The position numbers and the translations under genes were made by a program. The notes beneath the pieces were generated by a model, which made no database searches, had not been told where the DNA came from, and worked only from the letters and a program-made list of their open reading frames with translations. A stretch of 64,000 nucleotides of DNA. Source: Crocinitomicaceae bacterium. Lineage in GTDB: Bacteria > Bacteroidota > Bacteroidia > Flavobacteriales_G > Salibacteraceae. Location of the stretch: the NCBI GenBank assembly GCA_002707155.1, contig PAME01000022.1, forward strand, positions 28,422 to 92,421, read 5' to 3'. This document shows, piece after piece, positions 1 through 64,000 of this stretch (positions are counted from its first letter, which is position 1; each line of letters begins with the position of its first letter).

Positions 1-11
1 TTTCGGGAGTT

Positions 12-60
12 AATGCACTTTGAAGGGTGCAAATTTAATTATATTCGCAGCTTTATTCTA
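12..60 (+). promoter_or_regulatory. Possible promoter of the sugar-nucleotide operon
   Basis: A TTTG at 19-22 is followed after 17 bases by TATATTCG (40-47), one base away from the Bacteroidota -7 pattern TAnnTTTG, and lies 27 bases before the first ATG. The spacing is a little short of the usual 19-20. The operon may begin further upstream, outside the window, so this could be an internal promoter or chance. Confidence 0.3.
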
Positions 61-74
61 CGCAAATATTTTCA

Positions 75-1205
75 ATGAAAAACTTACAACTTGTTGACCT
101 CAAAACGCAGTACGAAAAGATTGAAAATGAGGTAAATACAGCTGTACTTAATGTGCTAAAATCAACAGCATTTATAAATGGTCCAGAGGTAAAATCATTC
201 CAAACTGAATTTGAAAGTTACTTAAATGTAAAACATGTTATTCCTGTGGCAAATGGCACAGATGCCCTGCAGATTTCTTTAATGGCCCTTGGGCTAAAGC
301 CTGGTGACGAAGTAATATCGCCAAGTTTTACATACATAGCAACTGCTGAAGTAATTGGACTTTTAAACCTTACTCCAGTTTTTGTAGATGTCGATAAAGA
401 AACTTTTTGCATGGATCCTGATTCCTTAAAAGCTGCAATTTCTCCTAAGACAAAAGCTATTGTACCCGTTCATTTATATGGACATTGTGCTCCTATGGAA
501 GAGATTATGGAAATTGCCAACGAACATGGTATCGCAGTAATAGAAGATACTGCTCAAGGTATTGGCTCGAACTACAAAGGAAAGGATGGGGTTTCAAAAA
601 AAGCGGGAACTATAGGCACTGTTGGAACTACTTCATTTTTCCCTTCCAAAAATCTCGGATGTTATGGAGACGGTGGGGCGATAATGACTAATGACGACGA
701 TTTAGCTGCAATGATTCGAATGGTTTCAAATCACGGTCAAAGTAAAAGATACTATCATGATGTAATTGGTGTAAACAGTCGCTTAGACTCTATACAAGCA
801 GCAATACTGCGCATTAAACTCAAACATTTAGACACTTACCTTTCAGATAGAAATAAAGCTGCTAGCTTTTACAACAACGAGTTTTCAGAGCGCCCAGAAC
901 TAACGGTGCCAAAAACTGCTAACTATTCTGATCATGGATTTCACCAGTACACCCTTATTCTAAATGGTGTAGATCGCAATGATTTAATGAATCACTTGGA
1001 CAAAAAAGGAATCCCATCTAATATTTACTACCCCTTACCCGTGCACGAACAAAAGTCTTTTGAGGGCAAGTTTGAAGAGCGAGTTTCTTTAGAAAATACA
1101 GATTATTTAAAGTTAAAGGTGATTTCATTACCAATGCACACCGAATTAGATGACGAACAACTAGAATTCATTACCTCTTCGGTAATCGAATTTTTAGATC
1201 AATAA
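75..1205 (+). CDS. DegT/DnrJ/EryC1/StrS-family PLP aminotransferase, WbpE-like
   Basis: Sugar aminotransferase that would install an amino group on a nucleotide-linked keto-sugar. The opening LxDLKTQYEKIENEV, the NGTDAL turn (60-65), the EDTAQ stretch that contacts PLP (about 157-161) and SFFPSKNLGCYGDGG with the PLP lysine at K192 are all family hallmarks. 376 aa is full length. It heads a tight run of six sugar genes. With the WbpD/WlbB-like acetyltransferase (3511) and WbpA/TviB-like dehydrogenase (4085) it fits the pathway to UDP-2,3-diacetamido-2,3-dideoxy-uronic acid, in which WbpE aminates C3. The oxidoreductase of that pathway (WbpB) is not in the window. Family is certain; the exact sugar is inferred from context. 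Confidence 0.9.
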   Translation: MKNLQLVDLKTQYEKIENEVNTAVLNVLKSTAFINGPEVKSFQTEFESYLNVKHVIPVANGTDALQISLMALGLKPGDEVISPSFTYIATAEVIGLLNLTPVFVDVDKETFCMDPDSLKAAISPKTKAIVPVHLYGHCAPMEEIMEIANEHGIAVIEDTAQGIGSNYKGKDGVSKKAGTIGTVGTTSFFPSKNLGCYGDGGAIMTNDDDLAAMIRMVSNHGQSKRYYHDVIGVNSRLDSIQAAILRIKLKHLDTYLSDRNKAASFYNNEFSERPELTVPKTANYSDHGFHQYTLILNGVDRNDLMNHLDKKGIPSNIYYPLPVHEQKSFEGKFEERVSLENTDYLKLKVISLPMHTELDDEQLEFITSSVIEFLDQ

Positions 1206-1224
1206 CCTTAAAAAATAAAGAAGA

Positions 1225-2523
1225 ATGAAAGTAGCTGTAGTTGGCACAGGATACGTTGGTTTAGTAACAGGAACTTGTCTAGCTGAAACTGGAAACCATG
1301 TTATTTGCGTTGATATTGACGCCAAGAAAGTTGAAAAAATGAAAAATGGCCAGGTTCCAATTTATGAGCCGGGTTTAGAGTTATTATTTGAGCGAAATAT
1401 TGCACAAGGAAGACTGAGTTTTACTACTGATTTAAAATCAGCAATTGATGAGTGTTTATATGTATTCTTAGCCTTGCCAACTCCTCCGGGAGAAGACGGG
1501 TCTGCTGATTTATCGTATATTCTTGGAGTTGCTGATGAATTAGGAAAAATAATTACCAACTATAAAGTAATTATAGACAAGAGTACCGTTCCTGTTGGCA
1601 CCGCTGAAAAAGTAATAGCGGCAATTGCTAAAAATGCTCAATGTGAGTTTGATGTGGTTTCTAACCCTGAATTCTTGAGAGAAGGCTTTGCGGTTGATGA
1701 TTTTATGAAACCAGACCGTGTTGTTATTGGGTTATCCTCTGAAAAGGCCAAAAAGCACATGGACGACTTATACAAACCGTTTGTAAGGCAAGGAAATCCA
1801 ATCATTTACATGGATGAAAAATCTGCTGAATTGACAAAATATGCCGCAAATTCATTCTTAGCTACCAAGATTACATTTATGAACGAAATCGCAAATATTT
1901 GCGAAAAAGTTGGAGCTGATGTGGACCAAGTGCGCATGGGCATGGGGTCTGACACTAGAATTGGAAAGCGGTTTTTATTTCCAGGCATTGGTTATGGAGG
2001 AAGCTGTTTTCCAAAAGATGTACAAGCTTTAGTGAAATCTTCGAATGAGGTCGACTACAATTTCCAAATTCTAGATGCGGTAATGGAAGTAAACCAAATT
2101 CAAAAAACTATTTTATTTCCGCGCATCAATGCCTATTTCAACCATGATTTAAAAGGAAAGAAAATTGCAATTTGGGGCCTTGCCTTTAAACCAAATACGG
2201 ATGATATCAGAGAAGCTCCAGCGCTTTATAATATTGATTTATTACTGAAAGCAGGTGCTGAAGTAACCGCATTTGATCCGGAAGCGATGGATAATGTAAA
2301 AGCAATTTATGGCAATAAAATAACCTTTGCTGGTAGTCAAAATGAAGCAATCGAGAATTGTGATGCTTTACTTATTTGCACTGAATGGCAGGTATTTAGA
2401 ACTCCTGATTTTGACCAATTAAGCACTGGGATTTCCTCGAAATCTATTTTTGATGGTCGTAATCTTTACGATATAGAAGAAATGAAAGAAAAAGGTTTTA
2501 ATTATTTTAGCATAGGACGATAA
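1225..2523 (+). CDS. ugd: UDP-glucose 6-dehydrogenase
   Basis: Oxidises UDP-glucose to UDP-glucuronate with two NAD+. The N-terminal Rossmann motif [15 protein letters not shown] (7-21), STVPVGT (120-126), NPEFLREG (148-154) and the catalytic cysteine C261 in [12 protein letters not shown] are present, followed by the UDP-binding C-terminal domain ([16 protein letters not shown]). Length (432 aa) is typical. The stop codon TAA overlaps the ATG of the next gene by one base. That gene is a UDP-glucuronate decarboxylase, so the two would convert UDP-glucose to UDP-xylose in series. Confidence 0.93.
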
Positions 2524-3509
2524 TGGAACAAGTTTTAATAACCGGTGCAGCGGGATTTTTAGGCTCTCACCTTTGTGAGCGATTTTTAGATGAAGGGTAT
2601 CGAGTTATTGGAATGGATAACCTTATCACAGGAAATCTGACCAACATTGAACATTTGATGTTGAACGAGAATTTTGTATTCTCAAATCACGACGTATCTG
2701 ACTTTGTCAATGTTCCCGGAGAACTAAAATATATCCTTCATTTTGCTTCTCCTGCGAGCCCTATAGATTATTTAAAAATACCAATTCAAACCCTGAAAGT
2801 AGGCTCTTTAGGAACTCACAATTTATTAGGCTTAGCTAAGGCTAAAAATGCACGGATTATTGTCGCAAGTACAAGCGAAGTATATGGCGACCCAACGGTT
2901 CATCCTCAGCCTGAAGAATATTGGGGAAATGTTAACCCAGTAGGCCCTCGCGGGGTTTACGACGAGGCTAAACGCTTTCAAGAAGCAATAACAATGGCCT
3001 ATCACAATTTTCATGGTGTAGAAACCAGAATTGTGAGAATCTTTAATACTTATGGCCCTCGAATGCGATTAAATGATGGAAGAGTACTACCCGCATTTAT
3101 TGGTCAGGCGCTAAGAGGTGAGTCTCTCACGGTATTTGGAGATGGTTCACAAACTCGTTCTTTTTGCTATGTCGATGATTTAGTCGAAGGAATTTATCGT
3201 TTACTGCTTTCAGATTACACTCAGCCAATGAATATTGGAAACCCAGATGAAATCACAATAGGGGATTTTGCAGAAGAAATAATAAAATTAACCAATACAG
3301 ATCAGAAGGTTATCTACGAAGATTTGCCTGTAAACGACCCTAAACAAAGACAACCAGACATTACAAAAGCAAAAAATATTTTGGGTTGGGAGCCGAAAGT
3401 TAATAGATCTGAAGGATTAAAAATAACCTATGACTTTTTCAAATCATTGAGTTCAGAAGAATTATACAAAACTGAGCATAATGATTTTACCGATTATATT
3501 AAAAAATAA
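2523..3509 (+). CDS. UDP-glucuronate decarboxylase (UDP-xylose synthase), extended SDR
   Basis: Extended SDR with GAAGFLGSH (8-16) for NAD+ and the catalytic Y146xxxK150 in GVYDEAKR. The run [17 protein letters not shown] and the [19 protein letters not shown] block are characteristic of UDP-glucuronate decarboxylases rather than 4-epimerases or dehydratases. It would make UDP-xylose from the product of the preceding dehydrogenase, to which it is coupled by a one-base TAATG overlap. 328 aa is full length for the soluble bacterial form. Cytoplasmic. Confidence 0.88.
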
Positions 3510-3510
3510 A

Positions 3511-4083
3511 ATGGAATATTTTAGTCATGAAACTGCTGTAATTGATGTAGGTTGTCAAATTGGCGAAGGAGCCAAAATTTGGCATTTTTCTCATATAATG
3601 AAGGATTGTATTATCGGCGAAAATTGCAATATTGGGCAGAATTGTGTGATTTCTCCTGACGTAATTCTAGGTCAAAATGTAAAGATCCAGAATAATGTTT
3701 CGATATATACGGGAGTTATTTGCGAGGATGATGTTTTTCTTGGCCCTTCAATGGTATTTACCAATGTTAACAATCCCAGAAGTGCGGTAAATAGAAGGGG
3801 GCAATACGAAAAGACCCTTGTAAAGAAAGGAGCCTCAATTGGGGCAAATGCAACGGTAGTTTGTGGAAACGACATTGGGAAGTTTGCTTTTATTGGAGCT
3901 GGCTCAGTAGTAACAAAAGCAGTGCCTGATTATGCACTTGTAGTTGGTAATCCCTCTAAACAAATCGGCTGGATGAGTGAATATGGTTCTCGATTAGTCT
4001 TCGATGAAAATGGAGAGGCAACTTGTGAAGAATCAAAAGAAAAATATGAATTAATTGACGGTACTGTAAAGAAATTAAACTAA
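3511..4083 (+). CDS. WbpD/WlbB-like UDP-sugar N-acetyltransferase (left-handed beta-helix)
   Basis: Hexapeptide-repeat acyltransferase. Repeats run through most of the chain (IGEGAKIWHF, IIGENCNIGQNCVI, ILGQNVKIQNNVSI, FLGPSMVFTNVNNPRS, FIGAGSVVTKAVPDYALVVGNP). The IWHFSH and GPSMVFTNVxNPR signatures match WbpD/WlbB, which acetylate the 3-amino group of UDP-2-acetamido-3-amino-uronic acid. The ORF track starts at 3481, inside the previous gene. I chose the ATG at 3511, one base after the previous stop, because homologues begin at this sequence. Partner of the aminotransferase at 75. Confidence 0.87.
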   Translation: MEYFSHETAVIDVGCQIGEGAKIWHFSHIMKDCIIGENCNIGQNCVISPDVILGQNVKIQNNVSIYTGVICEDDVFLGPSMVFTNVNNPRSAVNRRGQYEKTLVKKGASIGANATVVCGNDIGKFAFIGAGSVVTKAVPDYALVVGNPSKQIGWMSEYGSRLVFDENGEATCEESKEKYELIDGTVKKLN

Positions 4084-4084
4084 G

Positions 4085-5380
4085 ATGATTTTAGAAAAAA
4101 TAATAAACAAGCAAAGTAAATTAGGAGTTATTGGTCTTGGCTATGTTGGACTGCCAATAGCATTAGAATTTGCTCGAAAAATTAAAGTTGTTGGTTTTGA
4201 CATTAACGCTGAAAGAGTTGAGTTAATGAAAAACAATATTGACCCAAGTGAGGAGCTAACAGCAAAAGATTTTGAAGGGTGTGATATTGAATTTACTCAT
4301 AAACTAGAGGATTTAGAAGACGTAAACTTCTTTATCGTTGCCGTTCCAACCCCTATAGACGAATACAATCAACCCAACTTAAAACCGCTTTTAGATGCAT
4401 CCAAAACAGTTGGAAAGGTTCTTAAAAAGGGCGACTATGTCGTTTTTGAATCTACTGTTTATCCAGGTTGTACTGAAGATGACTGTGTTCCAGTTTTGGA
4501 GAAACATTCCGGGTTAAAGTTTATTGAAGACTTCAAAGTGGGATATAGCCCGGAAAGAATTAATCCAGGAGATAAAGAACATACGATTACTAAAATCTTA
4601 AAAGTAGTTTCTGGTTGCGATGATGAATCTTTAGATGTTATTTCTAAAGTCTATGAATTAATAATTGAACCAGGCGTTCATCGAGCGTCATCGATTAAGG
4701 TAGCCGAAGCAGCTAAAATTATTGAAAACACTCAACGTGATTTGAACATAGCTTTAATGAATGAGCTATCTATTATTTTTAACAGAATCGGCATCAACAC
4801 TTTTGAAGTATTAGAAGCTGCGGGAACAAAATGGAACTTCCTTCCATTTAAACCCGGTTTGGTAGGTGGCCATTGTATTGGTGTAGATCCATATTATTTG
4901 ACATTTAAAGCTGAAGGGGTTGGATATCATGCTCGAGTAATTAACTCAGGTAGGTATGTAAATGATAGTATGGGCTTCTATGTCGCTAAACAAACAGTGA
5001 AAAGAATACTAGCAAAAGGAAAAAATATCAGTGGTTCAAGAATACTCTTAATGGGAGCTACTTTCAAAGAAAATGTAAGTGACATTAGAAATTCAAAAGT
5101 TTGTGACGTTGTCAAAGAGCTTCAATCTTACAGAGTTGATGTTGATGTCGTGGATCCTAATGCCGATTCAAAAGAACTTTTTCATGAATACCACTTTGGA
5201 CTTGCTGAAAATGGAATTTCTGGAAAATATGATGCTGTTATTTTAGCTGTCAATCACGATGAATATGTAGCATTGGATGAGCGTTATTTTAAAGGAATAA
5301 TGTCAGAAGGTGGATTATTTGTTGACGTAAAAGGCGTTTTTCAAGGAAAAATTAAAGAATTAGATTACTGGTCATTATAA
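4085..5380 (+). CDS. UDP-N-acetylhexosamine 6-dehydrogenase, WbpA/TviB/WecC type
   Basis: Nucleotide-sugar dehydrogenase with GVIGLGYVGLPIA (14-26), VAVPTP (86-90) and catalytic C264 in VGGHCIGVDPYYL, the cysteine context of N-acetylhexosamine dehydrogenases (WbpA, TviB, WecC) rather than UDP-glucose dehydrogenase. It would oxidise C6 of UDP-GlcNAc or UDP-GalNAc to the uronic acid. Full length (431 aa). It directly follows the acetyltransferase and directly precedes rfbB, consistent with one transcript. It would supply the substrate on which the WbpE- and WbpD-like enzymes act after a missing 3-oxidation step. Confidence 0.88.
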   Translation: MILEKIINKQSKLGVIGLGYVGLPIALEFARKIKVVGFDINAERVELMKNNIDPSEELTAKDFEGCDIEFTHKLEDLEDVNFFIVAVPTPIDEYNQPNLKPLLDASKTVGKVLKKGDYVVFESTVYPGCTEDDCVPVLEKHSGLKFIEDFKVGYSPERINPGDKEHTITKILKVVSGCDDESLDVISKVYELIIEPGVHRASSIKVAEAAKIIENTQRDLNIALMNELSIIFNRIGINTFEVLEAAGTKWNFLPFKPGLVGGHCIGVDPYYLTFKAEGVGYHARVINSGRYVNDSMGFYVAKQTVKRILAKGKNISGSRILLMGATFKENVSDIRNSKVCDVVKELQSYRVDVDVVDPNADSKELFHEYHFGLAENGISGKYDAVILAVNHDEYVALDERYFKGIMSEGGLFVDVKGVFQGKIKELDYWSL

Positions 5381-6436
5381 ATGAAGGACTTTAAGAAAAA
5401 CATCCTTATTACTGGAGGCGCAGGTTTTATTGGCTCCCATCTAGTGCGTTTGCTGGTTAACAAATACCCTGAATATAGAATTATAAACTTTGACGCACTT
5501 ACTTATGCAGGAAATCTGGAAAATCTGCGTGACATTGAAAATGCTTCCAATTATGAATTTGTAAAAGGGAATATTTGTTCCGTAAGCGATATTGAAAATG
5601 TCTTTAAGAACTTTAATATTGATTCTATAATTCATTTAGCCGCAGAATCTCATGTTGATAGGTCCATTGAAAACCCCAATATATTCGTTGAAACAAATAT
5701 CATTGGTACTGTTAATTTATTGAATTCATGCATCAAAAATTGGGAAGCACCATTCAGTAGTAATCTTTTCTATCACATATCAACGGACGAAGTTTATGGT
5801 AGCCTTGGAGACACAGGGTTTTTTACAGAAGAGACATCATACGACCCGAAAAGTCCTTACAGCGCCTCAAAAGCGGCTTCAAATCATTTTGTAAGAGCTT
5901 TCTCTAATACCTACAAACTTCCAACTAAAATATCTAATTGCTCTAATAACTATGGCCCAAATCAATTTCCAGAAAAACTGATTCCACTTTGTATCAATAA
6001 TATCAAAAACAACAAACCTTTACCTATTTATGGTGAGGGTCTAAATATAAGAGACTGGTTATACGTTGTTGATCATGCAGAGGCAATTGATAAAATTTTC
6101 CATACCGGTACGCTTAATTCAACATACAATATTGGAGGACTTAACGAATGGACAAATATTGCACTTGTTATGGAGCTTTGTGCTGTTATGGATTCCAAGC
6201 TTGGCAGAGCACCAGGAACTTCAGCAAAGCTTATTACTTATGTCGAAGACAGAAAGGGTCATGATATGCGCTATGCTATTGATGCTGACAAACTAACTAG
6301 AGAATTAAAATGGGCCCCAAAAGAAACATTTGAGACGGGTATTAGGTCTACTGTTAACTGGTACTTAGAGAATGAATCTTGGCTTGGTGCTGTTGTATCT
6401 GGCAGTTATCAAGACTATCACCAGAAAATGTACTGA
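5381..6436 (+). CDS. rfbB: dTDP-glucose 4,6-dehydratase
   Basis: Converts dTDP-glucose to dTDP-4-keto-6-deoxyglucose, the entry to rhamnose and other deoxysugars. GGAGFIGSH (12-20), the diagnostic STDEVYG (134-140, catalytic Asp and Glu), and YSASKA with Y160xxxK164 are all intact, as is NNYGPxQFPEKLIP. 351 aa is standard. The start follows immediately on the preceding stop. No rfbA, rfbC or rfbD lies nearby, so the next step must be encoded elsewhere. It is the last gene before a strong bidirectional terminator. Confidence 0.93.
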   Translation: MKDFKKNILITGGAGFIGSHLVRLLVNKYPEYRIINFDALTYAGNLENLRDIENASNYEFVKGNICSVSDIENVFKNFNIDSIIHLAAESHVDRSIENPNIFVETNIIGTVNLLNSCIKNWEAPFSSNLFYHISTDEVYGSLGDTGFFTEETSYDPKSPYSASKAASNHFVRAFSNTYKLPTKISNCSNNYGPNQFPEKLIPLCINNIKNNKPLPIYGEGLNIRDWLYVVDHAEAIDKIFHTGTLNSTYNIGGLNEWTNIALVMELCAVMDSKLGRAPGTSAKLITYVEDRKGHDMRYAIDADKLTRELKWAPKETFETGIRSTVNWYLENESWLGAVVSGSYQDYHQKMY

Positions 6437-6461
6437 TAACGCTATTATTTAGTGTTTGGCA

Positions 6462-6496
6462 TAAAAAAAGGGAAGTAAATACTTCCCTTTTTTGTT
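6462..6496. terminator. Bidirectional intrinsic terminator between rfbB and gldN
   Basis: Perfect hairpin GGGAAGT-aaat-ACTTCCC (6470-6487), flanked by an A tract on the left and a T tract on the right, so it can terminate both the + strand sugar operon and the - strand gldKLMN operon. Confidence 0.85.
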
Positions 6497-6513
6497 GTTA
6501 TTTTCCTTGGACA

Positions 6514-7368
6514 TTAAAAATGCCACAAATCATGTTCGTAATTGAACATTTCATTTTGAATTTTTTCAGCTTCCAGAAGAGCATCTAATCCAGTTTTATA
6601 TTCACTAATTTGCCTATCGTAAACATTTGAAGTTTTAATTATCGTAGACTCGAACTGACGTTTCCAAAAAACATCATCATATGTTCTTCGTTCAGCATCG
6701 TTTTTTCTATTAAATACTTCACTATTCGCAAAAACGTAACGTGCTTCAGGGAAGTATATCCAAAATAAATCCTGAAGAGTAGGGTTACCATCAGGGCCTT
6801 CAACTTCTGCCATTGGTTTAATTCCAATTATTCGCACATCCATTACCGAACGTTGTCTTTCAAAGAACCACTCTTCCTTTACTTCATAAAATTTAATACG
6901 AGCAGAACGCAAGGTATCGTATACAGTTTGTGTTCCGGTTACATCTCCGAATTCATCAAACAATTCAACCTCAGTCTCCGAAATCATTCTTTTCAGAACT
7001 TCATCTGCTGTATAAGCTCTAGTGAACTCATCATCCGGATCTGTAGGAGGTCCAGGGTCATAAGCGGTCATAGTTCCGTCCTCTATTAACCCTTCTTTTA
7101 TATAGTCAAACAAGTTCTTACGGCCTTGAGCAGGTTCTTCAGGAAAGTAAAATACTTGATTCTGCTTTTTACGCAAATCAATCCTTCTCCATACTCGCTT
7201 TTGCCACATAACATCTGCTTGCCGAAGATTAGTATAGGGTATAATCTTTCTTGATGGTGTATTTTCATTAACTACAATACCATCTAATACCATACTTTGC
7301 TGAGCACTTAAGGTAATACCTGAAGTGAACAAAACAACCACTACACTTATTTTAAGCAGATTATTCAT
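6514..7368 (-). CDS. gldN: Gliding motility / type IX secretion protein GldN (PorN)
   Basis: Periplasmic component that, with GldK, forms the ring under the outer membrane in the type IX secretion system. It has a signal peptide (residues 1-22, ending TLSAQQ) and the PorN/GldN core with a tryptophan-rich N-terminal part (DVMWQKRVWRRIDL), WFFERQRSVMDVRIIGI and WIYFPEARY. Length 284 aa fits the family. It is the last gene of the porP-gldK-gldL-gldM-gldN order known from Porphyromonas and Flavobacterium, six bases after gldM. Confidence 0.92.
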   Translation of the reverse strand: MNNLLKISVVVVLFTSGITLSAQQSMVLDGIVVNENTPSRKIIPYTNLRQADVMWQKRVWRRIDLRKKQNQVFYFPEEPAQGRKNLFDYIKEGLIEDGTMTAYDPGPPTDPDDEFTRAYTADEVLKRMISETEVELFDEFGDVTGTQTVYDTLRSARIKFYEVKEEWFFERQRSVMDVRIIGIKPMAEVEGPDGNPTLQDLFWIYFPEARYVFANSEVFNRKNDAERRTYDDVFWKRQFESTIIKTSNVYDRQISEYKTGLDALLEAEKIQNEMFNYEHDLWHF

Positions 7369-7374
7369 GATCTA

Positions 7375-9027
7375 TTATTTTACTTGAATAATTATATTAC
7401 CATCTAAAGGTCGAGGAGAAGAACCAGGCTTATCCATTTGTGCTACTACTTTCTGGAAGATAGCTGTTTGTCCTGGTTTCATAGTTTTTAATACACTCTT
7501 CATTTCACCAGTCAATCTATTTCCTCGTGCTGTGTATACTGCAGATTTACCTCCAACACTTACAAACATTTCAAAGCTATTAACCTTATATCTCAATTCA
7601 AACAGGAAGTCATCAAGCTTCGCAGTGATAAACTGACCCGTAAGAAGCTTACTCTTCTTCATGTCAACTGAACCTGTTTCGTTATTAAAATAAGGAATAG
7701 GCTTTGGAACAGTTTTTAAACGATATTCAATAGCTGGGTAAGAGTTTTTGACTCCGTCAACATTTGAACTTACCGTAATCCTAACCACTTTATCTTTTGA
7801 TTTCGGATTAGGAATAACCTCATACTTACCTTGTTCTTTGCTTTTAGGAACAACACGGCAGCCACCACCAGCAATTGTCATTGTCAAATTCAGAGAAGCA
7901 ACACCAGAAACAGATATATCAACTGGATTCTCCAAACCTTTGTAAAAAACATTCATCTTGGTAGGGGAAACAACCAAACTAGGTTTTGCAACCATGTATT
8001 TATGATCGAACTTATACGCAGCCCATTTTCCATTAGGTTTCAAAATCTTGATAATACCGCCCCATGTTTGCTCTCCTAGAGTAGAGGTTTTTACCCCATA
8101 AGTAGGTATTCCTCTATTTTCAAATTTTACTGCTGAGGTATCCCCATCCTTAACTTCAGGTTGATCCCCTGTTGTGTCAACTACACCGATAACGAGCTTA
8201 GGGTTTTTCGTCGTGCTATAAGCTGCAACAATTACGTCCGCTTTAAATGAATCTCCTTGGGTAATGTATGTTCCATTGTGCGGTATGACTTTTACAGCCA
8301 AGGTATCAAATGAAAAGTCATCTGCACCAATTTCAGACATTAGTTCTTTTAAAGCATCTGCCTCTGAATTTCTGACTGACGCTTGAAAACGAGTTAAATT
8401 TGTCACAGTGGCAGCTAGCGGTAAATGATTGAAATTTCCGATTTCCCATTCAACTAACATACCATGTTCCTTCATTTGCCCCAATGGAATTTTCATTTCG
8501 GCTACTAATCCCTTTTCTAAAATAAAACTCTCCAAATGCTCATTGAAGACACCTATCTTAGACTTTAAACTTAATGCACTATACTCCTGGTCTGCACCTA
8601 ATGGATTGTTCAAATCAGGACCAATCATAATTTGAGCACCAACATCTTGGTTGTCCTTACTATGACAATGTTCAATTGAAAATGCAGAATCTGGTGCATC
8701 ATCCGGCAGTTGATCCGCAGTTTGAACCAGCTTCCTTTTAATCTTTTCAATAAGCTCTACAATCTCATCAGCATTTTCTTTCAATTCTTTTGCATGCTCA
8801 TAAAACTCTCCCACTTTGGCAGGATCATCAGCCATTTTACGACCAAAAACATCGTAAGTCTGATTAATCTTACTTTCAAAGTTTTCAGTTGTTCTTTCTA
8901 AACCTTCATTAATAATTAAAAATGATTGCAGAATCTCTTTCGATACATTCATGGCAAGCATACAAAGCAATACCAGATACATCAAATTGATCATCTTCTG
9001 CCTTGGTTCCATATCACCTAACGACAT
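7375..9027 (-). CDS. gldM: Gliding motility / type IX secretion motor protein GldM (PorM)
   Basis: Inner-membrane protein whose single N-terminal helix (about 14-34, MINLMYLVLLCMLAMNV) packs with GldL to make the proton-powered T9SS/gliding motor, while its large periplasmic domains reach the GldK/GldN ring. The start MSLGDMEPRQKMINLMYLVLLCMLAMNVSKEIL is nearly invariant in the family, and the remaining ~500 residues have the expected beta-rich domains. 550 aa is slightly longer than many homologues. Sits between gldL and gldN on one operon. Confidence 0.93.
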   Translation of the reverse strand: MSLGDMEPRQKMINLMYLVLLCMLAMNVSKEILQSFLIINEGLERTTENFESKINQTYDVFGRKMADDPAKVGEFYEHAKELKENADEIVELIEKIKRKLVQTADQLPDDAPDSAFSIEHCHSKDNQDVGAQIMIGPDLNNPLGADQEYSALSLKSKIGVFNEHLESFILEKGLVAEMKIPLGQMKEHGMLVEWEIGNFNHLPLAATVTNLTRFQASVRNSEADALKELMSEIGADDFSFDTLAVKVIPHNGTYITQGDSFKADVIVAAYSTTKNPKLVIGVVDTTGDQPEVKDGDTSAVKFENRGIPTYGVKTSTLGEQTWGGIIKILKPNGKWAAYKFDHKYMVAKPSLVVSPTKMNVFYKGLENPVDISVSGVASLNLTMTIAGGGCRVVPKSKEQGKYEVIPNPKSKDKVVRITVSSNVDGVKNSYPAIEYRLKTVPKPIPYFNNETGSVDMKKSKLLTGQFITAKLDDFLFELRYKVNSFEMFVSVGGKSAVYTARGNRLTGEMKSVLKTMKPGQTAIFQKVVAQMDKPGSSPRPLDGNIIIQVK

Positions 9028-9090
9028 ATTCTAATCTCCTCTATAATTTGTGAGTAATAATTTTTTTTATCTTTAATCTGATTCAAATTC

Positions 9091-9945
9091 TTATGAATTT
9101 GCGTTAGGATTCATTGCTGTAAGCATATTTCCATAAACCGTATTCAAGGAAGTAATGTTTCTAGAAAGTTCACTCATTTTTTCAGAGTATACTTTAGCGT
9201 CGTCAACAGAATTATTAAGACTTGCCATTAATTCATCAACTCCAGTAAAATATCCTTTAGAATTTTCTAAAGTTTCTTGCGCGCTTCTTAATTGCAACTC
9301 ATACGCAGAATTCAATTCTGTTAAATTAGAGGACATTTTCGACAATTGCTCACCAAAATTTGAAACTTCTCTATTTTCCTCTTCAAGTACCGAAATTGCG
9401 TTAGCAGCACTAGTATATTTCTCTGTTAAACTTGACACAGAATTAGCCGCTCCTCTAACACTTTGAACGTACTCATCAGTTGCAGCAGCAGCATCTGTCA
9501 TGTCTGTTAGTTTGCCTGCTTGATCACTCAATCCTCTTAGACCAACACCTAAGCTTTCCAATAATTCCGGCCCTATTTTTGCCTCCTCTAGCATTTCATC
9601 TAATTTCTGAGTAACCGTTAAATCATCTCCTTCTCCATTTTCTGCTAAAGCTTCTGATTCAAAATCATCTTCCTCTTCTTCATCTGAATGTCTCAGTTCA
9701 GGGTAAACTTTAGACCAATCATCTTTTAAATGTTGTGGTTCAATAGCACCCAAAGCAAACAACGCAGATTCAGTACAAAGACCGATAATCAGCATTAAAC
9801 TAGCACCTGGATAATGCTGGATTTTAAACAATGCACCTAGAATTACAATTGCAGCTCCTAAACTCATAGCCATGTTTACAATTGTCTTTCCTTTTTCTGT
9901 TCCGTATAGAAACGCTGCTAATCCACCCTTTTTTTTCCCTGACAT
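9091..9945 (-). CDS. gldL: Gliding motility / type IX secretion motor protein GldL (PorL)
   Basis: Stator-like inner-membrane partner of GldM. Two adjacent helices (about residues 22-42 and 47-68, including GALFKIQHYPGASLMLIIGL with the buried charged residue typical of the proton channel) are followed by an acidic stretch (DEEEEDDFESE) and a long cytoplasmic coiled-coil region. The start MSGKKKGGLAAFLYGTEKGK is characteristic of the family. 284 aa. Lies between gldK and gldM with short gaps. Confidence 0.93.
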   Translation of the reverse strand: MSGKKKGGLAAFLYGTEKGKTIVNMAMSLGAAIVILGALFKIQHYPGASLMLIIGLCTESALFALGAIEPQHLKDDWSKVYPELRHSDEEEEDDFESEALAENGEGDDLTVTQKLDEMLEEAKIGPELLESLGVGLRGLSDQAGKLTDMTDAAAATDEYVQSVRGAANSVSSLTEKYTSAANAISVLEEENREVSNFGEQLSKMSSNLTELNSAYELQLRSAQETLENSKGYFTGVDELMASLNNSVDDAKVYSEKMSELSRNITSLNTVYGNMLTAMNPNANS

Positions 9946-9984
9946 AATTTTTAATTTTAACGCTTAAAGTTTGATTTTTTAATT

Positions 9985-11298
9985 TTAAATATCGCTTTTA
10001 CCCATTCCCAAATAACTCATTACATTTCTAAATCCGATATACGATTTAGCAGTATCCTGATATTCGTATGTTCTAGAACTTGTTTGAAGGAAATAACCAA
10101 CATCTTTCCAAGAGCCACCTCTTATCACTTTTCTTTTCAATACCGGAGGATCATCGTCCTCAGCTTCATATTTGTAATCCATGTTTAAGTCATGAGCGAA
10201 ATCATAAACCGACTCATCAAATGCAGTTGTTGTCCATTCAGCAACATTACCAGCCATGCAATACAATCCAAAATCGTTAGGTTCATATGAAACTACAGGA
10301 ACAGTATGAATACCACCATCATCATAGTAATTACCGCGAAGTGGCTTAAAGTTTGCCAAGAAACAACCCCTTGTATTTCTAATGTACGGTCCGCCCCAAG
10401 GATATGGAGATAAATCTAATCCTCCTCGTGCAGCATATTCCCATTCAGATTCAGTTGGCAATCTATAATCTTGCACAAAAGATTCACCAACAGAGGACAA
10501 AAATTTGTTATGCTCTAATGTCCTCCAAATAGAAAATGCTCTAGCTTGCTTCCAAGTCACACCAACTAAAGGATATTCATCATAAGCTGGATGCCAAAAA
10601 TACATGTTTGTAAGCGGCTCATTATATGAGTAGGTAAAATCATGAATCCAACACAAAGTGTCTGGATAAACAGAAATCTCGTCTCTACGAATAAAAACTG
10701 ATCTATCATTCATGCCTCTATCACGCAAAGGATCACCATTGATGGTAGGACTTTTCCTTGCAGCATCTTTGTAATCAATCCAGTAATATTCATAAACTAA
10801 TTTCCTAGTGTCCAAGGACTTTTTACCATAGAACCTTTCGTATTCAGGCAAAAACATTACAGATAGTGCTTCTCTATTCTCGGGATCATTCCAATCTAAA
10901 ACAGCATCCCAATTAATAATTGGCGGATCGATATCCTCTTCATACTCATTAACTGCAATCAGATAAATTTCTTCACTAACTTCCTCTCCAAGTATTTTAT
11001 ACGCCATAGAATCTCGCACCCAATAAACAAATTGACGATATTCATTATTCGTAATTTCAGTTTCGTCCATATAAAATGGTGAAACAGAAACTGTTTTCGA
11101 TTTAGATGTATAAGAATAGGGAGCATCTTGATCATTTGGTCCCATGTTATAACTACCAGGGGGTATATATAACATCCCATAAGGATCCGGCTGATACCAA
11201 ACCTGCCGTCCTAAAACACCTGTCAACTGTCCACCTGCATCATTCATGCAACTAGAAAGGATAAGTGCTACGAATCCTACTATGAGTAACTTTTTCAT
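9985..11298 (-). CDS. gldK: Gliding motility / type IX secretion lipoprotein GldK (PorK)
   Basis: Outer-membrane lipoprotein that forms the periplasmic ring with GldN. MKKLLIVGFVALILSSC is a lipoprotein signal with lipobox LSSC. The body is a formylglycine-generating-enzyme (FGE-sulfatase) fold: GSYNMGPND, SPFYMDETEITNNEYRQF, YPLVGVTWKQA, RLPTESEWEYAARGG, GLYCMAGNVAEW, RGGSW and SYIGFRNV. Such proteins are structural here, not catalytic. I moved the start from 11361 to the ATG at 11298 because a perfect AGGAGG Shine-Dalgarno lies just upstream, unusual for this phylum, and the signal peptide starts there. 437 aa. Confidence 0.92.
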   Translation of the reverse strand: MKKLLIVGFVALILSSCMNDAGGQLTGVLGRQVWYQPDPYGMLYIPPGSYNMGPNDQDAPYSYTSKSKTVSVSPFYMDETEITNNEYRQFVYWVRDSMAYKILGEEVSEEIYLIAVNEYEEDIDPPIINWDAVLDWNDPENREALSVMFLPEYERFYGKKSLDTRKLVYEYYWIDYKDAARKSPTINGDPLRDRGMNDRSVFIRRDEISVYPDTLCWIHDFTYSYNEPLTNMYFWHPAYDEYPLVGVTWKQARAFSIWRTLEHNKFLSSVGESFVQDYRLPTESEWEYAARGGLDLSPYPWGGPYIRNTRGCFLANFKPLRGNYYDDGGIHTVPVVSYEPNDFGLYCMAGNVAEWTTTAFDESVYDFAHDLNMDYKYEAEDDDPPVLKRKVIRGGSWKDVGYFLQTSSRTYEYQDTAKSYIGFRNVMSYLGMGKSDI

Positions 11299-11311
11299 GT
11301 TACCTCCTTTT
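11299..11311 (-). promoter_or_regulatory. Strong Shine-Dalgarno deciding the gldK start
   Basis: Read on the - strand, AAAGGAGGTAAC immediately precedes ATG AAA. A full AGGAGG is rare in Bacteroidota genes; it fixes the gldK start at 11298 and suggests high translation of this ring component. Confidence 0.6.
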
Positions 11312-11404
11312 TTAGATATGTGAATATTTTTAAACAATACAATTTTATGGCTAAACGCCAAAATTAACGCAAATAAAACAAATTATTGTGAATAAACTAA
11401 TTTC

Positions 11405-12400
11405 CTACAACCAACGTGGGTTTTTGTGAATAGTAATTTTTGGTTTAGGAGTTATTGTAAAACAGTAATTAAGGAACACTTCTACTGTTCCACTATTGAA
11501 GCTTCTCAGCTTTGAAGTATTTAAATCATAAGACGCGCCTATCTTTAGTACACCTGGCTTCCCAAAGTCATGCTTATAACCAGCCATTGGAGATACAGCA
11601 TCTTGAATTCTATAAGAAACCCCACCCCATAACATGTCTTTGTATATTGCTCTAGCATTAAAATCAAACTGAGTTGTGGAGAATTCTGTTTTCAAGAAAA
11701 CCGAAGGAACAAATTCCCAATCCGGGACTAAATTGTCAATCCTATAACCTCCCATAACATACAAGTGAGACTCAATTTTATAATCATTGGACTGCCCATT
11801 AACTTCATTTCCTTGCAACTCGCTTTGTGTTAAGTGCATCATTGAAGCACCAACAAATATTTTATTACTAGCACTTCTAAAATAAGCTCCCATGTCAAAA
11901 TCGAAACCATACGCCTTACCAGCTCCAGCATCAGGGGCCAAATTTGGGTCAGTAATTACACCAGTGGTGGCATCTTCGCCGTCTGGGGTCAAAAAGTTAC
12001 TTCCATCAATCACAGCGCCTAACGTACCAATACCCAAGCCTATACTCAATGTTCCCGCATTAAAAGTAAATCTATTTGAAATTGCCAATTTAAACACATT
12101 TGTATTTAATGGTCCTATAACATCGTTAGCCGCTGTAAAACCGACACCTAAGTTTATAAAGTTCACATCGACTGGTAATTTAATCGGTGCATGAACAGAA
12201 ACTAACCCTGTCTGAGGAGAACCGTCAAAACCCAACCATTGTTGCCTGCCAATAACTGTAGCACAGATTGCCCCGTTCATACCAGCAAAGCCAGGATTAT
12301 TGTATAACTTGTTTGCAAAGTTTTGTGTAAATTGAGGATCCTGCTGACCAAGAACACTCAACGTACTGAAAGTTAAAACAATAAGTATTATTCTCTTCAT
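11405..12400 (-). CDS. porP: PorP/SprF-family type IX secretion outer-membrane protein
   Basis: Beta-barrel outer-membrane protein of the PorP/SprF family, first gene of the por operon. The signal peptide MKRIILIVLTFSTLSVLGQQ is followed by DPQFTQNFANKLYNNPGFAGMNG, the family's hallmark opening, then alternating amphipathic beta strands to an aromatic C-terminus. The ORF track uses a GTG at 12409; I prefer the ATG at 12400, which starts the signal peptide. 331 aa. Lies about 106 bp before gldK, matching porPKLMN of Porphyromonas gingivalis. PorP anchors the ring or the gliding machinery to the outer membrane. Confidence 0.88.
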   Translation of the reverse strand: MKRIILIVLTFSTLSVLGQQDPQFTQNFANKLYNNPGFAGMNGAICATVIGRQQWLGFDGSPQTGLVSVHAPIKLPVDVNFINLGVGFTAANDVIGPLNTNVFKLAISNRFTFNAGTLSIGLGIGTLGAVIDGSNFLTPDGEDATTGVITDPNLAPDAGAGKAYGFDFDMGAYFRSASNKIFVGASMMHLTQSELQGNEVNGQSNDYKIESHLYVMGGYRIDNLVPDWEFVPSVFLKTEFSTTQFDFNARAIYKDMLWGGVSYRIQDAVSPMAGYKHDFGKPGVLKIGASYDLNTSKLRSFNSGTVEVFLNYCFTITPKPKITIHKNPRWL

Positions 12401-12544
12401 AAACACCACTTTTTTACGTGAATAAGTCGACTAAATTAGTCAAAAAAATAAATCAACCAAATATTATTAACATAAAGCGAAACTATCAATCAACCTTATT
12501 ATTACCTGAAATTTAGCACCTTAAAGATACAAACCAGATTACAG

Positions 12545-13705
12545 CTACCGTAATCTTTTATAATTCCTCCACCACTTTTCAGGAATTCCGTCATTACATG
12601 CCTGCTGATAGTCAGTGTAACTGCAAGGAACAAGCTGATGTCGTCTATACTTGGATAATTTCGACTCAGGGTATGGAACATCCATCCACCATCTATCTGA
12701 CTTCAAGTTTTTATAAAAGACTATCTCGTCCGCATCAGTAGAAGTTGAAACAGTATATTTTAAAACATCATTCCCGTCCTTAGTCAAACCGTCTCCTTTC
12801 CTGTTGTAAAACCCCTCTACTATATACCAAACCATTTCAGCAATCAAAAATGCTGTTTGACCTTGCTGATCTACCTCAGGGTTATATTCATAAATACCAA
12901 TACTTGAAAGCTTGTCACTTAAACCGGCATATCTTGTTATTGCGCAAATCTCTTCTCCATTAAAACCGTTTGGCGTTGTATTCTTATTTCCAGGAGCATC
13001 GGCACTGCGGACTGATGAAATATCTATAGATAACATATCCGCATTTCTAACTATCGGCTCAACCTCCTTCATATCATTTTTCACCTCACCCAATCGGTGA
13101 ATATCGAAATAGAGCTTCTCCATTAGGGACCTTTCCTCTTCTGAGACGAAATAGGTTTGATACCCCAAATTACTGTAACTGAAAAGGTAATTTGGTTGAT
13201 GCAAAATAATTTTATTCAAAAATGCTTTTGAGTTCATTGGCTGGTCAACTTCTCCCATGTCTATAGAATTATCAACGGTAACAATATTAACTATTTGCTC
13301 AAGTGACTCATATGCTTGATAGTTTGCAAAAGTCAAGTCTTGACTTCCACCCAAAATGATTGGAAGTACATTTTCCTTGATACATGCTGAAATCGCTGAA
13401 CTAACCGCAAAATAGGTGTCAGATACTTCTTCCCCTGGAAAAATATCTCCTAAATCCGCAATAGAACAGTTCCAGTTTCGCTTAAGTGCATAAAACTTTT
13501 TGCGAATTTCATCAACTCCATCAGCGCATCCAGCGTTATTTATTGCATTTCTATCTTCAACTACACCAAAAATGACAATATCGAATTCAGTCAAATCTGG
13601 AAAGTCACTTAATCCATTGTTTATCTGAATCTTTTCTCCGATTGAATTTGATGCAAAATCAGAATTCAAGAATTCAACTTTGTTAAAATAGATATCAAGT
13701 TCCAT
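12545..13705 (-). CDS. Arginase/ureohydrolase-fold protein, probable non-canonical or inactive
   Basis: Related to arginase, agmatinase and formimidoylglutamase, but metal ligands are missing. Where active members have GGxHx there is ILGGSQDL (118-124, His to Gln). DAHxD is VDNSID (144-149, His to Ser). SxDxDxxDPxxxPG is SIDISSVRSADAPG (226-239, second Asp to Ser). Three of the six usual Mn ligands (D145, D149, D228) remain. A C-terminal extension of about 70 residues rich in Trp, Tyr and Arg follows the catalytic fold. I recall annotated Bacteroidota relatives with the same GGSQD, so this looks like a conserved lineage rather than decay. It sits between topA and the por operon; no hut or arginine genes are nearby. 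Function unknown; a formimidoylglutamase label would be unsafe. Confidence 0.75.
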   Translation of the reverse strand: MELDIYFNKVEFLNSDFASNSIGEKIQINNGLSDFPDLTEFDIVIFGVVEDRNAINNAGCADGVDEIRKKFYALKRNWNCSIADLGDIFPGEEVSDTYFAVSSAISACIKENVLPIILGGSQDLTFANYQAYESLEQIVNIVTVDNSIDMGEVDQPMNSKAFLNKIILHQPNYLFSYSNLGYQTYFVSEEERSLMEKLYFDIHRLGEVKNDMKEVEPIVRNADMLSIDISSVRSADAPGNKNTTPNGFNGEEICAITRYAGLSDKLSSIGIYEYNPEVDQQGQTAFLIAEMVWYIVEGFYNRKGDGLTKDGNDVLKYTVSTSTDADEIVFYKNLKSDRWWMDVPYPESKLSKYRRHQLVPCSYTDYQQACNDGIPEKWWRNYKRLR

Positions 13706-13728
13706 ATTAAATGCTCTTTATATACAAC

Positions 13729-16233
13729 CTACTTTTTCTTTTTAGCTCTTGTTGCCTTTTTCACTCCTCCTCTGCCCTTTATTGCAGTGGTATTTTTCTC
13801 GATAATATCTTTAACGGCCTCAAGCGAAAGACTTGCCGCATCAACTGTTTTTGGAAGTTCAATCTTAGTTTTACCCTTTAGAATATTAGACCTGCCCCAG
13901 CGCGCTTTTTCTACTCTGATCCCTTCTTCTGACCAATTATGAATCACCTTATCAATTTCTTTTTGCTTTTTATCTTCAATCAATTGCACAATATCCTCAT
14001 GAGAAAGATTATCAAAATTGTATTTCTTATTCACGTTGATAAACATGTTGTTCCACTTAATAAAAGGACCAAATCTGCCAACCCCTTTTTGAACAGGGAG
14101 TTCATCGTAATGATCTATAGGTGCATCAGCTGCTTTTTTAGCTTCAATCAGCTCAATTGCTCTCGGCAGCTCAATTGACATGGGATCTTCATTACGATCT
14201 AAGGAAACGAACATTGTACCATATTTAACATAAGGTCCAAACCGACCTACGGCAATTACGACTTCTTCCTTGTCCAGTTTTCCTAATGTTTTAGGAAGTT
14301 TAAAAAACTCTAAAGCTTGCTCAAGGGTAACTTTCGTCATACTTACATTTCCTCGAATTGGAGAAAACAAAGGCTTTTCTTCATCTTCGCGCTCACCAAT
14401 TTGAATCATAGGTCCAAACCGACCAATTTTGGCATAGACATTCTTACCTGATTTAGGATCTTTCCCTAGTAATCGTTCGCCATTTGCTCGGCCTTCGTCT
14501 TCTAAAGCGTCATTAACGGATTTATGAAAAGGGCCATAGAAACGATCTATCATATCGTTCCACTTTTTTAAACCTTCTGCTATTTCATCAAATTCTTTCT
14601 CAACCTCAGCAGTAAAACCATAATCTAACACAGAAGGAAAAGTTTTTACCAAATAGTCGTTTACTACCCTGCCAATATCCGTTGGAAATAATTTCTTCCT
14701 TTCCGCACCGGTATTTTCAACCTTGTTTTCTTCCTTGACATCATTTCGAGCGATTAAAGACAATTGACGGAATTTTCGCTCATGGCCATCACGATCTTCT
14801 TTTTCCACATAACCCCTCTTTTGAACGGTATTGATGGTAGGCGCATAAGTGGAAGGTCGACCGATTCCTAAGGTCTCTAACTTTTTCACCAAGCTGGCCT
14901 CACTGTATCTAGGAGGGTGATTTGTAAATCTTTCTGTAGCAAGAATTGACTTCGGCTCTAATACCTGCCCTTCATTGATTGGAGGCAACATTCCTTGCTC
15001 TTCCTGTTCTTCATCATCATCAACTCCTTCTAAATATACTTTCAGAAAGCCATCAAATAATAAAACCTCACCTTTTGCTTTAAAATGTTCTCCTTTACTT
15101 TTACTTACATCAATAACCACATTGGTTTTCTCAAATTTGGCATTTGACATTTGCGAGGCAACTGTTCTTTTCCATATTAACTCGTATAGCTTTTGCAGGC
15201 TAAAATCACCTCCAATTGTGTGTTCTGCAAAGTTCGTAGGCCGAATCGCCTCATGAGCTTCTTGAGCGCCCTTGGACTTGGTTGTATATTGTTTGATGTT
15301 TGAGTATTCTGAGCCATATGATTTTAGAATTTCGTCCTTAGCTCCATCGATTGCAGTTTGTGAAAGATTCATAGAATCTGTTCTCATATAGGTGATTTTA
15401 CCACTTTCATATAATTTTTGAGCAACGACCATAGTCTGTTGAACCGAGTAACCCAACTTTCTACTAGCCTCTTGCTGCAATGTTGAAGTGGTAAAAGGTG
15501 CTGAAGGAGAACGAGTGCCTGGCTTTTTTTCAATTGAGGTAATAGTAAATTCACTTTCCTTGCATGTTTTCAAAAAGGACAACGCATCGGCTTCTTTCTC
15601 AAATTTATGCTGCAATTCTGCTTTAAGAACACTTTTTTCATCCACCAAAAACTCAGCATTAACTCGATATGCAGAAATCGGTACAAATGCTTCAACCTCT
15701 TCTTCGCGCTCTACAATAAGACGAACTGTCACAGATTGCACGCGCCCTGCCGATAAAGACGGTTTTACTTTTCGCCACAATACAGGTGAAAGCTCAAAGC
15801 CAACTAATCGATCTAATACTCTTCGCGCTTGTTGGGCGTCAACTAAATTCTTATCAATTATTCTGGGATTCTCAATTGCTCTTGTAATTGCTGGTTTTGT
15901 AATTTCATGAAACACAATGCGTTTGGTCTTTTCTGGAGTTAGCCCCAAAGTTTCATACAAATGCCAACTAATAGCTTCCCCCTCTCGATCCTCATCCGTT
16001 GCCAACCAGACCATTTCACTTTTCTTGGCTAATTTACGCAGCTCTTTTACGATTGCAGTTTTATCTTTCATAACCTCATAATGAGGTGTAAAACCATTTT
16101 CAATATCGATTGCTTTGTCTTTTCCAGCCAAATCTCTTACGTGTCCAAAACTAGACTTTACAGTAAACCCTTTACCTAAAAAACCTTCTATAGTTTTAGC
16201 CTTCGCAGGTGACTCAACAATTACTAAATTCAT
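13729..16233 (-). CDS. topA: DNA topoisomerase I (type IA)
   Basis: Relaxes negative supercoils through a covalent 5'-phosphotyrosine. The Toprim domain (MNLVIVESPAKAKTIEGFLG, then ATDEDREGEAISWHL at 78-92) leads to catalytic Y282 in TYMRTDSMNLS and YSEASLVKKLETLGIGRPSTYA. Instead of the zinc fingers of E. coli TopA, the C-terminus carries repeated modules with RFGP cores (IGRFGPMIQIG, VGRFGPYVKYG, VGRFGPFIKWN and a weaker RWGRSNILKG) and a lysine-rich tail (KKATRAKKKK). 834 aa is normal for the phylum. It is divergent from miaB and upstream of the arginase-fold gene on the same strand. Confidence 0.96.
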   Translation of the reverse strand: MNLVIVESPAKAKTIEGFLGKGFTVKSSFGHVRDLAGKDKAIDIENGFTPHYEVMKDKTAIVKELRKLAKKSEMVWLATDEDREGEAISWHLYETLGLTPEKTKRIVFHEITKPAITRAIENPRIIDKNLVDAQQARRVLDRLVGFELSPVLWRKVKPSLSAGRVQSVTVRLIVEREEEVEAFVPISAYRVNAEFLVDEKSVLKAELQHKFEKEADALSFLKTCKESEFTITSIEKKPGTRSPSAPFTTSTLQQEASRKLGYSVQQTMVVAQKLYESGKITYMRTDSMNLSQTAIDGAKDEILKSYGSEYSNIKQYTTKSKGAQEAHEAIRPTNFAEHTIGGDFSLQKLYELIWKRTVASQMSNAKFEKTNVVIDVSKSKGEHFKAKGEVLLFDGFLKVYLEGVDDDEEQEEQGMLPPINEGQVLEPKSILATERFTNHPPRYSEASLVKKLETLGIGRPSTYAPTINTVQKRGYVEKEDRDGHERKFRQLSLIARNDVKEENKVENTGAERKKLFPTDIGRVVNDYLVKTFPSVLDYGFTAEVEKEFDEIAEGLKKWNDMIDRFYGPFHKSVNDALEDEGRANGERLLGKDPKSGKNVYAKIGRFGPMIQIGEREDEEKPLFSPIRGNVSMTKVTLEQALEFFKLPKTLGKLDKEEVVIAVGRFGPYVKYGTMFVSLDRNEDPMSIELPRAIELIEAKKAADAPIDHYDELPVQKGVGRFGPFIKWNNMFINVNKKYNFDNLSHEDIVQLIEDKKQKEIDKVIHNWSEEGIRVEKARWGRSNILKGKTKIELPKTVDAASLSLEAVKDIIEKNTTAIKGRGGVKKATRAKKKK

Positions 16234-16293
16234 GCAGTTTCGTTTTTAATTTCGTCAATAATTTAGATGTATTTACCTCATTCTTGACGGGTG

Positions 16294-16322
16294 CAAAGTA
16301 ATGCAATCTTTAAAACAACAAA
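16294..16322 (-). promoter_or_regulatory. Possible topA promoter
   Basis: On the - strand, TTTG (16322-16319) is followed 17 bases later by TTACTTTGCACCC, one base off TAnnTTTG and carrying the TTTGCACC context often seen at Bacteroidota start sites. Lies about 60 bases before the topA ATG. Confidence 0.42.
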
Positions 16323-16414
16323 ATCAAAGTTTATTTTTTAGCTAGAAAATAACCAGAAACTAAATTTTTTAACCGCTTCCTTTTCGTTCTTTTAACCAGT
16401 ATTAGAATGACAGT

Positions 16415-16445
16415 TTGACAGCTCCTTAATTATTGGCTAATTTTG
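16415..16445 (+). promoter_or_regulatory. Bacteroidota-type promoter of the miaB operon
   Basis: TTG at 16415-16417, 20 bases, then TAATTTTG at 16438-16445, a full match to the -33/-7 consensus (TTG, 19-20 bases, TAnnTTTG), followed by CACCC. The TTG that the ORF track uses as a miaB start is part of this -7 element, which supports the downstream ATG at 16476. Confidence 0.65.
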
Positions 16446-16475
16446 CACCCTTATTATACACAGAAAGCGAATTCC

Positions 16476-17906
16476 ATGCCCATAGACACAAAAGATATAG
16501 TTGAGGAAATTCAGGGTAATTCTACCCAAGTCGATTTACCAGTAAAACCAAATGGAAAAAAACTTTATTTGGAATCCTATGGGTGTGCTATGAATTTTTC
16601 TGATAGCGAAATCGTTGCTTCTATTTTAACTAAAGAGGGATTTACTACTACCTATAAACCGCAAGAAGCGGATCTTATTCTCATTAACACCTGTTCAATT
16701 AGGGATAAAGCAGAACAAACTGTTCGAAATAAACTCAAAGAGTTTTTAGGTATGAAACGTAAATTCAACCCAAAAATGAAAGTTGGCATCTTGGGTTGTA
16801 TGGCTGAACGATTAAAAACACAGTTACTTGAAGAAGAAAAGCTGGTTGATTTAGTTGCTGGCCCTGATTCATACAGGGACTTACCGGGTTTGATTGAGGA
16901 AATAGAAAGTGGACAAAAAGCAGTAAACGTTTTATTATCACGTGATGAAACTTATGCAGATATTTCCCCAGTAAAACTTGGTTCAAATGGTGTTTCTTCA
17001 TTCATTTCAATTACCAGAGGCTGCGACAACATGTGTTCTTTTTGTGTAGTTCCTTTTACAAGAGGTAGAGAACGCAGCAGAAACCCGGAAACTATTGTTC
17101 AAGAAGCAAGAGATCTATTTGAGTTGGGTTTCAGAGAAGTAACACTCCTTGGACAAAATGTAGATTCATACCGATGGAACATTTCCAAAAAAGGGGAAAT
17201 AAAAGATGCAAACGAAGCAACAGTAAGTTTTGCCCAACTTATGGTTATGGTTGCTAAGGTAAACCCATTACTCAGAGTGCGTTTTTCGACCTCACACCCG
17301 AAGGACATGACAAACGATGTCATGCATGCAATAAAAGAACATAAAAACATCTGTAATTACGTGCATTTACCTGTCCAATCAGGCAATAGTGAAATGCTAA
17401 AAAGAATGAATCGGGGTTATACTCGTGAATGGTATTTGAATAGAATTGATGCGATTAAAACAATTACCCCTGAATGTACCATTAGTACTGACCTAATTAT
17501 CGGGTTTTGTGATGAGACAGAACAAGAACACCAAGACACGATATCGTTGGTTAAAGAAGTAGAGTTTAGCTTTGCGTACATGTACAAATATTCAGAACGC
17601 CCAAAAACTTTAGCCGAACGTAAATACGAAGACAACGTTCCAGAGAATCTAAAAGCCGAGCGTCTGAGTGAAATAATCGAAATTCAACGAAGAAACCAAC
17701 GAAAGATCAACGACTCCTTTATTGGGCATACCAAAGAAGTTTTAATCGAAGGTCCATCGAAAAAAAATCCAGATGAATTTTGCGGAAGAATCTCCGAAAA
17801 CACTATGGTTATTTTTCCGAATCACAACTTCAAACCTGGACAATATGTTGATGTTAAAATAACCGCTGCGACTTCAGCCACATTGAGAGGAGAAGCAATA
17901 GTTTAA
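16476..17906 (+). CDS. miaB: tRNA-2-methylthio-N6-dimethylallyladenosine synthase MiaB
   Basis: Radical-SAM methylthiotransferase that adds the 2-methylthio group to i6A37 of tRNAs. The N-terminal domain carries the auxiliary cluster cysteines C37 (YGCAMN), C73 (NTCSIR) and C108 (GCMAER). The radical-SAM CxxxCxxC is [10 protein letters not shown] (C183, C187, C190), and a TRAM domain closes the chain ([11 protein letters not shown]...[10 protein letters not shown]). From the ATG at 16476 the protein is 476 aa. The track's TTG start at 16443 overlaps the promoter -7 element. First gene of the run leading to secG. Confidence 0.95.
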
Positions 17907-17912
17907 AAAGAA

Positions 17913-19181
17913 ATGACGGTTCAACAACTAAAACAACGATTCGAAATTATTGGCACCTCTGAGTCCTTGGATAGAGCTATTGAAACAGCTATGCGAGTTG
18001 CACCTACAGACTTAAGCGTGCTAGTTACTGGCGAAAGTGGAACTGGAAAAGAAAATTTTCCTAGAATTATTCACCAACTAAGCAATCGAAAACATAAAAA
18101 ATACATCGCGGTTAACTGCGGAGCTATTCCAGAAGGAACTATCGACTCAGAACTTTTTGGCCACGAAAAAGGCGCTTTTACTGGAGCTCAAAATGCGCGT
18201 CAAGGTTATTTCGAAGAAGCAGATGGCGGTACTATCTTTTTAGACGAAGTAGGTGAATTGCCGCTTCAAACTCAAGTACGACTGCTAAGAGTATTATAAA
18301 CAGGCGAATTTATTAAGGTAGGGTCAAGCAAGGTTCAAAAAACCAATGTTAGAATTGTTGCTGCAACCAATGTTAAACTGCCAGAAAGTATTCGCAAGGA
18401 GAAATTTAGGGAAGACCTTTTTTATAGGTTAAGCACGGTGCCTTTAACCCTGCCAGCATTGAGAAATCGCAAATCGGATATTTATTTACTTTTTCGCAAA
18501 TTCTCATCAGACTTCGCAGAAAAGTACACTATGCCGCCTGTTCGATTAACCGAGGATGCACAGCATTTACTTATGAACTACAACTGGGCTGGAAACATTC
18601 GACAGTTAAAAAATGTAACGGAGCAAATTTCAATTATTGAAACCGAACGCACCATCACCTCGGAAGGAATTTTAAAATATTTACCGAATTATTCCAGCAC
18701 TAACTTGCCTGCTGTTACCTCAAAAAAGAGTCAATCAGAAGGGTTTGAAAATGAAAGAGAAATTCTTTATAAAGTTCTATTTGATTTAAAAAGCGACGTA
18801 ACCGATTTGAAAAAATTAGTACTTGAAATGGCACGTACGAATAACATTGATACCGACAACTCTGAAAACTCCAGGATTCTTACTCAAATAATTAAAGATG
18901 TAAATTCGGGAAGTGAAAGACAACTTCCGGTTGCAAAAGAGCCTAAAGTTGAAAGTGATGAAACGGAAAATGCGTATTCACCAATATATTCAAATCCCGA
19001 TACCGATGGGTTCCAACATCACGAGGTAATAGAAGAGTCACTTTCTTTGGAGGAAAAAGAAAAAGAAATGATTGCAAAAGCCTTAGAAAAGTACAATGGC
19101 AAAAGAAAAATGGCTGCAAGTGAGCTAGGAATAAGCGAACGCACCCTTTACCGAAAAATTAAAGAATACGATCTAAATTGA
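17913..19181 (+). pseudogene. Sigma-54-dependent activator interrupted by one in-frame stop
   Basis: Sigma-54 AAA+ activator without a receiver domain. Walker A is TGESGTGKE (39-47), the sigma-54 contact loop is GAFTGA (87-92), Walker B is GTIFLDEVGE (106-115), and a Fis-type helix-turn-helix ends the chain (KRKMAASELGISERTLYRKIKEY). The frame is broken once, by TAA at 18297-18299, where the family would be expected to have Glu (VRLLRVL-stop-TGEFIKVGSSKVQKTNVRIVAATN). Both halves are in the same frame (tracks 17913-18299 and 18438-19181), and the sequence between them codes for perfect family sequence. A single GAA to TAA change explains everything. Undisturbed length would be 422 aa. Either a recent null mutation or a sequence error. 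The last codons overlap lptE (ATTGA). The miaB, sigma-54 activator, lptE order recurs in Bacteroidota. Confidence 0.85.
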
Positions 19182-19687
19182 GCCGAATTTCTATCTTATT
19201 AATTGCTTTAGCTTCAACCATTTTTACTGGTTGCAAAATAAATTACGGCTTCTCTGGAGCATCGGTCGACTACAATGAAGTAAAGACATATTCCGTTGAT
19301 TTTTTTCCAAATTACGCGCCTCTTGCCCAACCAACCCTATCTCAGGAGTTTACCGAGGCTTTGCGAAATATTTTTTTAAACCAAACCAAATTAGACCTTA
19401 CTAAACAAGACGGTGATCTACAATTTTCTGGAAAAATCGTGGATTATAGAACTGCACCGGTAAGTATTCAAGCATCTGAAGTTGCTGCTCAGAACCGACT
19501 CACTGTGACTGTTAGTGTGGTATTTGTAAATACAAAAGATGATACTAAAAATTTCGAACAATCGTTCAGTCAGTTTATTGACTATGACAGCCAAAGACCA
19601 CTTTCTGAAGTTGAAGGCGAGCTCATTTCTCAAGTGAATGAATTATTGGTTCAAGATATTTTTAATCAAGCCGTAAGTGACTGGTAA
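19178..19687 (+). CDS. lptE: LptE-family LPS-assembly lipoprotein
   Basis: Outer-membrane lipoprotein expected to plug LptD during lipopolysaccharide export. It has a short signal with lipobox (SILLIALASTIFTGC), then the family opening INYGFSGASVDYNEVKTYSVDFFPNYAPLAQPTLSQEFTEALRN and a compact alpha/beta body ending DIFNQAVSDW. 169 aa. Starts with TTG at 19178, overlapping the stop of the upstream regulator (ATTGA), which implies translational coupling. Its stop overlaps the next ATG (TAATG). Confidence 0.85.
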   Translation: MSRISILLIALASTIFTGCKINYGFSGASVDYNEVKTYSVDFFPNYAPLAQPTLSQEFTEALRNIFLNQTKLDLTKQDGDLQFSGKIVDYRTAPVSIQASEVAAQNRLTVTVSVVFVNTKDDTKNFEQSFSQFIDYDSQRPLSEVEGELISQVNELLVQDIFNQAVSDW

Positions 19688-20610
19688 TGAATTTTAATTG
19701 GTTAACCGAAAGCATAGAGAATCCCGCTGTTTTATTGCAGTCTAAGTCAGAACTGCAGGAATTAAAACAGCGCTATCCATATTTATCGAGCTTGTATGTT
19801 TTTGATGCTAAATTGGAGCAGCTTGAGTCAGGTTTAGACTATCAGGATAAAATTAAAAAAGCAGCTATTTATGCTTCCAACCGAAGTGCTTTGTACGAGT
19901 ATGTAATTAAGCCTAATGTTGAAGAAGCAATTGCAAATCAAGAAAAGAATACTACAAAAAATGCAGTAATCGATTCTACCACAAGCCAATCAAAAACGGA
20001 ACAAGCACAACTTGATGTGGTCCCAGAGCGGTCATTAACTCAAAAAGAAAAAGACGAAAAACGAGCTTTAGAAAAAGAGATATTGAACCACGCTATATCA
20101 GCTTCAATACTTAAAGAAAGTGCTTCATCCCCTACTAAAAGCCAAAAAGATGAAGCTGAAATAAAGGAAACTGAAGTTCTGAAAAAACCAACACCAGAAG
20201 AACCAAAAATTGAATTGGACAACTCCATGGGTGTTCTTGATTGGCTTAACTCAAGTTTAGTTAAAGAAACAGTACATTCTAATACGTCAACATCAACTCC
20301 TGTTGTCCAGAAGAGTCAATTGATTGAGAAATTCATTAAAGGAGGAGAAGAAAAAATCCATTTAACAAAAGAAGTTACACCTACACTCCTTCAGATTGAA
20401 AGGCCTCAAACCGAATTTTTCTCGCCTGAAAACATGGCGAAAATGAGTCTGGCTGAAAACGAAGACTTTGTTACTGAGACACTTGCCAAAATTTACGCCC
20501 AACAAGGCAACATTAAAAAAGCGATTTCAGCTTATGAAAAATTAAGTTTGAAAATTCCCGAAAAAAGCAATTACTTTGCGCTCCTTATTCAAGAATTGAA
20601 AGAAAATTAG
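19687..20610 (+). CDS. Conserved Bacteroidota protein with a C-terminal TPR-like repeat
   Basis: I do not recognise a named family. The N-terminus is helical and polar (NWLTESIENPAVLLQSKSELQELKQRYPYLSSLYVFDAKLEQLESG), with a long Lys/Glu/Ser/Thr-rich central linker (about residues 75-240). The C-terminal ~50 residues contain one good TPR-like repeat: ETLAKIYAQQGNIKKAISAYEKLSLKIPEKSNYF. No signal peptide or membrane segment, so probably cytoplasmic. Coupled to lptE (TAATG) and seven bases before secG, an arrangement that hints at an envelope or scaffold role, but this is only context. Confidence 0.7.
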   Translation: MNFNWLTESIENPAVLLQSKSELQELKQRYPYLSSLYVFDAKLEQLESGLDYQDKIKKAAIYASNRSALYEYVIKPNVEEAIANQEKNTTKNAVIDSTTSQSKTEQAQLDVVPERSLTQKEKDEKRALEKEILNHAISASILKESASSPTKSQKDEAEIKETEVLKKPTPEEPKIELDNSMGVLDWLNSSLVKETVHSNTSTSTPVVQKSQLIEKFIKGGEEKIHLTKEVTPTLLQIERPQTEFFSPENMAKMSLAENEDFVTETLAKIYAQQGNIKKAISAYEKLSLKIPEKSNYFALLIQELKEN

Positions 20611-20616
20611 AATCTT

Positions 20617-20982
20617 ATGTTAACATTCATTTTTATAATCATATTTATCGTTTGTATTCTGCTGATTGGAGTTGTACTTGTACAAGAATCCAAAGGTGGT
20701 GGATTAGCAAGCGGATTTTCTTCTGCGAATCAAGTAATGGGGGTTAAAAAAACCGCCGATGTTTTAGAAAAAGCGACTTGGGGATTAGCAATTTTATTGC
20801 TTTGCCTTTGTTTAGGCGCTGCTGCATTGCAAGGTACAGGAGACGCAACTGAGTTAACACCGGAAGAATCACAAATTCAAGATTTTGTTGAAAGTGAAAC
20901 TATTCTTCCAACTCAACAAGGTCCTGCTCCTGGCCAAAGTGGACAGCAACCCATTCAGCAGCAAGAAGCTCCAGCTGAATAA
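20617..20982 (+). CDS. secG: Preprotein translocase subunit SecG
   Basis: Small two-helix partner of SecYE. Helices span about residues 2-22 (LTFIFIIIFIVCILLIGVVLVQ) and 55-72 (WGLAILLLCLCLGAAALQG), with the conserved loop VQESKGGGLASGFSSANQVMGVKKTADVLEKATW between them. A Gln/Pro-rich cytoplasmic or periplasmic tail of about 45 residues follows, as in other Bacteroidota SecG. 121 aa. Followed by a strong terminator. Confidence 0.93.
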   Translation: MLTFIFIIIFIVCILLIGVVLVQESKGGGLASGFSSANQVMGVKKTADVLEKATWGLAILLLCLCLGAAALQGTGDATELTPEESQIQDFVESETILPTQQGPAPGQSGQQPIQQQEAPAE

Positions 20983-21008
20983 ATTAAAACCTTCAAGAAA
21001 GACATTTT

Positions 21009-21049
21009 AAAAAGTGTCAGTATGTCATTCATACTGACACTTTTTTTGG
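21009..21049 (+). terminator. Intrinsic terminator after secG
   Basis: Long perfect hairpin AAAGTGTCAGTATG-tcatt-CATACTGACACTTT followed by a T run. Ends the miaB-secG transcript and isolates groESL. Confidence 0.88.
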
Positions 21050-21154
21050 CCAAAACTGAAAAATTGACCCAAACTGTCTGCTATACTCCAATGGCATATG
21101 AAATGATATGGTGCAGTGAAACATTCAAAAGTTTAACTAAAAATATATTACAAA

Positions 21155-21430
21155 ATGGGATTAAACATCAAACCTTTAGCAGACCGGGTAGTAGTTGAAC
21201 CTGCTGCAGCCGAAGAAAAAACTGCAGGTGGAATCATTATTCCGGATACAGCCAAAGAAAAACCACAAAAAGGAAAAGTACTAGCAGTTGGAAATGGGAA
21301 ACCAGATGAACCAATGACTGTAAAAGTTGGCGACACGGTACTTTACGGAAAGTACTCAGGAACTGAAATCTCAATAGACGGCGGTGATTACCTAATGATG
21401 AGAGAAGCAGACATTTTTGCTATTGTTTAA
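21155..21430 (+). CDS. groS: Co-chaperonin GroES
   Basis: Seven-fold lid of the GroEL chamber. [45 protein letters not shown] holds the mobile loop ([11 protein letters not shown]) that docks on GroEL, and [14 protein letters not shown] is conserved. 91 aa, full length. The 105 bp between the secG terminator and this start must hold the promoter, but I see no CIRCE element and no clean TAnnTTTG. Cotranscribed with groL 24 bases downstream. Confidence 0.96.
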
Positions 21431-23098
<1,668 letters not shown>

Positions 23099-23121
23099 GA
23101 ACTACAGATTCCCTGAATATT

Positions 23122-23160
23122 AGAATCCCCTATTGCAGTAATGTGGTAGGGGATTTTTAT
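23122..23160 (+). terminator. Intrinsic terminator after groL
   Basis: AATCCCCTA ... TAGGGGATT stem with a 14-base loop, followed by TTTAT. Closes the groESL operon. Confidence 0.75.
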
Positions 23161-23200
23161 TTAATGAATCCAACCATTCTCATACATTTGAACTACAAGT

Positions 23201-24547
23201 ATGAGACACCCTGTAACTTTTGTATTCCTAATTGCTTTCACTGTAAGATTGGGGTATGCAATTTTGATCCAGTTTTTATATCCTGAATCCATCTATTTGT
23301 TCGATTCATGGGGATATTTAAACATAGCCTACAACCTTTTTAATGAAGGGGTTTTTTCTCAAATGATCGGAGATCAATTAACAGCTGATAGCACTCGCAC
23401 TCCATTTTACCCTATTTATATTTACCTATTTCATTTATTGCAATTACACGGCGAGTGGATTATATTCATCCAAGCATTGATAGGCGCTTTTACCGCTGCA
23501 ATAGCAGCACGATGTGCTTTACTGATAAAACGAAACCGGCTGGCTGCATTTGTTGTTGGGCTATTAGTGGCTTTCGATATTCCCAGCGTTTATTTCTCAA
23601 ATACTGTTTTACCCGAAACATGGTTTGGGTTCTTTCTAGTTTGTGCTTTGTTATACTTGATCAAAAGCGTTAAATATGATGAACCTAGCCATAGAATCTA
23701 TGTAATGTTGTTTCTTGTACTAGCTACCTACACCAAACCTATCGCAATTTATTTACTCATTGCCATGCCTTTCATTCTACTGATTTTCAACCAACAAGGA
23801 ATTAAGTTTGAACTTATCCAATTGATAAAGTTTGTAGTCATTGGCACACTCCTATTAAGTCCATGGTTGTATAGAAACCAACAAACCTTTGGCGGCGTTT
23901 TCTTTAGCTCAATAGCAGAAGTTAATTTACTATTTCATACGGCTTCAAACATAAAAGCGATAGCAAAAAACTCAAATAGGCATACCATAGAATATGAATA
24001 TCGCAACTCAAAGCCATTATCAGAACTTGCTTTTGAATACAACCCACATGTAATACCACTATTTAGAGAATATGCTAGAAAAGAGTGTTTTCAGGTGGTG
24101 CAGCAATACCCAGAAGTTACCTTTAAAATGATGCTAAAAAGTTGGGTCGGGTTTTTCGTAAAACCATTGAGGTCATACATTGGAATGCAACTCTATGGTA
24201 AAAAGTTGGGGGATGAACCCGCTTTGACTAACGTAGACATGCCTAACTCCTATTGGGCAAGTTTTAAAATGGCATTGAAACGAGCAAATTGGCTGGAAGA
24301 GTCTGCCATAATTATACAAATACTCTTATTGGGGTTACTCCTTTTATCTATTATTTTCTCCTTACCGCTTTGGTTTAGCTCCAATTGGCAAATTGGTCTA
24401 ATTCTTCTATTCTTGATCCTCTATTTCTCTGTAACATCAAGCATTACCGATGTTGATGCACGATTTAGAGTGCCAATTGTATCTTATATAATTCTATTAG
24501 GTTATCCTATTTGGTGCAAGATATTGGCTAAATACAATTATGAATAA
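23201..24547 (+). CDS. GT39/ArnT-like membrane glycosyltransferase
   Basis: Polytopic membrane protein with about ten hydrophobic helices and the layout of dolichyl-phosphate-mannose mannosyltransferase (GT39/PMT_2) proteins. A first helix is followed by a periplasmic loop with the acidic motif FDSWGYLNIAYNLFNEG and the RTPFYPIYIYLF segment. Such enzymes use a polyprenyl-phosphate sugar donor to modify proteins, lipid A or polysaccharides at the periplasmic face. 448 aa. A possible -7 element TACATTTG lies at 23183-23190, ten bases before the ATG. Its 3' end overlaps the next gene by 8 bases. The acceptor is unknown. Confidence 0.75.
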   Translation: MRHPVTFVFLIAFTVRLGYAILIQFLYPESIYLFDSWGYLNIAYNLFNEGVFSQMIGDQLTADSTRTPFYPIYIYLFHLLQLHGEWIIFIQALIGAFTAAIAARCALLIKRNRLAAFVVGLLVAFDIPSVYFSNTVLPETWFGFFLVCALLYLIKSVKYDEPSHRIYVMLFLVLATYTKPIAIYLLIAMPFILLIFNQQGIKFELIQLIKFVVIGTLLLSPWLYRNQQTFGGVFFSSIAEVNLLFHTASNIKAIAKNSNRHTIEYEYRNSKPLSELAFEYNPHVIPLFREYARKECFQVVQQYPEVTFKMMLKSWVGFFVKPLRSYIGMQLYGKKLGDEPALTNVDMPNSYWASFKMALKRANWLEESAIIIQILLLGLLLLSIIFSLPLWFSSNWQIGLILLFLILYFSVTSSITDVDARFRVPIVSYIILLGYPIWCKILAKYNYE

Positions 24548-25214
24548 AGAAAAGCGTAAACAAGCAGACCGATTATACCTTTTGCTTGCGGCCTTGTTTA
24601 TCGCTGCCTTAGTAACCTGTAACCTTGTTGCAAACAAATTCATTGCAATAGATCTTGGCTTCAAAACCTTCATAATTTCAGCAGGCGTGTTGCCTTATCC
24701 AATAACATTTCTCATTACCGATATTCTTTCCGAAATATATGGTCGAAAAAAAACCAACGCGGTTGTTCTAAGTGGGTTGGCAGCTTCTCTGTTCGTATTA
24801 TTGATAATTTACTTGGGAAATAGTTTCGATGCCATTCCCGATTCACCAGTAAACAATGAAGCTTATTCCACAGTGTTTGGAAACTCTTGGAGAGTGATTT
24901 TTGCATCAATGACTGCCTACCTATTTGCGCAATTAGTTGATGTTCGCATCTATCACTTTTGGAAAAAATTGACCAATGGAAAATTTCTTTGGCTCCGAAA
25001 CAATGGATCCACTATTTTATCCCAATTATTGGATACAACTTTAGTGGTATTGGTGCTATTTTATGGAGCAAAGCCAAACGATCAATTGCTTCAATTCATT
25101 ATTGATGGCTGGATGTTTAAAGCGCTCATGGCCTTGCTGGACACCCCTATTTTTTACGCTGTTATTTTCGGAATTAGAAAACACTTTGGAATTAAAGGGC
25201 AAGAGGAATTATAA
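24540..25214 (+). CDS. Queuosine-precursor transporter (YhhQ / VUT family)
   Basis: Six-helix integral membrane protein of the DUF165/VUT family, whose E. coli member YhhQ imports preQ0/preQ1. Diagnostic stretches: ALVTCNLVANKFIAIDLG, GVLPYPITFLITDILSEIYGRKKTNAVVLSG and DVRIYHFWKKLTNGKFLWLRNNGSTILSQLLDTTLVV. 224 aa. Start overlaps the upstream glycosyltransferase by 8 bases. The function is assigned by family; no queuosine biosynthesis genes are adjacent. Confidence 0.87.
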   Translation: MNKEKRKQADRLYLLLAALFIAALVTCNLVANKFIAIDLGFKTFIISAGVLPYPITFLITDILSEIYGRKKTNAVVLSGLAASLFVLLIIYLGNSFDAIPDSPVNNEAYSTVFGNSWRVIFASMTAYLFAQLVDVRIYHFWKKLTNGKFLWLRNNGSTILSQLLDTTLVVLVLFYGAKPNDQLLQFIIDGWMFKALMALLDTPIFYAVIFGIRKHFGIKGQEEL

Positions 25215-25232
25215 TTCTCGCTCCTTTTTTTA
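25203..25232 (+). terminator. Likely terminator at the end of the transporter gene
   Basis: GAGgAATTATAATTCTC palindrome overlapping the stop codon, followed after six bases by a run of seven T. One mismatch in the stem. Confidence 0.5.
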
Positions 25233-25235
25233 CAG

Positions 25236-25493
25236 TCTCAGTTATGCTGAATCTATTTCAGCAGCTCAACCTAAGAATTATTCAAATCATTAAAATACTG
25301 CTGAAATCCTCCCGAAAGTTAGGAACAGGATAATCAGCAAAAGAGGCTTCAGGTTGTTCAAATATTCCGAAGAAATTTAACAAGAGTACTTAAACCATGC
25401 TAATTGGCTGTTAACAGTTCACATACATTCAGTGAGCGCGCTCTTCAATTTATCAATTTATCTACATTTGAACTTGTATTTCAAACAAAATCT
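25236..25493. other. Intergenic stretch with a degenerate palindromic (REP-like) segment
   Basis: About 260 bases without a gene. It opens with TGCTGAA-tctat-TTCAGCA (25245-25263) inside GTTATGCTGAATCTATTTCAGCAGCTC, close to the GTCATGCTGAACTTGTTTCAGCATCTC-type intergenic repeat I know from Bacteroidota genomes. A second weak GCTGAAATCCT...AGGATAATCAGC arrangement follows near 25300. The DsbD promoter must lie at the right end. Otherwise nothing recognised. Confidence 0.4.
25463..25470 (+). promoter_or_regulatory. Candidate -7 element of dsbD
   Basis: TACATTTG, a perfect TAnnTTTG, 23 bases before the chosen ATG. No TTG is seen at the expected -33 distance. Confidence 0.4.
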
Positions 25494-27950
25494 ATGTTGA
25501 GACTTTTATTAGGAGCAATATTCGCTCTAAGCACGCTAGCATCAACCGCTCAAATCCACAACCCAGTTTCTTGGACTTACGATTCTAAGCAACTTTCAAA
25601 TGATGAATATGAGCTTCGGTTTAAAGCCGAAATAGAACCACACTGGCACATATATTCAAATACGCTTTCTGGAGACGAAGGTCCTTTACCTACGGAATTT
25701 ATTTTTGAAAAAAGTGCAGACTTTGAATTAGTTGGAGGAATAAAAGAACCAAAACCAACAAAAGAATTCGATAAGAATTTCCAAATGGACTTGCTGTTTT
25801 TTGACGATGAAGTAACCTTCTCTCAAAAAATAAAACTTAAAAAAGCAAGCGCCAATGTAAAAGGAGAACTCACCTTCATGGTATGCGACGACTCCAAATG
25901 TTTGCCGCCAGATTATATCGAGTTCGGTTTTGATTTGAAAAAATCAAAATCCGTAAAAATGGATGTCGTTGAAACTAAAAAACAACCTACGCTAGGACTG
26001 ACTGCAAAGAAAAGCTCACCCGACCAAACACCGATGGTTGAAGCACAACCGCTAATTCAAGAAAATAAAATTTATGATCCTGTAAAATGGACTTTTACAA
26101 TGGAAGACCTTGGAAACAAAGAGTATTTAATCGTTGCTTCTGCTGAAATTGAAGAAGGTTGGCATTTGTATTCTCAAAACCTAGAAGGTGCTGATGGGCC
26201 AGTTCCTACTGAATTTCAATATTTCAATGCAGAAAAGGCTTTTGAAATTTTAGGAACACCTCAAGAAGAGGGTGACTTGATAAAAGAATACGACAACAAC
26301 TTTATGATGAACCTTAACTTTTATGAAAGGGAAGTGAGCTTCAAACAAAAGGTTAAAGTTAAAGAAGGCTCAGGTGTTACTCAAATTAAAGGAGATGTGT
26401 ATTACATGGTTTGTGATGCTGAGAAGTGCCTCCCTCCAGAAGCACTTGAATTTACCGTCGATTTACCTACCGTTTCAGCTGTTGAGACCAATAAAGAACA
26501 AGAAACTAGTGGTGGCAGCCTTACAGCCATATTTATTGCAGGCTTTTTTGGTGGATTGCTCGCCTTACTGACTCCATGCGTATTTCCAATGATTCCATTA
26601 ACAGTTAGTTTCTTTACAAAACAATCGAAAACAAAAGCAAAAGGAATTTCAAATGCTATAATCTATGGGATTTCAATAATCGCCATTTATACGCTGCTCG
26701 GCTACCTAGTTACAGCAATATTTGGAGCCGATGCATTAAATGCACTGTCAACCAATATGTGGTTCAATCTAGCCTTCTTTTTCTTACTAACCATATTTGC
26801 CATTTCTTTCTTTGGTGCGTTTGAAATTACATTGCCAAGTTCATGGGTAAACAAAATGGACTCTCAAAGTGATAAAGGCGGCTTAATCGGTATATTCTTT
26901 ATGGCCTTTACACTTTCATTGGTTTCATTCAGTTGCACAGGACCAATCATTGGAACCTTATTGGTTGAAGCGGCTGTGAATGGTGGAGTTATCGGGCCAC
27001 TTGTTGGAATGGGTGGATTTTCTTTCGCATTGGCTTTGCCATTTGCATTATTTGCCGCTTTCCCTGGTTGGTTAAACTCCTTACCTCAATCTGGCGGTTG
27101 GTTGAACTCTGTAAAAGTTGTCTTAGGATTTCTTGAGCTTGGGTTAGCATTGAAATTTTTATCCAATGCCGATTTAGTTGTTCAAGCCGGAATTCTAACT
27201 CGCGAATTATTTATTGCACTTTGGATTGCAATTTCAGCGGGTCTTACTCTGTATTTATGGGGCGCCATTAAACTACCCCACGATAGTCCATTAGACCGGT
27301 TATCAGTTGGGAGAATGCTTATGGGAATAATTGGCTTAACCTTCACGATTTATCTAATACCAGGCTTATGGGGAGCACCTTTGAAACTAATATCTGGATT
27401 CCCCCCTCCAATGTTTTATTCTGAAAGTCCCAACGGAGTTGGAAAAGCAGCTTTAATTGGTTCTAATCTAATGGCAGAGGTAAAAGATGCAGCTTCACAT
27501 GCTACTTGCCCACATAACCTAAATTGCTTTCACGATTATGAAGAGGGGCTGGATTATGCTAAAAAAGTTGGCAAACCAGTAATGTTAGATTTTACTGGTT
27601 GGGCTTGTGTAAACTGCAGGAAAATGGAGGAGCAAGTCTGGGCTGAACCGGAGGTACTTGGGAGATTAAGGGAAAACGTGGTTCTAATTTCTCTTTACGT
27701 GGACGAAAAAACAGAATTACCTGAAGATGAACATACCGTTTCAAAAACAACCAGTAAAAAAATCCGGACGGTTGGAAACAGATGGAGCGATTTACAAATT
27801 GAACGCTACAAATCAAACTCGCAGCCTTATTATGTGATATTGGATCATAATGAAAATCAGCTGCATGAAAGCGCGTCATATGATCCTGATGTTGAGAAAT
27901 TTGTAGATTGGTTAGATCGTGGAGTTGCAGAATTCAACAAAACCAAATAA
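25494..27950 (+). CDS. dsbD: Thiol:disulfide interchange protein DsbD with duplicated N-terminal domain
   Basis: Carries reducing power from cytoplasmic thioredoxin to the periplasm. After a signal peptide ([20 protein letters not shown]) come two copies of the DsbD N-terminal domain (about 21-150 and 193-330), each with W-H-x-Y-S-N/Q-x-[12 protein letters not shown] and a CD-x-x-KCLPP active pair. Then a CcdA-like membrane core (about 345-600; cysteines in LTPCVFP and FSCTGP) and a C-terminal thioredoxin domain with C705VNC708 ([10 protein letters not shown]). The track's start at 25404 would prepend 30 residues without a signal; the ATG at 25494 begins the signal peptide. 818 aa, longer than single-domain DsbD because of the duplication. 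Confidence 0.9.
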
Positions 27951-27958
27951 ACCTGACT

Positions 27959-28525
27959 ATGGATTTCATTCGCAAACAGTTTTCGGAAGCTAAGTCAGTT
28001 CTTGATGAATTTTCTACAGAAGAAAACTTTCAAAAGATTCAAAAAGCCGGAGATATATTGAGCCAAGCTTTAACGAATGGTAACAAGATTATCTCGTGTG
28101 GTAATGGTGGCTCTATGAGCGATGCCATGCATTTTGCGGAAGAACTATCGGGTAGATACAGAGAAAACAGAAAGCCACTTGCAGCTATAGCTATATCTGA
28201 TAGTGGACATCTTACTTGCGTTGGAAACGATTACGGTTACGATCAAATATTTTCTCGTTTTGTCGAAGGGCTTGGAAAAGAAGGTGATGTTTTATTGGCA
28301 ATCAGTACCAGTGGAAATTCAGCAAACGTTATTAATGCAATTCATGCTGCAAAAAATGTGGGTATGAAAGCTATTGGACTCACTGGCAAAGACGGTGGTA
28401 AAATGGCTGGCCTTTGCGATTTAGAGATTCGCGCTCCACACTCCGAATATGCAGATAGAGTGCAAGAAATTCATATTAAGGTGATACATTCTTTGATTGG
28501 CTATATAGAATCACAAGTTTGTTAG
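27959..28525 (+). CDS. gmhA: Phosphoheptose isomerase GmhA
   Basis: SIS-domain isomerase turning sedoheptulose 7-phosphate into D-glycero-D-manno-heptose 7-phosphate, first step of heptose synthesis for LPS core. [51 protein letters not shown] is the family signature, with the SIS loop [10 protein letters not shown] and the catalytic [15 protein letters not shown] near the C-terminus. From the ATG at 27959 (the track starts inside dsbD) it is 188 aa. The adenylyltransferase of the same pathway (rfaE2) is at 49957, on a different operon. Confidence 0.92.
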
Positions 28526-28569
28526 GATAACTTCTTTGTATCGTAAACTCATCGACTTAGACGATTTTC

Positions 28570-28577
28570 TATTTTTG
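28570..28577 (+). promoter_or_regulatory. Candidate -7 element of the GT2 gene
   Basis: TATTTTTG matches TAnnTTTG and is followed by TCGCAAAC, 17 bases before the next ATG. No well-spaced TTG upstream. Confidence 0.4.
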
Positions 28578-28594
28578 TCGCAAACAGTTCAACT

Positions 28595-29341
28595 ATGATT
28601 AAAGGAAAAAAGGTAGTCGTTGTAATGCCTGCCTACAATGCCTCAAAAACGCTTGAGAAAACATACAGCGAAATTGACTTTGACATAGTAGACGATGTAA
28701 TTTTAGTGGACGATCACAGTCCTGATGACACCGCCGAAGTTGCTAAGCGAATTGGAATAAAACACGTAATTCGCCACGAACAGAATAAAGGTTATGGTGG
28801 AAATCAAAAAACTTTATACAATAAGGCTTTAGAATTGGGTGCTGATATCGTAATTATGGTTCACCCTGATTACCAATACACTCCTCTCCTTATTCCTTCT
28901 ATCGCGCACATGATTGCGAATGATTTATATCCAGCAGTTCTTGCTTCTCGAATTCTTGGAAAAGGTGCGCTTAAAGGTGGAATGCCCCTGTATAAGTACA
29001 TCGCAAATCGATGTTTGACTTTGTATCAAAACATTTTGATGAACCAAAAGCTTTCTGAGTATCATTCTGGATATCGTGCATTTTCAAGGGAGGTTTTAGA
29101 GGGAATCAATTACAATATCAACTCCGACGATTTTGTGTTTGATAATCAAATGCTTACTCAGATTTTTTACGCTGGTTTCGAAATTGGCGAGGTTACTTGC
29201 CCTACTAAATATTTTGAAGAAGCGTCTTCTATCAACTTTAAACGCAGTTCAATTTATGGTTTCGGTGTGCTTTGGACCAGCTGGATTTACTTTGTAAATA
29301 AATTGGGGTTGGTAAAGTCAAAGATTTTTAACCAGAAATAA
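28595..29341 (+). CDS. Family 2 glycosyltransferase (DPM-synthase-like)
   Basis: Soluble GT-A glycosyltransferase. VVVMPAYNASKTLEKTY opens the nucleotide-binding domain, DDVILVDDHSPDDT holds the first acidic site, NKGYGGNQKTLYNKALELGADIVIMVHPDYQYTP gives the variant acidic motif (HPDYQ in place of DxD context), and SGYRAFSREVLE follows. No membrane helix is evident, unlike many polyprenyl-phosphate transferases. 248 aa. It may make a polyprenyl-linked sugar donor for the GT39-like protein upstream, but that link is only a guess from proximity. Confidence 0.82.
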   Translation: MIKGKKVVVVMPAYNASKTLEKTYSEIDFDIVDDVILVDDHSPDDTAEVAKRIGIKHVIRHEQNKGYGGNQKTLYNKALELGADIVIMVHPDYQYTPLLIPSIAHMIANDLYPAVLASRILGKGALKGGMPLYKYIANRCLTLYQNILMNQKLSEYHSGYRAFSREVLEGINYNINSDDFVFDNQMLTQIFYAGFEIGEVTCPTKYFEEASSINFKRSSIYGFGVLWTSWIYFVNKLGLVKSKIFNQK

Positions 29342-29356
29342 GTAAAACTACTTATT
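29337..29356. terminator. Small bidirectional hairpin over converging stop codons
   Basis: AATAAGTA-aaac-TACTTATT is a perfect eight-base inverted repeat covering both the GT2 stop (+) and the NifU-like stop (-). Weak, all A/T except one pair, so termination is uncertain. Confidence 0.35.
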
Positions 29357-29611
29357 CAACTGAAATCCTACCGCCTCTACTTTTTGAATTTCAGGAACCG
29401 CCTTCACAATAGCTTCTTCTACTCCTGCTTTAAAAGTCATGTTGTTCATGGAGCAACTCGTGCAGGCACCTTTTAGCTCAACTCTAGCAATGCCTTCTTC
29501 AGTTACTTCAACCAATTCTAAGTCACCACCATCTTCTTTTACAAAAACCCGTAAATCGTTTAGAGCTTCATCAACTCTTTGGTAAAGCGAAGACTGAACT
29601 GTGTTTTCCAT
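29348..29611 (-). CDS. NifU C-terminal-domain (Nfu-type) iron-sulfur carrier
   Basis: Small Fe-S scaffold/carrier consisting of just the NifU C-terminal domain. VKEDGGDLELVEV and GACTSCSMNNMTFKAGVEEAIVKAVPEI hold the CxxC (C50, C53) that bridges a cluster between two subunits. 87 aa. Lies directly downstream of the Mrp-family ATPase on the same strand, a pairing that suggests joint work in Fe-S delivery. A perfect -7 element TACTTTTG on the - strand (29635-29628) sits 17 bases before its ATG. Confidence 0.9.
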   Translation of the reverse strand: MENTVQSSLYQRVDEALNDLRVFVKEDGGDLELVEVTEEGIARVELKGACTSCSMNNMTFKAGVEEAIVKAVPEIQKVEAVGFQLNK

Positions 29612-29648
29612 AATTCTTATTGAACATCAAAAGTAGCTGAAAATCAGC

Positions 29649-30713
29649 CTACTTTTTCTCCATTGTGTTAATCACATTATCCACTAAAGCCTCAAAAGCT
29701 TTTGAAGAAACCGTGTTGTCTTGCAAAACCGCAGGGCGACCAATATCACCACTTTCACGAATAGACTGCACTAAAGGAATCTGACCTAATAACGGTGTAT
29801 TCATTTTCTCAGACAATTCCTTAGCTCCATCTTTACCGAATATATAGTACTTATTATCCGGTAATTCGGCAGGTGTGAAGTAACTCATATTTTCAACTAA
29901 GCCTAAAACTGGAACATTGATAGAATCTAATTGAAACATATTAATTCCTTTTCGAGCATCGGCTAAAGCAACGGGCTGTGGTGTGCTTACTACGATAGCA
30001 CCACTCAGAGGCACTGCCTGTACAATGGACAAATGAACATCTCCAGTTCCTGGAGGCAAATCGACAAGCATGTAATCTAAGTCTCCCCAATGCACATCTT
30101 TTACCATTTGATCCAAGGCTTTACTTGCCATAGGTCCTCGCCAAACAATGGCCTGATCGGTATCAGCAAAAAAACCAATGGAAAGAATTTTAACACCATA
30201 AGACTCAACTGGAGTCATGTAACTCTTTCCGTTAATGTCTTTCATTCCGGGCTTATGCAATTGTACATCGAACATTATTGGCGCCGATGGGCCATAAATA
30301 TCCGCATCAATTAAACCTACTTTGTAGCCCCTTTTTGCTAAGCCAGCGGCAATATTTGCTGTAATTGTAGATTTCCCAACACCACCTTTACCAGAAGCCA
30401 CGGCAATGATGTGTTTTACTCCAGGGAGAACTTTTCGAACTTCAGGATTAGCTTGGTTGTCCTCATTCATAGCAGCTACACTAATATTAGTTTCAACGGC
30501 ATCACCAATTTTCAATTTCAATTGATGATCGCACGCTTCTTCAATTCGCTTGCGATTATGCATAGCAGGATTGCTTGCCTGAATCGTACAAGAAATTTTA
30601 TTTCCTTCAATCTTAATTCCAGACACAAAACCTAAAGAAACTATATCCTTTTTAAGGTCGGGTTCAATAACAAATGAGAGTGCGCTTAAAACTTGTTCCT
30701 GTGTAATTTCCAT
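29649..30713 (-). CDS. Mrp/NBP35-family P-loop ATPase, Fe-S cluster carrier
   Basis: Cytoplasmic Mrp (ApbC) protein thought to carry and transfer Fe-S clusters. An N-terminal MIP18/DUF59 domain (1-80) precedes the deviant Walker A SGKGGVGKST (107-116), then DADIYGPSAP and DLPPGTGDVHLS. The C-terminal CPxC that binds the bridging cluster in E. coli ApbC and NBP35 is absent: the corresponding stretch reads NMSYFTPAELPDNKYYIFG. 354 aa. A perfect -7 element TACATTTG (- strand, 30725-30718) stops only five bases before the ATG, implying a nearly leaderless message. Confidence 0.9.
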   Translation of the reverse strand: MEITQEQVLSALSFVIEPDLKKDIVSLGFVSGIKIEGNKISCTIQASNPAMHNRKRIEEACDHQLKLKIGDAVETNISVAAMNEDNQANPEVRKVLPGVKHIIAVASGKGGVGKSTITANIAAGLAKRGYKVGLIDADIYGPSAPIMFDVQLHKPGMKDINGKSYMTPVESYGVKILSIGFFADTDQAIVWRGPMASKALDQMVKDVHWGDLDYMLVDLPPGTGDVHLSIVQAVPLSGAIVVSTPQPVALADARKGINMFQLDSINVPVLGLVENMSYFTPAELPDNKYYIFGKDGAKELSEKMNTPLLGQIPLVQSIRESGDIGRPAVLQDNTVSSKAFEALVDNVINTMEKK

Positions 30714-30832
30714 AATGCAAATGTAGTATCTGACTTGGTTTCAAGACTATCATTTAAAGTCAATAAAGACTAAAAAAAAGTGCAGATACCTTCCAAATAG
30801 GGAAGTTTGTTTCAAAGGTAAGTTGGATTTAG

Positions 30833-31171
30833 TTATAGCTTTAGCTCCACCATTGGATCCCAATACAACTTTTTGAAGTTAATAATTTGATCATTTTCAA
30901 CTTCAATATTCTCCAACTCCAACAATTCTTGCATTCGAAAAGGAGTTTCAAAGTGATGTTTTCCTGTTAACAATCCATTTCGATTCACCACACGGTGAGC
31001 GGGAATATCTGACATAGAATGCGCTCCATTCATTGCATAACCAACCATTCTAGAAGACCTAGCCATTCCTAGATACTTTGCGATTGCTCCATAAGAGGTT
31101 ACTCTCCCTTTTGGAATCTGTCGCGCAACATCATAAACGTCTTGAAAAAAAGTATAGGTTTTTTCTTGCAC
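30833..31171 (-). CDS. Alkyltransferase-like (ATL) protein, MGMT fold
   Basis: DNA-binding half of O6-alkylguanine-DNA alkyltransferase. GRVTSYGAIAKYLGMARSSRMVGYAM is the DNA-binding helix region with the arginine finger. The active-site PCHRV is P57AHRV61 here: the acceptor cysteine is alanine, so it cannot transfer alkyl groups. ATL proteins bind O6-alkylguanine and hand it to nucleotide-excision repair. 112 aa, single domain. Starts with GTG at 31171, sharing one base with the stop of trmB (TAGTG), so translation is coupled. Confidence 0.85.
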   Translation of the reverse strand: MQEKTYTFFQDVYDVARQIPKGRVTSYGAIAKYLGMARSSRMVGYAMNGAHSMSDIPAHRVVNRNGLLTGKHHFETPFRMQELLELENIEVENDQIINFKKLYWDPMVELKL

Positions 31172-31899
31172 TAAGGAGTAAATTGAGTGTACGTAATAAT
31201 ATGCCCCCGAGCCGAAAACAGTTCTTCGTAATAGGTTTTAATAGTTAGAATTTCTTGAGTTGGGATATGCCTACCGGCTTCATTTGATTCTTTGAATCGT
31301 TCAAAATCAGCTCCATATAAATCTGGAGTACTGAGCAATTTTTTGTATCCATGTTCAATAATTTCTTGTTGTATAAACTCATATAAAAAACTACTATCTG
31401 TTTTTAAATGAATTACTCCTTCTGGTTTTAGAAACTTCCTGTAACGATCTACAAACATTTTACCGCTAAGTCTTTTTCGAGCCCTATTTTCCTTCTCCTG
31501 CGGATCTGGAAAAGTGATCCAGATTTCATCAATCTCGTCTTTTGCAAAAAAGGCCGTTATAAAGTCAATTCTTGTTCTTAGAAAATGGACATTTAACAAG
31601 TCCTCTTCTATGGCTTCTTTTGCTCCATACCATATACGATTACCCTTTATATCTATTCCAATAAAATTTTTTTCAGGAGATAACTTACCCATTCCAACTG
31701 AATACTCCCCCTTTCCGCAACCAAGTTCTAGAATTATAGGGTTATTATTTTTGAATACTTGCTTACCCCAGTTTCCGGCCAAAGAATGCGTCTTTCCAAC
31801 TCCTCTTTTACGATCAAAAACCTCATCCATTAATGGCTCCGTAACATTCGAAAAAGCCTTAGTATCGGAAAAACGCAGTAGTTTTTTCTTTTTACCCAT
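31171..31899 (-). CDS. trmB: tRNA (guanine-N7-)-methyltransferase TrmB
   Basis: SAM-dependent methyltransferase making m7G46 in tRNA. LELGCGKGEYSVGMGKLSPEKNFIGIDIKGNRIWYGAKEA binds SAM; WITFPDPQEKENRARKRL is the catalytic/tRNA-binding signature. 242 aa. The N-terminal KKKKLLRFSDTKAFSNV is the usual basic extension in Bacteroidota. Two bases separate it from the upstream SDR gene. Confidence 0.92.
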   Translation of the reverse strand: MGKKKKLLRFSDTKAFSNVTEPLMDEVFDRKRGVGKTHSLAGNWGKQVFKNNNPIILELGCGKGEYSVGMGKLSPEKNFIGIDIKGNRIWYGAKEAIEEDLLNVHFLRTRIDFITAFFAKDEIDEIWITFPDPQEKENRARKRLSGKMFVDRYRKFLKPEGVIHLKTDSSFLYEFIQQEIIEHGYKKLLSTPDLYGADFERFKESNEAGRHIPTQEILTIKTYYEELFSARGHIITYTQFTP

Positions 31900-31901
31900 T
31901 A

Positions 31902-32597
31902 TCAGTACTTAGGATTAATTGGTTTTATTTCAAACTCTTCAACCAACCCATTGCTTTTTATAGCCATTAAAACTCCATTTGCTACATCTTCTGGTTGAAC
32001 AAAATCATCAACAGGAGCATCAAGTCCATCCCAACTTGCAGTATTCGTTGAACCTGGTAGAATCGCAGTTACTTTAACATCATAATCTCTTAGTTCACTT
32101 CGCAAAATTTTGGTGTAGCTATACAATGCTTGCTTACTCAATGAATAGGAAACAGCTCTTTTACGCATTTTTTTACTAAGAACGGAACAGATATTTATAA
32201 TGTGACCAGACTTTCTTTTTTTAAACTCAGGCAAAAAGGGTTGTGTCAATCGCATTGCGCTGAAAAAGTTCACGTTAAACATATTCATCAGTCCATTTTC
32301 ACTCAAATCATCAAGGCTATCTTCTTCATAAACACCAACATTGTTTACTAGAATATCAATGTCTCCCCAGTAATTCAAAAAGGTTTCCGCAAAGTTTCTT
32401 GTTTCATGTTTTTGAGAAAAATCAACTGACTTTGTAATTACCTCAATATTGGGATAAATTGCTTGAATTTCCTTTCTCAAAAAATCCAATTCTTCGAGGT
32501 TTCTGGCACCTAAACCCAAGTCGTAACCTTCATTTGCCAAAGCGAGCGTAATCGCTTTTCCTATTCCTTTAGTGGCCCCAGATACTATAGCTTTCAT
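31902..32597 (-). CDS. Short-chain dehydrogenase/reductase
   Basis: Classical SDR: the nucleotide-binding glycine motif is SGATKGIGKA (6-15), NNVG is at about 85-88, and catalytic Y151xxxK155 lies in SYSLSKQAL. The serine (S138 in NICSVLS) is in place. The track from NINPKY back shows no membrane part. 231 aa. Substrate cannot be told from sequence. First gene of an SDR-trmB-ATL run. Confidence 0.85.
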   Translation of the reverse strand: MKAIVSGATKGIGKAITLALANEGYDLGLGARNLEELDFLRKEIQAIYPNIEVITKSVDFSQKHETRNFAETFLNYWGDIDILVNNVGVYEEDSLDDLSENGLMNMFNVNFFSAMRLTQPFLPEFKKRKSGHIINICSVLSKKMRKRAVSYSLSKQALYSYTKILRSELRDYDVKVTAILPGSTNTASWDGLDAPVDDFVQPEDVANGVLMAIKSNGLVEEFEIKPINPKY

Positions 32598-32721
32598 TAC
32601 TTCTTTTTAGTTTATCAAATAAACAAAACAATCGCGGGTTAGCTTAGAGAAATTCTTGAAGTATTTTTTATTGTCTATTTTCTCTGAAATTGACAATATT
32701 TGATTTGGAATTTGCTCCATT

Positions 32722-33825
32722 TTGAATAATCAGAAACAAAATACTAGATTAAAAAAAGTGCTCTTTGGAGTATTGAATTGGGGGCTAGGACATGCGACAA
32801 GAAGCACTCCACTTATTCAACACTTAACAAACAGTGGTGTTGAGGTTGAAATTGCATCAGATGGATTAGCATTGGCGTATTTGCAACAAGAATTTCCTGC
32901 CTTAAAATTTCACAAGTTAAAAGGTTATGATATTCAATATTCAACTAATAAAAACCTGCTTTTACTTGCCCTTCTTTGCCAAATTCCAAAACTAAAAATT
33001 GCAATAGCCAGCGAACAAAAGAAGGTCAAGGAAATTTTATCTAAAGACAGTTTTGATTTAATTCTGTCGGATAATAGATATGGCTTTCGGTCTTTGGAGG
33101 TAAAAAGCTTTCTAATTAGCCATCAACTAAAATTGATAACACCTCCAATTTTTAAAGGAGTAAATAACGTGCTTTTAAAATACCAAAAAGGCTTTAAATC
33201 TATTTTTATTCCAGATTATGCAAATCAAGAAAAAAAACTGAGTGGGAAGTTATCAGAGACCAATTTACCGCACCATTTTATTCATCCAATTATTGCTTTC
33301 AGTGAACCCGTAGCAATTACGTCTGTGAAAGATATTGATTATTTAATCATCCTTTCTGGTCCTGAGCCTCAACGAACATTGCTCGAAAGAAGACTAATAG
33401 AAATAATCCCTTTAAAAGAAATTAAAGTGGTTTTAATTCGAGGAACTGAGCAACCTTTCTCCGAAAAATCCAATATAGAAACACACAATTTAGTGCAGCG
33501 AAATGAATTGGAAAAGCTAATTTATAGAAGTAAAAAATTGATTTGTCGTTCTGGGTATTCTACCATTATGGATATGCATTTTCTGCAAATCCCATGTATA
33601 CTAATCCCTACTCCTGGTCAAACTGAACAGGAATATTTGGCTGAACTATTACTGGACGACCCAAGCTTTTTAGTTACACAGCAACACCTATTGACTTCAA
33701 AAATCTTTGACTGGGAGCCAAAAAAAACAATGCAAAAAAAGCCTTTCCTTGCCCAGAAACTGGTCAATAGAAAGGCTTTTGAAGATGCTTTGTTATTAGA
33801 AGGGTTTGTTATGCCAACATCGTAA
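32722..33825 (+). CDS. Glycosyltransferase, GT-B fold (MurG/GT28-like)
   Basis: KVLFGVLNWGLGHATRSTPLIQHLTNSGVEVEIASDG is the N-terminal acceptor domain of MurG-like GT-B enzymes. The C-terminal donor domain has YRSKKLICRSGYSTIMDMHFLQIPCILIPTPGQTEQEYLAELL, as in GT28. About 367 aa. No ATG is available: TTG at 32722 is the best start, with GTG at 32758 an alternative just before LFGVLNW. The last 17 bases overlap the 3' end of pdhC on the other strand. Substrate unknown. Confidence 0.78.
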   Translation: MNNQKQNTRLKKVLFGVLNWGLGHATRSTPLIQHLTNSGVEVEIASDGLALAYLQQEFPALKFHKLKGYDIQYSTNKNLLLLALLCQIPKLKIAIASEQKKVKEILSKDSFDLILSDNRYGFRSLEVKSFLISHQLKLITPPIFKGVNNVLLKYQKGFKSIFIPDYANQEKKLSGKLSETNLPHHFIHPIIAFSEPVAITSVKDIDYLIILSGPEPQRTLLERRLIEIIPLKEIKVVLIRGTEQPFSEKSNIETHNLVQRNELEKLIYRSKKLICRSGYSTIMDMHFLQIPCILIPTPGQTEQEYLAELLLDDPSFLVTQQHLLTSKIFDWEPKKTMQKKPFLAQKLVNRKAFEDALLLEGFVMPTS

Positions 33826-35053
33826 CGGGATTCTCCACAAACTGTTTGAAAGTCTGTAAGAACAATGCCCCACTGGCACCATCAACTGTTCTGTGGTCAC
33901 ACGTCAAAGTAACCTTCATTACGTTTCCAACAGCTAATTCACCATTTCTTACCACTGGTTCTTGTTTGATTGCCCCAACTGCTAGAATACATGATTCAGG
34001 TGCATTCAGAATTGAAGTAAACTGTTCAATTCCAAACATTCCAAGGTTAGATACAGTAAATGTGTTTCCTTGAAGTTCCTCTAATGATATCTTTTTCTCT
34101 TTTGCTTTTCCTGCAAATTCTTTTACTTCAGCTGATATACCTGAAAGCGACTTTTGATCTGCAAACTTCACTACAGGCACAAGCAACCCATCTTCAACTG
34201 CCATTGCAACTCCAATGCTTACATGATCGTTTTGACGAACACTTTTAGATTCTTCTATCCAAGAGGTATTCACATTAGGATGAGTTCTTAATGCTGAAGC
34301 AACTGCTTTAATTACGATGTCATTAAATGAAATCTTAACTTCAGACACTTCGTTTAAGCTCTTTCTTGCCGCGATCGTATTATCCATGTCTAAAGAAATG
34401 GTTAAGTAGAAATGAGGCGCACTAAACTGATTACTAGTTAAACTCTTAGCAATTGATTTTCTCATTTGAGAAGCTGGCACATCCGTATACGACTCTTTAG
34501 CACTTTGACCAACAGAGGAAGAAGCTGCAGGAGTATAATTATCGATATCCTTTTTAACAATTCTTCCACCATCTCCAGAACCAGATACAGAAGAGAGGTT
34601 GATTCCTTTCTCTTCTGCTAATTTCTTTGCCAACGGACTTGCTTTAAGCCGCTCATTCATAGAAGGAGTTGAGTCAGAAACAGGAGCTGATTTAGTCTCC
34701 TCTTTAGTTTCTGTTTGACTTTCTACCTCAGGCTTATCCTCTTTTTCGACTTCTGCGGGAGCTTCCGCTTTCGCATTGGACGATTCGGCATTTAATATTT
34801 CAGAAATATCTTCACCTTTCTCTCCTAATATGGCTAAAATTCCATCAACAGGGGCAACAGCTCCTTTTTCAACACCAATATGCAATAAAACTCCATCTTG
34901 AAACGACTCAAATTCCATTGTAGCCTTATCGGTTTCGATATCTGCTAAAAGTTCGCCCGATTCAACGCTATCTCCAACTTTTTTATGCCACTCCGCAACT
35001 ACACCTTCTTCCATGGTGTCACTTAGTTTGGGCATTCTTACTACTTCAGCCAT
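33809..35053 (-). CDS. pdhC: Pyruvate dehydrogenase E2, dihydrolipoamide acetyltransferase
   Basis: Core of the pyruvate dehydrogenase complex; transfers acetyl from lipoamide to CoA. An N-terminal lipoyl domain has the lipoylated lysine in IETDKATMEFES (about residue 44), then an acidic/Ser/Pro linker (90-130), a peripheral-subunit-binding domain (ASPLAKKLAEEKGINLSSVSGSGDGGRIVKKDI), and the acyltransferase core with catalytic DHRTVDGASGA near the C-terminus. 414 aa with a single lipoyl domain. Three bases after pdhA. Confidence 0.93.
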   Translation of the reverse strand: MAEVVRMPKLSDTMEEGVVAEWHKKVGDSVESGELLADIETDKATMEFESFQDGVLLHIGVEKGAVAPVDGILAILGEKGEDISEILNAESSNAKAEAPAEVEKEDKPEVESQTETKEETKSAPVSDSTPSMNERLKASPLAKKLAEEKGINLSSVSGSGDGGRIVKKDIDNYTPAASSSVGQSAKESYTDVPASQMRKSIAKSLTSNQFSAPHFYLTISLDMDNTIAARKSLNEVSEVKISFNDIVIKAVASALRTHPNVNTSWIEESKSVRQNDHVSIGVAMAVEDGLLVPVVKFADQKSLSGISAEVKEFAGKAKEKKISLEELQGNTFTVSNLGMFGIEQFTSILNAPESCILAVGAIKQEPVVRNGELAVGNVMKVTLTCDHRTVDGASGALFLQTFKQFVENPVTMLA

Positions 35054-35056
35054 AGT

Positions 35057-36055
35057 TTAATCTGTTACAAATGGATAATCCTCTTCAACGTATACATCTT
35101 TATATAATTCTGATGCTTCTGGCATAGCAGATTCTTCAGCAAAAGTTACTGACTCATCAACCATGTCTTTTACGTTTTGTTTAATTTCTTCTAGTTGCTT
35201 TTCGGTTGCGTACTTTTTTGTTTTAATAATTTCAAGCACCTTTTCAATTGGATCTTTTGACTGCCATTCTTTAACCTCATCTTTAGCTCTATATTTTTGA
35301 GGGTCAGACATTGAGTGGCCTTTGTATCTATAAGTTCTAATATCCAATAAATAAGGACCATTTCCTTTTCTACAATGAGTAGAAGCGCGTTCGATGGCAT
35401 CATGAACAGCTTCAACAGTCATTCCGTCAACAGACTCTGATGGCATCTCGTAGCTATCACCTATTTTTGACATATCAGTGACGTTTGTAGTTCTTTCCAC
35501 TGAAGTCCCCATTGCATAGTTATTATTCTCGATGATAAAAACTACCGGAATTTTCCAAATCATTGCCATGTTAAAGGTCTCATGCAATGCACCTTGCCTA
35601 GCTGCTCCGTCTCCAAAAGAACAAAAAGTTACATTATCATTTCCTTTGTACATATCGCCAAACGCGATACCAGCTCCCATAGGTATTTGAGCACCTACAA
35701 TGCCGTGGCCACCCATAAAGTTTAATTCTTTACTGAACATGTGCATCGAACCTCCTTTGCCCTTAGAGCAACCAGTTGATTTTCCATACAACTCAGCCAT
35801 CACATACTTTGGGTGCAACCCTAATCCTATTGGATGAACGTGATCTCTGTATGCCGTAATGTGTTTATCGCCTTTTTTACTGCCCGATACGGTTCCGGCT
35901 ACCACAGCCTCTTGACCTATATACAAGTGGCAAAAACCACCAAATTTTTGTTGGATGTACAATTGACCACACTTCTCCTCAAATTTACGCATGAGTAGCA
36001 TAGATTCGTACCATTTTAAGTATTGGGTCTTAGTGAATTTTGTTTGTTTTGCCAT
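35057..36055 (-). CDS. pdhA: Pyruvate dehydrogenase E1 component, alpha subunit
   Basis: ThDP-dependent decarboxylase subunit. The ThDP motif is GDGAARQGALHETFNMAMIWKIPVVFIIENNNYAMGTS, and the regulatory-loop region YRYKGHSMSDPQKYR is intact. 332 aa. The beta subunit is not adjacent and must be encoded elsewhere. The operon pdhA-pdhC has its own upstream -7 element (TAAATTTG, - strand). Confidence 0.93.
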   Translation of the reverse strand: MAKQTKFTKTQYLKWYESMLLMRKFEEKCGQLYIQQKFGGFCHLYIGQEAVVAGTVSGSKKGDKHITAYRDHVHPIGLGLHPKYVMAELYGKSTGCSKGKGGSMHMFSKELNFMGGHGIVGAQIPMGAGIAFGDMYKGNDNVTFCSFGDGAARQGALHETFNMAMIWKIPVVFIIENNNYAMGTSVERTTNVTDMSKIGDSYEMPSESVDGMTVEAVHDAIERASTHCRKGNGPYLLDIRTYRYKGHSMSDPQKYRAKDEVKEWQSKDPIEKVLEIIKTKKYATEKQLEEIKQNVKDMVDESVTFAEESAMPEASELYKDVYVEEDYPFVTD

Positions 36056-36080
36056 GTTACTATTCTTCGTTTGCGTTGAG

Positions 36081-36088
36081 CAAATTTA
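36081..36088 (-). promoter_or_regulatory. Candidate -7 element for pdhA-pdhC
   Basis: TAAATTTG on the - strand (36088-36081) followed by CTCAACGC, 26 bases before the pdhA ATG. Perfect TAnnTTTG; no clear -33. Confidence 0.45.
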
Positions 36089-36146
36089 TATAATTAGGTC
36101 TTTAGCTCAGAACTAAATATCGATAGTTATAAAAACCTTTGAAACC

Positions 36147-36632
36147 TTAGCTTTTCAAGCCTTTACTTGAAAATCTAAATGGCAACAGTTGCTTTACTCC
36201 ATTGGTTTTAATTACTCCGGCATCAGACCCCATAATTACAGAAATAGCTTGCTTGGAAATTTCTTCATATTCGGCAATTACTTGTCGACAAGCGCCGCAA
36301 GGTGAAACTACCTCATCAACTATGAAGTTTTTAGAATACGCATAAATGGCTACTGATTCAATTTTTTGTTTTGGATATGAGGAGTGTGCTGAAAAAAGGG
36401 CGACTCGCTCTGCACACAGTCCTGACGGATAAGCTATGTTCTCTTGATTTGTACCAAGAATAACTTTCCCATTCTCTAATCGAACAGCAGCGCCTACATT
36501 AAAACCAGAATAAGGCGCGTAGGCATTTTGACTAATTCTTTTTGCTTCAAGAAATAATACTTTATCTATATCCGATAATTCAGAAGCATTTGAGTATTCT
36601 TCAAATTCGCATTCTATGACCTGCTTTTTCAT
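36147..36632 (-). CDS. cdd: Cytidine deaminase
   Basis: Zinc enzyme deaminating cytidine and deoxycytidine for pyrimidine salvage. YAPYSGFNVGAAVRLENG binds substrate, PSGLCAERVALF holds the first zinc Cys and catalytic Glu, and VSPCGACRQVIAEY the other two zinc cysteines. 161 aa, homotetrameric form. Its ATG overlaps the stop of ispF by four bases (ATGA). Confidence 0.93.
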   Translation of the reverse strand: MKKQVIECEFEEYSNASELSDIDKVLFLEAKRISQNAYAPYSGFNVGAAVRLENGKVILGTNQENIAYPSGLCAERVALFSAHSSYPKQKIESVAIYAYSKNFIVDEVVSPCGACRQVIAEYEEISKQAISVIMGSDAGVIKTNGVKQLLPFRFSSKGLKS

Positions 36633-37114
36633 GCTTCAGATTTATAGACCAATGCAACGGCATAGGCTTTAACCCCCTCTTCTCTTCCAACGAAACTCAA
36701 TTTTTCACTAGTGGTAGCTTTAATAGATATCTCGCTGGTATTAACAGAAAGTAACGGAGCCATAGTTTTTTGCATTTGCTCAATATGAGGATTTATTTTT
36801 GGCTGCTCCATTACTATTGTCGCATCTATATTTCCTAGCCGGTATCCATTTTTATTTAAGATATAACCTACCTCTTTAAGTAGTAGCTTACTGTCTGCTC
36901 CTTTAAATTTTGGATCAGTATCTGGAAAATGGTACCCTATATCTCTAAGATTAGCTGCTCCTAAAATGGCATCGCAAATGGCGTGAATTAAAACGTCCGC
37001 ATCTGAGTGTCCTACTGTCCCTAAATGGTATTCCAGCTTTATTCCACCTAGCCAAAGCTCTTCACCCTGCGATAACTGGTGAATATCATACCCAAAGCCT
37101 ATTCTGAAGTTCAT
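36629..37114 (-). CDS. ispF: 2-C-methyl-D-erythritol 2,4-cyclodiphosphate synthase
   Basis: Fifth step of the MEP isoprenoid pathway. GFGYDIHQL carries metal ligands D10 and H12, GHSDADVLIHAICDAILGAANLRDIGYHFPDTDPKFKGADS is the family signature, and the C-terminal IKATTSEKLSFVGREEGVKAYAVALV binds CMP. 161 aa. The ATG begins directly at the porV stop, and it overlaps cdd by four bases, so porU-porV-ispF-cdd may be one transcript. Confidence 0.95.
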   Translation of the reverse strand: MNFRIGFGYDIHQLSQGEELWLGGIKLEYHLGTVGHSDADVLIHAICDAILGAANLRDIGYHFPDTDPKFKGADSKLLLKEVGYILNKNGYRLGNIDATIVMEQPKINPHIEQMQKTMAPLLSVNTSEISIKATTSEKLSFVGREEGVKAYAVALVYKSEA

Positions 37115-38491
37115 TTATGCACCTCCACCAGCAGCACCACCAGCAGGAACTGCAGAACCTGATTTATCTTCATTAAAGTTGAAGATTAGAGTGAATCTGA
37201 GGGTATTTTGAAGCGGAGATTGAACTCCTCGCTGTCCAAAATATGCTGGTATTAAATATGAAAAGTCTAAACCAAGCACTTTATATCTTAAACCGGCACC
37301 TAAGGTGAAGTATTTTCTATTTCCCTTCAACTCATGCTCCCAAAAATATCCCGTTCTTATCGCAAATAAATCATCGTACCAATATTCTAGACCTGTTCCG
37401 AAGTTTATCTCTCTCATCTCCTCTCTGAAAACACTTCCTTGTTCAATTTCGTAAGTTCCATCGCCTGTTATAATGGCATCTCCATTTTCATCGCGAATCA
37501 CATTTCCTGGAGCATCACCAAATGAACCAACCATTCCTTCAACAACGGGACGATTTGGGTCTTTGCCCGCTCCAATAACAAAATTATTGCCCTCAGTAAC
37601 GAAGTTTCCATTTGCGTCTCTCAAGTACGTTGGAGGTGTTGGAACTAGCAATTTATTGAAGTCCGTATGAATTGAAATCTTATTATACTTATCTATGTGA
37701 TAGGTAAATCGGGGTCCAATTCTTAAATTAATTGGCAGAAAATCTTTTTCAGTAGAATTTGAATACGAAACCTTACCGCCAATATTGTTTATAGACATTC
37801 CAGCTGCCCATTCTGCTTTTCTATCACCAAGTTTAAACTTCTCCGATTGATAATACAAGGAGATATCCGATGCAACTGTTTGACCAGGCTTTGTATCTGC
37901 ACCAGCCACGGTAATGCCACCAGTAAGGTTTGAATGAATATATTTAAAACTAACTCCCCCTGAAAAATTATCTGAAAATTTAGCAGCAACACTTCCGTTT
38001 ATTGCAAATTCATTTGGCCTAAATTGAGTTAAGTTAGCACCAGTGTTATCGGTAAATTGAATATCGCCAAGACTGAAATATTTTATACCTCCACCGAAGG
38101 TTATAATTTTATTAAGGTTGTAAAAAAACGTGAAATAACTCAAACTAATGTCAGGTACTAAGTTCCTTAACCAAGGCGTATAGCCCATTGCAAAACCATA
38201 TTTCTCATCAATGAATGCAAGTTTTGAAGCATTCCAGTGCATAGCATTAATATCTGGACTTGTCGCAACTCCAGCATCACCCATCGCGCCATGCCGAGAA
38301 TCAGGCGATATTAATAAAAAAGGAACCGCAGTGGTTATAGTATTCAATCTGGCCTCATCAGCCTGTGAACCGTTGATTTCTCCAGTTGATATAGTTCCTT
38401 GACTTACTTGACCAGAAGAAGTATAACCCAAAACGGTTAGTACTCCAGCAATTAGTAAAGCGACTAAATTGTTCTTTTTTATAATTTCCAT
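37115..38491 (-). CDS. porV: Type IX secretion outer-membrane shuttle protein PorV (LptO)
   Basis: FadL-like beta-barrel that collects T9SS cargo from the SprA channel and delivers it to PorU. Signal peptide MEIIKKNNLVALLIAGVLTVLGYTSSGQ, then the family signature FLLISPDSRHGAMGDAGVATSPDINAMHWNASKLAF, and barrel strands to LRFTLIFNF. The C-terminus ends in a short Gly/Ala tail (PAGGAAGGGA). The ATG at 38491 is preferred over the track's 38506 because the signal starts there. 458 aa. Directly downstream of porU. Confidence 0.93.
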   Translation of the reverse strand: MEIIKKNNLVALLIAGVLTVLGYTSSGQVSQGTISTGEINGSQADEARLNTITTAVPFLLISPDSRHGAMGDAGVATSPDINAMHWNASKLAFIDEKYGFAMGYTPWLRNLVPDISLSYFTFFYNLNKIITFGGGIKYFSLGDIQFTDNTGANLTQFRPNEFAINGSVAAKFSDNFSGGVSFKYIHSNLTGGITVAGADTKPGQTVASDISLYYQSEKFKLGDRKAEWAAGMSINNIGGKVSYSNSTEKDFLPINLRIGPRFTYHIDKYNKISIHTDFNKLLVPTPPTYLRDANGNFVTEGNNFVIGAGKDPNRPVVEGMVGSFGDAPGNVIRDENGDAIITGDGTYEIEQGSVFREEMREINFGTGLEYWYDDLFAIRTGYFWEHELKGNRKYFTLGAGLRYKVLGLDFSYLIPAYFGQRGVQSPLQNTLRFTLIFNFNEDKSGSAVPAGGAAGGGA

Positions 38492-38528
38492 AATAAAAGT
38501 CTGCAAATATAAGGTTTGTCACCTTTAC

Positions 38529-41500
38529 TTAATGCAGTATTACAAGTTTCTCAAACTTATCGGCAATATCGCCATTGGGTGATTTAACGTATACTTTATA
38601 GACATAAACACCCTTCCCTATTTTATCTCCAAAATCATCCAACCCATTCCAATTAATTGGCCCTAATCTAAACCCTTTTGAATTATAGTTACCATCAATT
38701 GTCTTAACCACTTTACCCGAAATAGTAAACACTTGTATTCTGACAAACAAATCCTGATTAGGATGATTGTGCTCTAAATAGAAGTCGGTATTTGTAGTGA
38801 AAGGGTTGGGGTAATTTAGCACATGGTCAAGAGCTAGTTCCTCACTTTGAGAAACAACAAAGGCAATATCAGCAGTTGAAGAGTTATTATATACATCCCA
38901 TGCCTTTAATTGGAGCGTGTGATTTCCTTCGCTTAAATCAGATAGAGGATAATTAACTACCCCTTTTTGATACGAGTTTAATTCCGTCTCATAATATTCA
39001 TTTAAAACAATTTGATCTACTGTATTAGCATCAATAGTTGCCGCTATATCGTGCCCCACACCACTGCCTGTGGTATTAATACCGTTTAAATCAAATAATT
39101 TAGCGTAAATGTTAGGACTTTCGTCAGTCATTCCTCCATTAACAAAAGTGCTATCGTTCATAAACAAATTTATTTGAGGGCCTAGTTTATCTTCAGCAGC
39201 TTTCGGATTTTTACCGCCAACGACAGCTGACATATCAAATCCATTTGCGTCGACAATACCATTATCTGCATAAAAACTAATTTTACCCAAGCCATAACTA
39301 TAATCAATATCTTTAGGTACAACAAATGAGAAGGAAAACTTTCCGTCTTTTACTGAAGCCTTTCCTCGAAACAAAACACTGGTTCTCACCTTAAAATCTA
39401 ATGCTCCTCTTTGGACATCATCATTATTTAATGTTTTGAGATTCTTTTCTTTGTCAAATACGGTGGGATAAACAATTCCATTAAAATCCTTTAGTAGCTC
39501 GTTTGTTTTCCGATTTCTAACCTCGCCTGTTATTGTAACTAAATCTAGGGCTCGTATTGTATCCGGAATTGATGTTGCCACCACTTTTTCTTGAGGGTAA
39601 GCAAGGCGAACCGCTGGATCTCCTAATAATGCGAAAACCCTGCTGTTTAAAGATGTTTGAACGGCTTTTGTTAATCGAGCTAAATCGCCCAATCTTGGGT
39701 ATTCGTCGTATTCATCGTAAGCAACTTCATTAAATTTTTGAGCAAGTGCAAAGTTTGGAGTAGAATATACCAATCTAGTGGTCGTTAGCAAAGCTATTCC
39801 ACCTCCATCTGGATTTAAGAAAACAAATTCGCCTGCGGATGTTCTTTTAGGGTCATCAAACCTGCTAAATTCGCATGTTGCGGTAATTAGCAGTGGCATG
39901 TTATTAATGTTATCCCATTTGTTAATTTGAGATACTTCTAAAATTCTTTCATGCGCCCAACCCAACTCACCGCCGTGACCTAAATAATTCATGGTAAGAG
40001 ACCCCCGCTGAACAGCATCATCAACTGCTTTATTAACATCAGGATATCTGTGTCCGCCCGGTGTTGCACGCTGAGGATAGGCATCAGCCAATACTTTAAC
40101 TACATTATATCTTGGAAAAACAGTATCAACTTCAGTTGAAAGTTTATCCACTTGTATCATATGGCTATTTCGATCTTCATCATCGGCAATAAAAGTCAAT
40201 TTATTTCTCCATGGGCCAAATGAAGCATCGCTGTAATAGTTTCTAACCTTGGTTACAGCATCAGAGGCTTGTCGGGCAGTTTTCACAGGAAACCGTCCTA
40301 CTCCAACTTCCATAATCCCTTCGGTAATAGAGCCACTATAATCTGGAGATAAATACCCAATGTAGTCATCAGTCGCTATTGACGAAGTGGGTGATAAAGA
40401 TTCAACAGTTTGATAAATCGGAATGTAATTCGTATTGCCTGAAACACGATTTTTAAAATCATACGATGCATCACCAAAAAGCAAAACATAGCGAGGTCCT
40501 GTAGTATTTTCAGCGGTCTCTTTTAAAAATCTAAGGTAATTTTTAATGGCAGACAGGTCTTGTCGGCCGCCACTGAATTCATTATAAACTTGCCTAATGT
40601 CAACGACGATAGTAGTCAGTTCATCTGCATCTCTGTGCAGTTCAGCTAGCTCTTCAGCCTGACCAAAAAATTCGTTCGGAGAAATTATTACCATATCAAT
40701 AGGGCTGGAAGGTCTCAAATGCAAGTCCTGGTTATCAACTATAGAAAAGTTTGAAGGAACCTTCAAATTATTAGGATCAAAGACAATATACTCACTGGTA
40801 TCTCCTCCTCTTGAATTAAACCGGGCTTTGCCGTTTGATAAGGAAAACTGAACATTTTTAGGACTCAATGGGGTACTGATATTCCAAATTTGCACATCTG
40901 CTCTTGGAGCAGCTAGCTCATAGCTAAAATTGTTTGCTTGGTTAAATGTTGAAATATTTCGGAAAGCCATCTGACCTCCAGAAAACGTCAAACTTCTTTT
41001 ACAGTTTACCATAACTTTATCCAACCAAGCCTGAGATTCGCCATTGACTTTTGAAAAGTCTAGAAAAACGGAAATTTTACTTCCAGTTGGTTTTCCACTA
41101 AAAGAAAAGCTATTATAAATAGCGTACTTATCCGTATAATCACCACTTACACTTCCCCCATTATAGCTGCCGTTACCTATAGAGCCTGCAGATGCTGTCA
41201 AGGTACTATTTGAATTTAGTGAACGAACCGCTGAATTAACTCGAACCGTTGCATCTTTTGTCCTTATGATGTTTGGGAAATTAAAATCAATCGAATAGGC
41301 TGTTGTTGCATTAAAGTGCTCCCCAAACCATATTCTACCACTTGAAATAAGGTTTGTATTTTCCAACTCATGCACATCATAATCATCAAAATCATTGATA
41401 ATAGATCCCCCTGCTGCAGAAAGTTGATTGGTTATTGCAGGAACTACAGCAGATGAGTTAAACGAAATAAAGAAATAACTGGAGTCAGAGTAGATATTAT

Positions 41501-42308
41501 GGGTGTATACATATTCTTCACCTTCTAATTGCCAATCATGCGGCCCTGGAATATAAAAAACTGCATAATCTCCTTTATCAATTTTCTCATCTTGAGCACC
41601 TCTTGTGAATATCGGTACTTGAGTTAGGTCGTCTATAGGTGCAGTGTTGTTTTTTTCAGAAAGCATTCCACCTTCCGCAGCAAATACTTTTAGCGCGTTT
41701 AAGTTAGTCACTAATGGGTTAAAGCCCAATCTTTGAAAAAAAGCATAATCCAACTTTACCATTCCGGAATTTGCGACACCAATTTTATACCATGTGCCAC
41801 TAGATAATACACTATTCCGTTTCCATGAAACCCGAGACCCATAAGAATTTGCCGTTTTGCTGTAGTTAATTGAGATTGATTGTATTTTTTTAATCTCTCC
41901 AGATTCCTTTACAAATGGTATGAAACTAATTGAAACCATCGTTTTGCCAGAAGCATACTGTGACACTAGTTTAAAGTTTGGCTTATTCCCAATATCCGCA
42001 GTAAATGGCCTGACCACTTGAAGCTCTTCGATTGATAAAGGGACTGTTATCAATTCAAAGCTCTCGATTCCCTCAGCTTTAAATCTGCTGGAATGAGCAT
42101 GTTGTAAAGTAACACGTGGCAATGCGCTTCGCTCTAGTTCATAAGAAGCGCCTTCTAAAAAAATATATTTCTTATGGTCATGCTCAAAAGTTTGGTCAGT
42201 TACAATTTGCCCCCAATTGAACTTTGCCTCAATTTGAGATACAGCAGCATTTGTGAGCAATAGTGCAAAGGCAAAAATTAAAGGTTTTAAAAAATTATCT
42301 CGAAGCAT
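38529..42308 (-). CDS. porU: Type IX secretion sortase PorU
   Basis: Surface C25 (gingipain-family) peptidase that removes the C-terminal signal of T9SS cargo and attaches them to anionic LPS. Signal peptide MLRDNFLKPLIFAFALLLTNAAVSQ. The catalytic His is near residue 776 in NYLGHGGELGWAHERIL and Cys near 811 in ITATCEFSRFDDPKRTSAGE. The protein ends in its own T9SS-type C-terminal domain (VLNYPNPF ... GKGVYVYKVYVKSPNG). 1259 aa from the ATG at 42308; the track start at 42350 adds residues before the signal. Divergent from the porP-like gene and gldJ, an order conserved in Flavobacteriia. Confidence 0.94.
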   Translation of the reverse strand: MLRDNFLKPLIFAFALLLTNAAVSQIEAKFNWGQIVTDQTFEHDHKKYIFLEGASYELERSALPRVTLQHAHSSRFKAEGIESFELITVPLSIEELQVVRPFTADIGNKPNFKLVSQYASGKTMVSISFIPFVKESGEIKKIQSISINYSKTANSYGSRVSWKRNSVLSSGTWYKIGVANSGMVKLDYAFFQRLGFNPLVTNLNALKVFAAEGGMLSEKNNTAPIDDLTQVPIFTRGAQDEKIDKGDYAVFYIPGPHDWQLEGEEYVYTHNIYSDSSYFFISFNSSAVVPAITNQLSAAGGSIINDFDDYDVHELENTNLISSGRIWFGEHFNATTAYSIDFNFPNIIRTKDATVRVNSAVRSLNSNSTLTASAGSIGNGSYNGGSVSGDYTDKYAIYNSFSFSGKPTGSKISVFLDFSKVNGESQAWLDKVMVNCKRSLTFSGGQMAFRNISTFNQANNFSYELAAPRADVQIWNISTPLSPKNVQFSLSNGKARFNSRGGDTSEYIVFDPNNLKVPSNFSIVDNQDLHLRPSSPIDMVIISPNEFFGQAEELAELHRDADELTTIVVDIRQVYNEFSGGRQDLSAIKNYLRFLKETAENTTGPRYVLLFGDASYDFKNRVSGNTNYIPIYQTVESLSPTSSIATDDYIGYLSPDYSGSITEGIMEVGVGRFPVKTARQASDAVTKVRNYYSDASFGPWRNKLTFIADDEDRNSHMIQVDKLSTEVDTVFPRYNVVKVLADAYPQRATPGGHRYPDVNKAVDDAVQRGSLTMNYLGHGGELGWAHERILEVSQINKWDNINNMPLLITATCEFSRFDDPKRTSAGEFVFLNPDGGGIALLTTTRLVYSTPNFALAQKFNEVAYDEYDEYPRLGDLARLTKAVQTSLNSRVFALLGDPAVRLAYPQEKVVATSIPDTIRALDLVTITGEVRNRKTNELLKDFNGIVYPTVFDKEKNLKTLNNDDVQRGALDFKVRTSVLFRGKASVKDGKFSFSFVVPKDIDYSYGLGKISFYADNGIVDANGFDMSAVVGGKNPKAAEDKLGPQINLFMNDSTFVNGGMTDESPNIYAKLFDLNGINTTGSGVGHDIAATIDANTVDQIVLNEYYETELNSYQKGVVNYPLSDLSEGNHTLQLKAWDVYNNSSTADIAFVVSQSEELALDHVLNYPNPFTTNTDFYLEHNHPNQDLFVRIQVFTISGKVVKTIDGNYNSKGFRLGPINWNGLDDFGDKIGKGVYVYKVYVKSPNGDIADKFEKLVILH

Positions 42309-42486
42309 TCTCAACTCACAAATATTTTGACAGGGTTTCGTAAATGGCAAAAGTCGTACTCTGAACGACGTGAATTTGTAATTATTGTATAAAAAAAGCT
42401 TAATGCTTTATTTACCTAGATTTCAAAATTAAGTTTTCAAAAACAAAATATTTCGTATAATTGCTGACAAGATAAGCGAAATATAT

Positions 42487-43491
42487 ATGTCGAATAGACT
42501 TTTTATAAGAGTCATATTAGTTTGGTGCAGTTTGATGAGTGTGGTGGAATATGGCTTTTCGCAAGATCCTATCTACTCTCAATTTTACGCCAACCCATTG
42601 TATCTAAATCCGGCGCTAGCAGGCGTTGAGCGATGTCCTAGATTTGCTATGAACTATCGCAATCAGTGGCCTGGTATTGCCAACGGAGGTGGAAACTATG
42701 TAACGTACTCCGCTTCATATGACCAACACGTTGACGCAATAAGCGGCGGGCTTGGTATATTGTTAATGCATGACCGTGAAGGTGTTTCTGGTATTTTTAA
42801 GACAACTAGGGCAAGTGCAATCTACAGTTATAATGTTGCCGTTAATAGAAAACTTTCTCTCCGTTTTGGTGGTGAAGCCACTTATTTCAACAAAGCCATT
42901 GATTGGGATCAGCTCACTTTTGGGGATATGATTGACGAGCGTTATGGTTTCATTTATCCAACTCAAGAAACACCTATAAGAACAAGTGTTCAGGGAGTGG
43001 ATTTCTCTGCGGGAGCAGTGGCTTACACAAAAAACTTTTATGGTGGTCTAGCTGTACATCATTTAACAGAACCTAAAGAAACTTTTCTTACCGGTGACGA
43101 AACAGCTCTTCCAAGAAAAGTAACAGCACATGCTGGATGGGTAATTCCCATTAACAAAAGATACCCAGATGAAGGTGCTGTATCTCCTAACATAATGTTT
43201 CAACAACAGGGAGGCGAGTTTTCTTTAGATCCTAATGCAAGACAATTCTATTTAGGAATGTATGCATACAAAGGCCCATTAGTAGCCGGTCTTTGGTATA
43301 GACCTGGAGATGCATTTGTGCCAATGATTGGTATTCATACAGATTATGTGCGATTTGGTTATAGTTATGATATTACAGTTTCTAAACTAACAAACAGGAG
43401 TGGTGGCTCTCATGAGGTTTCATTAGCACTATTATTTGATTGTAAACCTCAAAGAACAAGGTTTAGACCAATTGCTTGCCCTAAATTTTAA
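42487..43491 (+). CDS. PorP/SprF-family membrane protein (second copy)
   Basis: Outer-membrane beta-barrel of the PorP/SprF family: signal peptide to about residue 25 (VVEYGFSQ), then DPIYSQFYANPLYLNPALAGVERCPRFAMNYRNQWPGI, the classic N-terminal signature, ending in FGYSYDITVSKLTNRSGGSHEVSLALLF. 334 aa. SprF-type members pair with particular T9SS cargo such as the adhesin SprB; no such adhesin is adjacent here, and the gene is followed by gldJ. Confidence 0.88.
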   Translation: MSNRLFIRVILVWCSLMSVVEYGFSQDPIYSQFYANPLYLNPALAGVERCPRFAMNYRNQWPGIANGGGNYVTYSASYDQHVDAISGGLGILLMHDREGVSGIFKTTRASAIYSYNVAVNRKLSLRFGGEATYFNKAIDWDQLTFGDMIDERYGFIYPTQETPIRTSVQGVDFSAGAVAYTKNFYGGLAVHHLTEPKETFLTGDETALPRKVTAHAGWVIPINKRYPDEGAVSPNIMFQQQGGEFSLDPNARQFYLGMYAYKGPLVAGLWYRPGDAFVPMIGIHTDYVRFGYSYDITVSKLTNRSGGSHEVSLALLFDCKPQRTRFRPIACPKF

Positions 43492-43506
43492 TTCATATTA
43501 TACTAT

Positions 43507-43514
43507 TATATTTG
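43507..43514 (+). promoter_or_regulatory. Candidate -7 element of gldJ
   Basis: TATATTTG, perfect TAnnTTTG, 27 bases before the gldJ ATG and just after the stop of the PorP-like gene. The track's TTG start for this ORF is inside this element. Confidence 0.45.
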
Positions 43515-43541
43515 AAGCGACGTTATCTAAAAAATTTGGAT

Positions 43542-45026
43542 ATGAAAATATTGAAATACAGCTTATTAGTAGCACTTATCGGTTTCCTTTCCTCATGTGG
43601 TAAAGAGCAATCCTCTGCTACAGGATGGAATTATAATGACCGCAACAATGGTGGTTTTCAAAAAATGCCGTTTGAGGATCAGGAAACTGGGCCTAATTTA
43701 ATTTTGATTGAAGGCGGTACATTTACGATGGGAAGAGTTGAACAAGACGTAATGTTCGACTGGAATAATTACCCTAGAAGAGTGACTGTTTCTTCTTTTT
43801 ATATGGATGAAACTGAAATAACCAATCATTTCTGGTTGGAATATTTATATTGGTTGGGTCGCGTTTTTGGAGCAGATTATCCCGAAGTTATTGTAAAGGC
43901 GTTACCGGACACTTTGGTGTGGCGAAGCAAATTGGCATACAATGAGCCATACGTAGACTATTATTTGAGACACCCTGCCTACAGAGATTATCCTGTTGTA
44001 GGAGTAACATGGAAGCAAGCAAATGACTTTTGTCTTTGGAGAACTGATAGAGTCAATGAATACATTATGATTCGAGAAGGGATTCTTGAGCATTATGTAA
44101 ATCAGGCAGCTGAAGATAACTTTAATACGGATGCTTACTATGCTGGCCAATATGAAAGTGGTAAAGCTGCAGAAGGTGTTCCTGATTTTAACCCTAATGG
44201 AACGGGGTATCGTAGAGTGAAAATGGAAGATGGTATTATGCTTCCAAAATACAGGCTACCAACCGAAGCAGAATGGGAATATGCTGCTTACGGTTTAATC
44301 GGAAACTCCATAGGTGAGCGTGTAATAGAACGTAGACTCTGGCCTTGGAACGGTCATGCTGTTCGAAACCCGGAAGAAGAGTACATAGGTAGCATGATGG
44401 CTAACTTCAAGCGTGGACGAGGAGATAACATGGGTATTGCAGGAAAATTAAATGATAACGCAGATGTTACTAACCCTGTTTATGCCTACTGGCCGAATGA
44501 TTATGGGTTATACAACATGGCTGGCAATGTGAGTGAGTGGGTAATGGATGTTTATCGTCCTTTAAATACCGAAGACAATGAAGACTTTAGGCCTTTTAGA
44601 GGTAATGTTTATCAAAAATTACTCGTTGATGAAGAAGGCTATGTAGCTGAGAAGGATAGTTTAGGGCGTCTTCAAAAAGTAGATGTAACAGAAGAGGAAA
44701 ACCTTGATCGTAGAAATTACCAACGTGCAGATAACATAAACTTCTTAGATGGAGATTACGAATCGCACATTGATAGATTGCATTGGGGAGATGACTTTGA
44801 AAACACAGAGGAAAACAAAACAGAAACTACATTTATGTATGAGTACGGTAAGAAGTCATTAGTTAATGACGATACACGTGTTTACAAGGGTAGTAGCTGG
44901 AAAGATCGTGCTTATTATATGAATCCTGGAACAAGAAGATTCTTAGAAGAAACTCAGCGTACGTCTTATATTGGATTTAGATGTGCTATGGATAGAGTTG
45001 GCAGCCCTGTTGGCTTAGGGAATTAA
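43542..45026 (+). CDS. gldJ: Gliding motility lipoprotein GldJ
   Basis: Lipoprotein related to GldK, needed for gliding and T9SS stability. Signal MKILKYSLLVALIGFLSSC with lipobox, then an FGE-sulfatase fold: GGTFTMGRVEQD, SFYMDETEITNHFWLEYLYWL, YPVVGVTWKQANDFCLWRTDRVNE, YRLPTEAEWEYAAYG, GLYNMAGNVSEWVMD, YKGSSWKDRAYYMNPGTRRF and SYIGFRCAMDRVG. A long insert before the last block (about 345-425) is typical of GldJ and absent from GldK. 494 aa from the ATG at 43542. Divergent neighbour of porU, as in Flavobacterium johnsoniae. Confidence 0.9.
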   Translation: MKILKYSLLVALIGFLSSCGKEQSSATGWNYNDRNNGGFQKMPFEDQETGPNLILIEGGTFTMGRVEQDVMFDWNNYPRRVTVSSFYMDETEITNHFWLEYLYWLGRVFGADYPEVIVKALPDTLVWRSKLAYNEPYVDYYLRHPAYRDYPVVGVTWKQANDFCLWRTDRVNEYIMIREGILEHYVNQAAEDNFNTDAYYAGQYESGKAAEGVPDFNPNGTGYRRVKMEDGIMLPKYRLPTEAEWEYAAYGLIGNSIGERVIERRLWPWNGHAVRNPEEEYIGSMMANFKRGRGDNMGIAGKLNDNADVTNPVYAYWPNDYGLYNMAGNVSEWVMDVYRPLNTEDNEDFRPFRGNVYQKLLVDEEGYVAEKDSLGRLQKVDVTEEENLDRRNYQRADNINFLDGDYESHIDRLHWGDDFENTEENKTETTFMYEYGKKSLVNDDTRVYKGSSWKDRAYYMNPGTRRFLEETQRTSYIGFRCAMDRVGSPVGLGN

Positions 45027-45052
45027 TAACAAAACATACTTATTAAAATAGG

Positions 45053-45083
45053 AAAGCCCTCTTGATTCTGTCAAGAGGGCTTT
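45053..45083 (+). terminator. Intrinsic terminator after gldJ
   Basis: AAAGCCCTCTTGA-ttctg-TCAAGAGGGCTTT perfect 13-base stem, then GTTATTTTTAT. The murF start lies only 15 bases beyond, so murF must be transcribed from within or through this hairpin. Confidence 0.88.
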
Positions 45084-45097
45084 GTTATTTTTATACC

Positions 45098-46375
45098 ATG
45101 ATTACTTTACTTGAAGCTTATAAAGAATGTGCAAGATCAGTGTGCACCGATACACGAAAAACAACCTTAAATTGCTTATTTATTGCTCTCAAAGGTGACA
45201 ACTTTAATGGAAATCAATTCGCAAAACAAGCCTTAACATCTGGAGCAAAGTATGCAGTTATCGACGAGGCAGAATATGCAATTGACGGGAAAACAATACT
45301 AGTATCGAATGCCCTTGCTGCGCTTCAAAGCTTAGCTAATTCATATAGGAAAGAATTTGACATTCCTGTTTTAGGAATTACTGGCTCAAACGGAAAAACA
45401 ACCGCTAAAGAGCTAATTCATGCTGTTATTTCAAAGAAATATAACTGCCATAGTACACCTGGAAACTTCAATAATCACATTGGCCTGCCTCTCACACTGT
45501 TAAGTATGCCAAAAGGCACCGAGTTTTGCATCCTTGAAATGGGCGATAATCATATGGGTGAGATTGCTACATTATCTTTAATTGGAGAACCTACGCACGC
45601 TCTTGTGACCAACGTTGGAAAGGATCATATAGAAGGGTTTGGTTCATTTGAGAACAATAAACTTGCAAAGAAGGAATTATTCGATTACATCAGCAATACC
45701 AATGGCACTGCATTTATTCCAGACTTTGAAGCAGAGGTAAAAAAACTTGCGAATGATGTGGAAAAACAGATTTCTTTTGGAAGCGACTCTTCAAGATACA
45801 AGGTTACTTTTTCAGGTGCAGCTCCCTTTATAAGTTACAAAAATGAATCTGGACAAGAATTTACAACAAAGCTTATTGGTGAATACAATATTTTCAATAT
45901 TCAAATGGCCTATGCAATAGGCAGAGAATTTGGTGTAACTGAAAATGAAATTCATGAAGCAATCTGCAGCTATCAGCCAGCAAATCTAAGGTCCGTTTTT
46001 ATCGAGCAAAACTCAAATGCAATATTTCTAGACGCTTACAATTCTAACCCTTCCTCACTAAATGCCGCTTTAAAAAGCTTCGAAAAGCAGCATTTAAAGC
46101 CATCTCGAGCGGTAATTATTGGAGATATGCTTGAACTCGGTCAGGAAAGTTTAAGAGAGCATCAAGCTATTGTTAACGATTTAACTAAATCTGACATAGA
46201 AGTATATTTAGTAGGGAAAGAATTTGAGAAAACTAACCATGGCCCTTCAATGTACTGGTTTCCGACTAGGGTAGAATTGTTAGAGCATTTTATAGAAAAC
46301 CCTGTACAAAATACTCAAATCCTAATAAAAGGTTCCCGTGGAATTCGTCTAGAAGAGGTATTAGAAGCCTTATAA
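45098..46375 (+). CDS. murF: UDP-N-acetylmuramoyl-tripeptide--D-alanyl-D-alanine ligase
   Basis: Last cytoplasmic step of peptidoglycan precursor synthesis. ATP-binding GITGSNGKTTAKEL (93-106), metal/substrate-binding NFNNHIGLPLTLL and EMGDNHMGEI, and DAYNSNPSSLNAAL near the C-terminal domain are all typical. 425 aa from the ATG at 45098; the track's 45062 start lies in the terminator. Single gene, not part of a dcw cluster here. Its last six bases overlap the end of glyS. Confidence 0.93.
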   Translation: MITLLEAYKECARSVCTDTRKTTLNCLFIALKGDNFNGNQFAKQALTSGAKYAVIDEAEYAIDGKTILVSNALAALQSLANSYRKEFDIPVLGITGSNGKTTAKELIHAVISKKYNCHSTPGNFNNHIGLPLTLLSMPKGTEFCILEMGDNHMGEIATLSLIGEPTHALVTNVGKDHIEGFGSFENNKLAKKELFDYISNTNGTAFIPDFEAEVKKLANDVEKQISFGSDSSRYKVTFSGAAPFISYKNESGQEFTTKLIGEYNIFNIQMAYAIGREFGVTENEIHEAICSYQPANLRSVFIEQNSNAIFLDAYNSNPSSLNAALKSFEKQHLKPSRAVIIGDMLELGQESLREHQAIVNDLTKSDIEVYLVGKEFEKTNHGPSMYWFPTRVELLEHFIENPVQNTQILIKGSRGIRLEEVLEAL

Positions 46376-47917
46376 TGCTCCTTTCACCAAATCTGACATA
46401 CTTGTTTTAACGGATAAAATATTTCTCAATTCAGAAATAGAAACACGAGTTTGCTTCATTGTGTCTCTGTCTCTTAAGGTTACTGTTTTATTTTCCAGGG
46501 AATCGTGATCAACCGTAATTGCGAAAGGAGTTCCAATTGCATCTTGTCTTCTGTATCGCTTTCCGATCGCATCCTTCTCGTCGTATTGCATGTTGAAATC
46601 TAATTTCAAATCATTAAAGATTTCCTTTGCCATTTCAGGCAATCCATCTTTTTTCAAGAGTGGTAAAATAGCACATTTAACAGGAGCTAGAGCTGGAGGC
46701 AATTTAAGAACAACTCGACTAGACCCGTCTTCTAACGTCTCTTCTAGCAAGGAGTTTGAGAAAATCGCCAAAAACATTCTATCTAACCCTATTGAAGTTT
46801 CTATTACATAAGGAGTATAGTTTTTATTCTCTTCCGGATCAAAATATTGCAGTTTTTTACCGGACTCTTCTTCGTGACTTTTTAAATCAAAATCTGTTCT
46901 TGAATGAACACCTTCTAACTCTTTGAATCCCATTGGAAAGTCAAATTCAATATCGCAAGCAGCATTTGCATAGTGAGCCAGCTTAATATGGTTGTGAATA
47001 CGGTATTTATCAGGATCAATGCCTAGGTTTATATGCCATTTTAATCTTCTTTCTTTCCATTCTTCGTAGGCCTCTAGTTCAGTTCCTGGCTTTACAAAAT
47101 ATTGCATTTCCATCTGCTCAAACTCTCGCATCCTAAAAATAAATTGTCTAGCAATTATTTCATTTCTAAAAGCTTTTCCAATTTGAGCAACTCCAAACGG
47201 AACTTTCATTCTTCCTGATTTTTGGACGTTTAGGAAGTTTACAAAAATTCCTTGGCAAGTTTCTGGTCTCAAATAAATTTTAGAAGAGCCGTCTGAAGTT
47301 GAACCCAGTTCAGTACTAAACATTAAATTAAATTGACGAACATCGGTCCAATTTGATGTTCCTGAAATTGGACAAACTATACCTAACTCTTCAATTAAGG
47401 ATTTAATTCCGGGCAAATCATCAGTCTCAAGTAACTGCCCCATTCTTTTACTTATGTCCTCAATTTTTTGAGTGTATTGAAGTACTCTCGGGTTAGTCGC
47501 AAGAAAAGTGTCCTTATCAAATTCTTCACCGAAACGTTTTGCAGCTTTTTTTACTTCCTTTTCTATTTTCTGAATACGGATTTTCTCCATGTAATCTTCC
47601 AATAAAACATCTGCCCTATACCGCTTTTTTGAGTCTTTATTATCTATCAACGGATCGTTAAAAGCATCAACATGGCCTGATGCTTTCCATGTTTTAGGAT
47701 GCATAAATATTGCAGAATCAAGTCCCACAATATTCTCATTACCATGAACCATGGTTTTCCACCAATATTCCTTGATATTGTTTTTCAATTCTACTCCATA
47801 AATACCATAATCATATGCAGCACTTAAGCCATCATAAATTTCACTTGAAGGAAAAACATATCCGTATTCCTTTGCATGTGATACAATTCTTTTAAGCGGA
47901 TCTTCGTTAACAGCCAT
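46370..47917 (-). CDS. glyS: Glycyl-tRNA synthetase (alpha2, class II)
   Basis: Single-chain eukaryote-like GlyRS. Class II motif 2 is in PFGVAQIGKAFRNEIIARQFIFRMREFEQMEMQYF, with GIFVNFLNV before it and motif 3 in YTPYVIETSIGLDRMFLAIF. The C-terminal anticodon-binding domain is APVKCAILPLLKKDGL...GKRYRRQDAIGTPFAITVDHDSLENKTVTLRDRD. 515 aa from the ATG at 47917 (the track uses an upstream TTG). Head of a - strand gene but separated from the NUDIX gene upstream by 48 bases. Confidence 0.95.
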   Translation of the reverse strand: MAVNEDPLKRIVSHAKEYGYVFPSSEIYDGLSAAYDYGIYGVELKNNIKEYWWKTMVHGNENIVGLDSAIFMHPKTWKASGHVDAFNDPLIDNKDSKKRYRADVLLEDYMEKIRIQKIEKEVKKAAKRFGEEFDKDTFLATNPRVLQYTQKIEDISKRMGQLLETDDLPGIKSLIEELGIVCPISGTSNWTDVRQFNLMFSTELGSTSDGSSKIYLRPETCQGIFVNFLNVQKSGRMKVPFGVAQIGKAFRNEIIARQFIFRMREFEQMEMQYFVKPGTELEAYEEWKERRLKWHINLGIDPDKYRIHNHIKLAHYANAACDIEFDFPMGFKELEGVHSRTDFDLKSHEEESGKKLQYFDPEENKNYTPYVIETSIGLDRMFLAIFSNSLLEETLEDGSSRVVLKLPPALAPVKCAILPLLKKDGLPEMAKEIFNDLKLDFNMQYDEKDAIGKRYRRQDAIGTPFAITVDHDSLENKTVTLRDRDTMKQTRVSISELRNILSVKTSMSDLVKGAL

Positions 47918-47965
47918 GTTGACAATTTTGCGCAAGTTTACAATGATTCCTGCTTTTGAAAAGTA

Positions 47966-48601
47966 TTAAAAGTCTATTCTTTTGAGTAAAAACTCCAATT
48001 CGCTAATCATCATTGCAGTTGCACCCCAAATAACCTTACCATTGATCTTATAAACAGGAGCATCAATTGAAAAGTTATGTTTGGAAACCAGCACTTTTTC
48101 AATTGTTTTATTTGCCGTGTCAAGTAATTCTCGAATTAAAACTGGAAGTATAGCACTTACCTCTTTTTCCTCCGGTATAAACTTAAAATCGGCATCAATA
48201 CAAGCTAAGTAGGGTTTTACATAAAAGTTACTCGGCGGAATATAAAGCTCAGACAACTCTCCAATGATTTCCTCAGATTTAAACTTCACTCCCATTTCCT
48301 CTTCAAACTCCCGCAGTGCAGTGGCCTTTAAGTCTAAATCATAAACTTCTTTTCTACCTCCTGGAAAACTAATTTGGCCGCTGTGATGACCATTATAAGT
48401 ATTTCTTTCCATGAGTATGGTATGCCACTGATCATCTGACCTAAACAACAAAACAAGAACAGCGCTTAATTTCGCTGTTTTTACTATTTCATCATAATTT
48501 TGGTCTAGAACTCTTTCCGTAGGAGCCATTACCCTGTGAGCTTCGATAGCCGGCAACCCTTTTGAAATTTCGCGTTTAAGAAGGTTAGGAAGATTTTCCA
48601 T
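47966..48601 (-). CDS. NUDIX hydrolase, CoA-pyrophosphatase type
   Basis: NUDIX box SFPGGRKEVYDLDLKATALREFEEEMGV, with the spacing of the NUDT7/YeaB CoA-pyrophosphatase group (GQISFPGGR preceding the box and YIPPSNFYVKPYLA following). Likely cleaves CoA or its derivatives to phosphopantetheine and 3',5'-ADP. 211 aa. The ATG overlaps the radA stop by one base. CoA precursor genes panC and panD are in the same - strand run, which fits but does not prove the substrate. Confidence 0.82.
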   Translation of the reverse strand: MENLPNLLKREISKGLPAIEAHRVMAPTERVLDQNYDEIVKTAKLSAVLVLLFRSDDQWHTILMERNTYNGHHSGQISFPGGRKEVYDLDLKATALREFEEEMGVKFKSEEIIGELSELYIPPSNFYVKPYLACIDADFKFIPEEKEVSAILPVLIRELLDTANKTIEKVLVSKHNFSIDAPVYKINGKVIWGATAMMISELEFLLKRIDF

Positions 48602-49956
48602 TAACCAAATAAATCTTCAAACACTTCAACGACAGAGTGAAACGCTTTTATTTCAATTTTATGAGCAGAAACATCAATTCCTTTTAAAGCGTGTTTGGAA
48701 ACCAAAATACAATTGAAGCCAAGTTTTTCTGCCTCTTCTATTCTCTTTTGAAGTTGAGTAACAGGCCTTAATTCTCCTGATAAACCAATTTCAGCAGCCA
48801 AAACCAATTCAGGGTCAAGGGGAATGTCTTCAGACGAGCTCAAAACCGAGCAAACTACAGCCAAATCCATTGCGGGGTCGTCTATTTTCAAACCTCCGGC
48901 AATATTCAAAAACACATCTTTAGCACCTAATCTAAATCCACAGCGCTTTTCAAGAACCGCTAGAAGCATATTCAGTCTGCGCAAATCGAAACCTGTGGAC
49001 GATCGCTGCGGAGTTCCATAAACTGCACTTGAAACTAAGGCTTGAATTTCAATTAAAAAGGGTCGATTACCTTCAATAGAGGCGCCAATACATACGCCAC
49101 TTAAATGACTGCGTTCTTTATTAATTAGAACTTCGTTTGGGTTTTTTATTTCCTTTAGACCCCCACTTACCATTTCAAAAATACCCAGCTCTTGAGCAGA
49201 ACCAAATCGATTTTTTGAGGATCGCAATATTCTGTAAACATGGTTTCTATCCCCTTCAAATTGCAGTACAGTATCAACCATATGCTCCAAAACTTTAGGC
49301 CCGGCAATTGATCCTTCTTTATTTATATGGCCAATTAAGATTACTGGAGTTGCTGTAGTCTTTGCAAAATGAATAATCTCACCTGCACACTCTCGGACCT
49401 GAGAAATACTGCCAGCATAACTTTCTATTTGCTCAGAGGCAATTGTTTGAATTGAATCAATAATAACAAGGGCGGGTTTTGTCTCGCGACACTTTTGAAG
49501 GATAGATTGTAAGTTGGTTTCAGAATAAATTGAGCAATTGCTAGATTTATCAGTAATTCGATCTGCTCTTAACTTAATCTGCGTAGCACTTTCTTCTCCC
49601 GATATATATAAAATCTCTTTATTAAAACGCAAAGAAATCTGTAAAAGAAGTGTGCTTTTACCAATTCCAGGCTCACCGCCTATTAGGATAACCGAACCAG
49701 GTACAATTCCACCGCCAATTACTCTATCGAACTCTTGACTTGCAGTTGGAAAACGAGGAAAATCAGCAACTTTTAAGTCATCAAGTTTAACAATTTCGGC
49801 CTTTTCTAGAAAATCAGTTGATGATTTCTGTTTTTTACCAGTAGTTTTTTCTTCTACATAAGAATTCCACTCGCCACACGAGTTGCATTTACCCATCCAT
49901 TTTGGAGAGCTATTTCCACAATTCTGACAATAGAAAATTGATTTTACCTTAGCCAT
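48601..49956 (-). CDS. radA: DNA repair protein RadA
   Basis: RecA-like helicase that aids branch migration in recombination. N-terminal zinc finger FYCQNCGNSSPKWMGKCNSCGEW, Walker A GGEPGIGKST, the RadA-specific KNRFGSAQELGIFEM, and a C-terminal Lon-protease-like domain (AVCSVLSSSEDIPLDPELVLAAEIGLSGELRPV). 451 aa. Next to the NUDIX gene (one-base overlap) and one base after rfaE2. Confidence 0.95.
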   Translation of the reverse strand: MAKVKSIFYCQNCGNSSPKWMGKCNSCGEWNSYVEEKTTGKKQKSSTDFLEKAEIVKLDDLKVADFPRFPTASQEFDRVIGGGIVPGSVILIGGEPGIGKSTLLLQISLRFNKEILYISGEESATQIKLRADRITDKSSNCSIYSETNLQSILQKCRETKPALVIIDSIQTIASEQIESYAGSISQVRECAGEIIHFAKTTATPVILIGHINKEGSIAGPKVLEHMVDTVLQFEGDRNHVYRILRSSKNRFGSAQELGIFEMVSGGLKEIKNPNEVLINKERSHLSGVCIGASIEGNRPFLIEIQALVSSAVYGTPQRSSTGFDLRRLNMLLAVLEKRCGFRLGAKDVFLNIAGGLKIDDPAMDLAVVCSVLSSSEDIPLDPELVLAAEIGLSGELRPVTQLQKRIEEAEKLGFNCILVSKHALKGIDVSAHKIEIKAFHSVVEVFEDLFG

Positions 49957-50478
49957 TTATTTATGTGCCTCGATAATTTTTTGTTCCAAAATACTCGTTG
50001 AATAACCAGAAACAAATGGTATCACTTCCACCCTGTTTCCAAGCATTATCATTTCATTACTACCCACAATATAATCCTGTTGATCTGGATCTTTTTGAGT
50101 AACCGAGTAATCTCCTCCTTTCACTAAAATTGAGGGCTCTAGCTCCTTTATTAAACGCAATGGAGTATCGTCATCAAATAACATAACAAAATCTACAAAC
50201 TGAAATGCTGCTAGAATCATTAATCGTTGATTTTCATCTTTAATTGGCCTTGAAACACCTTTTTCTAACCTTCTAACAGAATCATCAGTATTAACTCCAA
50301 CAATAAGCACATTTCCAAGCTGTCTTGCCTTCATTAAATAATCAATATGCCCAAGATGAATTAGGTCAAAACAACCATTTGTAAAAACAGATTGCTTGTT
50401 TTCTAGCTTGAACTCTTCTTTTAATCTAGAAAGGTCATCAAATGAAATTATTTTATGTTCAAGCTTGTTCAATTGCAT
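49957..50478 (-). CDS. rfaE2: D-glycero-beta-D-manno-heptose 1-phosphate adenylyltransferase
   Basis: Stand-alone equivalent of the C-terminal domain of HldE. The nucleotidyltransferase motif is VFTNGCFDLIHLGHIDYLMKA with H41xGH44, then GVNTDDSVRRLEKG and RPIKDENQRLMILAAFQFVDFV. It makes ADP-heptose for LPS, complementing gmhA at 27959. From the ATG at 50478 it is 173 aa and overlaps the end of the preceding gene by 20 bases. The separate kinase domain (HldE-N) is not in the window. Confidence 0.9.
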   Translation of the reverse strand: MQLNKLEHKIISFDDLSRLKEEFKLENKQSVFTNGCFDLIHLGHIDYLMKARQLGNVLIVGVNTDDSVRRLEKGVSRPIKDENQRLMILAAFQFVDFVMLFDDDTPLRLIKELEPSILVKGGDYSVTQKDPDQQDYIVGSNEMIMLGNRVEVIPFVSGYSTSILEQKIIEAHK

Positions 50479-51472
50479 TTTTTGCAAGCATTTTATTGTA
50501 AAGTGGCATTAACGCAAAAGACAAGGCGCCAAATACTAGAAGGAGAATCGTTTGAGCCGACCAAACAATCCAACCAAATGCACCTGCCACACCTTCTGAA
50601 ATTCCGTAAAGTGAAAGCACTTGAACTATTGCCAAAGGATATGCGCCTATTCCTCCATTGGTAAGCACCACAGTAAAACCACCCATTACAAAGGCAGTTA
50701 ATACTCCGCCAAAAGGAACGTTATTGGTTTCTGGAAGACTAAAAAAACATAAGTAAAACATAAAAACATACATTACCCAAATAAAAATAGTGTGCCCAAT
50801 AAAAGCCCACTTATCCTTCATCTTAAGTATTGCTGCAACTCCCTGAAAAATTCCGCTAACAAATTCCCTGACTTTAAGAATGAATGGATTTTTAATCCCT
50901 TTACTAAAAAACAGGTAAAACAATGAAACCGCACCAATTGCCATAACTCCCACAAGAACCACAACGATAGTTAATGAGAACTTGTTTTCAATTGCTGTGA
51001 AGATTTCTTCAATTAATCCACCCAAGACTTCTAGCTGAATTAATGCAACTACAATCGTCATTACAATTAAAATTATAAAATCAGCAACGCGTTCTGCAAT
51101 TACGGTCCCCAATAATTTTTCGAAAGGAATTTTCTCATACTTAGACATAACTCCACATCTGCTGAACTCACCCAGTCTTGGAACAGCAAGGTTAACTAAG
51201 TAAGCAATCATTACAGCGAAGAAACTATTCCAAAACTTTGGCTGATAGCCAAGAGGGCGCAGAGTATATTGCCACCGATATGCACGGCTTATATGACTTA
51301 GAATAGCAAAAACTAATGAAAATAATATCCAACCGTAATTTGCATTTTGAAAAGATCTAAGGATTTCTTTTTTTCCCTCTTCGTCAAGCGACTGGGCAAA
51401 ATACCAAATCAAAAATATTCCTAAACCCAGAGGAATAAAAATCTTAGCTAGGTTAAGCAATTGTTTTTTCAC
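50459..51472 (-). CDS. Lysylphosphatidylglycerol-synthase-like flippase-domain membrane protein
   Basis: UPF0104/AglD-type integral membrane protein with about eight helices, the fold of the flippase half of MprF. LSHISRAYRWQYTLRPLGYQPKFWNSFFAVMIAYLVNLAVPRLGEFSRCGVMSKYEKIPFEKLLGTVIAERVADFI is the signature segment, and GGIGAYPLAIVQVLSLYGI the C-terminal one. No aminoacyl-transferase domain, so it is not a complete MprF. 337 aa. Role probably lipid handling in the inner membrane. One base after panD; overlaps rfaE2 by 20 bases. Confidence 0.83.
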   Translation of the reverse strand: MKKQLLNLAKIFIPLGLGIFLIWYFAQSLDEEGKKEILRSFQNANYGWILFSLVFAILSHISRAYRWQYTLRPLGYQPKFWNSFFAVMIAYLVNLAVPRLGEFSRCGVMSKYEKIPFEKLLGTVIAERVADFIILIVMTIVVALIQLEVLGGLIEEIFTAIENKFSLTIVVVLVGVMAIGAVSLFYLFFSKGIKNPFILKVREFVSGIFQGVAAILKMKDKWAFIGHTIFIWVMYVFMFYLCFFSLPETNNVPFGGVLTAFVMGGFTVVLTNGGIGAYPLAIVQVLSLYGISEGVAGAFGWIVWSAQTILLLVFGALSFALMPLYNKMLAKNAIEQA

Positions 51473-51473
51473 G

Positions 51474-51827
51474 CTATGCTTTTAAAGAGTTATTCATTTC
51501 GTTTGGAAATACTAGTGTTGGTTTAAAAGATTTAGCTTCCTCAAAATCTATTAGCGCATAGGAAATAATGATTACTAAATCACCAACCGAAACTTTCCGC
51601 GCAGCCGGACCGTTAAGACATACCTCTCCACTATCCCTTTCTCCAGTAATTACATAAGTTTCAAGGCGCTCACCGTTGTTAATATTTACAATTTGAACCT
51701 TCTCTCCCTCGATTAAATTAGCTGCAATCATCAAAACAGGGTCAATGGTAACACTGCCGATATAATTGAGGTCTGCCTGAGTAACTTTTACTCGGTGCAG
51801 TTTGGACTTTAATACTTGAATTTGCAT
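51474..51827 (-). CDS. panD: Aspartate 1-decarboxylase proenzyme
   Basis: Makes beta-alanine from aspartate for pantothenate. Pyruvoyl enzyme: self-cleavage between G24 and S25 in [11 protein letters not shown] produces the pyruvoyl group. Catalytic-region [32 protein letters not shown] is conserved. 117 aa. 30 bases downstream of panC, whose product condenses beta-alanine with pantoate. Confidence 0.95.
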
Positions 51828-51857
51828 AATCTGGCCGCAAAATTAACACTAAATAAA

Positions 51858-52703
51858 CTATAACCTCATGTTATCAATTAGGCGAATATTTTCCACCCAA
51901 GCTGCAATAAAAACCATACCGGCCTTACTCTTTAGCTGATTGTAATCACTCAATGTTTCAGCATCAGCTATTGTTAAATATTCTAAGGAAATATTTGAGT
52001 CTAACTCAATTTCACCTATAATTTTCTCCAATGCTGAATGAATTGAATAGTTGCGGGACATGCTTACTACTTGTCTTAAATAGTTATTCAGTCTGGCTGC
52101 TTGAATTAAACCAGAATTACTTAATTGCTCATTCCTACTGCTTAAGGCTAAGCCCTTTTCAGATCTTATAATTTCATTAGCAATAATTTCAATCTCAGGA
52201 AAATAACTATCAGCTAACCTTTTAACAATTAAATATTGCTGATAGTCCTTTAAACCGAAATACGCTTTTTGAGGTCTTACAATTTCAAACAACCTTTTTA
52301 CTACAGTTGTGACTCCTTCAAAGTGCCCTGGTCTATTTGCTCCTTCCATGACCTTCTCAAGGCCTTTTAAGTCAATTTTTGGAGGCTCTTTAAAGTCATC
52401 AGTAGGGTATATATCCTTATCAGAAGGGTGATAAACTACCAGGTTAGGGAATTTAGAGAGTAGTTTCAAGTCTTTCTCCAAATCCCTTGGGTACTTAGCC
52501 AAATCCTCCGAGTTATTAAACTGAGTTGGGTTCACATAAATCGAGCAAACAACGTAGTCATTTTCAAGACAAGCCCTTTCAATGAGCTTTAAATGCCCCA
52601 AATGCAAAGCTCCCATAGTAGGGACAAAGCCAATTGAAAGCGTGTCTTTTGACAAATTAGCGCTCCAAAAATCAAGTTCTGAATTTGAATGAAATACCTT
52701 CAT
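51858..52703 (-). CDS. panC: Pantothenate synthetase
   Basis: ATP-dependent ligase of pantoate and beta-alanine. FVPTMGALHLGHLKLIERA (H34xGH37), SIYVNPTQFNNSEDLAKYPR, FGLKDYQQYLIVKRL and LALSSRNEQLS (ATP-binding) are present. 281 aa. Head of the - strand run panC-panD-flippase-rfaE2-radA-NUDIX, divergent from the glycogen-synthase-like gene. Confidence 0.95.
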   Translation of the reverse strand: MKVFHSNSELDFWSANLSKDTLSIGFVPTMGALHLGHLKLIERACLENDYVVCSIYVNPTQFNNSEDLAKYPRDLEKDLKLLSKFPNLVVYHPSDKDIYPTDDFKEPPKIDLKGLEKVMEGANRPGHFEGVTTVVKRLFEIVRPQKAYFGLKDYQQYLIVKRLADSYFPEIEIIANEIIRSEKGLALSSRNEQLSNSGLIQAARLNNYLRQVVSMSRNYSIHSALEKIIGEIELDSNISLEYLTIADAETLSDYNQLKSKAGMVFIAAWVENIRLIDNMRL

Positions 52704-52767
52704 TTATAAACTAGACAGCAACCTGCCTTCAATCGAGGTTTAAAGAGCAAAAATGACTATTTTTTTG

Positions 52768-52775
52768 TACCTTCG
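52768..52775 (+). promoter_or_regulatory. Candidate -7 element of the 52797 operon
   Basis: TACCTTCG followed by CAGC, a TAnnTTCG variant of the Bacteroidota -7 box, 21 bases before the ATG. Likely starts the transcript through the DUF4270 gene and glmS. Confidence 0.42.
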
Positions 52776-52796
52776 CAGCAACTTAAAAACGGATAT

Positions 52797-53624
52797 ATGT
52801 CGGATACTACTAGAGTATTGTTTGTAACCCAAGCCATGCAACCATACTTACCTGAAACAAGAATAACAAAAATTTGTCGGGAATTACCACAAGCTATTCA
52901 AGAGAAAGGGAAAGAAATTCGAAATTTCATGCCTAGGTACGGCAATATCAATGAAAGAAGGCATCAATTGCATGAGGTAATTCGGCTTTCAGGCATGAAC
53001 TTAGTCGTTGATGACCATGATCATCCGCTCATTATTAAAGTGGCTAGTATTCAACCTGCTAAAATGCAGGTGTACTTTATAGACAACGAAGAGTATTTTA
53101 AAAGAAAGTCTGCGTTGACAGACTTGGAGGGAAATGCACATCCTGATAATGATGAAAGAATGATATTCTTTTGTAAAGGCGTAATTGAAACAGTCAAAAA
53201 ATTAGGCTGGGCTCCAGATATCATTCATTGTCATGGCTGGATGAGCTCTTTACTGCCTCTATTCATAAAAAAGGTATACAATAATGAACCAATGTTTGCG
53301 AACTCTAAATTGGTTTATTCTGTTTATGCTGACGAAATAAAAGAACCTGTAAATAAGAAGCTTTTTAACAAACTTGCCTCTGAAAACATTGAGCCAGCAG
53401 ACTATGAAGCCATAAAGAATCCTAGCTACGATGCATTAAATATATTTGGCGCTTCATGCGCTGATGCAGTTATCATCGCTGATGAAAACGCTAGTAGCAA
53501 AGTGGTAGATTACATAAAAACACTGGACAAGCCAGTACTTGATGGTGCAATGGAAGATTACTTTGATGAGTATGATGCATTCTACGATAAAGTAAAAAAC
53601 CTTGAAAATGCTTTGGCTGACTAG
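52797..53624 (+). CDS. Short glycogen/starch-synthase-like protein (GT5 N-terminal domain only)
   Basis: Matches the N-terminal Rossmann domain of GT5 glycogen synthases (IRNFMPRYGNINERRHQLHEVIRLSG, PDNDERMIFFCKGVIETVKKLGWAPDIIHCHGWMSSLLPLFIK) but is only 275 aa and has no C-terminal donor-binding domain. The ADP-glucose-binding KxGGL near the N-terminus is replaced by QPYLPETRITKIC. Catalysis as a glycogen synthase is therefore unlikely. Similar short proteins are annotated as glycogen synthase in Bacteroidota next to panC. Real role unknown. The gene ends 2 bases before the DUF4270 ATG. Confidence 0.75.
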   Translation: MSDTTRVLFVTQAMQPYLPETRITKICRELPQAIQEKGKEIRNFMPRYGNINERRHQLHEVIRLSGMNLVVDDHDHPLIIKVASIQPAKMQVYFIDNEEYFKRKSALTDLEGNAHPDNDERMIFFCKGVIETVKKLGWAPDIIHCHGWMSSLLPLFIKKVYNNEPMFANSKLVYSVYADEIKEPVNKKLFNKLASENIEPADYEAIKNPSYDALNIFGASCADAVIIADENASSKVVDYIKTLDKPVLDGAMEDYFDEYDAFYDKVKNLENALAD

Positions 53625-53625
53625 A

Positions 53626-54957
53626 ATGCCATTTGATTTAAGAAACTTCATACGACCTCAATTCCTTGGGGTCGTGTTGATTTTAGCCATTGTATCTTCT
53701 TCTTGCAAGAAGAAAGAAGAAAACTTACAGCCAACGGGGATTGAAGCACAACCAAGTGAAAACCTTTTAGGGTTGCTTACCTCGGACACTTTCCAATTGA
53801 CCTGTACCACACAGCGTATTGACTCTGTAAGAACAGATGCTTCGACGTTAAATACTGTTGGAAGTTATGTGGACCCCGTTCTTGGAAAAGTAGAAGCATC
53901 GATGGTTTCACAACTCAGGTTATCTTCTGAAACTATTGATTTAGATGAACTGAGAGATGTGAAAATTGATTCAGCTGTTCTTAATTTGGTATACTCAGGA
54001 AGATACGGAAATACAAATGATCAAACATTTGAAGTCTATGAAGTGACAGAAAATCTTTCTAGCTCTGTGTTTTATTACAGCAGCAGTTTTGTAGCTGTTT
54101 CTAATGACCCAATTGGAACTAGAATCAACTCCACAACCATCCCTGCTGCTCCAATTAATGCGGATGGCGAATTAGAAACCCCTTCAATCAGAATTTCATT
54201 AGATACAAATTTTGCAAGGAGGATTATAAACACCGATCAATCCAATTATACAAGTAACACCGCTTTTACTAATTTTATAAAGGGCTTGTACATCACCTCA
54301 AATAACACCAATCAATCTGAAGGAGAAGGCTCAATACTCTACTTTAACTTATTAGACGTTTACACGAGAATGATTATTTATTACACCAACACTGATGGAA
54401 CACGAAGTGAATTAGCGTACCTTATTAATAATAAGAGTGTCTCTTTTAACTTGTCAAAAATGACTTACAGCGGCTCAGAATTAGGTAGTGTATTGGAAAA
54501 AGAAATTGCCAATGCCGAAAGAGTATACGTTCACAGTTTTGGTGGCTCCATGGTTAAAATAGAGTCTCCGACAATAGCTACCATAACTAAAAACGGTCCT
54601 GTGTTAGTTAATAGCGCTAAGCTTATTTTTACTGCTGATACAAAAGATGATAACCTATACCCTCCTCTTTCAAGTCTTTTTGCTTTTGGAAGGTCAGCCG
54701 ATGGAAACTTATTATATGATTTACCCGATAAAGGAGAGATCCATTATGATGGGGCAATTAATACATCTGGTGGTTATACCATTGGAGTTACTCGATATAT
54801 TCAAGGTGTACTTGATGGTAAAATCGAAAATAACGGGTTACTTTTGAGAGAATTAGGAGGTTCTGGAGCTCGTTCGGTTATATATGGACCAGGAAGCACC
54901 ACCAACGCTATGAAATTACAAATATCTTATACTCCAATAAGCTCAGAAACAAAATAA
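53626..54957 (+). CDS. DUF4270-family lipoprotein
   Basis: Bacteroidota-specific family of unknown function. After FIRPQFLGVVLILAIVSSSCKKKEEN (lipoprotein signal with lipobox SSSC), the chain is beta-rich with features of the family: LGLLTSDTFQLTCTTQRIDSVRTD, GSYVDPVLGKVEASMVSQLRLSS, and a C-terminal TRYIQGVLDGKIENNGLLLR. 443 aa from the ATG at 53626. Probably exported and lipid-anchored. Sits between the glycogen-synthase-like gene and glmS, two bases before the latter. Confidence 0.82.
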   Translation: MPFDLRNFIRPQFLGVVLILAIVSSSCKKKEENLQPTGIEAQPSENLLGLLTSDTFQLTCTTQRIDSVRTDASTLNTVGSYVDPVLGKVEASMVSQLRLSSETIDLDELRDVKIDSAVLNLVYSGRYGNTNDQTFEVYEVTENLSSSVFYYSSSFVAVSNDPIGTRINSTTIPAAPINADGELETPSIRISLDTNFARRIINTDQSNYTSNTAFTNFIKGLYITSNNTNQSEGEGSILYFNLLDVYTRMIIYYTNTDGTRSELAYLINNKSVSFNLSKMTYSGSELGSVLEKEIANAERVYVHSFGGSMVKIESPTIATITKNGPVLVNSAKLIFTADTKDDNLYPPLSSLFAFGRSADGNLLYDLPDKGEIHYDGAINTSGGYTIGVTRYIQGVLDGKIENNGLLLRELGGSGARSVIYGPGSTTNAMKLQISYTPISSETK

Positions 54958-54959
54958 TT

Positions 54960-56801
54960 ATGTGTGGAATTGTAGGTTATATCGGCTCTAAAGAAGCTTA
55001 TCCAATAATTATAAAAGGCCTTAAGCGATTAGAATACAGAGGCTACGATAGTGCAGGCGTTGCATTACTCGAAGATGCCAAAATAAATTTATACAAAAAA
55101 CAAGGAAAGGTTTCAAAGCTTGTTGAGTTTGCTGAAAATAAAAACAAAAACGGGCATTTAGGAATAGGGCATACAAGATGGGCTACTCATGGAGAACCAA
55201 ATGATGTGAATTCTCATCCACATCTTTCAAACAGTGGCAATTTAGTCATGATTCACAATGGTATTATTGAGAATTATGCCGCAATAAAAGCTGAACTAGA
55301 AAAACGGGGATATGTTTTTCACAGTGAAACTGACACAGAAGTACTTCTTAACTTAATAGAAGATATCCATGTGAATGAAAAGGTATCATTGGGAGCCGCA
55401 CTTCGCAAAGCACTTAATCATGTAATAGGCGCTTATGCTATTGCTTTAATTGATAAAAATGAGCCCAATAAATTATACGCAGCCAGAAAAAGTAGTCCTT
55501 TAGTTGTTGGAATTGGTGACAACGAATATTTCGTTGCCTCTGACGCTTCTCCAATTATTGAGTACACCAAAAATGTAATGTACTTAGACGATGAAGAGAT
55601 TGCGATTTTAGAGCCCGGTAAAGAAATCGATCTTTTCACGATTCAGAATAAGGAGAAGACTCCATACATTCAAGAATTAGAAATTCAATTGGAAGCAATT
55701 GAAAAAGGCGGTTACGACCACTTCATGCTCAAAGAAATTTATGAGCAGCCTAAGTCTATAAGAGATAGCATGCGGGGCCGTTTAAACCTATCAAAGGGAA
55801 TTGTGAATCTTGGAGGAATTCAAGATTACGAACAAGCCCTTTTGAATGCTAATAGAATTGTCATAGTTGCTTGTGGAACGAGTTGGCATGCTGGGTTAGT
55901 AGGCGAATATTTATTTGAAGACTTTGCACGCATTCCAGTCGAAGTAGAGTATGCAAGTGAATTCAGATATAGAAATCCAGTTATTTATGAAAATGATATA
56001 GTAATTGCAATTTCTCAATCCGGTGAAACGGCTGATACCTTGGCAGCAATAGAGCTAGCTAAATCAAAAGGGGCAACCGTTTTTGGCGTTTGTAATGTGG
56101 TAGGATCTTCTATCTCAAGGGCCACACATGCTGGTTCTTATACGCATGCCGGGCCTGAAATTGGCGTAGCCAGCACTAAGGCGTTTACTGCGCAAATAAC
56201 TGTTTTAACCTTAATGGCCCTCAGTATTGGCCATAAAAAAGGAACCGTTCCTGCTTCAAGGTATAGATCATTATTGAATGAAATTAATTCAATTCCTAAA
56301 TTAGTAGAACGCTGCTTAAAAACCGAAGCCGACATTAAAGAAATATCAGCTCGATTTCAAAATGCAAGCAACTTCTTATATTTAGGTAGAGGATATTCTT
56401 TCCCTGTTGCATTAGAAGGAGCTTTGAAATTAAAAGAGATTTCCTATATCCATGCTGAAGGCTATCCAGCGGCAGAAATGAAGCATGGTCCAATAGCTTT
56501 AATTACTAAAGAAATGCCAGTTGTTGTTATCGCAACTAAAGGTCCTTCATATGAAAAAGTTGTAAGTAATATTCAAGAAGTTAAAGCGCGTAAAGGTGTT
56601 GTAATTGCAATAACTACCGAAGGTGATGTAGATGTAAAAGCTATGGCTGATTACACTATTGAAATTCCGGAGATTGAAGAAGCGCTTGTGCCTTTTCTTT
56701 CAGTTGTACCTTTGCAACTGTTGTCTTACCATATTGCCGTTCTTAGAGGATGTAATGTGGACCAGCCTAGGAATCTTGCGAAATCTGTAACCGTGGAGTA
56801 A
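54960..56801 (+). CDS. glmS: Glutamine--fructose-6-phosphate aminotransferase (isomerising)
   Basis: Makes glucosamine 6-phosphate, first step to UDP-GlcNAc. The N-terminal nucleophile Cys2 follows Met1 (MCGIVGYIG), with HTRWATHG and the glutaminase loop; two SIS domains carry VACGTSWHAGL and ISQSGETADT. It ends with the canonical DQPRNLAKSVTVE, so the gene is complete despite the island inserted behind it. 613 aa. Its last 102 bases are also read on the opposite strand as the end of the large serine recombinase. Confidence 0.97.
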   Translation: MCGIVGYIGSKEAYPIIIKGLKRLEYRGYDSAGVALLEDAKINLYKKQGKVSKLVEFAENKNKNGHLGIGHTRWATHGEPNDVNSHPHLSNSGNLVMIHNGIIENYAAIKAELEKRGYVFHSETDTEVLLNLIEDIHVNEKVSLGAALRKALNHVIGAYAIALIDKNEPNKLYAARKSSPLVVGIGDNEYFVASDASPIIEYTKNVMYLDDEEIAILEPGKEIDLFTIQNKEKTPYIQELEIQLEAIEKGGYDHFMLKEIYEQPKSIRDSMRGRLNLSKGIVNLGGIQDYEQALLNANRIVIVACGTSWHAGLVGEYLFEDFARIPVEVEYASEFRYRNPVIYENDIVIAISQSGETADTLAAIELAKSKGATVFGVCNVVGSSISRATHAGSYTHAGPEIGVASTKAFTAQITVLTLMALSIGHKKGTVPASRYRSLLNEINSIPKLVERCLKTEADIKEISARFQNASNFLYLGRGYSFPVALEGALKLKEISYIHAEGYPAAEMKHGPIALITKEMPVVVIATKGPSYEKVVSNIQEVKARKGVVIAITTEGDVDVKAMADYTIEIPEIEEALVPFLSVVPLQLLSYHIAVLRGCNVDQPRNLAKSVTVE

Positions 56802-58439
56802 TTTGTGGAGGGTGAGAGGGGTGTTCAATTTATCCACACCCTCTTTAATTTCATACTTTTTTCTTCCTTTTTTATCCCTAGAAAAACTTCCATTTTTGTT
56901 TTTTGAATAGACAATTTTATCATTTATTATAGGAATTCTGAATCCGATATTTAGTTTGTGTTGTTTGGATTCTTCAGAATAATCAAGACATCTAACCTCG
57001 TGAATATATTCACTCAAAACCTTCTTTCTCTCCTTCATAGATGAAATTTCACGAAGGTTCTCACCTCTTTTGAAGTGAACATCCAACCAGTCAATCCATC
57101 TCTGTTTCTCTCTTATATTATCTATTTTAAACTTCTCTTTTGAAATCTTTTCAGACAACTCATTTGACTTTCCTGTATTAGATTCACACAGAATTTCATA
57201 AGTTTCTTTTACCATCTCATTTGAGTAATATCTCTTATCTAATTCTAATCTTCTATCGTGTAGTGATTCTAAATCCTTAGTTAATCTTTTGATTCTATTA
57301 TTTATACTTCTAATTGAATATCTACTTCGATTCCCAATTAATTCCTCTTTTGTTTTTTGTCTGATAGTTTTAGAATCTTTCCAAACATCTACAAAATGAT
57401 TCCAAATGATTTCATCGGTTTCATATTGTCTCATAGATTTTGTTACTGAACAATTTGTGTGATTACATCTTTTCTTATATACTCTTTGTCTATGACTACA
57501 AGAGTATAGAGGGTTTTTTCTTGACTTCTTAACTCCTTCAATTTTCATTGGTGTCCCATCTCCACATTTAAGAATCCCTTTTAGTAAACCATCGTGTTTT
57601 ACATTTGATTTTTGACCTTTTTTTCTTGAAACTTTCATCTTAACAGAATCAAAAATTTTCTTATCAACTAACTTAGGACATTCATTCACTAAGTCTCCGT
57701 AGGTATCTATTCCAATGTAATTTTTATTATTTAAAATATTGACGATAGTTTCAAGTGGAAATACCATATTATTTGATATCTCATATCTCGGAGGTGGAAT
57801 ATTATTTATCAGTAATTCATGTTGAATCTGAGGAGTTGTTTTACCATCATCATACATTCTATAAATCTTCTCAACCCAATCCCTTGTGTCTTCTCTAGGA
57901 ACAAGAGATTTACCCTCTAATTTATATCCGAATGGTGGGTCTCCTTTCATATACTTACCCTCTGAAAACAATCTTCTTTTGGAACGATTACTTTTTCTAA
58001 CTTGAGTTTTAATTTGGTTTTGATTCACCTTAGTAATTATTGTATCTACTAAATCTGTAACCCAATCCCATTCCTTTGGTGTCTTTGATGTCCCAACATA
58101 TAAACTCACTCCATTTTTTTTCATCTCAACATGAATTAATTGTTGATCCATGTCATATCTTGTTAGTCTTGTTTCATCATCAATCCAAACATTTTTTACT
58201 ACCCCATCTTGAATCCCATCCATTAAATCAGAGAATTTTGGTCTTACCTCTAAATAGGGTTTCATTCCACTCCCTTGTTCTGTAATTACACAGGGTTCAA
58301 ATCCAATCGATTTACAAAATTGAATTCCTCTTTCTTTTTGAACATCTAATGAACTTCCACCTTTCTCTTGTCCACTTGTACTAACACGACAATATATGTA
58401 CATAGTTCTATTTGGATTATCCTTAAATCTTAATTTCAT
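56700..58439 (-). CDS. Large serine recombinase (integrase type)
   Basis: Site-specific serine recombinase. The resolvase domain has YxRVST (MYIYCRVSTSGQEKGG, nucleophile S20) and WIDDETRLTR with R91 and R94. A Recombinase (pfam07508-type) domain follows (about 167-250, GDPPFGYKLEGKSLVPREDTRDWVEKIYRMYDDGKTTPQI), then a zinc ribbon with C292, C314, C325 and C330, and a long coiled coil (about 370-450) as in phage and SCC recombinases. The last 33 codons lie antisense in glmS, so residues from about 547 on are probably not ancestral recombinase sequence. 579 aa. Start overlaps the upstream small recombinase by four bases (ATGA). Likely moves the island into and out of the glmS end. Confidence 0.9.
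   Translation of the reverse strand: MKLRFKDNPNRTMYIYCRVSTSGQEKGGSSLDVQKERGIQFCKSIGFEPCVITEQGSGMKPYLEVRPKFSDLMDGIQDGVVKNVWIDDETRLTRYDMDQQLIHVEMKKNGVSLYVGTSKTPKEWDWVTDLVDTIITKVNQNQIKTQVRKSNRSKRRLFSEGKYMKGDPPFGYKLEGKSLVPREDTRDWVEKIYRMYDDGKTTPQIQHELLINNIPPPRYEISNNMVFPLETIVNILNNKNYIGIDTYGDLVNECPKLVDKKIFDSVKMKVSRKKGQKSNVKHDGLLKGILKCGDGTPMKIEGVKKSRKNPLYSCSHRQRVYKKRCNHTNCSVTKSMRQYETDEIIWNHFVDVWKDSKTIRQKTKEELIGNRSRYSIRSINNRIKRLTKDLESLHDRRLELDKRYYSNEMVKETYEILCESNTGKSNELSEKISKEKFKIDNIREKQRWIDWLDVHFKRGENLREISSMKERKKVLSEYIHEVRCLDYSEESKQHKLNIGFRIPIINDKIVYSKNKNGSFSRDKKGRKKYEIKEGVDKLNTPLTLHKLLHGYRFRKIPRLVHITSSKNGNMVRQQLQRYN
56815..56850. terminator. Hairpin between glmS and the recombinase gene
   Basis: AGAGGGGTGT ... 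ACACCCTCT (one bulged G, 11-base loop) followed by TTAATTT. Placed 13 bases after the glmS stop, where a terminator is expected; it lies inside the recombinase reading frame on the other strand. Confidence 0.5.
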
Positions 58440-59056
58440 ACTAATTCTAATTCTTTACTGAACACCTTTCTCACTTTTGTTATTGTTTTTGGTGAACAAC
58501 TGATTCTTCCAATTATATCTCTATTTGATTTCCCCATTCTTAATAGGTTCAATATCTTCTTAGTTTGTGGTTTGGTTTTGAATATTAAATCTGATTCTTT
58601 AGAACCTTCTTTTCTACCTAACTTCCCACCATTGAGAACATATTGTTTTCTACCCATCTCAGTAATCTCTAAGATTCTTTCTCTTTCCATTTCATAAACT
58701 GAAGAAAGGATTGAAGTAACTATATTCCACATTGGATTCTTATCTCCATTAGGAGTATGAGATTCAATACCAATGTTTCTAATCTTTATAGTTACTCCTT
58801 TCTCAATTAAGAAATCTAATGTTAAAATTGAATCTTTCAATGTTCTACCACATCTACTTAAATCCTCAAACACTACCATCTTCACTTTATCTTCTTCAAC
58901 TAATTGAATAAGTTCAGAACCACCCTTTCTTTTATTGAAAGGGATTTTACCACTAACCCCAAAATCATTAATGGTTAAATCGTAATTGTTCTTATCCAAT
59001 TTGAATCTTTCACCCTTTTGGTTAATCGTTGATGTTCTATTGTATTTTATTATCAT
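58436..59056 (-). CDS. Small serine recombinase (resolvase/invertase type)
   Basis: Resolvase/invertase family: YNRTSTINQ gives nucleophile S9, the DFGVSGKIPFNKRKGGSELIQLV segment and VVFEDLSRCGRTLKDSI (D65, R68, R71) complete the active site. EMERERILEITEMGRKQYVLNGGKLGRKEGS is the dimer helix and hinge of Hin/Gin-like enzymes, followed by a C-terminal helix-turn-helix (LLRMGKSNRDIIGRISCSPKTITKVRKVF). 206 aa. Its stop overlaps the large recombinase's ATG (ATGA), so the two are made together. It could be a second recombinase subunit, a directionality or resolution factor, or an invertase; sequence cannot decide. Confidence 0.9.
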   Translation of the reverse strand: MIIKYNRTSTINQKGERFKLDKNNYDLTINDFGVSGKIPFNKRKGGSELIQLVEEDKVKMVVFEDLSRCGRTLKDSILTLDFLIEKGVTIKIRNIGIESHTPNGDKNPMWNIVTSILSSVYEMERERILEITEMGRKQYVLNGGKLGRKEGSKESDLIFKTKPQTKKILNLLRMGKSNRDIIGRISCSPKTITKVRKVFSKELELV

Positions 59057-59238
59057 AATTGTTTATTTAGTGATTCCCTGAAATTCCAACAATTAAAAGT
59101 ACTAAATTAACCTGTTATAACCAAGTTTTAATGAATACTTTTTATTTATGAATTGAAGGGAAGTGGGAAATCCATAAAACTTCCCTTCATATTCATCTAC
59201 CAATCTATGTACTTCGGATATTGGACATACATAATATT
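59057..59238. other. Intergenic region with a strong hairpin
   Basis: GAAGGGAAGT (59155-59164) and ACTTCCCTTC (59179-59188) form a perfect ten-base stem that extends to TGAA/TTCA with one mismatch, loop 14 bases. Between two - strand genes, so probably a transcription terminator or a processing site, although no T run follows on the - strand. It could also be a recombinase-related site. No promoter recognised for the recombinase pair. Confidence 0.5.
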
Positions 59239-59661
59239 TTAATTTGTTCCGTATATCATTTTTGAGATTTGTTCATTCCTTTCTTTGAGTGTTTCAATTT
59301 GATATTCCATATCACCATCAAATTTTCCACTTTCCATTTCTCTTTCTAATTCTTCAATTTCATTAAGATTTTGTGAATGTTCATCTTCAAACTCAATGAT
59401 TTCTAAATCATCGTAACTATCATGTTCTAACTCTTTTATTTTCTCATTAATATTACCAATACATTGTATAATGTATGATTCATCAACTCTTAATCGTTGT
59501 ATACACTCTCTCAAATATTCAGTATCTGTTATGTCTTCCATATCTGTGTACATTATCTCAAATGTGTTCATATCATCAATTAAATAATCAATGTTTTTCC
59601 CTTTTTGTTGAAGTTGGTTAATATTCTTAACTACATTCTTTTTTGTTTTTACTTTACTCAT
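59239..59661 (-). CDS. Small acidic coiled-coil protein, unknown function
   Basis: 140 aa, start MSKVKTKKNVVKNINQLQQKGK. A basic N-terminal 20 residues is followed by a long acidic helical region (ITDTEYLRECIQRLRVDESYIIQCIGNINEKIKELEHD... NLNEIEELEREMESGKFDGDMEYQIETLKERNEQISKMIY) likely to form coiled coils. No signal, membrane segment or recognised domain. On the same strand as and upstream of the recombinase pair. Candidate accessory or structural partner of the recombinases, or a regulator of the divergent gene; both are guesses. Confidence 0.65.
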   Translation of the reverse strand: MSKVKTKKNVVKNINQLQQKGKNIDYLIDDMNTFEIMYTDMEDITDTEYLRECIQRLRVDESYIIQCIGNINEKIKELEHDSYDDLEIIEFEDEHSQNLNEIEELEREMESGKFDGDMEYQIETLKERNEQISKMIYGTN

Positions 59662-59689
59662 TTTTATTGTTTTTAGTGGGTTAATTGTT

Positions 59690-59834
59690 GAGGTTTAACC
59701 CGTATACCTCATAGATTTATACTTAGTGTTGTTAAATGGGGTATCTCCCCTTAATCAACATACTTAATATACGAAATAGTTGTATCTTTTAAAAGTATTT
59801 ACTATTTTAGATACAACTATAAAGTATATCTAAA
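59690..59834. promoter_or_regulatory. Divergent regulatory region with palindromic operator-like sites
   Basis: Separates the - strand module from the + strand defence genes. A perfect 12-base inverted repeat ATAGTTGTATCT (59776-59787) / AGATACAACTAT (59809-59820) ends 14 bases before the next ATG. A GGGG-tatct-CCCC hairpin (59738-59750) and GAGGT/ACCTC (about 59690-59710) are further in. The placement of the 12-base repeat over the expected promoter of the 59835 gene suggests an operator. Its regulator is unknown. Confidence 0.55.
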
Positions 59835-60341
59835 ATGTTATCAAAAAAAGGAAGAAAGAAAACCCATAAATTCACTAAAGAGGATTTTACAAAACTATCA
59901 ACCGAAGAACGAAGGATGAGGGGTAGAATCTCAACTCTTAGAAGGATGATTAAGAAAAGGGAATCTGATATTGAAGAACTGATGAAACCCATTCAAAAGA
60001 AACGAAAAGAGATAAAGAATTTTAAAGATGATTTATCAGAGATTACAGAAACCTTTAAGAATTCAAACTACAATTTCCCAAAGTTTAGAGTAGAGGGATA
60101 TACCATTGTGAAAGGTAAAGATGAAAATGGGGATGATAAATACCACTCATATTACAGGGGTGTATGGTATGTAAACTCAAAGAAGAAACAAATGTATTTA
60201 GGTTCTGAAAAATCAGTATGGGAGAAAGTGAAAACGAAGTTCCCTCATTCATTTAAGAAGGATGAATCTATTGAAGAATTCTTTCTTAATGAACTTCAAA
60301 TGAAGTTTTGGAAAGATGAATATGAAGATTTTAAGAAATAG
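59835..60341 (+). CDS. Basic protein of unknown function preceding the hsd operon
   Basis: 168 aa, very rich in Lys, Arg and Glu. Residues 1-75 form a basic helical/coiled-coil region (LSKKGRKKTHKFTKEDFTKLSTEERRMRGRISTLRRMIKKRESDIEELMKPIQKKRKEIKNFKDD). The second half is a compact domain with aromatic strands, GYTIVKGKDENGDDKYHSYYRGVWYVNSKKKQMYLGSEKSVWEKVKTKF. This strand-strand-strand-helix order recalls arm-type DNA-binding domains of integrases, but that is only a resemblance. No known domain recognised. About 90 bases before hsdM on the same strand and controlled by the palindromic region upstream. Confidence 0.7.
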   Translation: MLSKKGRKKTHKFTKEDFTKLSTEERRMRGRISTLRRMIKKRESDIEELMKPIQKKRKEIKNFKDDLSEITETFKNSNYNFPKFRVEGYTIVKGKDENGDDKYHSYYRGVWYVNSKKKQMYLGSEKSVWEKVKTKFPHSFKKDESIEEFFLNELQMKFWKDEYEDFKK

Positions 60342-60375
60342 AGTTTCTAGAGAGTAAACCCCATTAACCTGAATA

Positions 60376-60406
60376 TTGTTAAATCATAAAAAATCCCGTA
60401 ATTTAC
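60376..60406 (+). promoter_or_regulatory. Possible hsdM promoter
   Basis: TTG (60376-60378), 20 bases, then TAATTTAC (60399-60406), two bases from TAnnTTTG. 24 bases before the hsdM ATG. Confidence 0.35.
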
Positions 60407-60429
60407 AAATCTATAATTGAATAAAATAT

Positions 60430-62142
60430 ATGTCAAACCATAACGAAATATCATCATTTATTTGGAATGTCTGTGATGATGTACTGAGAGGATTATTTAA
60501 ACAACACGAATACGGAGATGTAATACTACCTTTTTTAGTTCTAAGAAGGTTAGATTGTGTTATTGAACCGAAGAAGGATGAAATAATTGAACTCTACAAT
60601 GAGTTGAAAGATGAGGTTGACCCAACCCCAATTATAAAAAAACAAACAGGATTAAAATTCTTTAATCATTCTAACTACGATTTACAAAGATTGAAGGGAG
60701 ACCCAAATGGATTAAAGGTTAACTTCCCTAACTACATAAGTGGTTTCTCTCAAAATGTATTTGAGATTTTAGAAAACTTCCAATTAGAAAAACCAGTTGA
60801 AAAACTCCTTAAAAACAACAAACTATATCTTTTAGTAGATAAGTTCACTGAGATAGAATTACACCCTAATAAAGTAGATAATCATACGATGGGACAAGTA
60901 TTTGAAGAACTTCTTCGTAAGTTTTCAGAGATGTCTAACGAAACAAGTGGAGAACACTACACACCTCGTGATGTGGTTAAACTTTTAGTGTCTATGGTGT
61001 TTTCAGAGAATACGGAACGACTTGATGGAGTTGGGATAATAAGATCGATTTATGACCCCTGTTCTGGAACTGGAGGTATATTGTCCGTTGGTAAAGATTG
61101 GGTAGAAACAAATATTAAAAATGATGTAAGATTAAACTTGTTTGGTCAGGAATTAAATCCTCATACTTTTTCAATTTGTAAATCTGATATGTTGATTTCA
61201 GGTGAAAACCCTGAGAATATTAAATTGGGTTCATCACTTTCTAATGATCACTTTGAAGGAAAGAAGTTTGATTATATGATTACTAATCCACCTTATGGGG
61301 TTAGTTGGAAAGGGGAAAAAGAATTTATTAATAATGAAAAATCAAATCCAAACGGAAGATTTTCAGAAGGAGTTCCTCGATCATCTGATGGTCAATTGTT
61401 ATTCCTTCAACATATGATTTCTAAAATGAAGGAGGATGGGTCTCGAATTGGTGTAGTGTTTAATGGATCTCCAATGTTTACCGGAGATTCAGGAAGTGGG
61501 GAAAGTGATATAAGAAAATGGATAATCGAAAAAGACTGGTTAGAGTCTGTTGTTAGGTTACCTGAACAACTATTTTTCAATACGGGAATAACAACATATA
61601 TATGGATCATTAATAATAAAAAGAAAGAAAGTCGAAAAGGGAAAATTCAACTTATTGATGGATCATCCTTTTGTTCGAGTCTAAGGAAAAATCTTGGAAA
61701 CAAAAGGTATTTCATTTCGGACAATCAAATTGATGATCTTATTGACATTTACACGAATAATGAGAATGGAGAGTTCTGTAAAATTTATGATAACGACTTT
61801 TTTGGATATACCAAAGTAACAATTGAACAACCCATAATTGAAGATGGTGAAATAGTTACTAAAAAAGATGGAAGTCCTAAACCCGACACCTCTAAACGTG
61901 ATTATGAAAGAATTCCATTTTCAATTGACATTGATGAGTTTTTTCAAAAAGAAGTTAAACCTTTTTTACCTAATTCTTGGATTGATAAATCAAAAAATAT
62001 AACTGGTTATGAAATAAATTTAACAAAATACTTTTATCAATTTAAGAGACCTAGAACTCTTTCTGATATACATTCAGATTTAGAGAAGTTAGAAGAGTTA
62101 AGTAAAGGAGTTTACAATAAAATTGTAAGTGATGAAGTATAA
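60430..62142 (+). CDS. hsdM: Type I restriction-modification system DNA methyltransferase subunit
   Basis: N6-adenine methyltransferase of a type I system. The HsdM N-terminal helical domain (SSFIWNVCDDVLRGLFKQHEYGDVILPFLVLRRLDC) leads to SGEHYTPRDVVKLLV (173-187), SAM motif I DPCSGTGGIL (209-218) and catalytic N286PPY289. A C-terminal part rich in lysine contacts HsdS. 570 aa, complete. It modifies one adenine on each strand of the bipartite site set by HsdS and protects the island carrier. Overlaps hsdS by 11 bases. Confidence 0.94.
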   Translation: MSNHNEISSFIWNVCDDVLRGLFKQHEYGDVILPFLVLRRLDCVIEPKKDEIIELYNELKDEVDPTPIIKKQTGLKFFNHSNYDLQRLKGDPNGLKVNFPNYISGFSQNVFEILENFQLEKPVEKLLKNNKLYLLVDKFTEIELHPNKVDNHTMGQVFEELLRKFSEMSNETSGEHYTPRDVVKLLVSMVFSENTERLDGVGIIRSIYDPCSGTGGILSVGKDWVETNIKNDVRLNLFGQELNPHTFSICKSDMLISGENPENIKLGSSLSNDHFEGKKFDYMITNPPYGVSWKGEKEFINNEKSNPNGRFSEGVPRSSDGQLLFLQHMISKMKEDGSRIGVVFNGSPMFTGDSGSGESDIRKWIIEKDWLESVVRLPEQLFFNTGITTYIWIINNKKKESRKGKIQLIDGSSFCSSLRKNLGNKRYFISDNQIDDLIDIYTNNENGEFCKIYDNDFFGYTKVTIEQPIIEDGEIVTKKDGSPKPDTSKRDYERIPFSIDIDEFFQKEVKPFLPNSWIDKSKNITGYEINLTKYFYQFKRPRTLSDIHSDLEKLEELSKGVYNKIVSDEV

Positions 62143-63409
62143 TACCTTAAAAAAAACTGATGTTAGTTGGGTTGAGAATATTCCAAGTCATTGGGAATCG
62201 ACTAAGTTAAAGTATGTATGTGATATTTCTAAAAACTCCATTAGTACTAAAGAATTTGAAGATATTGAATTAATACATTACTCTATTCCAAACGTTCAGA
62301 AAAATGGAGAAGGTATAAAAGAGTCAGGAAATGATATTGATAGTTCAAAACAACTTTTATTTGGTGGTGAAGTCTTGTTATCAAAATTAAATCCCAGAAA
62401 ATCTACTGTTTGTATTGTGAAAAAAAATGATGAAATGATAGTTGGTTCTGGTGAATTCTTAACATTTAAACCAAAGAATGTCAACACAAAATTTATTTAT
62501 TATTTTTTTAAAAACCCTCGTTTTACAGAGTTTCTTGATTCCTGTGTAAAATCAGTTACTAGGAGTCATCAAAGAGTTAAACCTGATATTGTATACAATA
62601 GTTGGATTTATCTTCCTCCTCAAAGAGAACAAGAATTGATTGTCAACTACTTGAATAAAAAAATAAATGGAATCGACACGTTGATAAAGTTTAAAGAAGA
62701 TAAAATAGGTTTATTAAGAGAAAACTTAAATTCAACAATCTATAATTCCGTAACCAAAGGAGTTAGAGTTGGTAGGAGGTTTATAAAGGTAGATTCAAGT
62801 TTTATTGAGTCAATTCCTGAATCATGGGTTTTGAAAAGAAATAAGTATTTTACAATTCCCAGAAAGAATAAATCTGAAAATGGTTCCGAAGAATTATTGT
62901 CTGTTTCAGAATATGAGGGAGTTATTCCTAGAAAATCTATTCGTGAGGGTGAAGAACATCTTTCTAGATCCGAGTCCTTAATAGGATATCTCAAAGTCAA
63001 CAAAGGAGATTTAGTAAACAATATTATGTTGATGTGGAAAAGAGGTCTTGGAGTAAGTGATTATGAAGGAATAGTTTCTCCATCATACTCTGTATTCTCA
63101 TTTAAAAATTCAATCCCAATGTACTTTCATTATTTGTTTAGAACCGATTTATACACATCAGAGTTTAGAAAACATTCAACAGGAGTGATTGATTCAAGAT
63201 TAAGGTTGTATGATGATGTTTTTGGTTCGTTAAAGTCTCATTTTCCTCCAATTGAGGAACAAATTGAAATTGTTGAATTTATAGAAAATTTTAAAAAGGA
63301 AACGGAATCCTTAATAGATATAGAACAGAAAAAGATTGATAAACTTTTGGAGTATAAAGAATCATTGATTTCCAATGTTGTTTCAGGAGTAAAAAAGATA
63401 TTTACATGA
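62132..63409 (+). CDS. hsdS: Type I restriction-modification specificity subunit
   Basis: DNA-recognition subunit with the standard two target-recognition domains. TRD1 covers about 1-170 (WVENIPSHWESTKLKYVCDIS ... PPQREQELIVNYLNKKI) followed by the first conserved helix. TRD2 covers about 215-385 (FIESIPESWVLKRNKYFTIPRKNK ... PPIEEQIEIVEFIENF) followed by the second. The two helical regions end in the parallel LLREN and LLEYKESLISNVVSG sequences, so it is complete and not a half-subunit. 425 aa. The track's start is a GTG at 62129; ATG at 62132 is preferred. Stop overlaps the hsdR ATG (ATGA). Confidence 0.92.
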   Translation: MKYNTLKKTDVSWVENIPSHWESTKLKYVCDISKNSISTKEFEDIELIHYSIPNVQKNGEGIKESGNDIDSSKQLLFGGEVLLSKLNPRKSTVCIVKKNDEMIVGSGEFLTFKPKNVNTKFIYYFFKNPRFTEFLDSCVKSVTRSHQRVKPDIVYNSWIYLPPQREQELIVNYLNKKINGIDTLIKFKEDKIGLLRENLNSTIYNSVTKGVRVGRRFIKVDSSFIESIPESWVLKRNKYFTIPRKNKSENGSEELLSVSEYEGVIPRKSIREGEEHLSRSESLIGYLKVNKGDLVNNIMLMWKRGLGVSDYEGIVSPSYSVFSFKNSIPMYFHYLFRTDLYTSEFRKHSTGVIDSRLRLYDDVFGSLKSHFPPIEEQIEIVEFIENFKKETESLIDIEQKKIDKLLEYKESLISNVVSGVKKIFT

Positions 63410-64000
63410 ATAGACCAAACGAAGAACGTTTCGAAAAACATATAGAACAAACCTTAATTCAACATGGGTTTACTTCTCGTTTATATACCGAGTACGATAG
63501 AAATCAATGTCAACTTCAAGAGGAACTCATAGAGTTTATTAAATCTACTCAAAAGGAAGAGTATGATAAACTACACAAACAATTTGATACTTCAACGGAT
63601 AAACAACTGAGTAAGATTGTAAATGAACAAATCTCTAAAAGAGGAGTTATTGATGTTCTCAGAAAAGGAGTTAGTACAAGAGGATGTTCTTTTGACATGG
63701 TGTATTTTGAACCTAAAAGTGGTTTGAATCCTGAACATCAATCTAAATTTGAAAAGAATCGTTTTGTATCAGTTCGTCAACTTCACTATTCTAATAAAAA
63801 TGAGAATTCTATTGATTTGGTATTGTTCTTAAACGGAATACCAATTATTACAATGGAGTTGAAAAATCAACTCACAGGACAAAACATAAAGAACTCAGAG
63901 AACCAATATAAATACGATAGAAACCCATCAGGAGAACCCCTGTTACAGTTTAAAAGGTGTTTGGTACATTTCTGTGTAGATAACGATAAAGTATCTATGA
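63406..64000 (+). CDS. hsdR: Type I restriction endonuclease subunit, N-terminal part (cut by window edge)
   Basis: Not in the ORF track because it is open at the right edge. It starts at ATG 63406, overlapping the hsdS stop (ATGA), and reads on without a stop for 198 codons. MNRPNEERFEKHIEQTLIQHGF is a typical HsdR opening, and the PD-(D/E)xK nuclease core appears around residues 135-155 (SIDLVLFLNGIPIITMELKNQLTG: Asp, then E-x-K), followed by NQYKYDRNPSGEPLLQFKRCLVHFCVDNDKV. The DEAD-box motor lies beyond the window. Confidence 0.92.
   Translation, partial: MNRPNEERFEKHIEQTLIQHGFTSRLYTEYDRNQCQLQEELIEFIKSTQKEEYDKLHKQFDTSTDKQLSKIVNEQISKRGVIDVLRKGVSTRGCSFDMVYFEPKSGLNPEHQSKFEKNRFVSVRQLHYSNKNENSIDLVLFLNGIPIITMELKNQLTGQNIKNSENQYKYDRNPSGEPLLQFKRCLVHFCVDNDKVSM

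Follow-up and report, generated by a model that had tools for sequence, protein, structure and literature searches.

A Bacteroidia-wide arginase-fold family without MnB-specific ligands, encoded beside topA and type IX secretion genes: a putative pseudo-ureohydrolase

Introduction

Catalytic members of the arginase/ureohydrolase superfamily build a binuclear metal centre from six canonical ligands, H, D, H, D, D and D, as named for E. coli SpeB (PMC8049259). Some proteins keep the fold without that centre. In metformin hydrolase, MetCb (MefH-beta) is a metal-free arginase-family pseudoenzyme, encoded beside an active partner and assembled with it (PMC11271267, PMC11399263). An arginase-like protein of Trypanosoma brucei is described by the paper citing it as likewise having the arginase fold without a binuclear Mn cluster (Hai 2015, cited in PMC11271267), and other arginase-fold proteins without a binuclear centre, cited in the same source, have functions that are called elusive there.

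Here, we describe a gene, hereafter ARG, from a Crocinitomicaceae bacterium, located in a window (i.e., the whole stretch of DNA that was analysed) of 64,000 nucleotides. ARG encodes an arginase-fold protein and lies between topA and the core operon (porP-gldKLM) of the type IX secretion system (T9SS). Unlike the T. brucei protein, which is eukaryotic and is compared here through its citing description only, ARG represents a family across a bacterial class; unlike MetCb/MefH-beta, it has no linked partner. It is near-universal in a large class, usually present in one copy, under strong selection and adjacent to core genes of a major secretion system. In the literature we searched on arginase-like proteins, gliding, T9SS and gldK, we found no description of this family, and none of the papers found ties an arginase-fold pseudoenzyme to the Bacteroidota T9SS. 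Sequence search alone puts ARG among urea-forming enzymes; if it is a pseudoenzyme, labels such as arginase or formimidoylglutamase for such genes are misleading, and, given a defined partner, it would be a very widespread addition to the short list of arginase-fold pseudoenzymes. If it touches the T9SS, an unexamined gene sits next to a well-studied operon.

Results and discussion

An arginase-fold protein related to formimidoylglutamases

The locus comprises the following genes (window coordinates):

12545..13705, minus strand: ARG, arginase-fold protein, formimidoylglutamase-like, without the MnB-specific ligands, 386 aa (open reading frame, profiles and fold match)
13729..16233, minus strand: topA, DNA topoisomerase I, upstream of ARG across a 23 bp gap
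11405..12409, minus strand: porP/sprF family T9SS membrane protein, downstream, about 135 bp from ARG
9985..11361, minus strand: gldK/porK, T9SS ring lipoprotein (TIGR03525, 586 bits)
9091..9945, minus strand: gldL/porL, T9SS motor protein
7375..9027, minus strand: gldM/porM, T9SS motor protein

ARG starts with ATG, and its translation has no hydrophobic N-terminus and no signal peptide. Both profile and structure searches place it in the arginase/ureohydrolase superfamily. Residues 42-295 match Pfam Arginase PF00491 (2e-22; 80.4 bits against a cut-off of 22), and an AlphaFold2 model of the full-length protein (mean pLDDT 65, moderate confidence) retrieves only ureohydrolases as top Foldseek matches in the PDB (best E 2.6e-11). 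TM-scores on the query are low (0.43-0.50) because the model is of moderate confidence. These results sustain the proposal, made when the sequence was first read (the original prediction), that the fold is intact. The PDB relatives are the agmatinase 3pzl and the formimidoylglutamases 3m1r, 4mxr and 1xfk, and the best NCBIfam match is the formimidoylglutamase HutG (TIGR01227), whose equivalog cut-off is not reached (93.2 bits vs 229.15). HutG, which has the same fold and provides the closest solved relatives, differs in that ARG lacks the MnB ligands and hut neighbours and adds a C-terminal extension of about 85 residues.

Loss of the MnB side of the metal site

In arginase, the MnA ion is bound by H101, D124, D128 and D232, and the MnB ion by H126, D124, D232 and D234. 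The corresponding motifs of ARG are:

13337..13351, minus strand: GGSQD, residues 119-123, with Gln122 where the first ligand His is expected
13259..13273, minus strand: DNSID, residues 145-149, with D145 and D149 kept and Ser147 instead of the MnB His
13016..13030, minus strand: SIDIS, residues 226-230, with D228 kept and Ser230 instead of the MnB Asp

The original prediction had read these three motifs in place of the canonical ones and concluded that half of the metal ligands are replaced. This is literally right: positions 122, 147 and 230 are replaced, whereas D145, D149 and D228 are kept, leaving three of the six canonical ligands. Across 78 family members, the maximum is four of six. 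Position 122 is Gln in 63 members, His in eight and Asn in four; position 147 is Lys in 23, Arg in 16 (i.e., Lys/Arg in 39) and His in only three; and position 230 is Ser in 35, Asn in 15, Gly in 12 and Thr in nine, with Asp in one doubtfully aligned row. In contrast, Asp is kept at position 145 in 75 members, at 149 in 72 and at 228 in 73, and all three occur together in 70 of the 78. A tree of the members requires at least 12 state changes at position 122 and at least 16 at position 147, so these positions behave unlike catalytic ligands.

Profile alignments place Asn at position 122 in the formimidoylglutamases 3m1r (B. subtilis) and 2a0m/4mxr (T. cruzi); 4myn is an engineered N114H form of formimidoylglutamase. 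Because Asn122 has this precedent in solved formimidoylglutamases, the changes that matter are those at 147 and 230, on the MnB side. The step from GGxHx to GGSQD, although present, is therefore weaker evidence than originally assumed, since known formimidoylglutamases also do without that His. The broader claim that a binuclear Mn site could not form normally is supported by the alignment, in which the MnB-specific ligands are absent family-wide.

It is highly improbable that ARG, with so unusual a site, is active as a ureohydrolase or formimidoylglutamase. Its closest solved relatives are indeed formimidoylglutamases and agmatinases, but both MnB-specific ligands are missing throughout the family, the score falls far under the HutG cut-off, no hut genes adjoin it, and a true HutG occurs alongside ARG in some genomes (L044; L045, which adjoins hutI).

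The retained carboxylate trio could mean that one-metal chemistry persists, which counts against a pseudoenzyme reading. ARG might then be a mononuclear-metal enzyme in which an MnA-type site (Gln/His/Asn122, D145, D149 and D228) holds a single metal and serves some other reaction. This would mirror the histone deacetylases, where the MnB-type site is the one that is kept. The losses at MnB-specific positions alongside survival of the MnA carboxylates in 70 of 78 members fit this idea, as does the Asn at the first ligand position of solved formimidoylglutamases. However, the trio is broken in the lineages of three members (L080, L076 and L077) though the protein persists there, and the ligand columns lie outside the most conserved set, ranking 153, 56, 333, 78, 97 and 236 among 386 columns. 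We thus consider a mononuclear enzyme possible, if rather unlikely.

A conserved family across Bacteroidia

ARG is present in 59 of 60 relatives, and a profile built from 28 members (threshold E <= 1e-20) recovers it from 234 of 246 Bacteroidia genomes, nearly always as a single copy. A quick tree separates the 78 members, as a single group, from two Bacteroidota HutGs (SH-aLRT 95). Compared with two near relatives, the window gene gives dN/dS ratios of 0.034-0.037 at a dS close to saturation; those two relatives, compared with each other, give 0.046 at a dS of 0.19. These values (0.034-0.046), together with the presence of ARG in 59 of 60 relatives, rule out local decay or a pseudogene. The conservation of the variant is not chance: the conserved family originally proposed is found across the class under a dN/dS of about 0.04, and GGSQD-type variants, whose absence from other genomes would have meant local decay, are conserved across Bacteroidia. 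Outside the class but within the phylum, the profile gives mainly weaker matches without the C-terminal part; these resemble canonical arginase-family members, and we did not accept them as ARG.

A second family member occurs in the same assembly (G000:C11:15746-16894; L002, L043:9244-10398), with the motifs GGGHD, DERID and SFDLS. It lies away from por and topA genes, and the tree places it outside the window's family; its contig may be foreign, because the assembly is listed as 6.6% contaminated.

A canonical arginase with all six ligands (L001) is also encoded in the genome, and additional PF00491 members are found in most relatives. These, along with the metformin hydrolase precedent (PMC11271267), lend some credit to the analogy that ARG might be a pseudoenzyme subunit which, like MetCb with MetCa, pairs with and regulates a canonical arginase-family enzyme, in this case one encoded at another locus. 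Yet MetCa and MetCb adjoin in one cluster, whereas in the loci read no active partner or other canonical arginase-family gene was seen side by side with ARG, and the unlinked canonical members vary in kind and size. We regard such pairing as improbable.

Two HutG-like genes of Bacteroidota (L044:8632-9729 and L045:8632-9600) carry Cys at the first Asp of SxDxD (LCSDV and ICLDV), with the other ligands present.

Constrained residues beyond the pocket and the preferred reading

Two further parts of the protein stand out:

12548..12805, minus strand: C-terminal extension, residues 301-386, with WW339-340 and C361; four strands and two helices predicted
13037..13108, minus strand: family-specific stretch, residues 200-223 (FDxxRLG...EPxxRNAD), among the family's most conserved parts

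The extension is Trp/Tyr-rich, as had been noticed from the sequence, with four Trp and seven Tyr in 86 residues. These residues have no match in Pfam, and the module has none among PDB folds (best E 0.99). The best-conserved columns of ARG are G86, G247, G261, G298, C361, F200, E216, R220, W293, F330, W339, Q183 and P217. L080, L076 and L077 are divergent members that have lost most pocket motifs, yet an alignment including all three shows no variation at Trp339 or Cys361.

The best explanation as a whole, to which we assign a probability of roughly 0.55, is that ARG is a conserved pseudo-ureohydrolase of the cytosol whose role lies in binding or regulation, i.e., a Bacteroidia-wide, usually single-copy family that probably arose from formimidoylglutamase-like ureohydrolases and has ceased to be a ureohydrolase. 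Such a pseudoenzyme would act by binding a putative partner protein or small molecule, using the 200-223 stretch together with the C-terminal module and its Trp-Trp and Cys. The pocket would accommodate no more than one cation or, in half the members, the Lys/Arg that occupies the MnB His position.

Gene neighbourhood and transcription

As the original prediction stated, ARG lies beside topA and a same-strand por operon, and the genes read over about 8 kb around it include none of the histidine or arginine pathways. Linked histidine utilisation genes are likewise missing beside ARG, whose neighbours are topA, miaB and T9SS genes. The suggested synteny with gldK and topA recurs. Among the 131 genomes of the class sample with both ARG and gldK positions at hand, gldK lies downstream of ARG on the same strand within 5 kb in 92, and at least one such case occurs in 27 of 38 families. 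The spacing is typically 2.4 kb, with porP in between in the loci read; in one family (f25), gldK follows directly at 1.4 kb. A count of 80 loci, which includes the two HutGs and the second copy L002, has topA directly upstream in 50: with porP downstream in 30, with gldK in 18 and alone in two; porP alone occurs in one and neither in 29. The T9SS neighbourhood is real, the topA-ARG-(porP)-gldK order recurring in 27 of 38 families.

The ARG-porP gap contains one candidate transcription signal:

12461..12489, minus strand: promoter-like sequence before porP, its ATTTGG core kept in three close relatives (consensus match only)

Promoter-like matches in this region are no more frequent than in shuffles. 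The gap also has a terminator-like stem, which is poorly kept in close relatives. The arrangement weakly suggests that ARG may be grouped with topA and that porP may start its own transcript.

Divergent from topA, window positions 16443-23098 carry miaB, a sigma-54-type regulator, an LptE-like gene, secG, groES and groEL; the miaB-regulator-LptE part recurs at four other loci (L034, L036, L088 and L094) and partly at L095. The regulator (17913-19181) is split into two open reading frames (17913-18299 and 18438-19181), whereas near relatives have one frame of ~430 aa, possibly through a frameshift, either real or from sequencing. Clustering of the neighbouring genes shows that, at six loci without por neighbours (L040, L080, L083, L084, L090 and L091), a divergent SDR-like gene adjoins ARG on the opposite strand.

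Co-occurrence with the T9SS

Among the 246 genomes, 230 have ARG and GldK, seven GldK alone, four ARG alone and five neither. GldM is present in two of the four genomes scored as ARG alone, and SprA in one of the five scored as neither; taking GldM and SprA into account, 232 genomes have both ARG and a T9SS, eight the T9SS only, two ARG only and four neither. ARG thus occurs in 232 of 240 T9SS genomes vs two of six without (Fisher P = 4.7e-5, without correction for descent; a single family accounts for three of the four genomes that have neither).

This association, and the gene order kept in 27 of 38 families, favour the view that ARG is a component or regulator dedicated to the T9SS or gliding, and that only a few lineages have lost or replaced it. 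Such a role is compatible with the pseudoenzyme explanation, for which it would name the partner. However, ARG is missing from T9SS-bearing genomes of five families (G057, G473, G414, G488, G247 and G307), and porP-gldKLM operons without ARG were read at loci from five families (L112, L113, L114, L115 and L119). A profile search at full sensitivity upstream of porP in the ARG-less T9SS genomes revealed no hidden copy. One genome (G456) was left uncounted because a long stretch beside its gldK (L116) is masked. In one family (f30), 61 genomes with or without T9SS yielded no ARG, only one chance-level match of 18.7 bits. Conversely, G506, which is 99% complete, keeps ARG with no match to GldK, GldM or SprA. 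The protein also has no signal peptide, and its gene is closer to topA than to porP. On balance, a dedicated T9SS role is a tentative possibility.

The gene order is old and widely kept, yet ARG and the T9SS have been lost separately. ARG is linked to core T9SS genes as a component would be, but is neither universal with the T9SS nor restricted to it, so that the T9SS genomes without ARG and G506 leave an obligatory role unsupported. The tie to type IX secretion or gliding raised in the original prediction therefore stands for gene order (92 of 131 genomes), whereas co-occurrence speaks against an obligatory role. For the preferred pseudo-ureohydrolase, the link to the T9SS is one of neighbourhood, accessory or regulatory at most. 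A bolder version, in which ARG would be a class-wide T9SS accessory factor, made from a ureohydrolase left with the MnA half of its site and sensing a ligand or working as a one-metal sensor so as to relay a cytosolic signal to the machinery of secretion and gliding, seems to us quite unlikely.

In P. gingivalis, the gene upstream of porP (PG0286/PGN_1678) is annotated as uncharacterized or hypothetical, and we do not claim it as ARG; PGN_1678 is up-regulated together with por genes in a (p)ppGpp mutant.

G506 and G061, which belong to one genus of family f22, both have no SprA match; in G061, the GldK and GldM matches lie on opposite strands.

Follow-up and report, generated by a model that had tools for sequence, protein, structure and literature searches.

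The window, which is the whole stretch of DNA analysed here (64 kb; positions 28422-92421 of contig C18 of genome G000), ends where the contig itself stops, contig position 92421 being window position 64000. Its right-hand part contains an intact glmS gene, the final bases of which are the integration site of an element encoding a large serine recombinase (LSR), a small serine recombinase and a set of cargo genes. The features are as follows, in window positions:

54960..56801, plus strand: glmS, 613 aa, the intact recipient gene (open reading frame; TIGR01135, 828.7 bits)
56787..56801, no strand: attL core GTAACCGTGGAGTAA, codons V-T-V-E-stop of glmS
56802..56850, no strand: element half of attL (TTTGTGGAGGGTGAGAGG...); a near-identical scar without recombinase lies behind glmS in genome G028
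56700-58439, minus strand: LSR, 579 aa (Pfam Resolvase PF00239, Recombinase PF07508 and Zn_ribbon_recom PF13408, all above cut-off)
56802..58439, minus strand: element-encoded part of the LSR, 546 codons with the catalytic, recombinase, zinc-ribbon and coiled-coil parts
56700..56801, minus strand: host-encoded tail of the LSR, 33 codons and a stop from the antisense strand of glmS
58436-59056, minus strand: small serine recombinase, 206 aa, resolvase/invertase type (PF00239, E 7.8e-17; DNA invertase phrog_125)
59239..59661, minus strand: small acidic protein, function not recognised (no Pfam family above cut-off, no PADLOC family)
59835..60341, plus strand: small coiled-coil protein, function not recognised (coiled-coil Pfam matches, all below cut-off)
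60430..62142, plus strand: hsdM, type I methyltransferase (PF02384, PF12161; PADLOC MTase_I, E 7e-236)
62129..63409, plus strand: hsdS, type I specificity subunit (PF01420; PADLOC Specificity_I, E 1e-64)
63406..64000, plus strand: hsdR, N-terminal part, cut by the contig end (PF04313)

This gene content had been read by an initial annotation of the same DNA as an intact glmS, a large and a small serine recombinase, two small genes and the start of an hsdM-hsdS-hsdR set, and open reading frames, Pfam, PADLOC and TIGR01135 confirm it. The LSR had been placed immediately behind glmS. The two genes do adjoin, but the LSR ends inside glmS, its last 33 codons being antisense glmS, so that its frame overlaps the target gene by 102 bp. 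The LSR matches the integrase family phrog_95 (E 3.7e-57), and its gene shares 4 bp with that of the small recombinase. The G+C content of the island is 30%, against 37% in the remaining window. The restriction-modification set is of type I, with hsdM and hsdS complete and hsdR partial at the contig end; a search of the whole G000 assembly for the remainder of hsdR found no other fragment. A tRNA gene as the target was considered and rejected, there being no tRNA in the 64-kb window.

Element ends and occurrence at glmS

An empty glmS, with no recombinase beside it, is found in three genomes of the same genus (G001-G003). The post-glmS order in these genomes is a lipoprotein-like gene of 66-68 codons followed by fixed host genes. 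Comparison of gene order locates the corresponding host flank of G000 on another contig, C20, where the 15 bases that close glmS recur in diverged form as ATTACAGTAGAATAG; this copy forms the right end of the island, and the host lipoprotein gene starts directly after it. A direct DNA search for a repeat of the glmS end, covering the window contig and the rest of G000, found none; this search missed the C20 core because the two core copies have diverged. The 6.6 kb preceding the C20 core have a G+C content of 30.5% against 36% and are rich in element parts. The crossover most likely falls within the AC shared by the cores, at 56790-56791, and glmS is not disrupted, as its last codons are replaced by equivalent ones from the element. 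The initial annotation had proposed looking for a duplicate of the glmS end to the right of position 64000 and had regarded a recombinase fixed beside glmS in close relatives as evidence against mobility. The duplicate is present, on C20, contig C18 having no sequence beyond that position, and the three empty relatives mean that the recombinase is not a fixed neighbour.

The element of G000 is read from these two contigs, C18 and C20, whose ends do not meet. Contig C20 carries cores at positions 301, 2796 and 6588, and the intervals hold parts of different element types, so that the G000 island is a composite array. One element of this array carries the type I restriction genes. Tandem composite arrays at a single glmS are found both in G000 (the three C20 cores and the one at glmS) and in G027.

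The element type also occupies glmS in further genera and families. More specifically, G012 (CAJQLE010000003, uncultured Flavobacteriales), which belongs to another genus, has a whole element of 8088 bp at glmS on a single contig, with a second core copy 8088 bp on, followed by host flank. Its LSR is 61% and its small recombinase 48% identical to those of G000. L090 (NYSL01, Cryomorphaceae bacterium) and G027 (CALSRO01, Flavobacteriales) have elements of opposite polarity, in which the LSR body is distal and points in the same direction as glmS. Similar cores flank both element ends in G000 (on two contigs), G012, G027 and L090, and a small recombinase accompanies the LSR in all four; a larger one, of 265 aa, is found on the viral contig L097. 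The other element end lies at the glmS ends of G018, G019 (two copies), G029, G032, G040 and G343 and, in decayed form, of G059, while G028 has a short scar alone, of the window's element-end type. In an order-level count of 42 genomes, element ends were present at the glmS end in 8 and a scar in 1.

Near the far end, G000, G012, G027 and G032 encode an HTH_17 protein together with another small protein; a related HTH_17 protein in L090 has a match to an excisionase PHROG. A replication protein of the HUH type (PF23343) is recognised above cut-off on C20 and slightly below it in L090, which suggests that the excised circle may undergo rolling-circle replication. A recognised defence system, namely the restriction genes, is seen in the G000 copy only, and the cargo proteins tested from G012, L090 and G027 gave no convincing defence match. 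The description of the element in the initial annotation as a defence cassette by nature is therefore not supported.

G019 (contig C1; L068, reverse-strand positions 837-8086) has an intact glmS followed downstream, at a distance of about 5 kb, by another 3' piece of the gene, 155 codons long; the same 230-bp element end lies behind each, with an IS-like transposase region in between. In G027 (C5:48638-50466) glmS contains frameshifts and stop codons though the gene should be essential, and these are more likely assembly errors than real.

The LSR gene across the att core

The most unusual feature of these elements, which is absent from the initial annotation, is that attP lies inside the LSR gene. 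When the two element ends are joined in silico to form a circle, the LSR frame runs through the core and gains a conserved HTH-like C-terminal domain in four of four elements (G000, G012, L090 and G027), an in-frame extension of approximately 90-150 residues. The joined proteins are 656 aa long in G000 (with the C20 end), 665 aa in G012, about 690 aa in L090 and 732 aa in G027, the last reading frame counting for less because of the glmS frameshifts on its contig.

At all eight element ends tested, the C-terminal stretch has an open frame of 93-167 codons in the phase of the LSR, whereas the other two phases are closed within 15 codons; first-order Markov shuffles attain that open length with p <= 0.0042. 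Over the 110 codons from the core, the stretches of C20 and G012 differ with a dN of 0.056 and a dS of 0.489, and the changes fall at codon positions 1/2/3 in the proportion 11/2/24; between G027 and G032 the corresponding counts are 15/1/35. This codon-position pattern, together with the low dN relative to dS, indicates translation in the LSR phase under purifying selection. The constraint on the frame begins right at the core, and no methionine codon precedes the HTH core in the C-terminal stretch. TTG codons are found near the core in L090 and C20, and could permit separate translation of the stretch.

Two contigs carry the LSR end and the domain side by side. On L133, an uncut form, the sequence continues in frame from an LSR-like end, via a diverged core, into the domain; the contig starts inside the LSR, so that the LSR body lies outside it. 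On the viral contig L097 an attP of the unintegrated type is present, its core lying within a 12-bp inverted repeat; the LSR and the domain are located on either side of it, in different frames separated by a run of nine A. Runs of 9-10 A just before attP occur in the LSR genes of L097 (3500-3580), L071 and L090, and in L097 the LSR would have to shift frame at this run in order to continue into the C-terminal domain. The idea that such A9-10 runs cause programmed frameshifting was considered for L097, G027 and L090 and was not adopted, as L090 and G027 are in frame without one. Beside the uncut recombinase end, L133 (862-14643) also encodes a long series of consecutive secreted-type paralogues, most of them with the motif TVPANKVWK.

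The extra domains of different elements align to one another, and Pfam gives only sub-threshold matches for them, in most cases with HTH families or else with the HTH-like region of PF07508. The LSR of the window was modelled with AF2 from five sequences, giving a low-confidence model (mean pLDDT 61.7) that was used for domain order and for the disordered tail. In this model residues 548-579 have a pLDDT below 50 and form a predicted unstructured tail, and Foldseek ranks complete serine integrases of about 535 aa highest; the truncated LSR as modelled keeps the canonical LSR layout. Because the 546 element-encoded residues span the canonical parts, what remains after integration is a canonical LSR, its tail encoded by the flank, from which the extra domain has been stripped. 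A sequence search of solved structures with the 665-aa joined protein gave no match. Among the matches listed for phages and plasmids, the LSRs were 21-28% identical with a query coverage of at most 73%, and none exceeded 80%.

As a control, 396 genomes of the phylum were searched with a profile, which recovered two distant LSRs, of 564 and 570 aa, both in comM/yifB. The elements in question (G730:C1:1372222-1413647, about 40 kb, and G600:C32:97408-110599, about 12 kb) cut comM/yifB in two. At the opposite ends of both elements no in-frame C-terminal domain was found, there being no long open frame in the continuation. Thus, the split is neither general to LSRs nor an artefact of the joining procedure.

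Mechanism, alternatives and relation to known systems

The duplicated att core, the empty relatives and the recurrence in other genera and families support the earlier proposal that a serine-recombinase element type targets the 3' end of glmS. Taken with the reading frames described above, they make it very probable that these copies belong to one family of integrative elements, directed to the last glmS codons by serine recombination and carrying attP inside the recombinase gene. In the free circle, such an element would encode a full-length LSR with the extra C-terminal HTH-like domain, and this form, made from the circle only, would perform integration between attP and attB. Integration would cut the LSR gene, leaving a canonical recombinase with a tail from flanking DNA at one end and stranding the extra domain, with no ATG before its HTH core, at the opposite end of the element. 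The full-length LSR could then not be made again, and the outcome would be either lock-in or an excision form partnered by the small recombinase and by the excisionase-like HTH_17 protein. Those members that carry the HUH replication protein may replicate as circles after excision. It is tentatively suggested that the extra DNA-binding domain is present in the circle state only, and that its removal on integration either turns an integrating enzyme into an excising one or shuts it off.

A simpler account is that of an ordinary serine-integrase island, in which the LSR gene has its 3' end right beside attP, the HTH stretch being a separate gene that starts at the core by chance. The LSR body alone does resemble a complete LSR, and the distant comM LSRs stop before their att sites at 564-570 aa without a domain at the other end. 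Against this account, the frame is the same in four of four joined circles, it is constrained from the core onward, the C-terminal stretch is without a methionine codon ahead of the HTH core, and one uncut contig, L133, is continuous in frame; a separate gene is thus quite unlikely. That a defence island lies by chance beside a fixed neighbour of glmS, and is not mobile, is scarcely credible. The hsdM-hsdS-hsdR genes are what such a reading would start from, but it is contradicted by the lack of a recombinase at glmS in three same-genus genomes, by the core duplication and low G+C content, and by the presence of the same recombinase pair with other cargo at the glmS of another genus.

Within the model of an LSR gene split by integration, two fates of the integrated copy may be envisaged. 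The truncated LSR may be the excision form and the long LSR the integration form, with no rescue in trans needed. This is a genuine possibility, if a tentative one, from the sequence features that bear on it: truncation spares the catalytic, recombinase, zinc-ribbon and coiled-coil regions of the LSR, and a conserved excisionase-like HTH_17 protein is encoded at the far end, yet most copies are decayed or composite, as would be expected if integration were usually final. Alternatively, by analogy with the SSV-type integrases, integration may be suicidal, the integrated copy being dead and mobilised only by an incoming related element. Different element types stand in tandem at a single glmS, which indicates that related elements do reach occupied sites, and remnants and the scar are common. 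The retained LSR fragment, however, unlike that of SSV integrases, holds the catalytic domain and need not be dead, and this fate is about as likely as the first.

Split, or suicidal, integrases have been described as exclusively archaeal and of the tyrosine type, with the catalytic domain in the C-terminal fragment and both fragments considered inactive (PMC8371274). The glmS elements resemble those of SSV type (SSV1, pTN3, pT26-2) in having attP inside the integrase gene, so that integration splits the gene between the two ends and the circle restores it. They differ in using a serine recombinase, as judged from Pfam and fold, in occurring in bacteria (Flavobacteriales, Cryomorphaceae), and in that the retained part of the LSR keeps the catalytic domain and only the extra HTH-like domain is lost. 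With the large serine integrases (SPbeta, phiC31, Bxb1, TnpX; phrog_95) they share the domain layout of the body, a short common core and inverted-repeat attP arms, but they add a C-terminal domain past attP, a paired small serine recombinase and the glmS target. The comM/yifB elements have distantly related LSR bodies, one of which reads into the target gene; there, in contrast, insertion divides the target gene, and the opposite end has no in-frame C-terminal domain. The nearest bacterial parallel is found in phages with integration-dependent immunity, such as the MabB/MabK prophages of M. abscessus, in which attP lies inside the repressor gene and integration exchanges the C-terminus and switches behaviour (PMC8092301). 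In both cases the C-terminus of an element protein is exchanged on integration, although the protein truncated is a repressor in the phages and a recombinase here.

In the open-licence literature searched, neither a serine recombinase gene split by integration nor a serine-recombinase island at glmS was found, and the novelty of the serine-type split integrase is provisional. A bacterial serine version, apparently independently evolved, would make the placement of attP within the recombinase gene a general solution. Since the part that remains is a canonical serine integrase, the system would offer a direct test of direction control by an added domain, in enzymes that are widely used in genome engineering.

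Staphylococcal SCC elements encode two neighbouring serine recombinases (ccrA/ccrB), insert at the 3' end of a conserved gene (rlmH) that is kept intact, form composite arrays and may carry hsd genes as cargo. The initial annotation had drawn this comparison, and it is apt for the neighbouring recombinase pair at an intact gene 3' end, as well as for the composite arrays and the hsd cargo; it fails in that the glmS elements have one large and one small recombinase, another target and a recombinase gene split by integration. No NCBIfam Ccr match was obtained for the window recombinases at E <= 0.001, and the small recombinase of L090 scores 21 bits against CcrB, for which the cut-off is 900.

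Tn7 inserts downstream of glmS, at attTn7, by means of a DDE/TnsABCD machinery. The conserved glmS 3' end serves as a safe site in both cases, but in the glmS elements a serine recombinase crosses over inside the last codons of the gene. Among the genes read from the island, whose middle is unassembled in G000, none was recognised as TnsB, TnsA, TnsC or TnsD. The glmS elements would be a second mobile element type, unrelated to Tn7, with the glmS end as a safe landing site. A further locus in G000 (C21; L014:8830-12975), which is not at glmS, encodes another small serine recombinase, of the type found in G027, together with the HTH_17 and small-protein module; it has no recognisable LSR and is probably an element remnant at another site.
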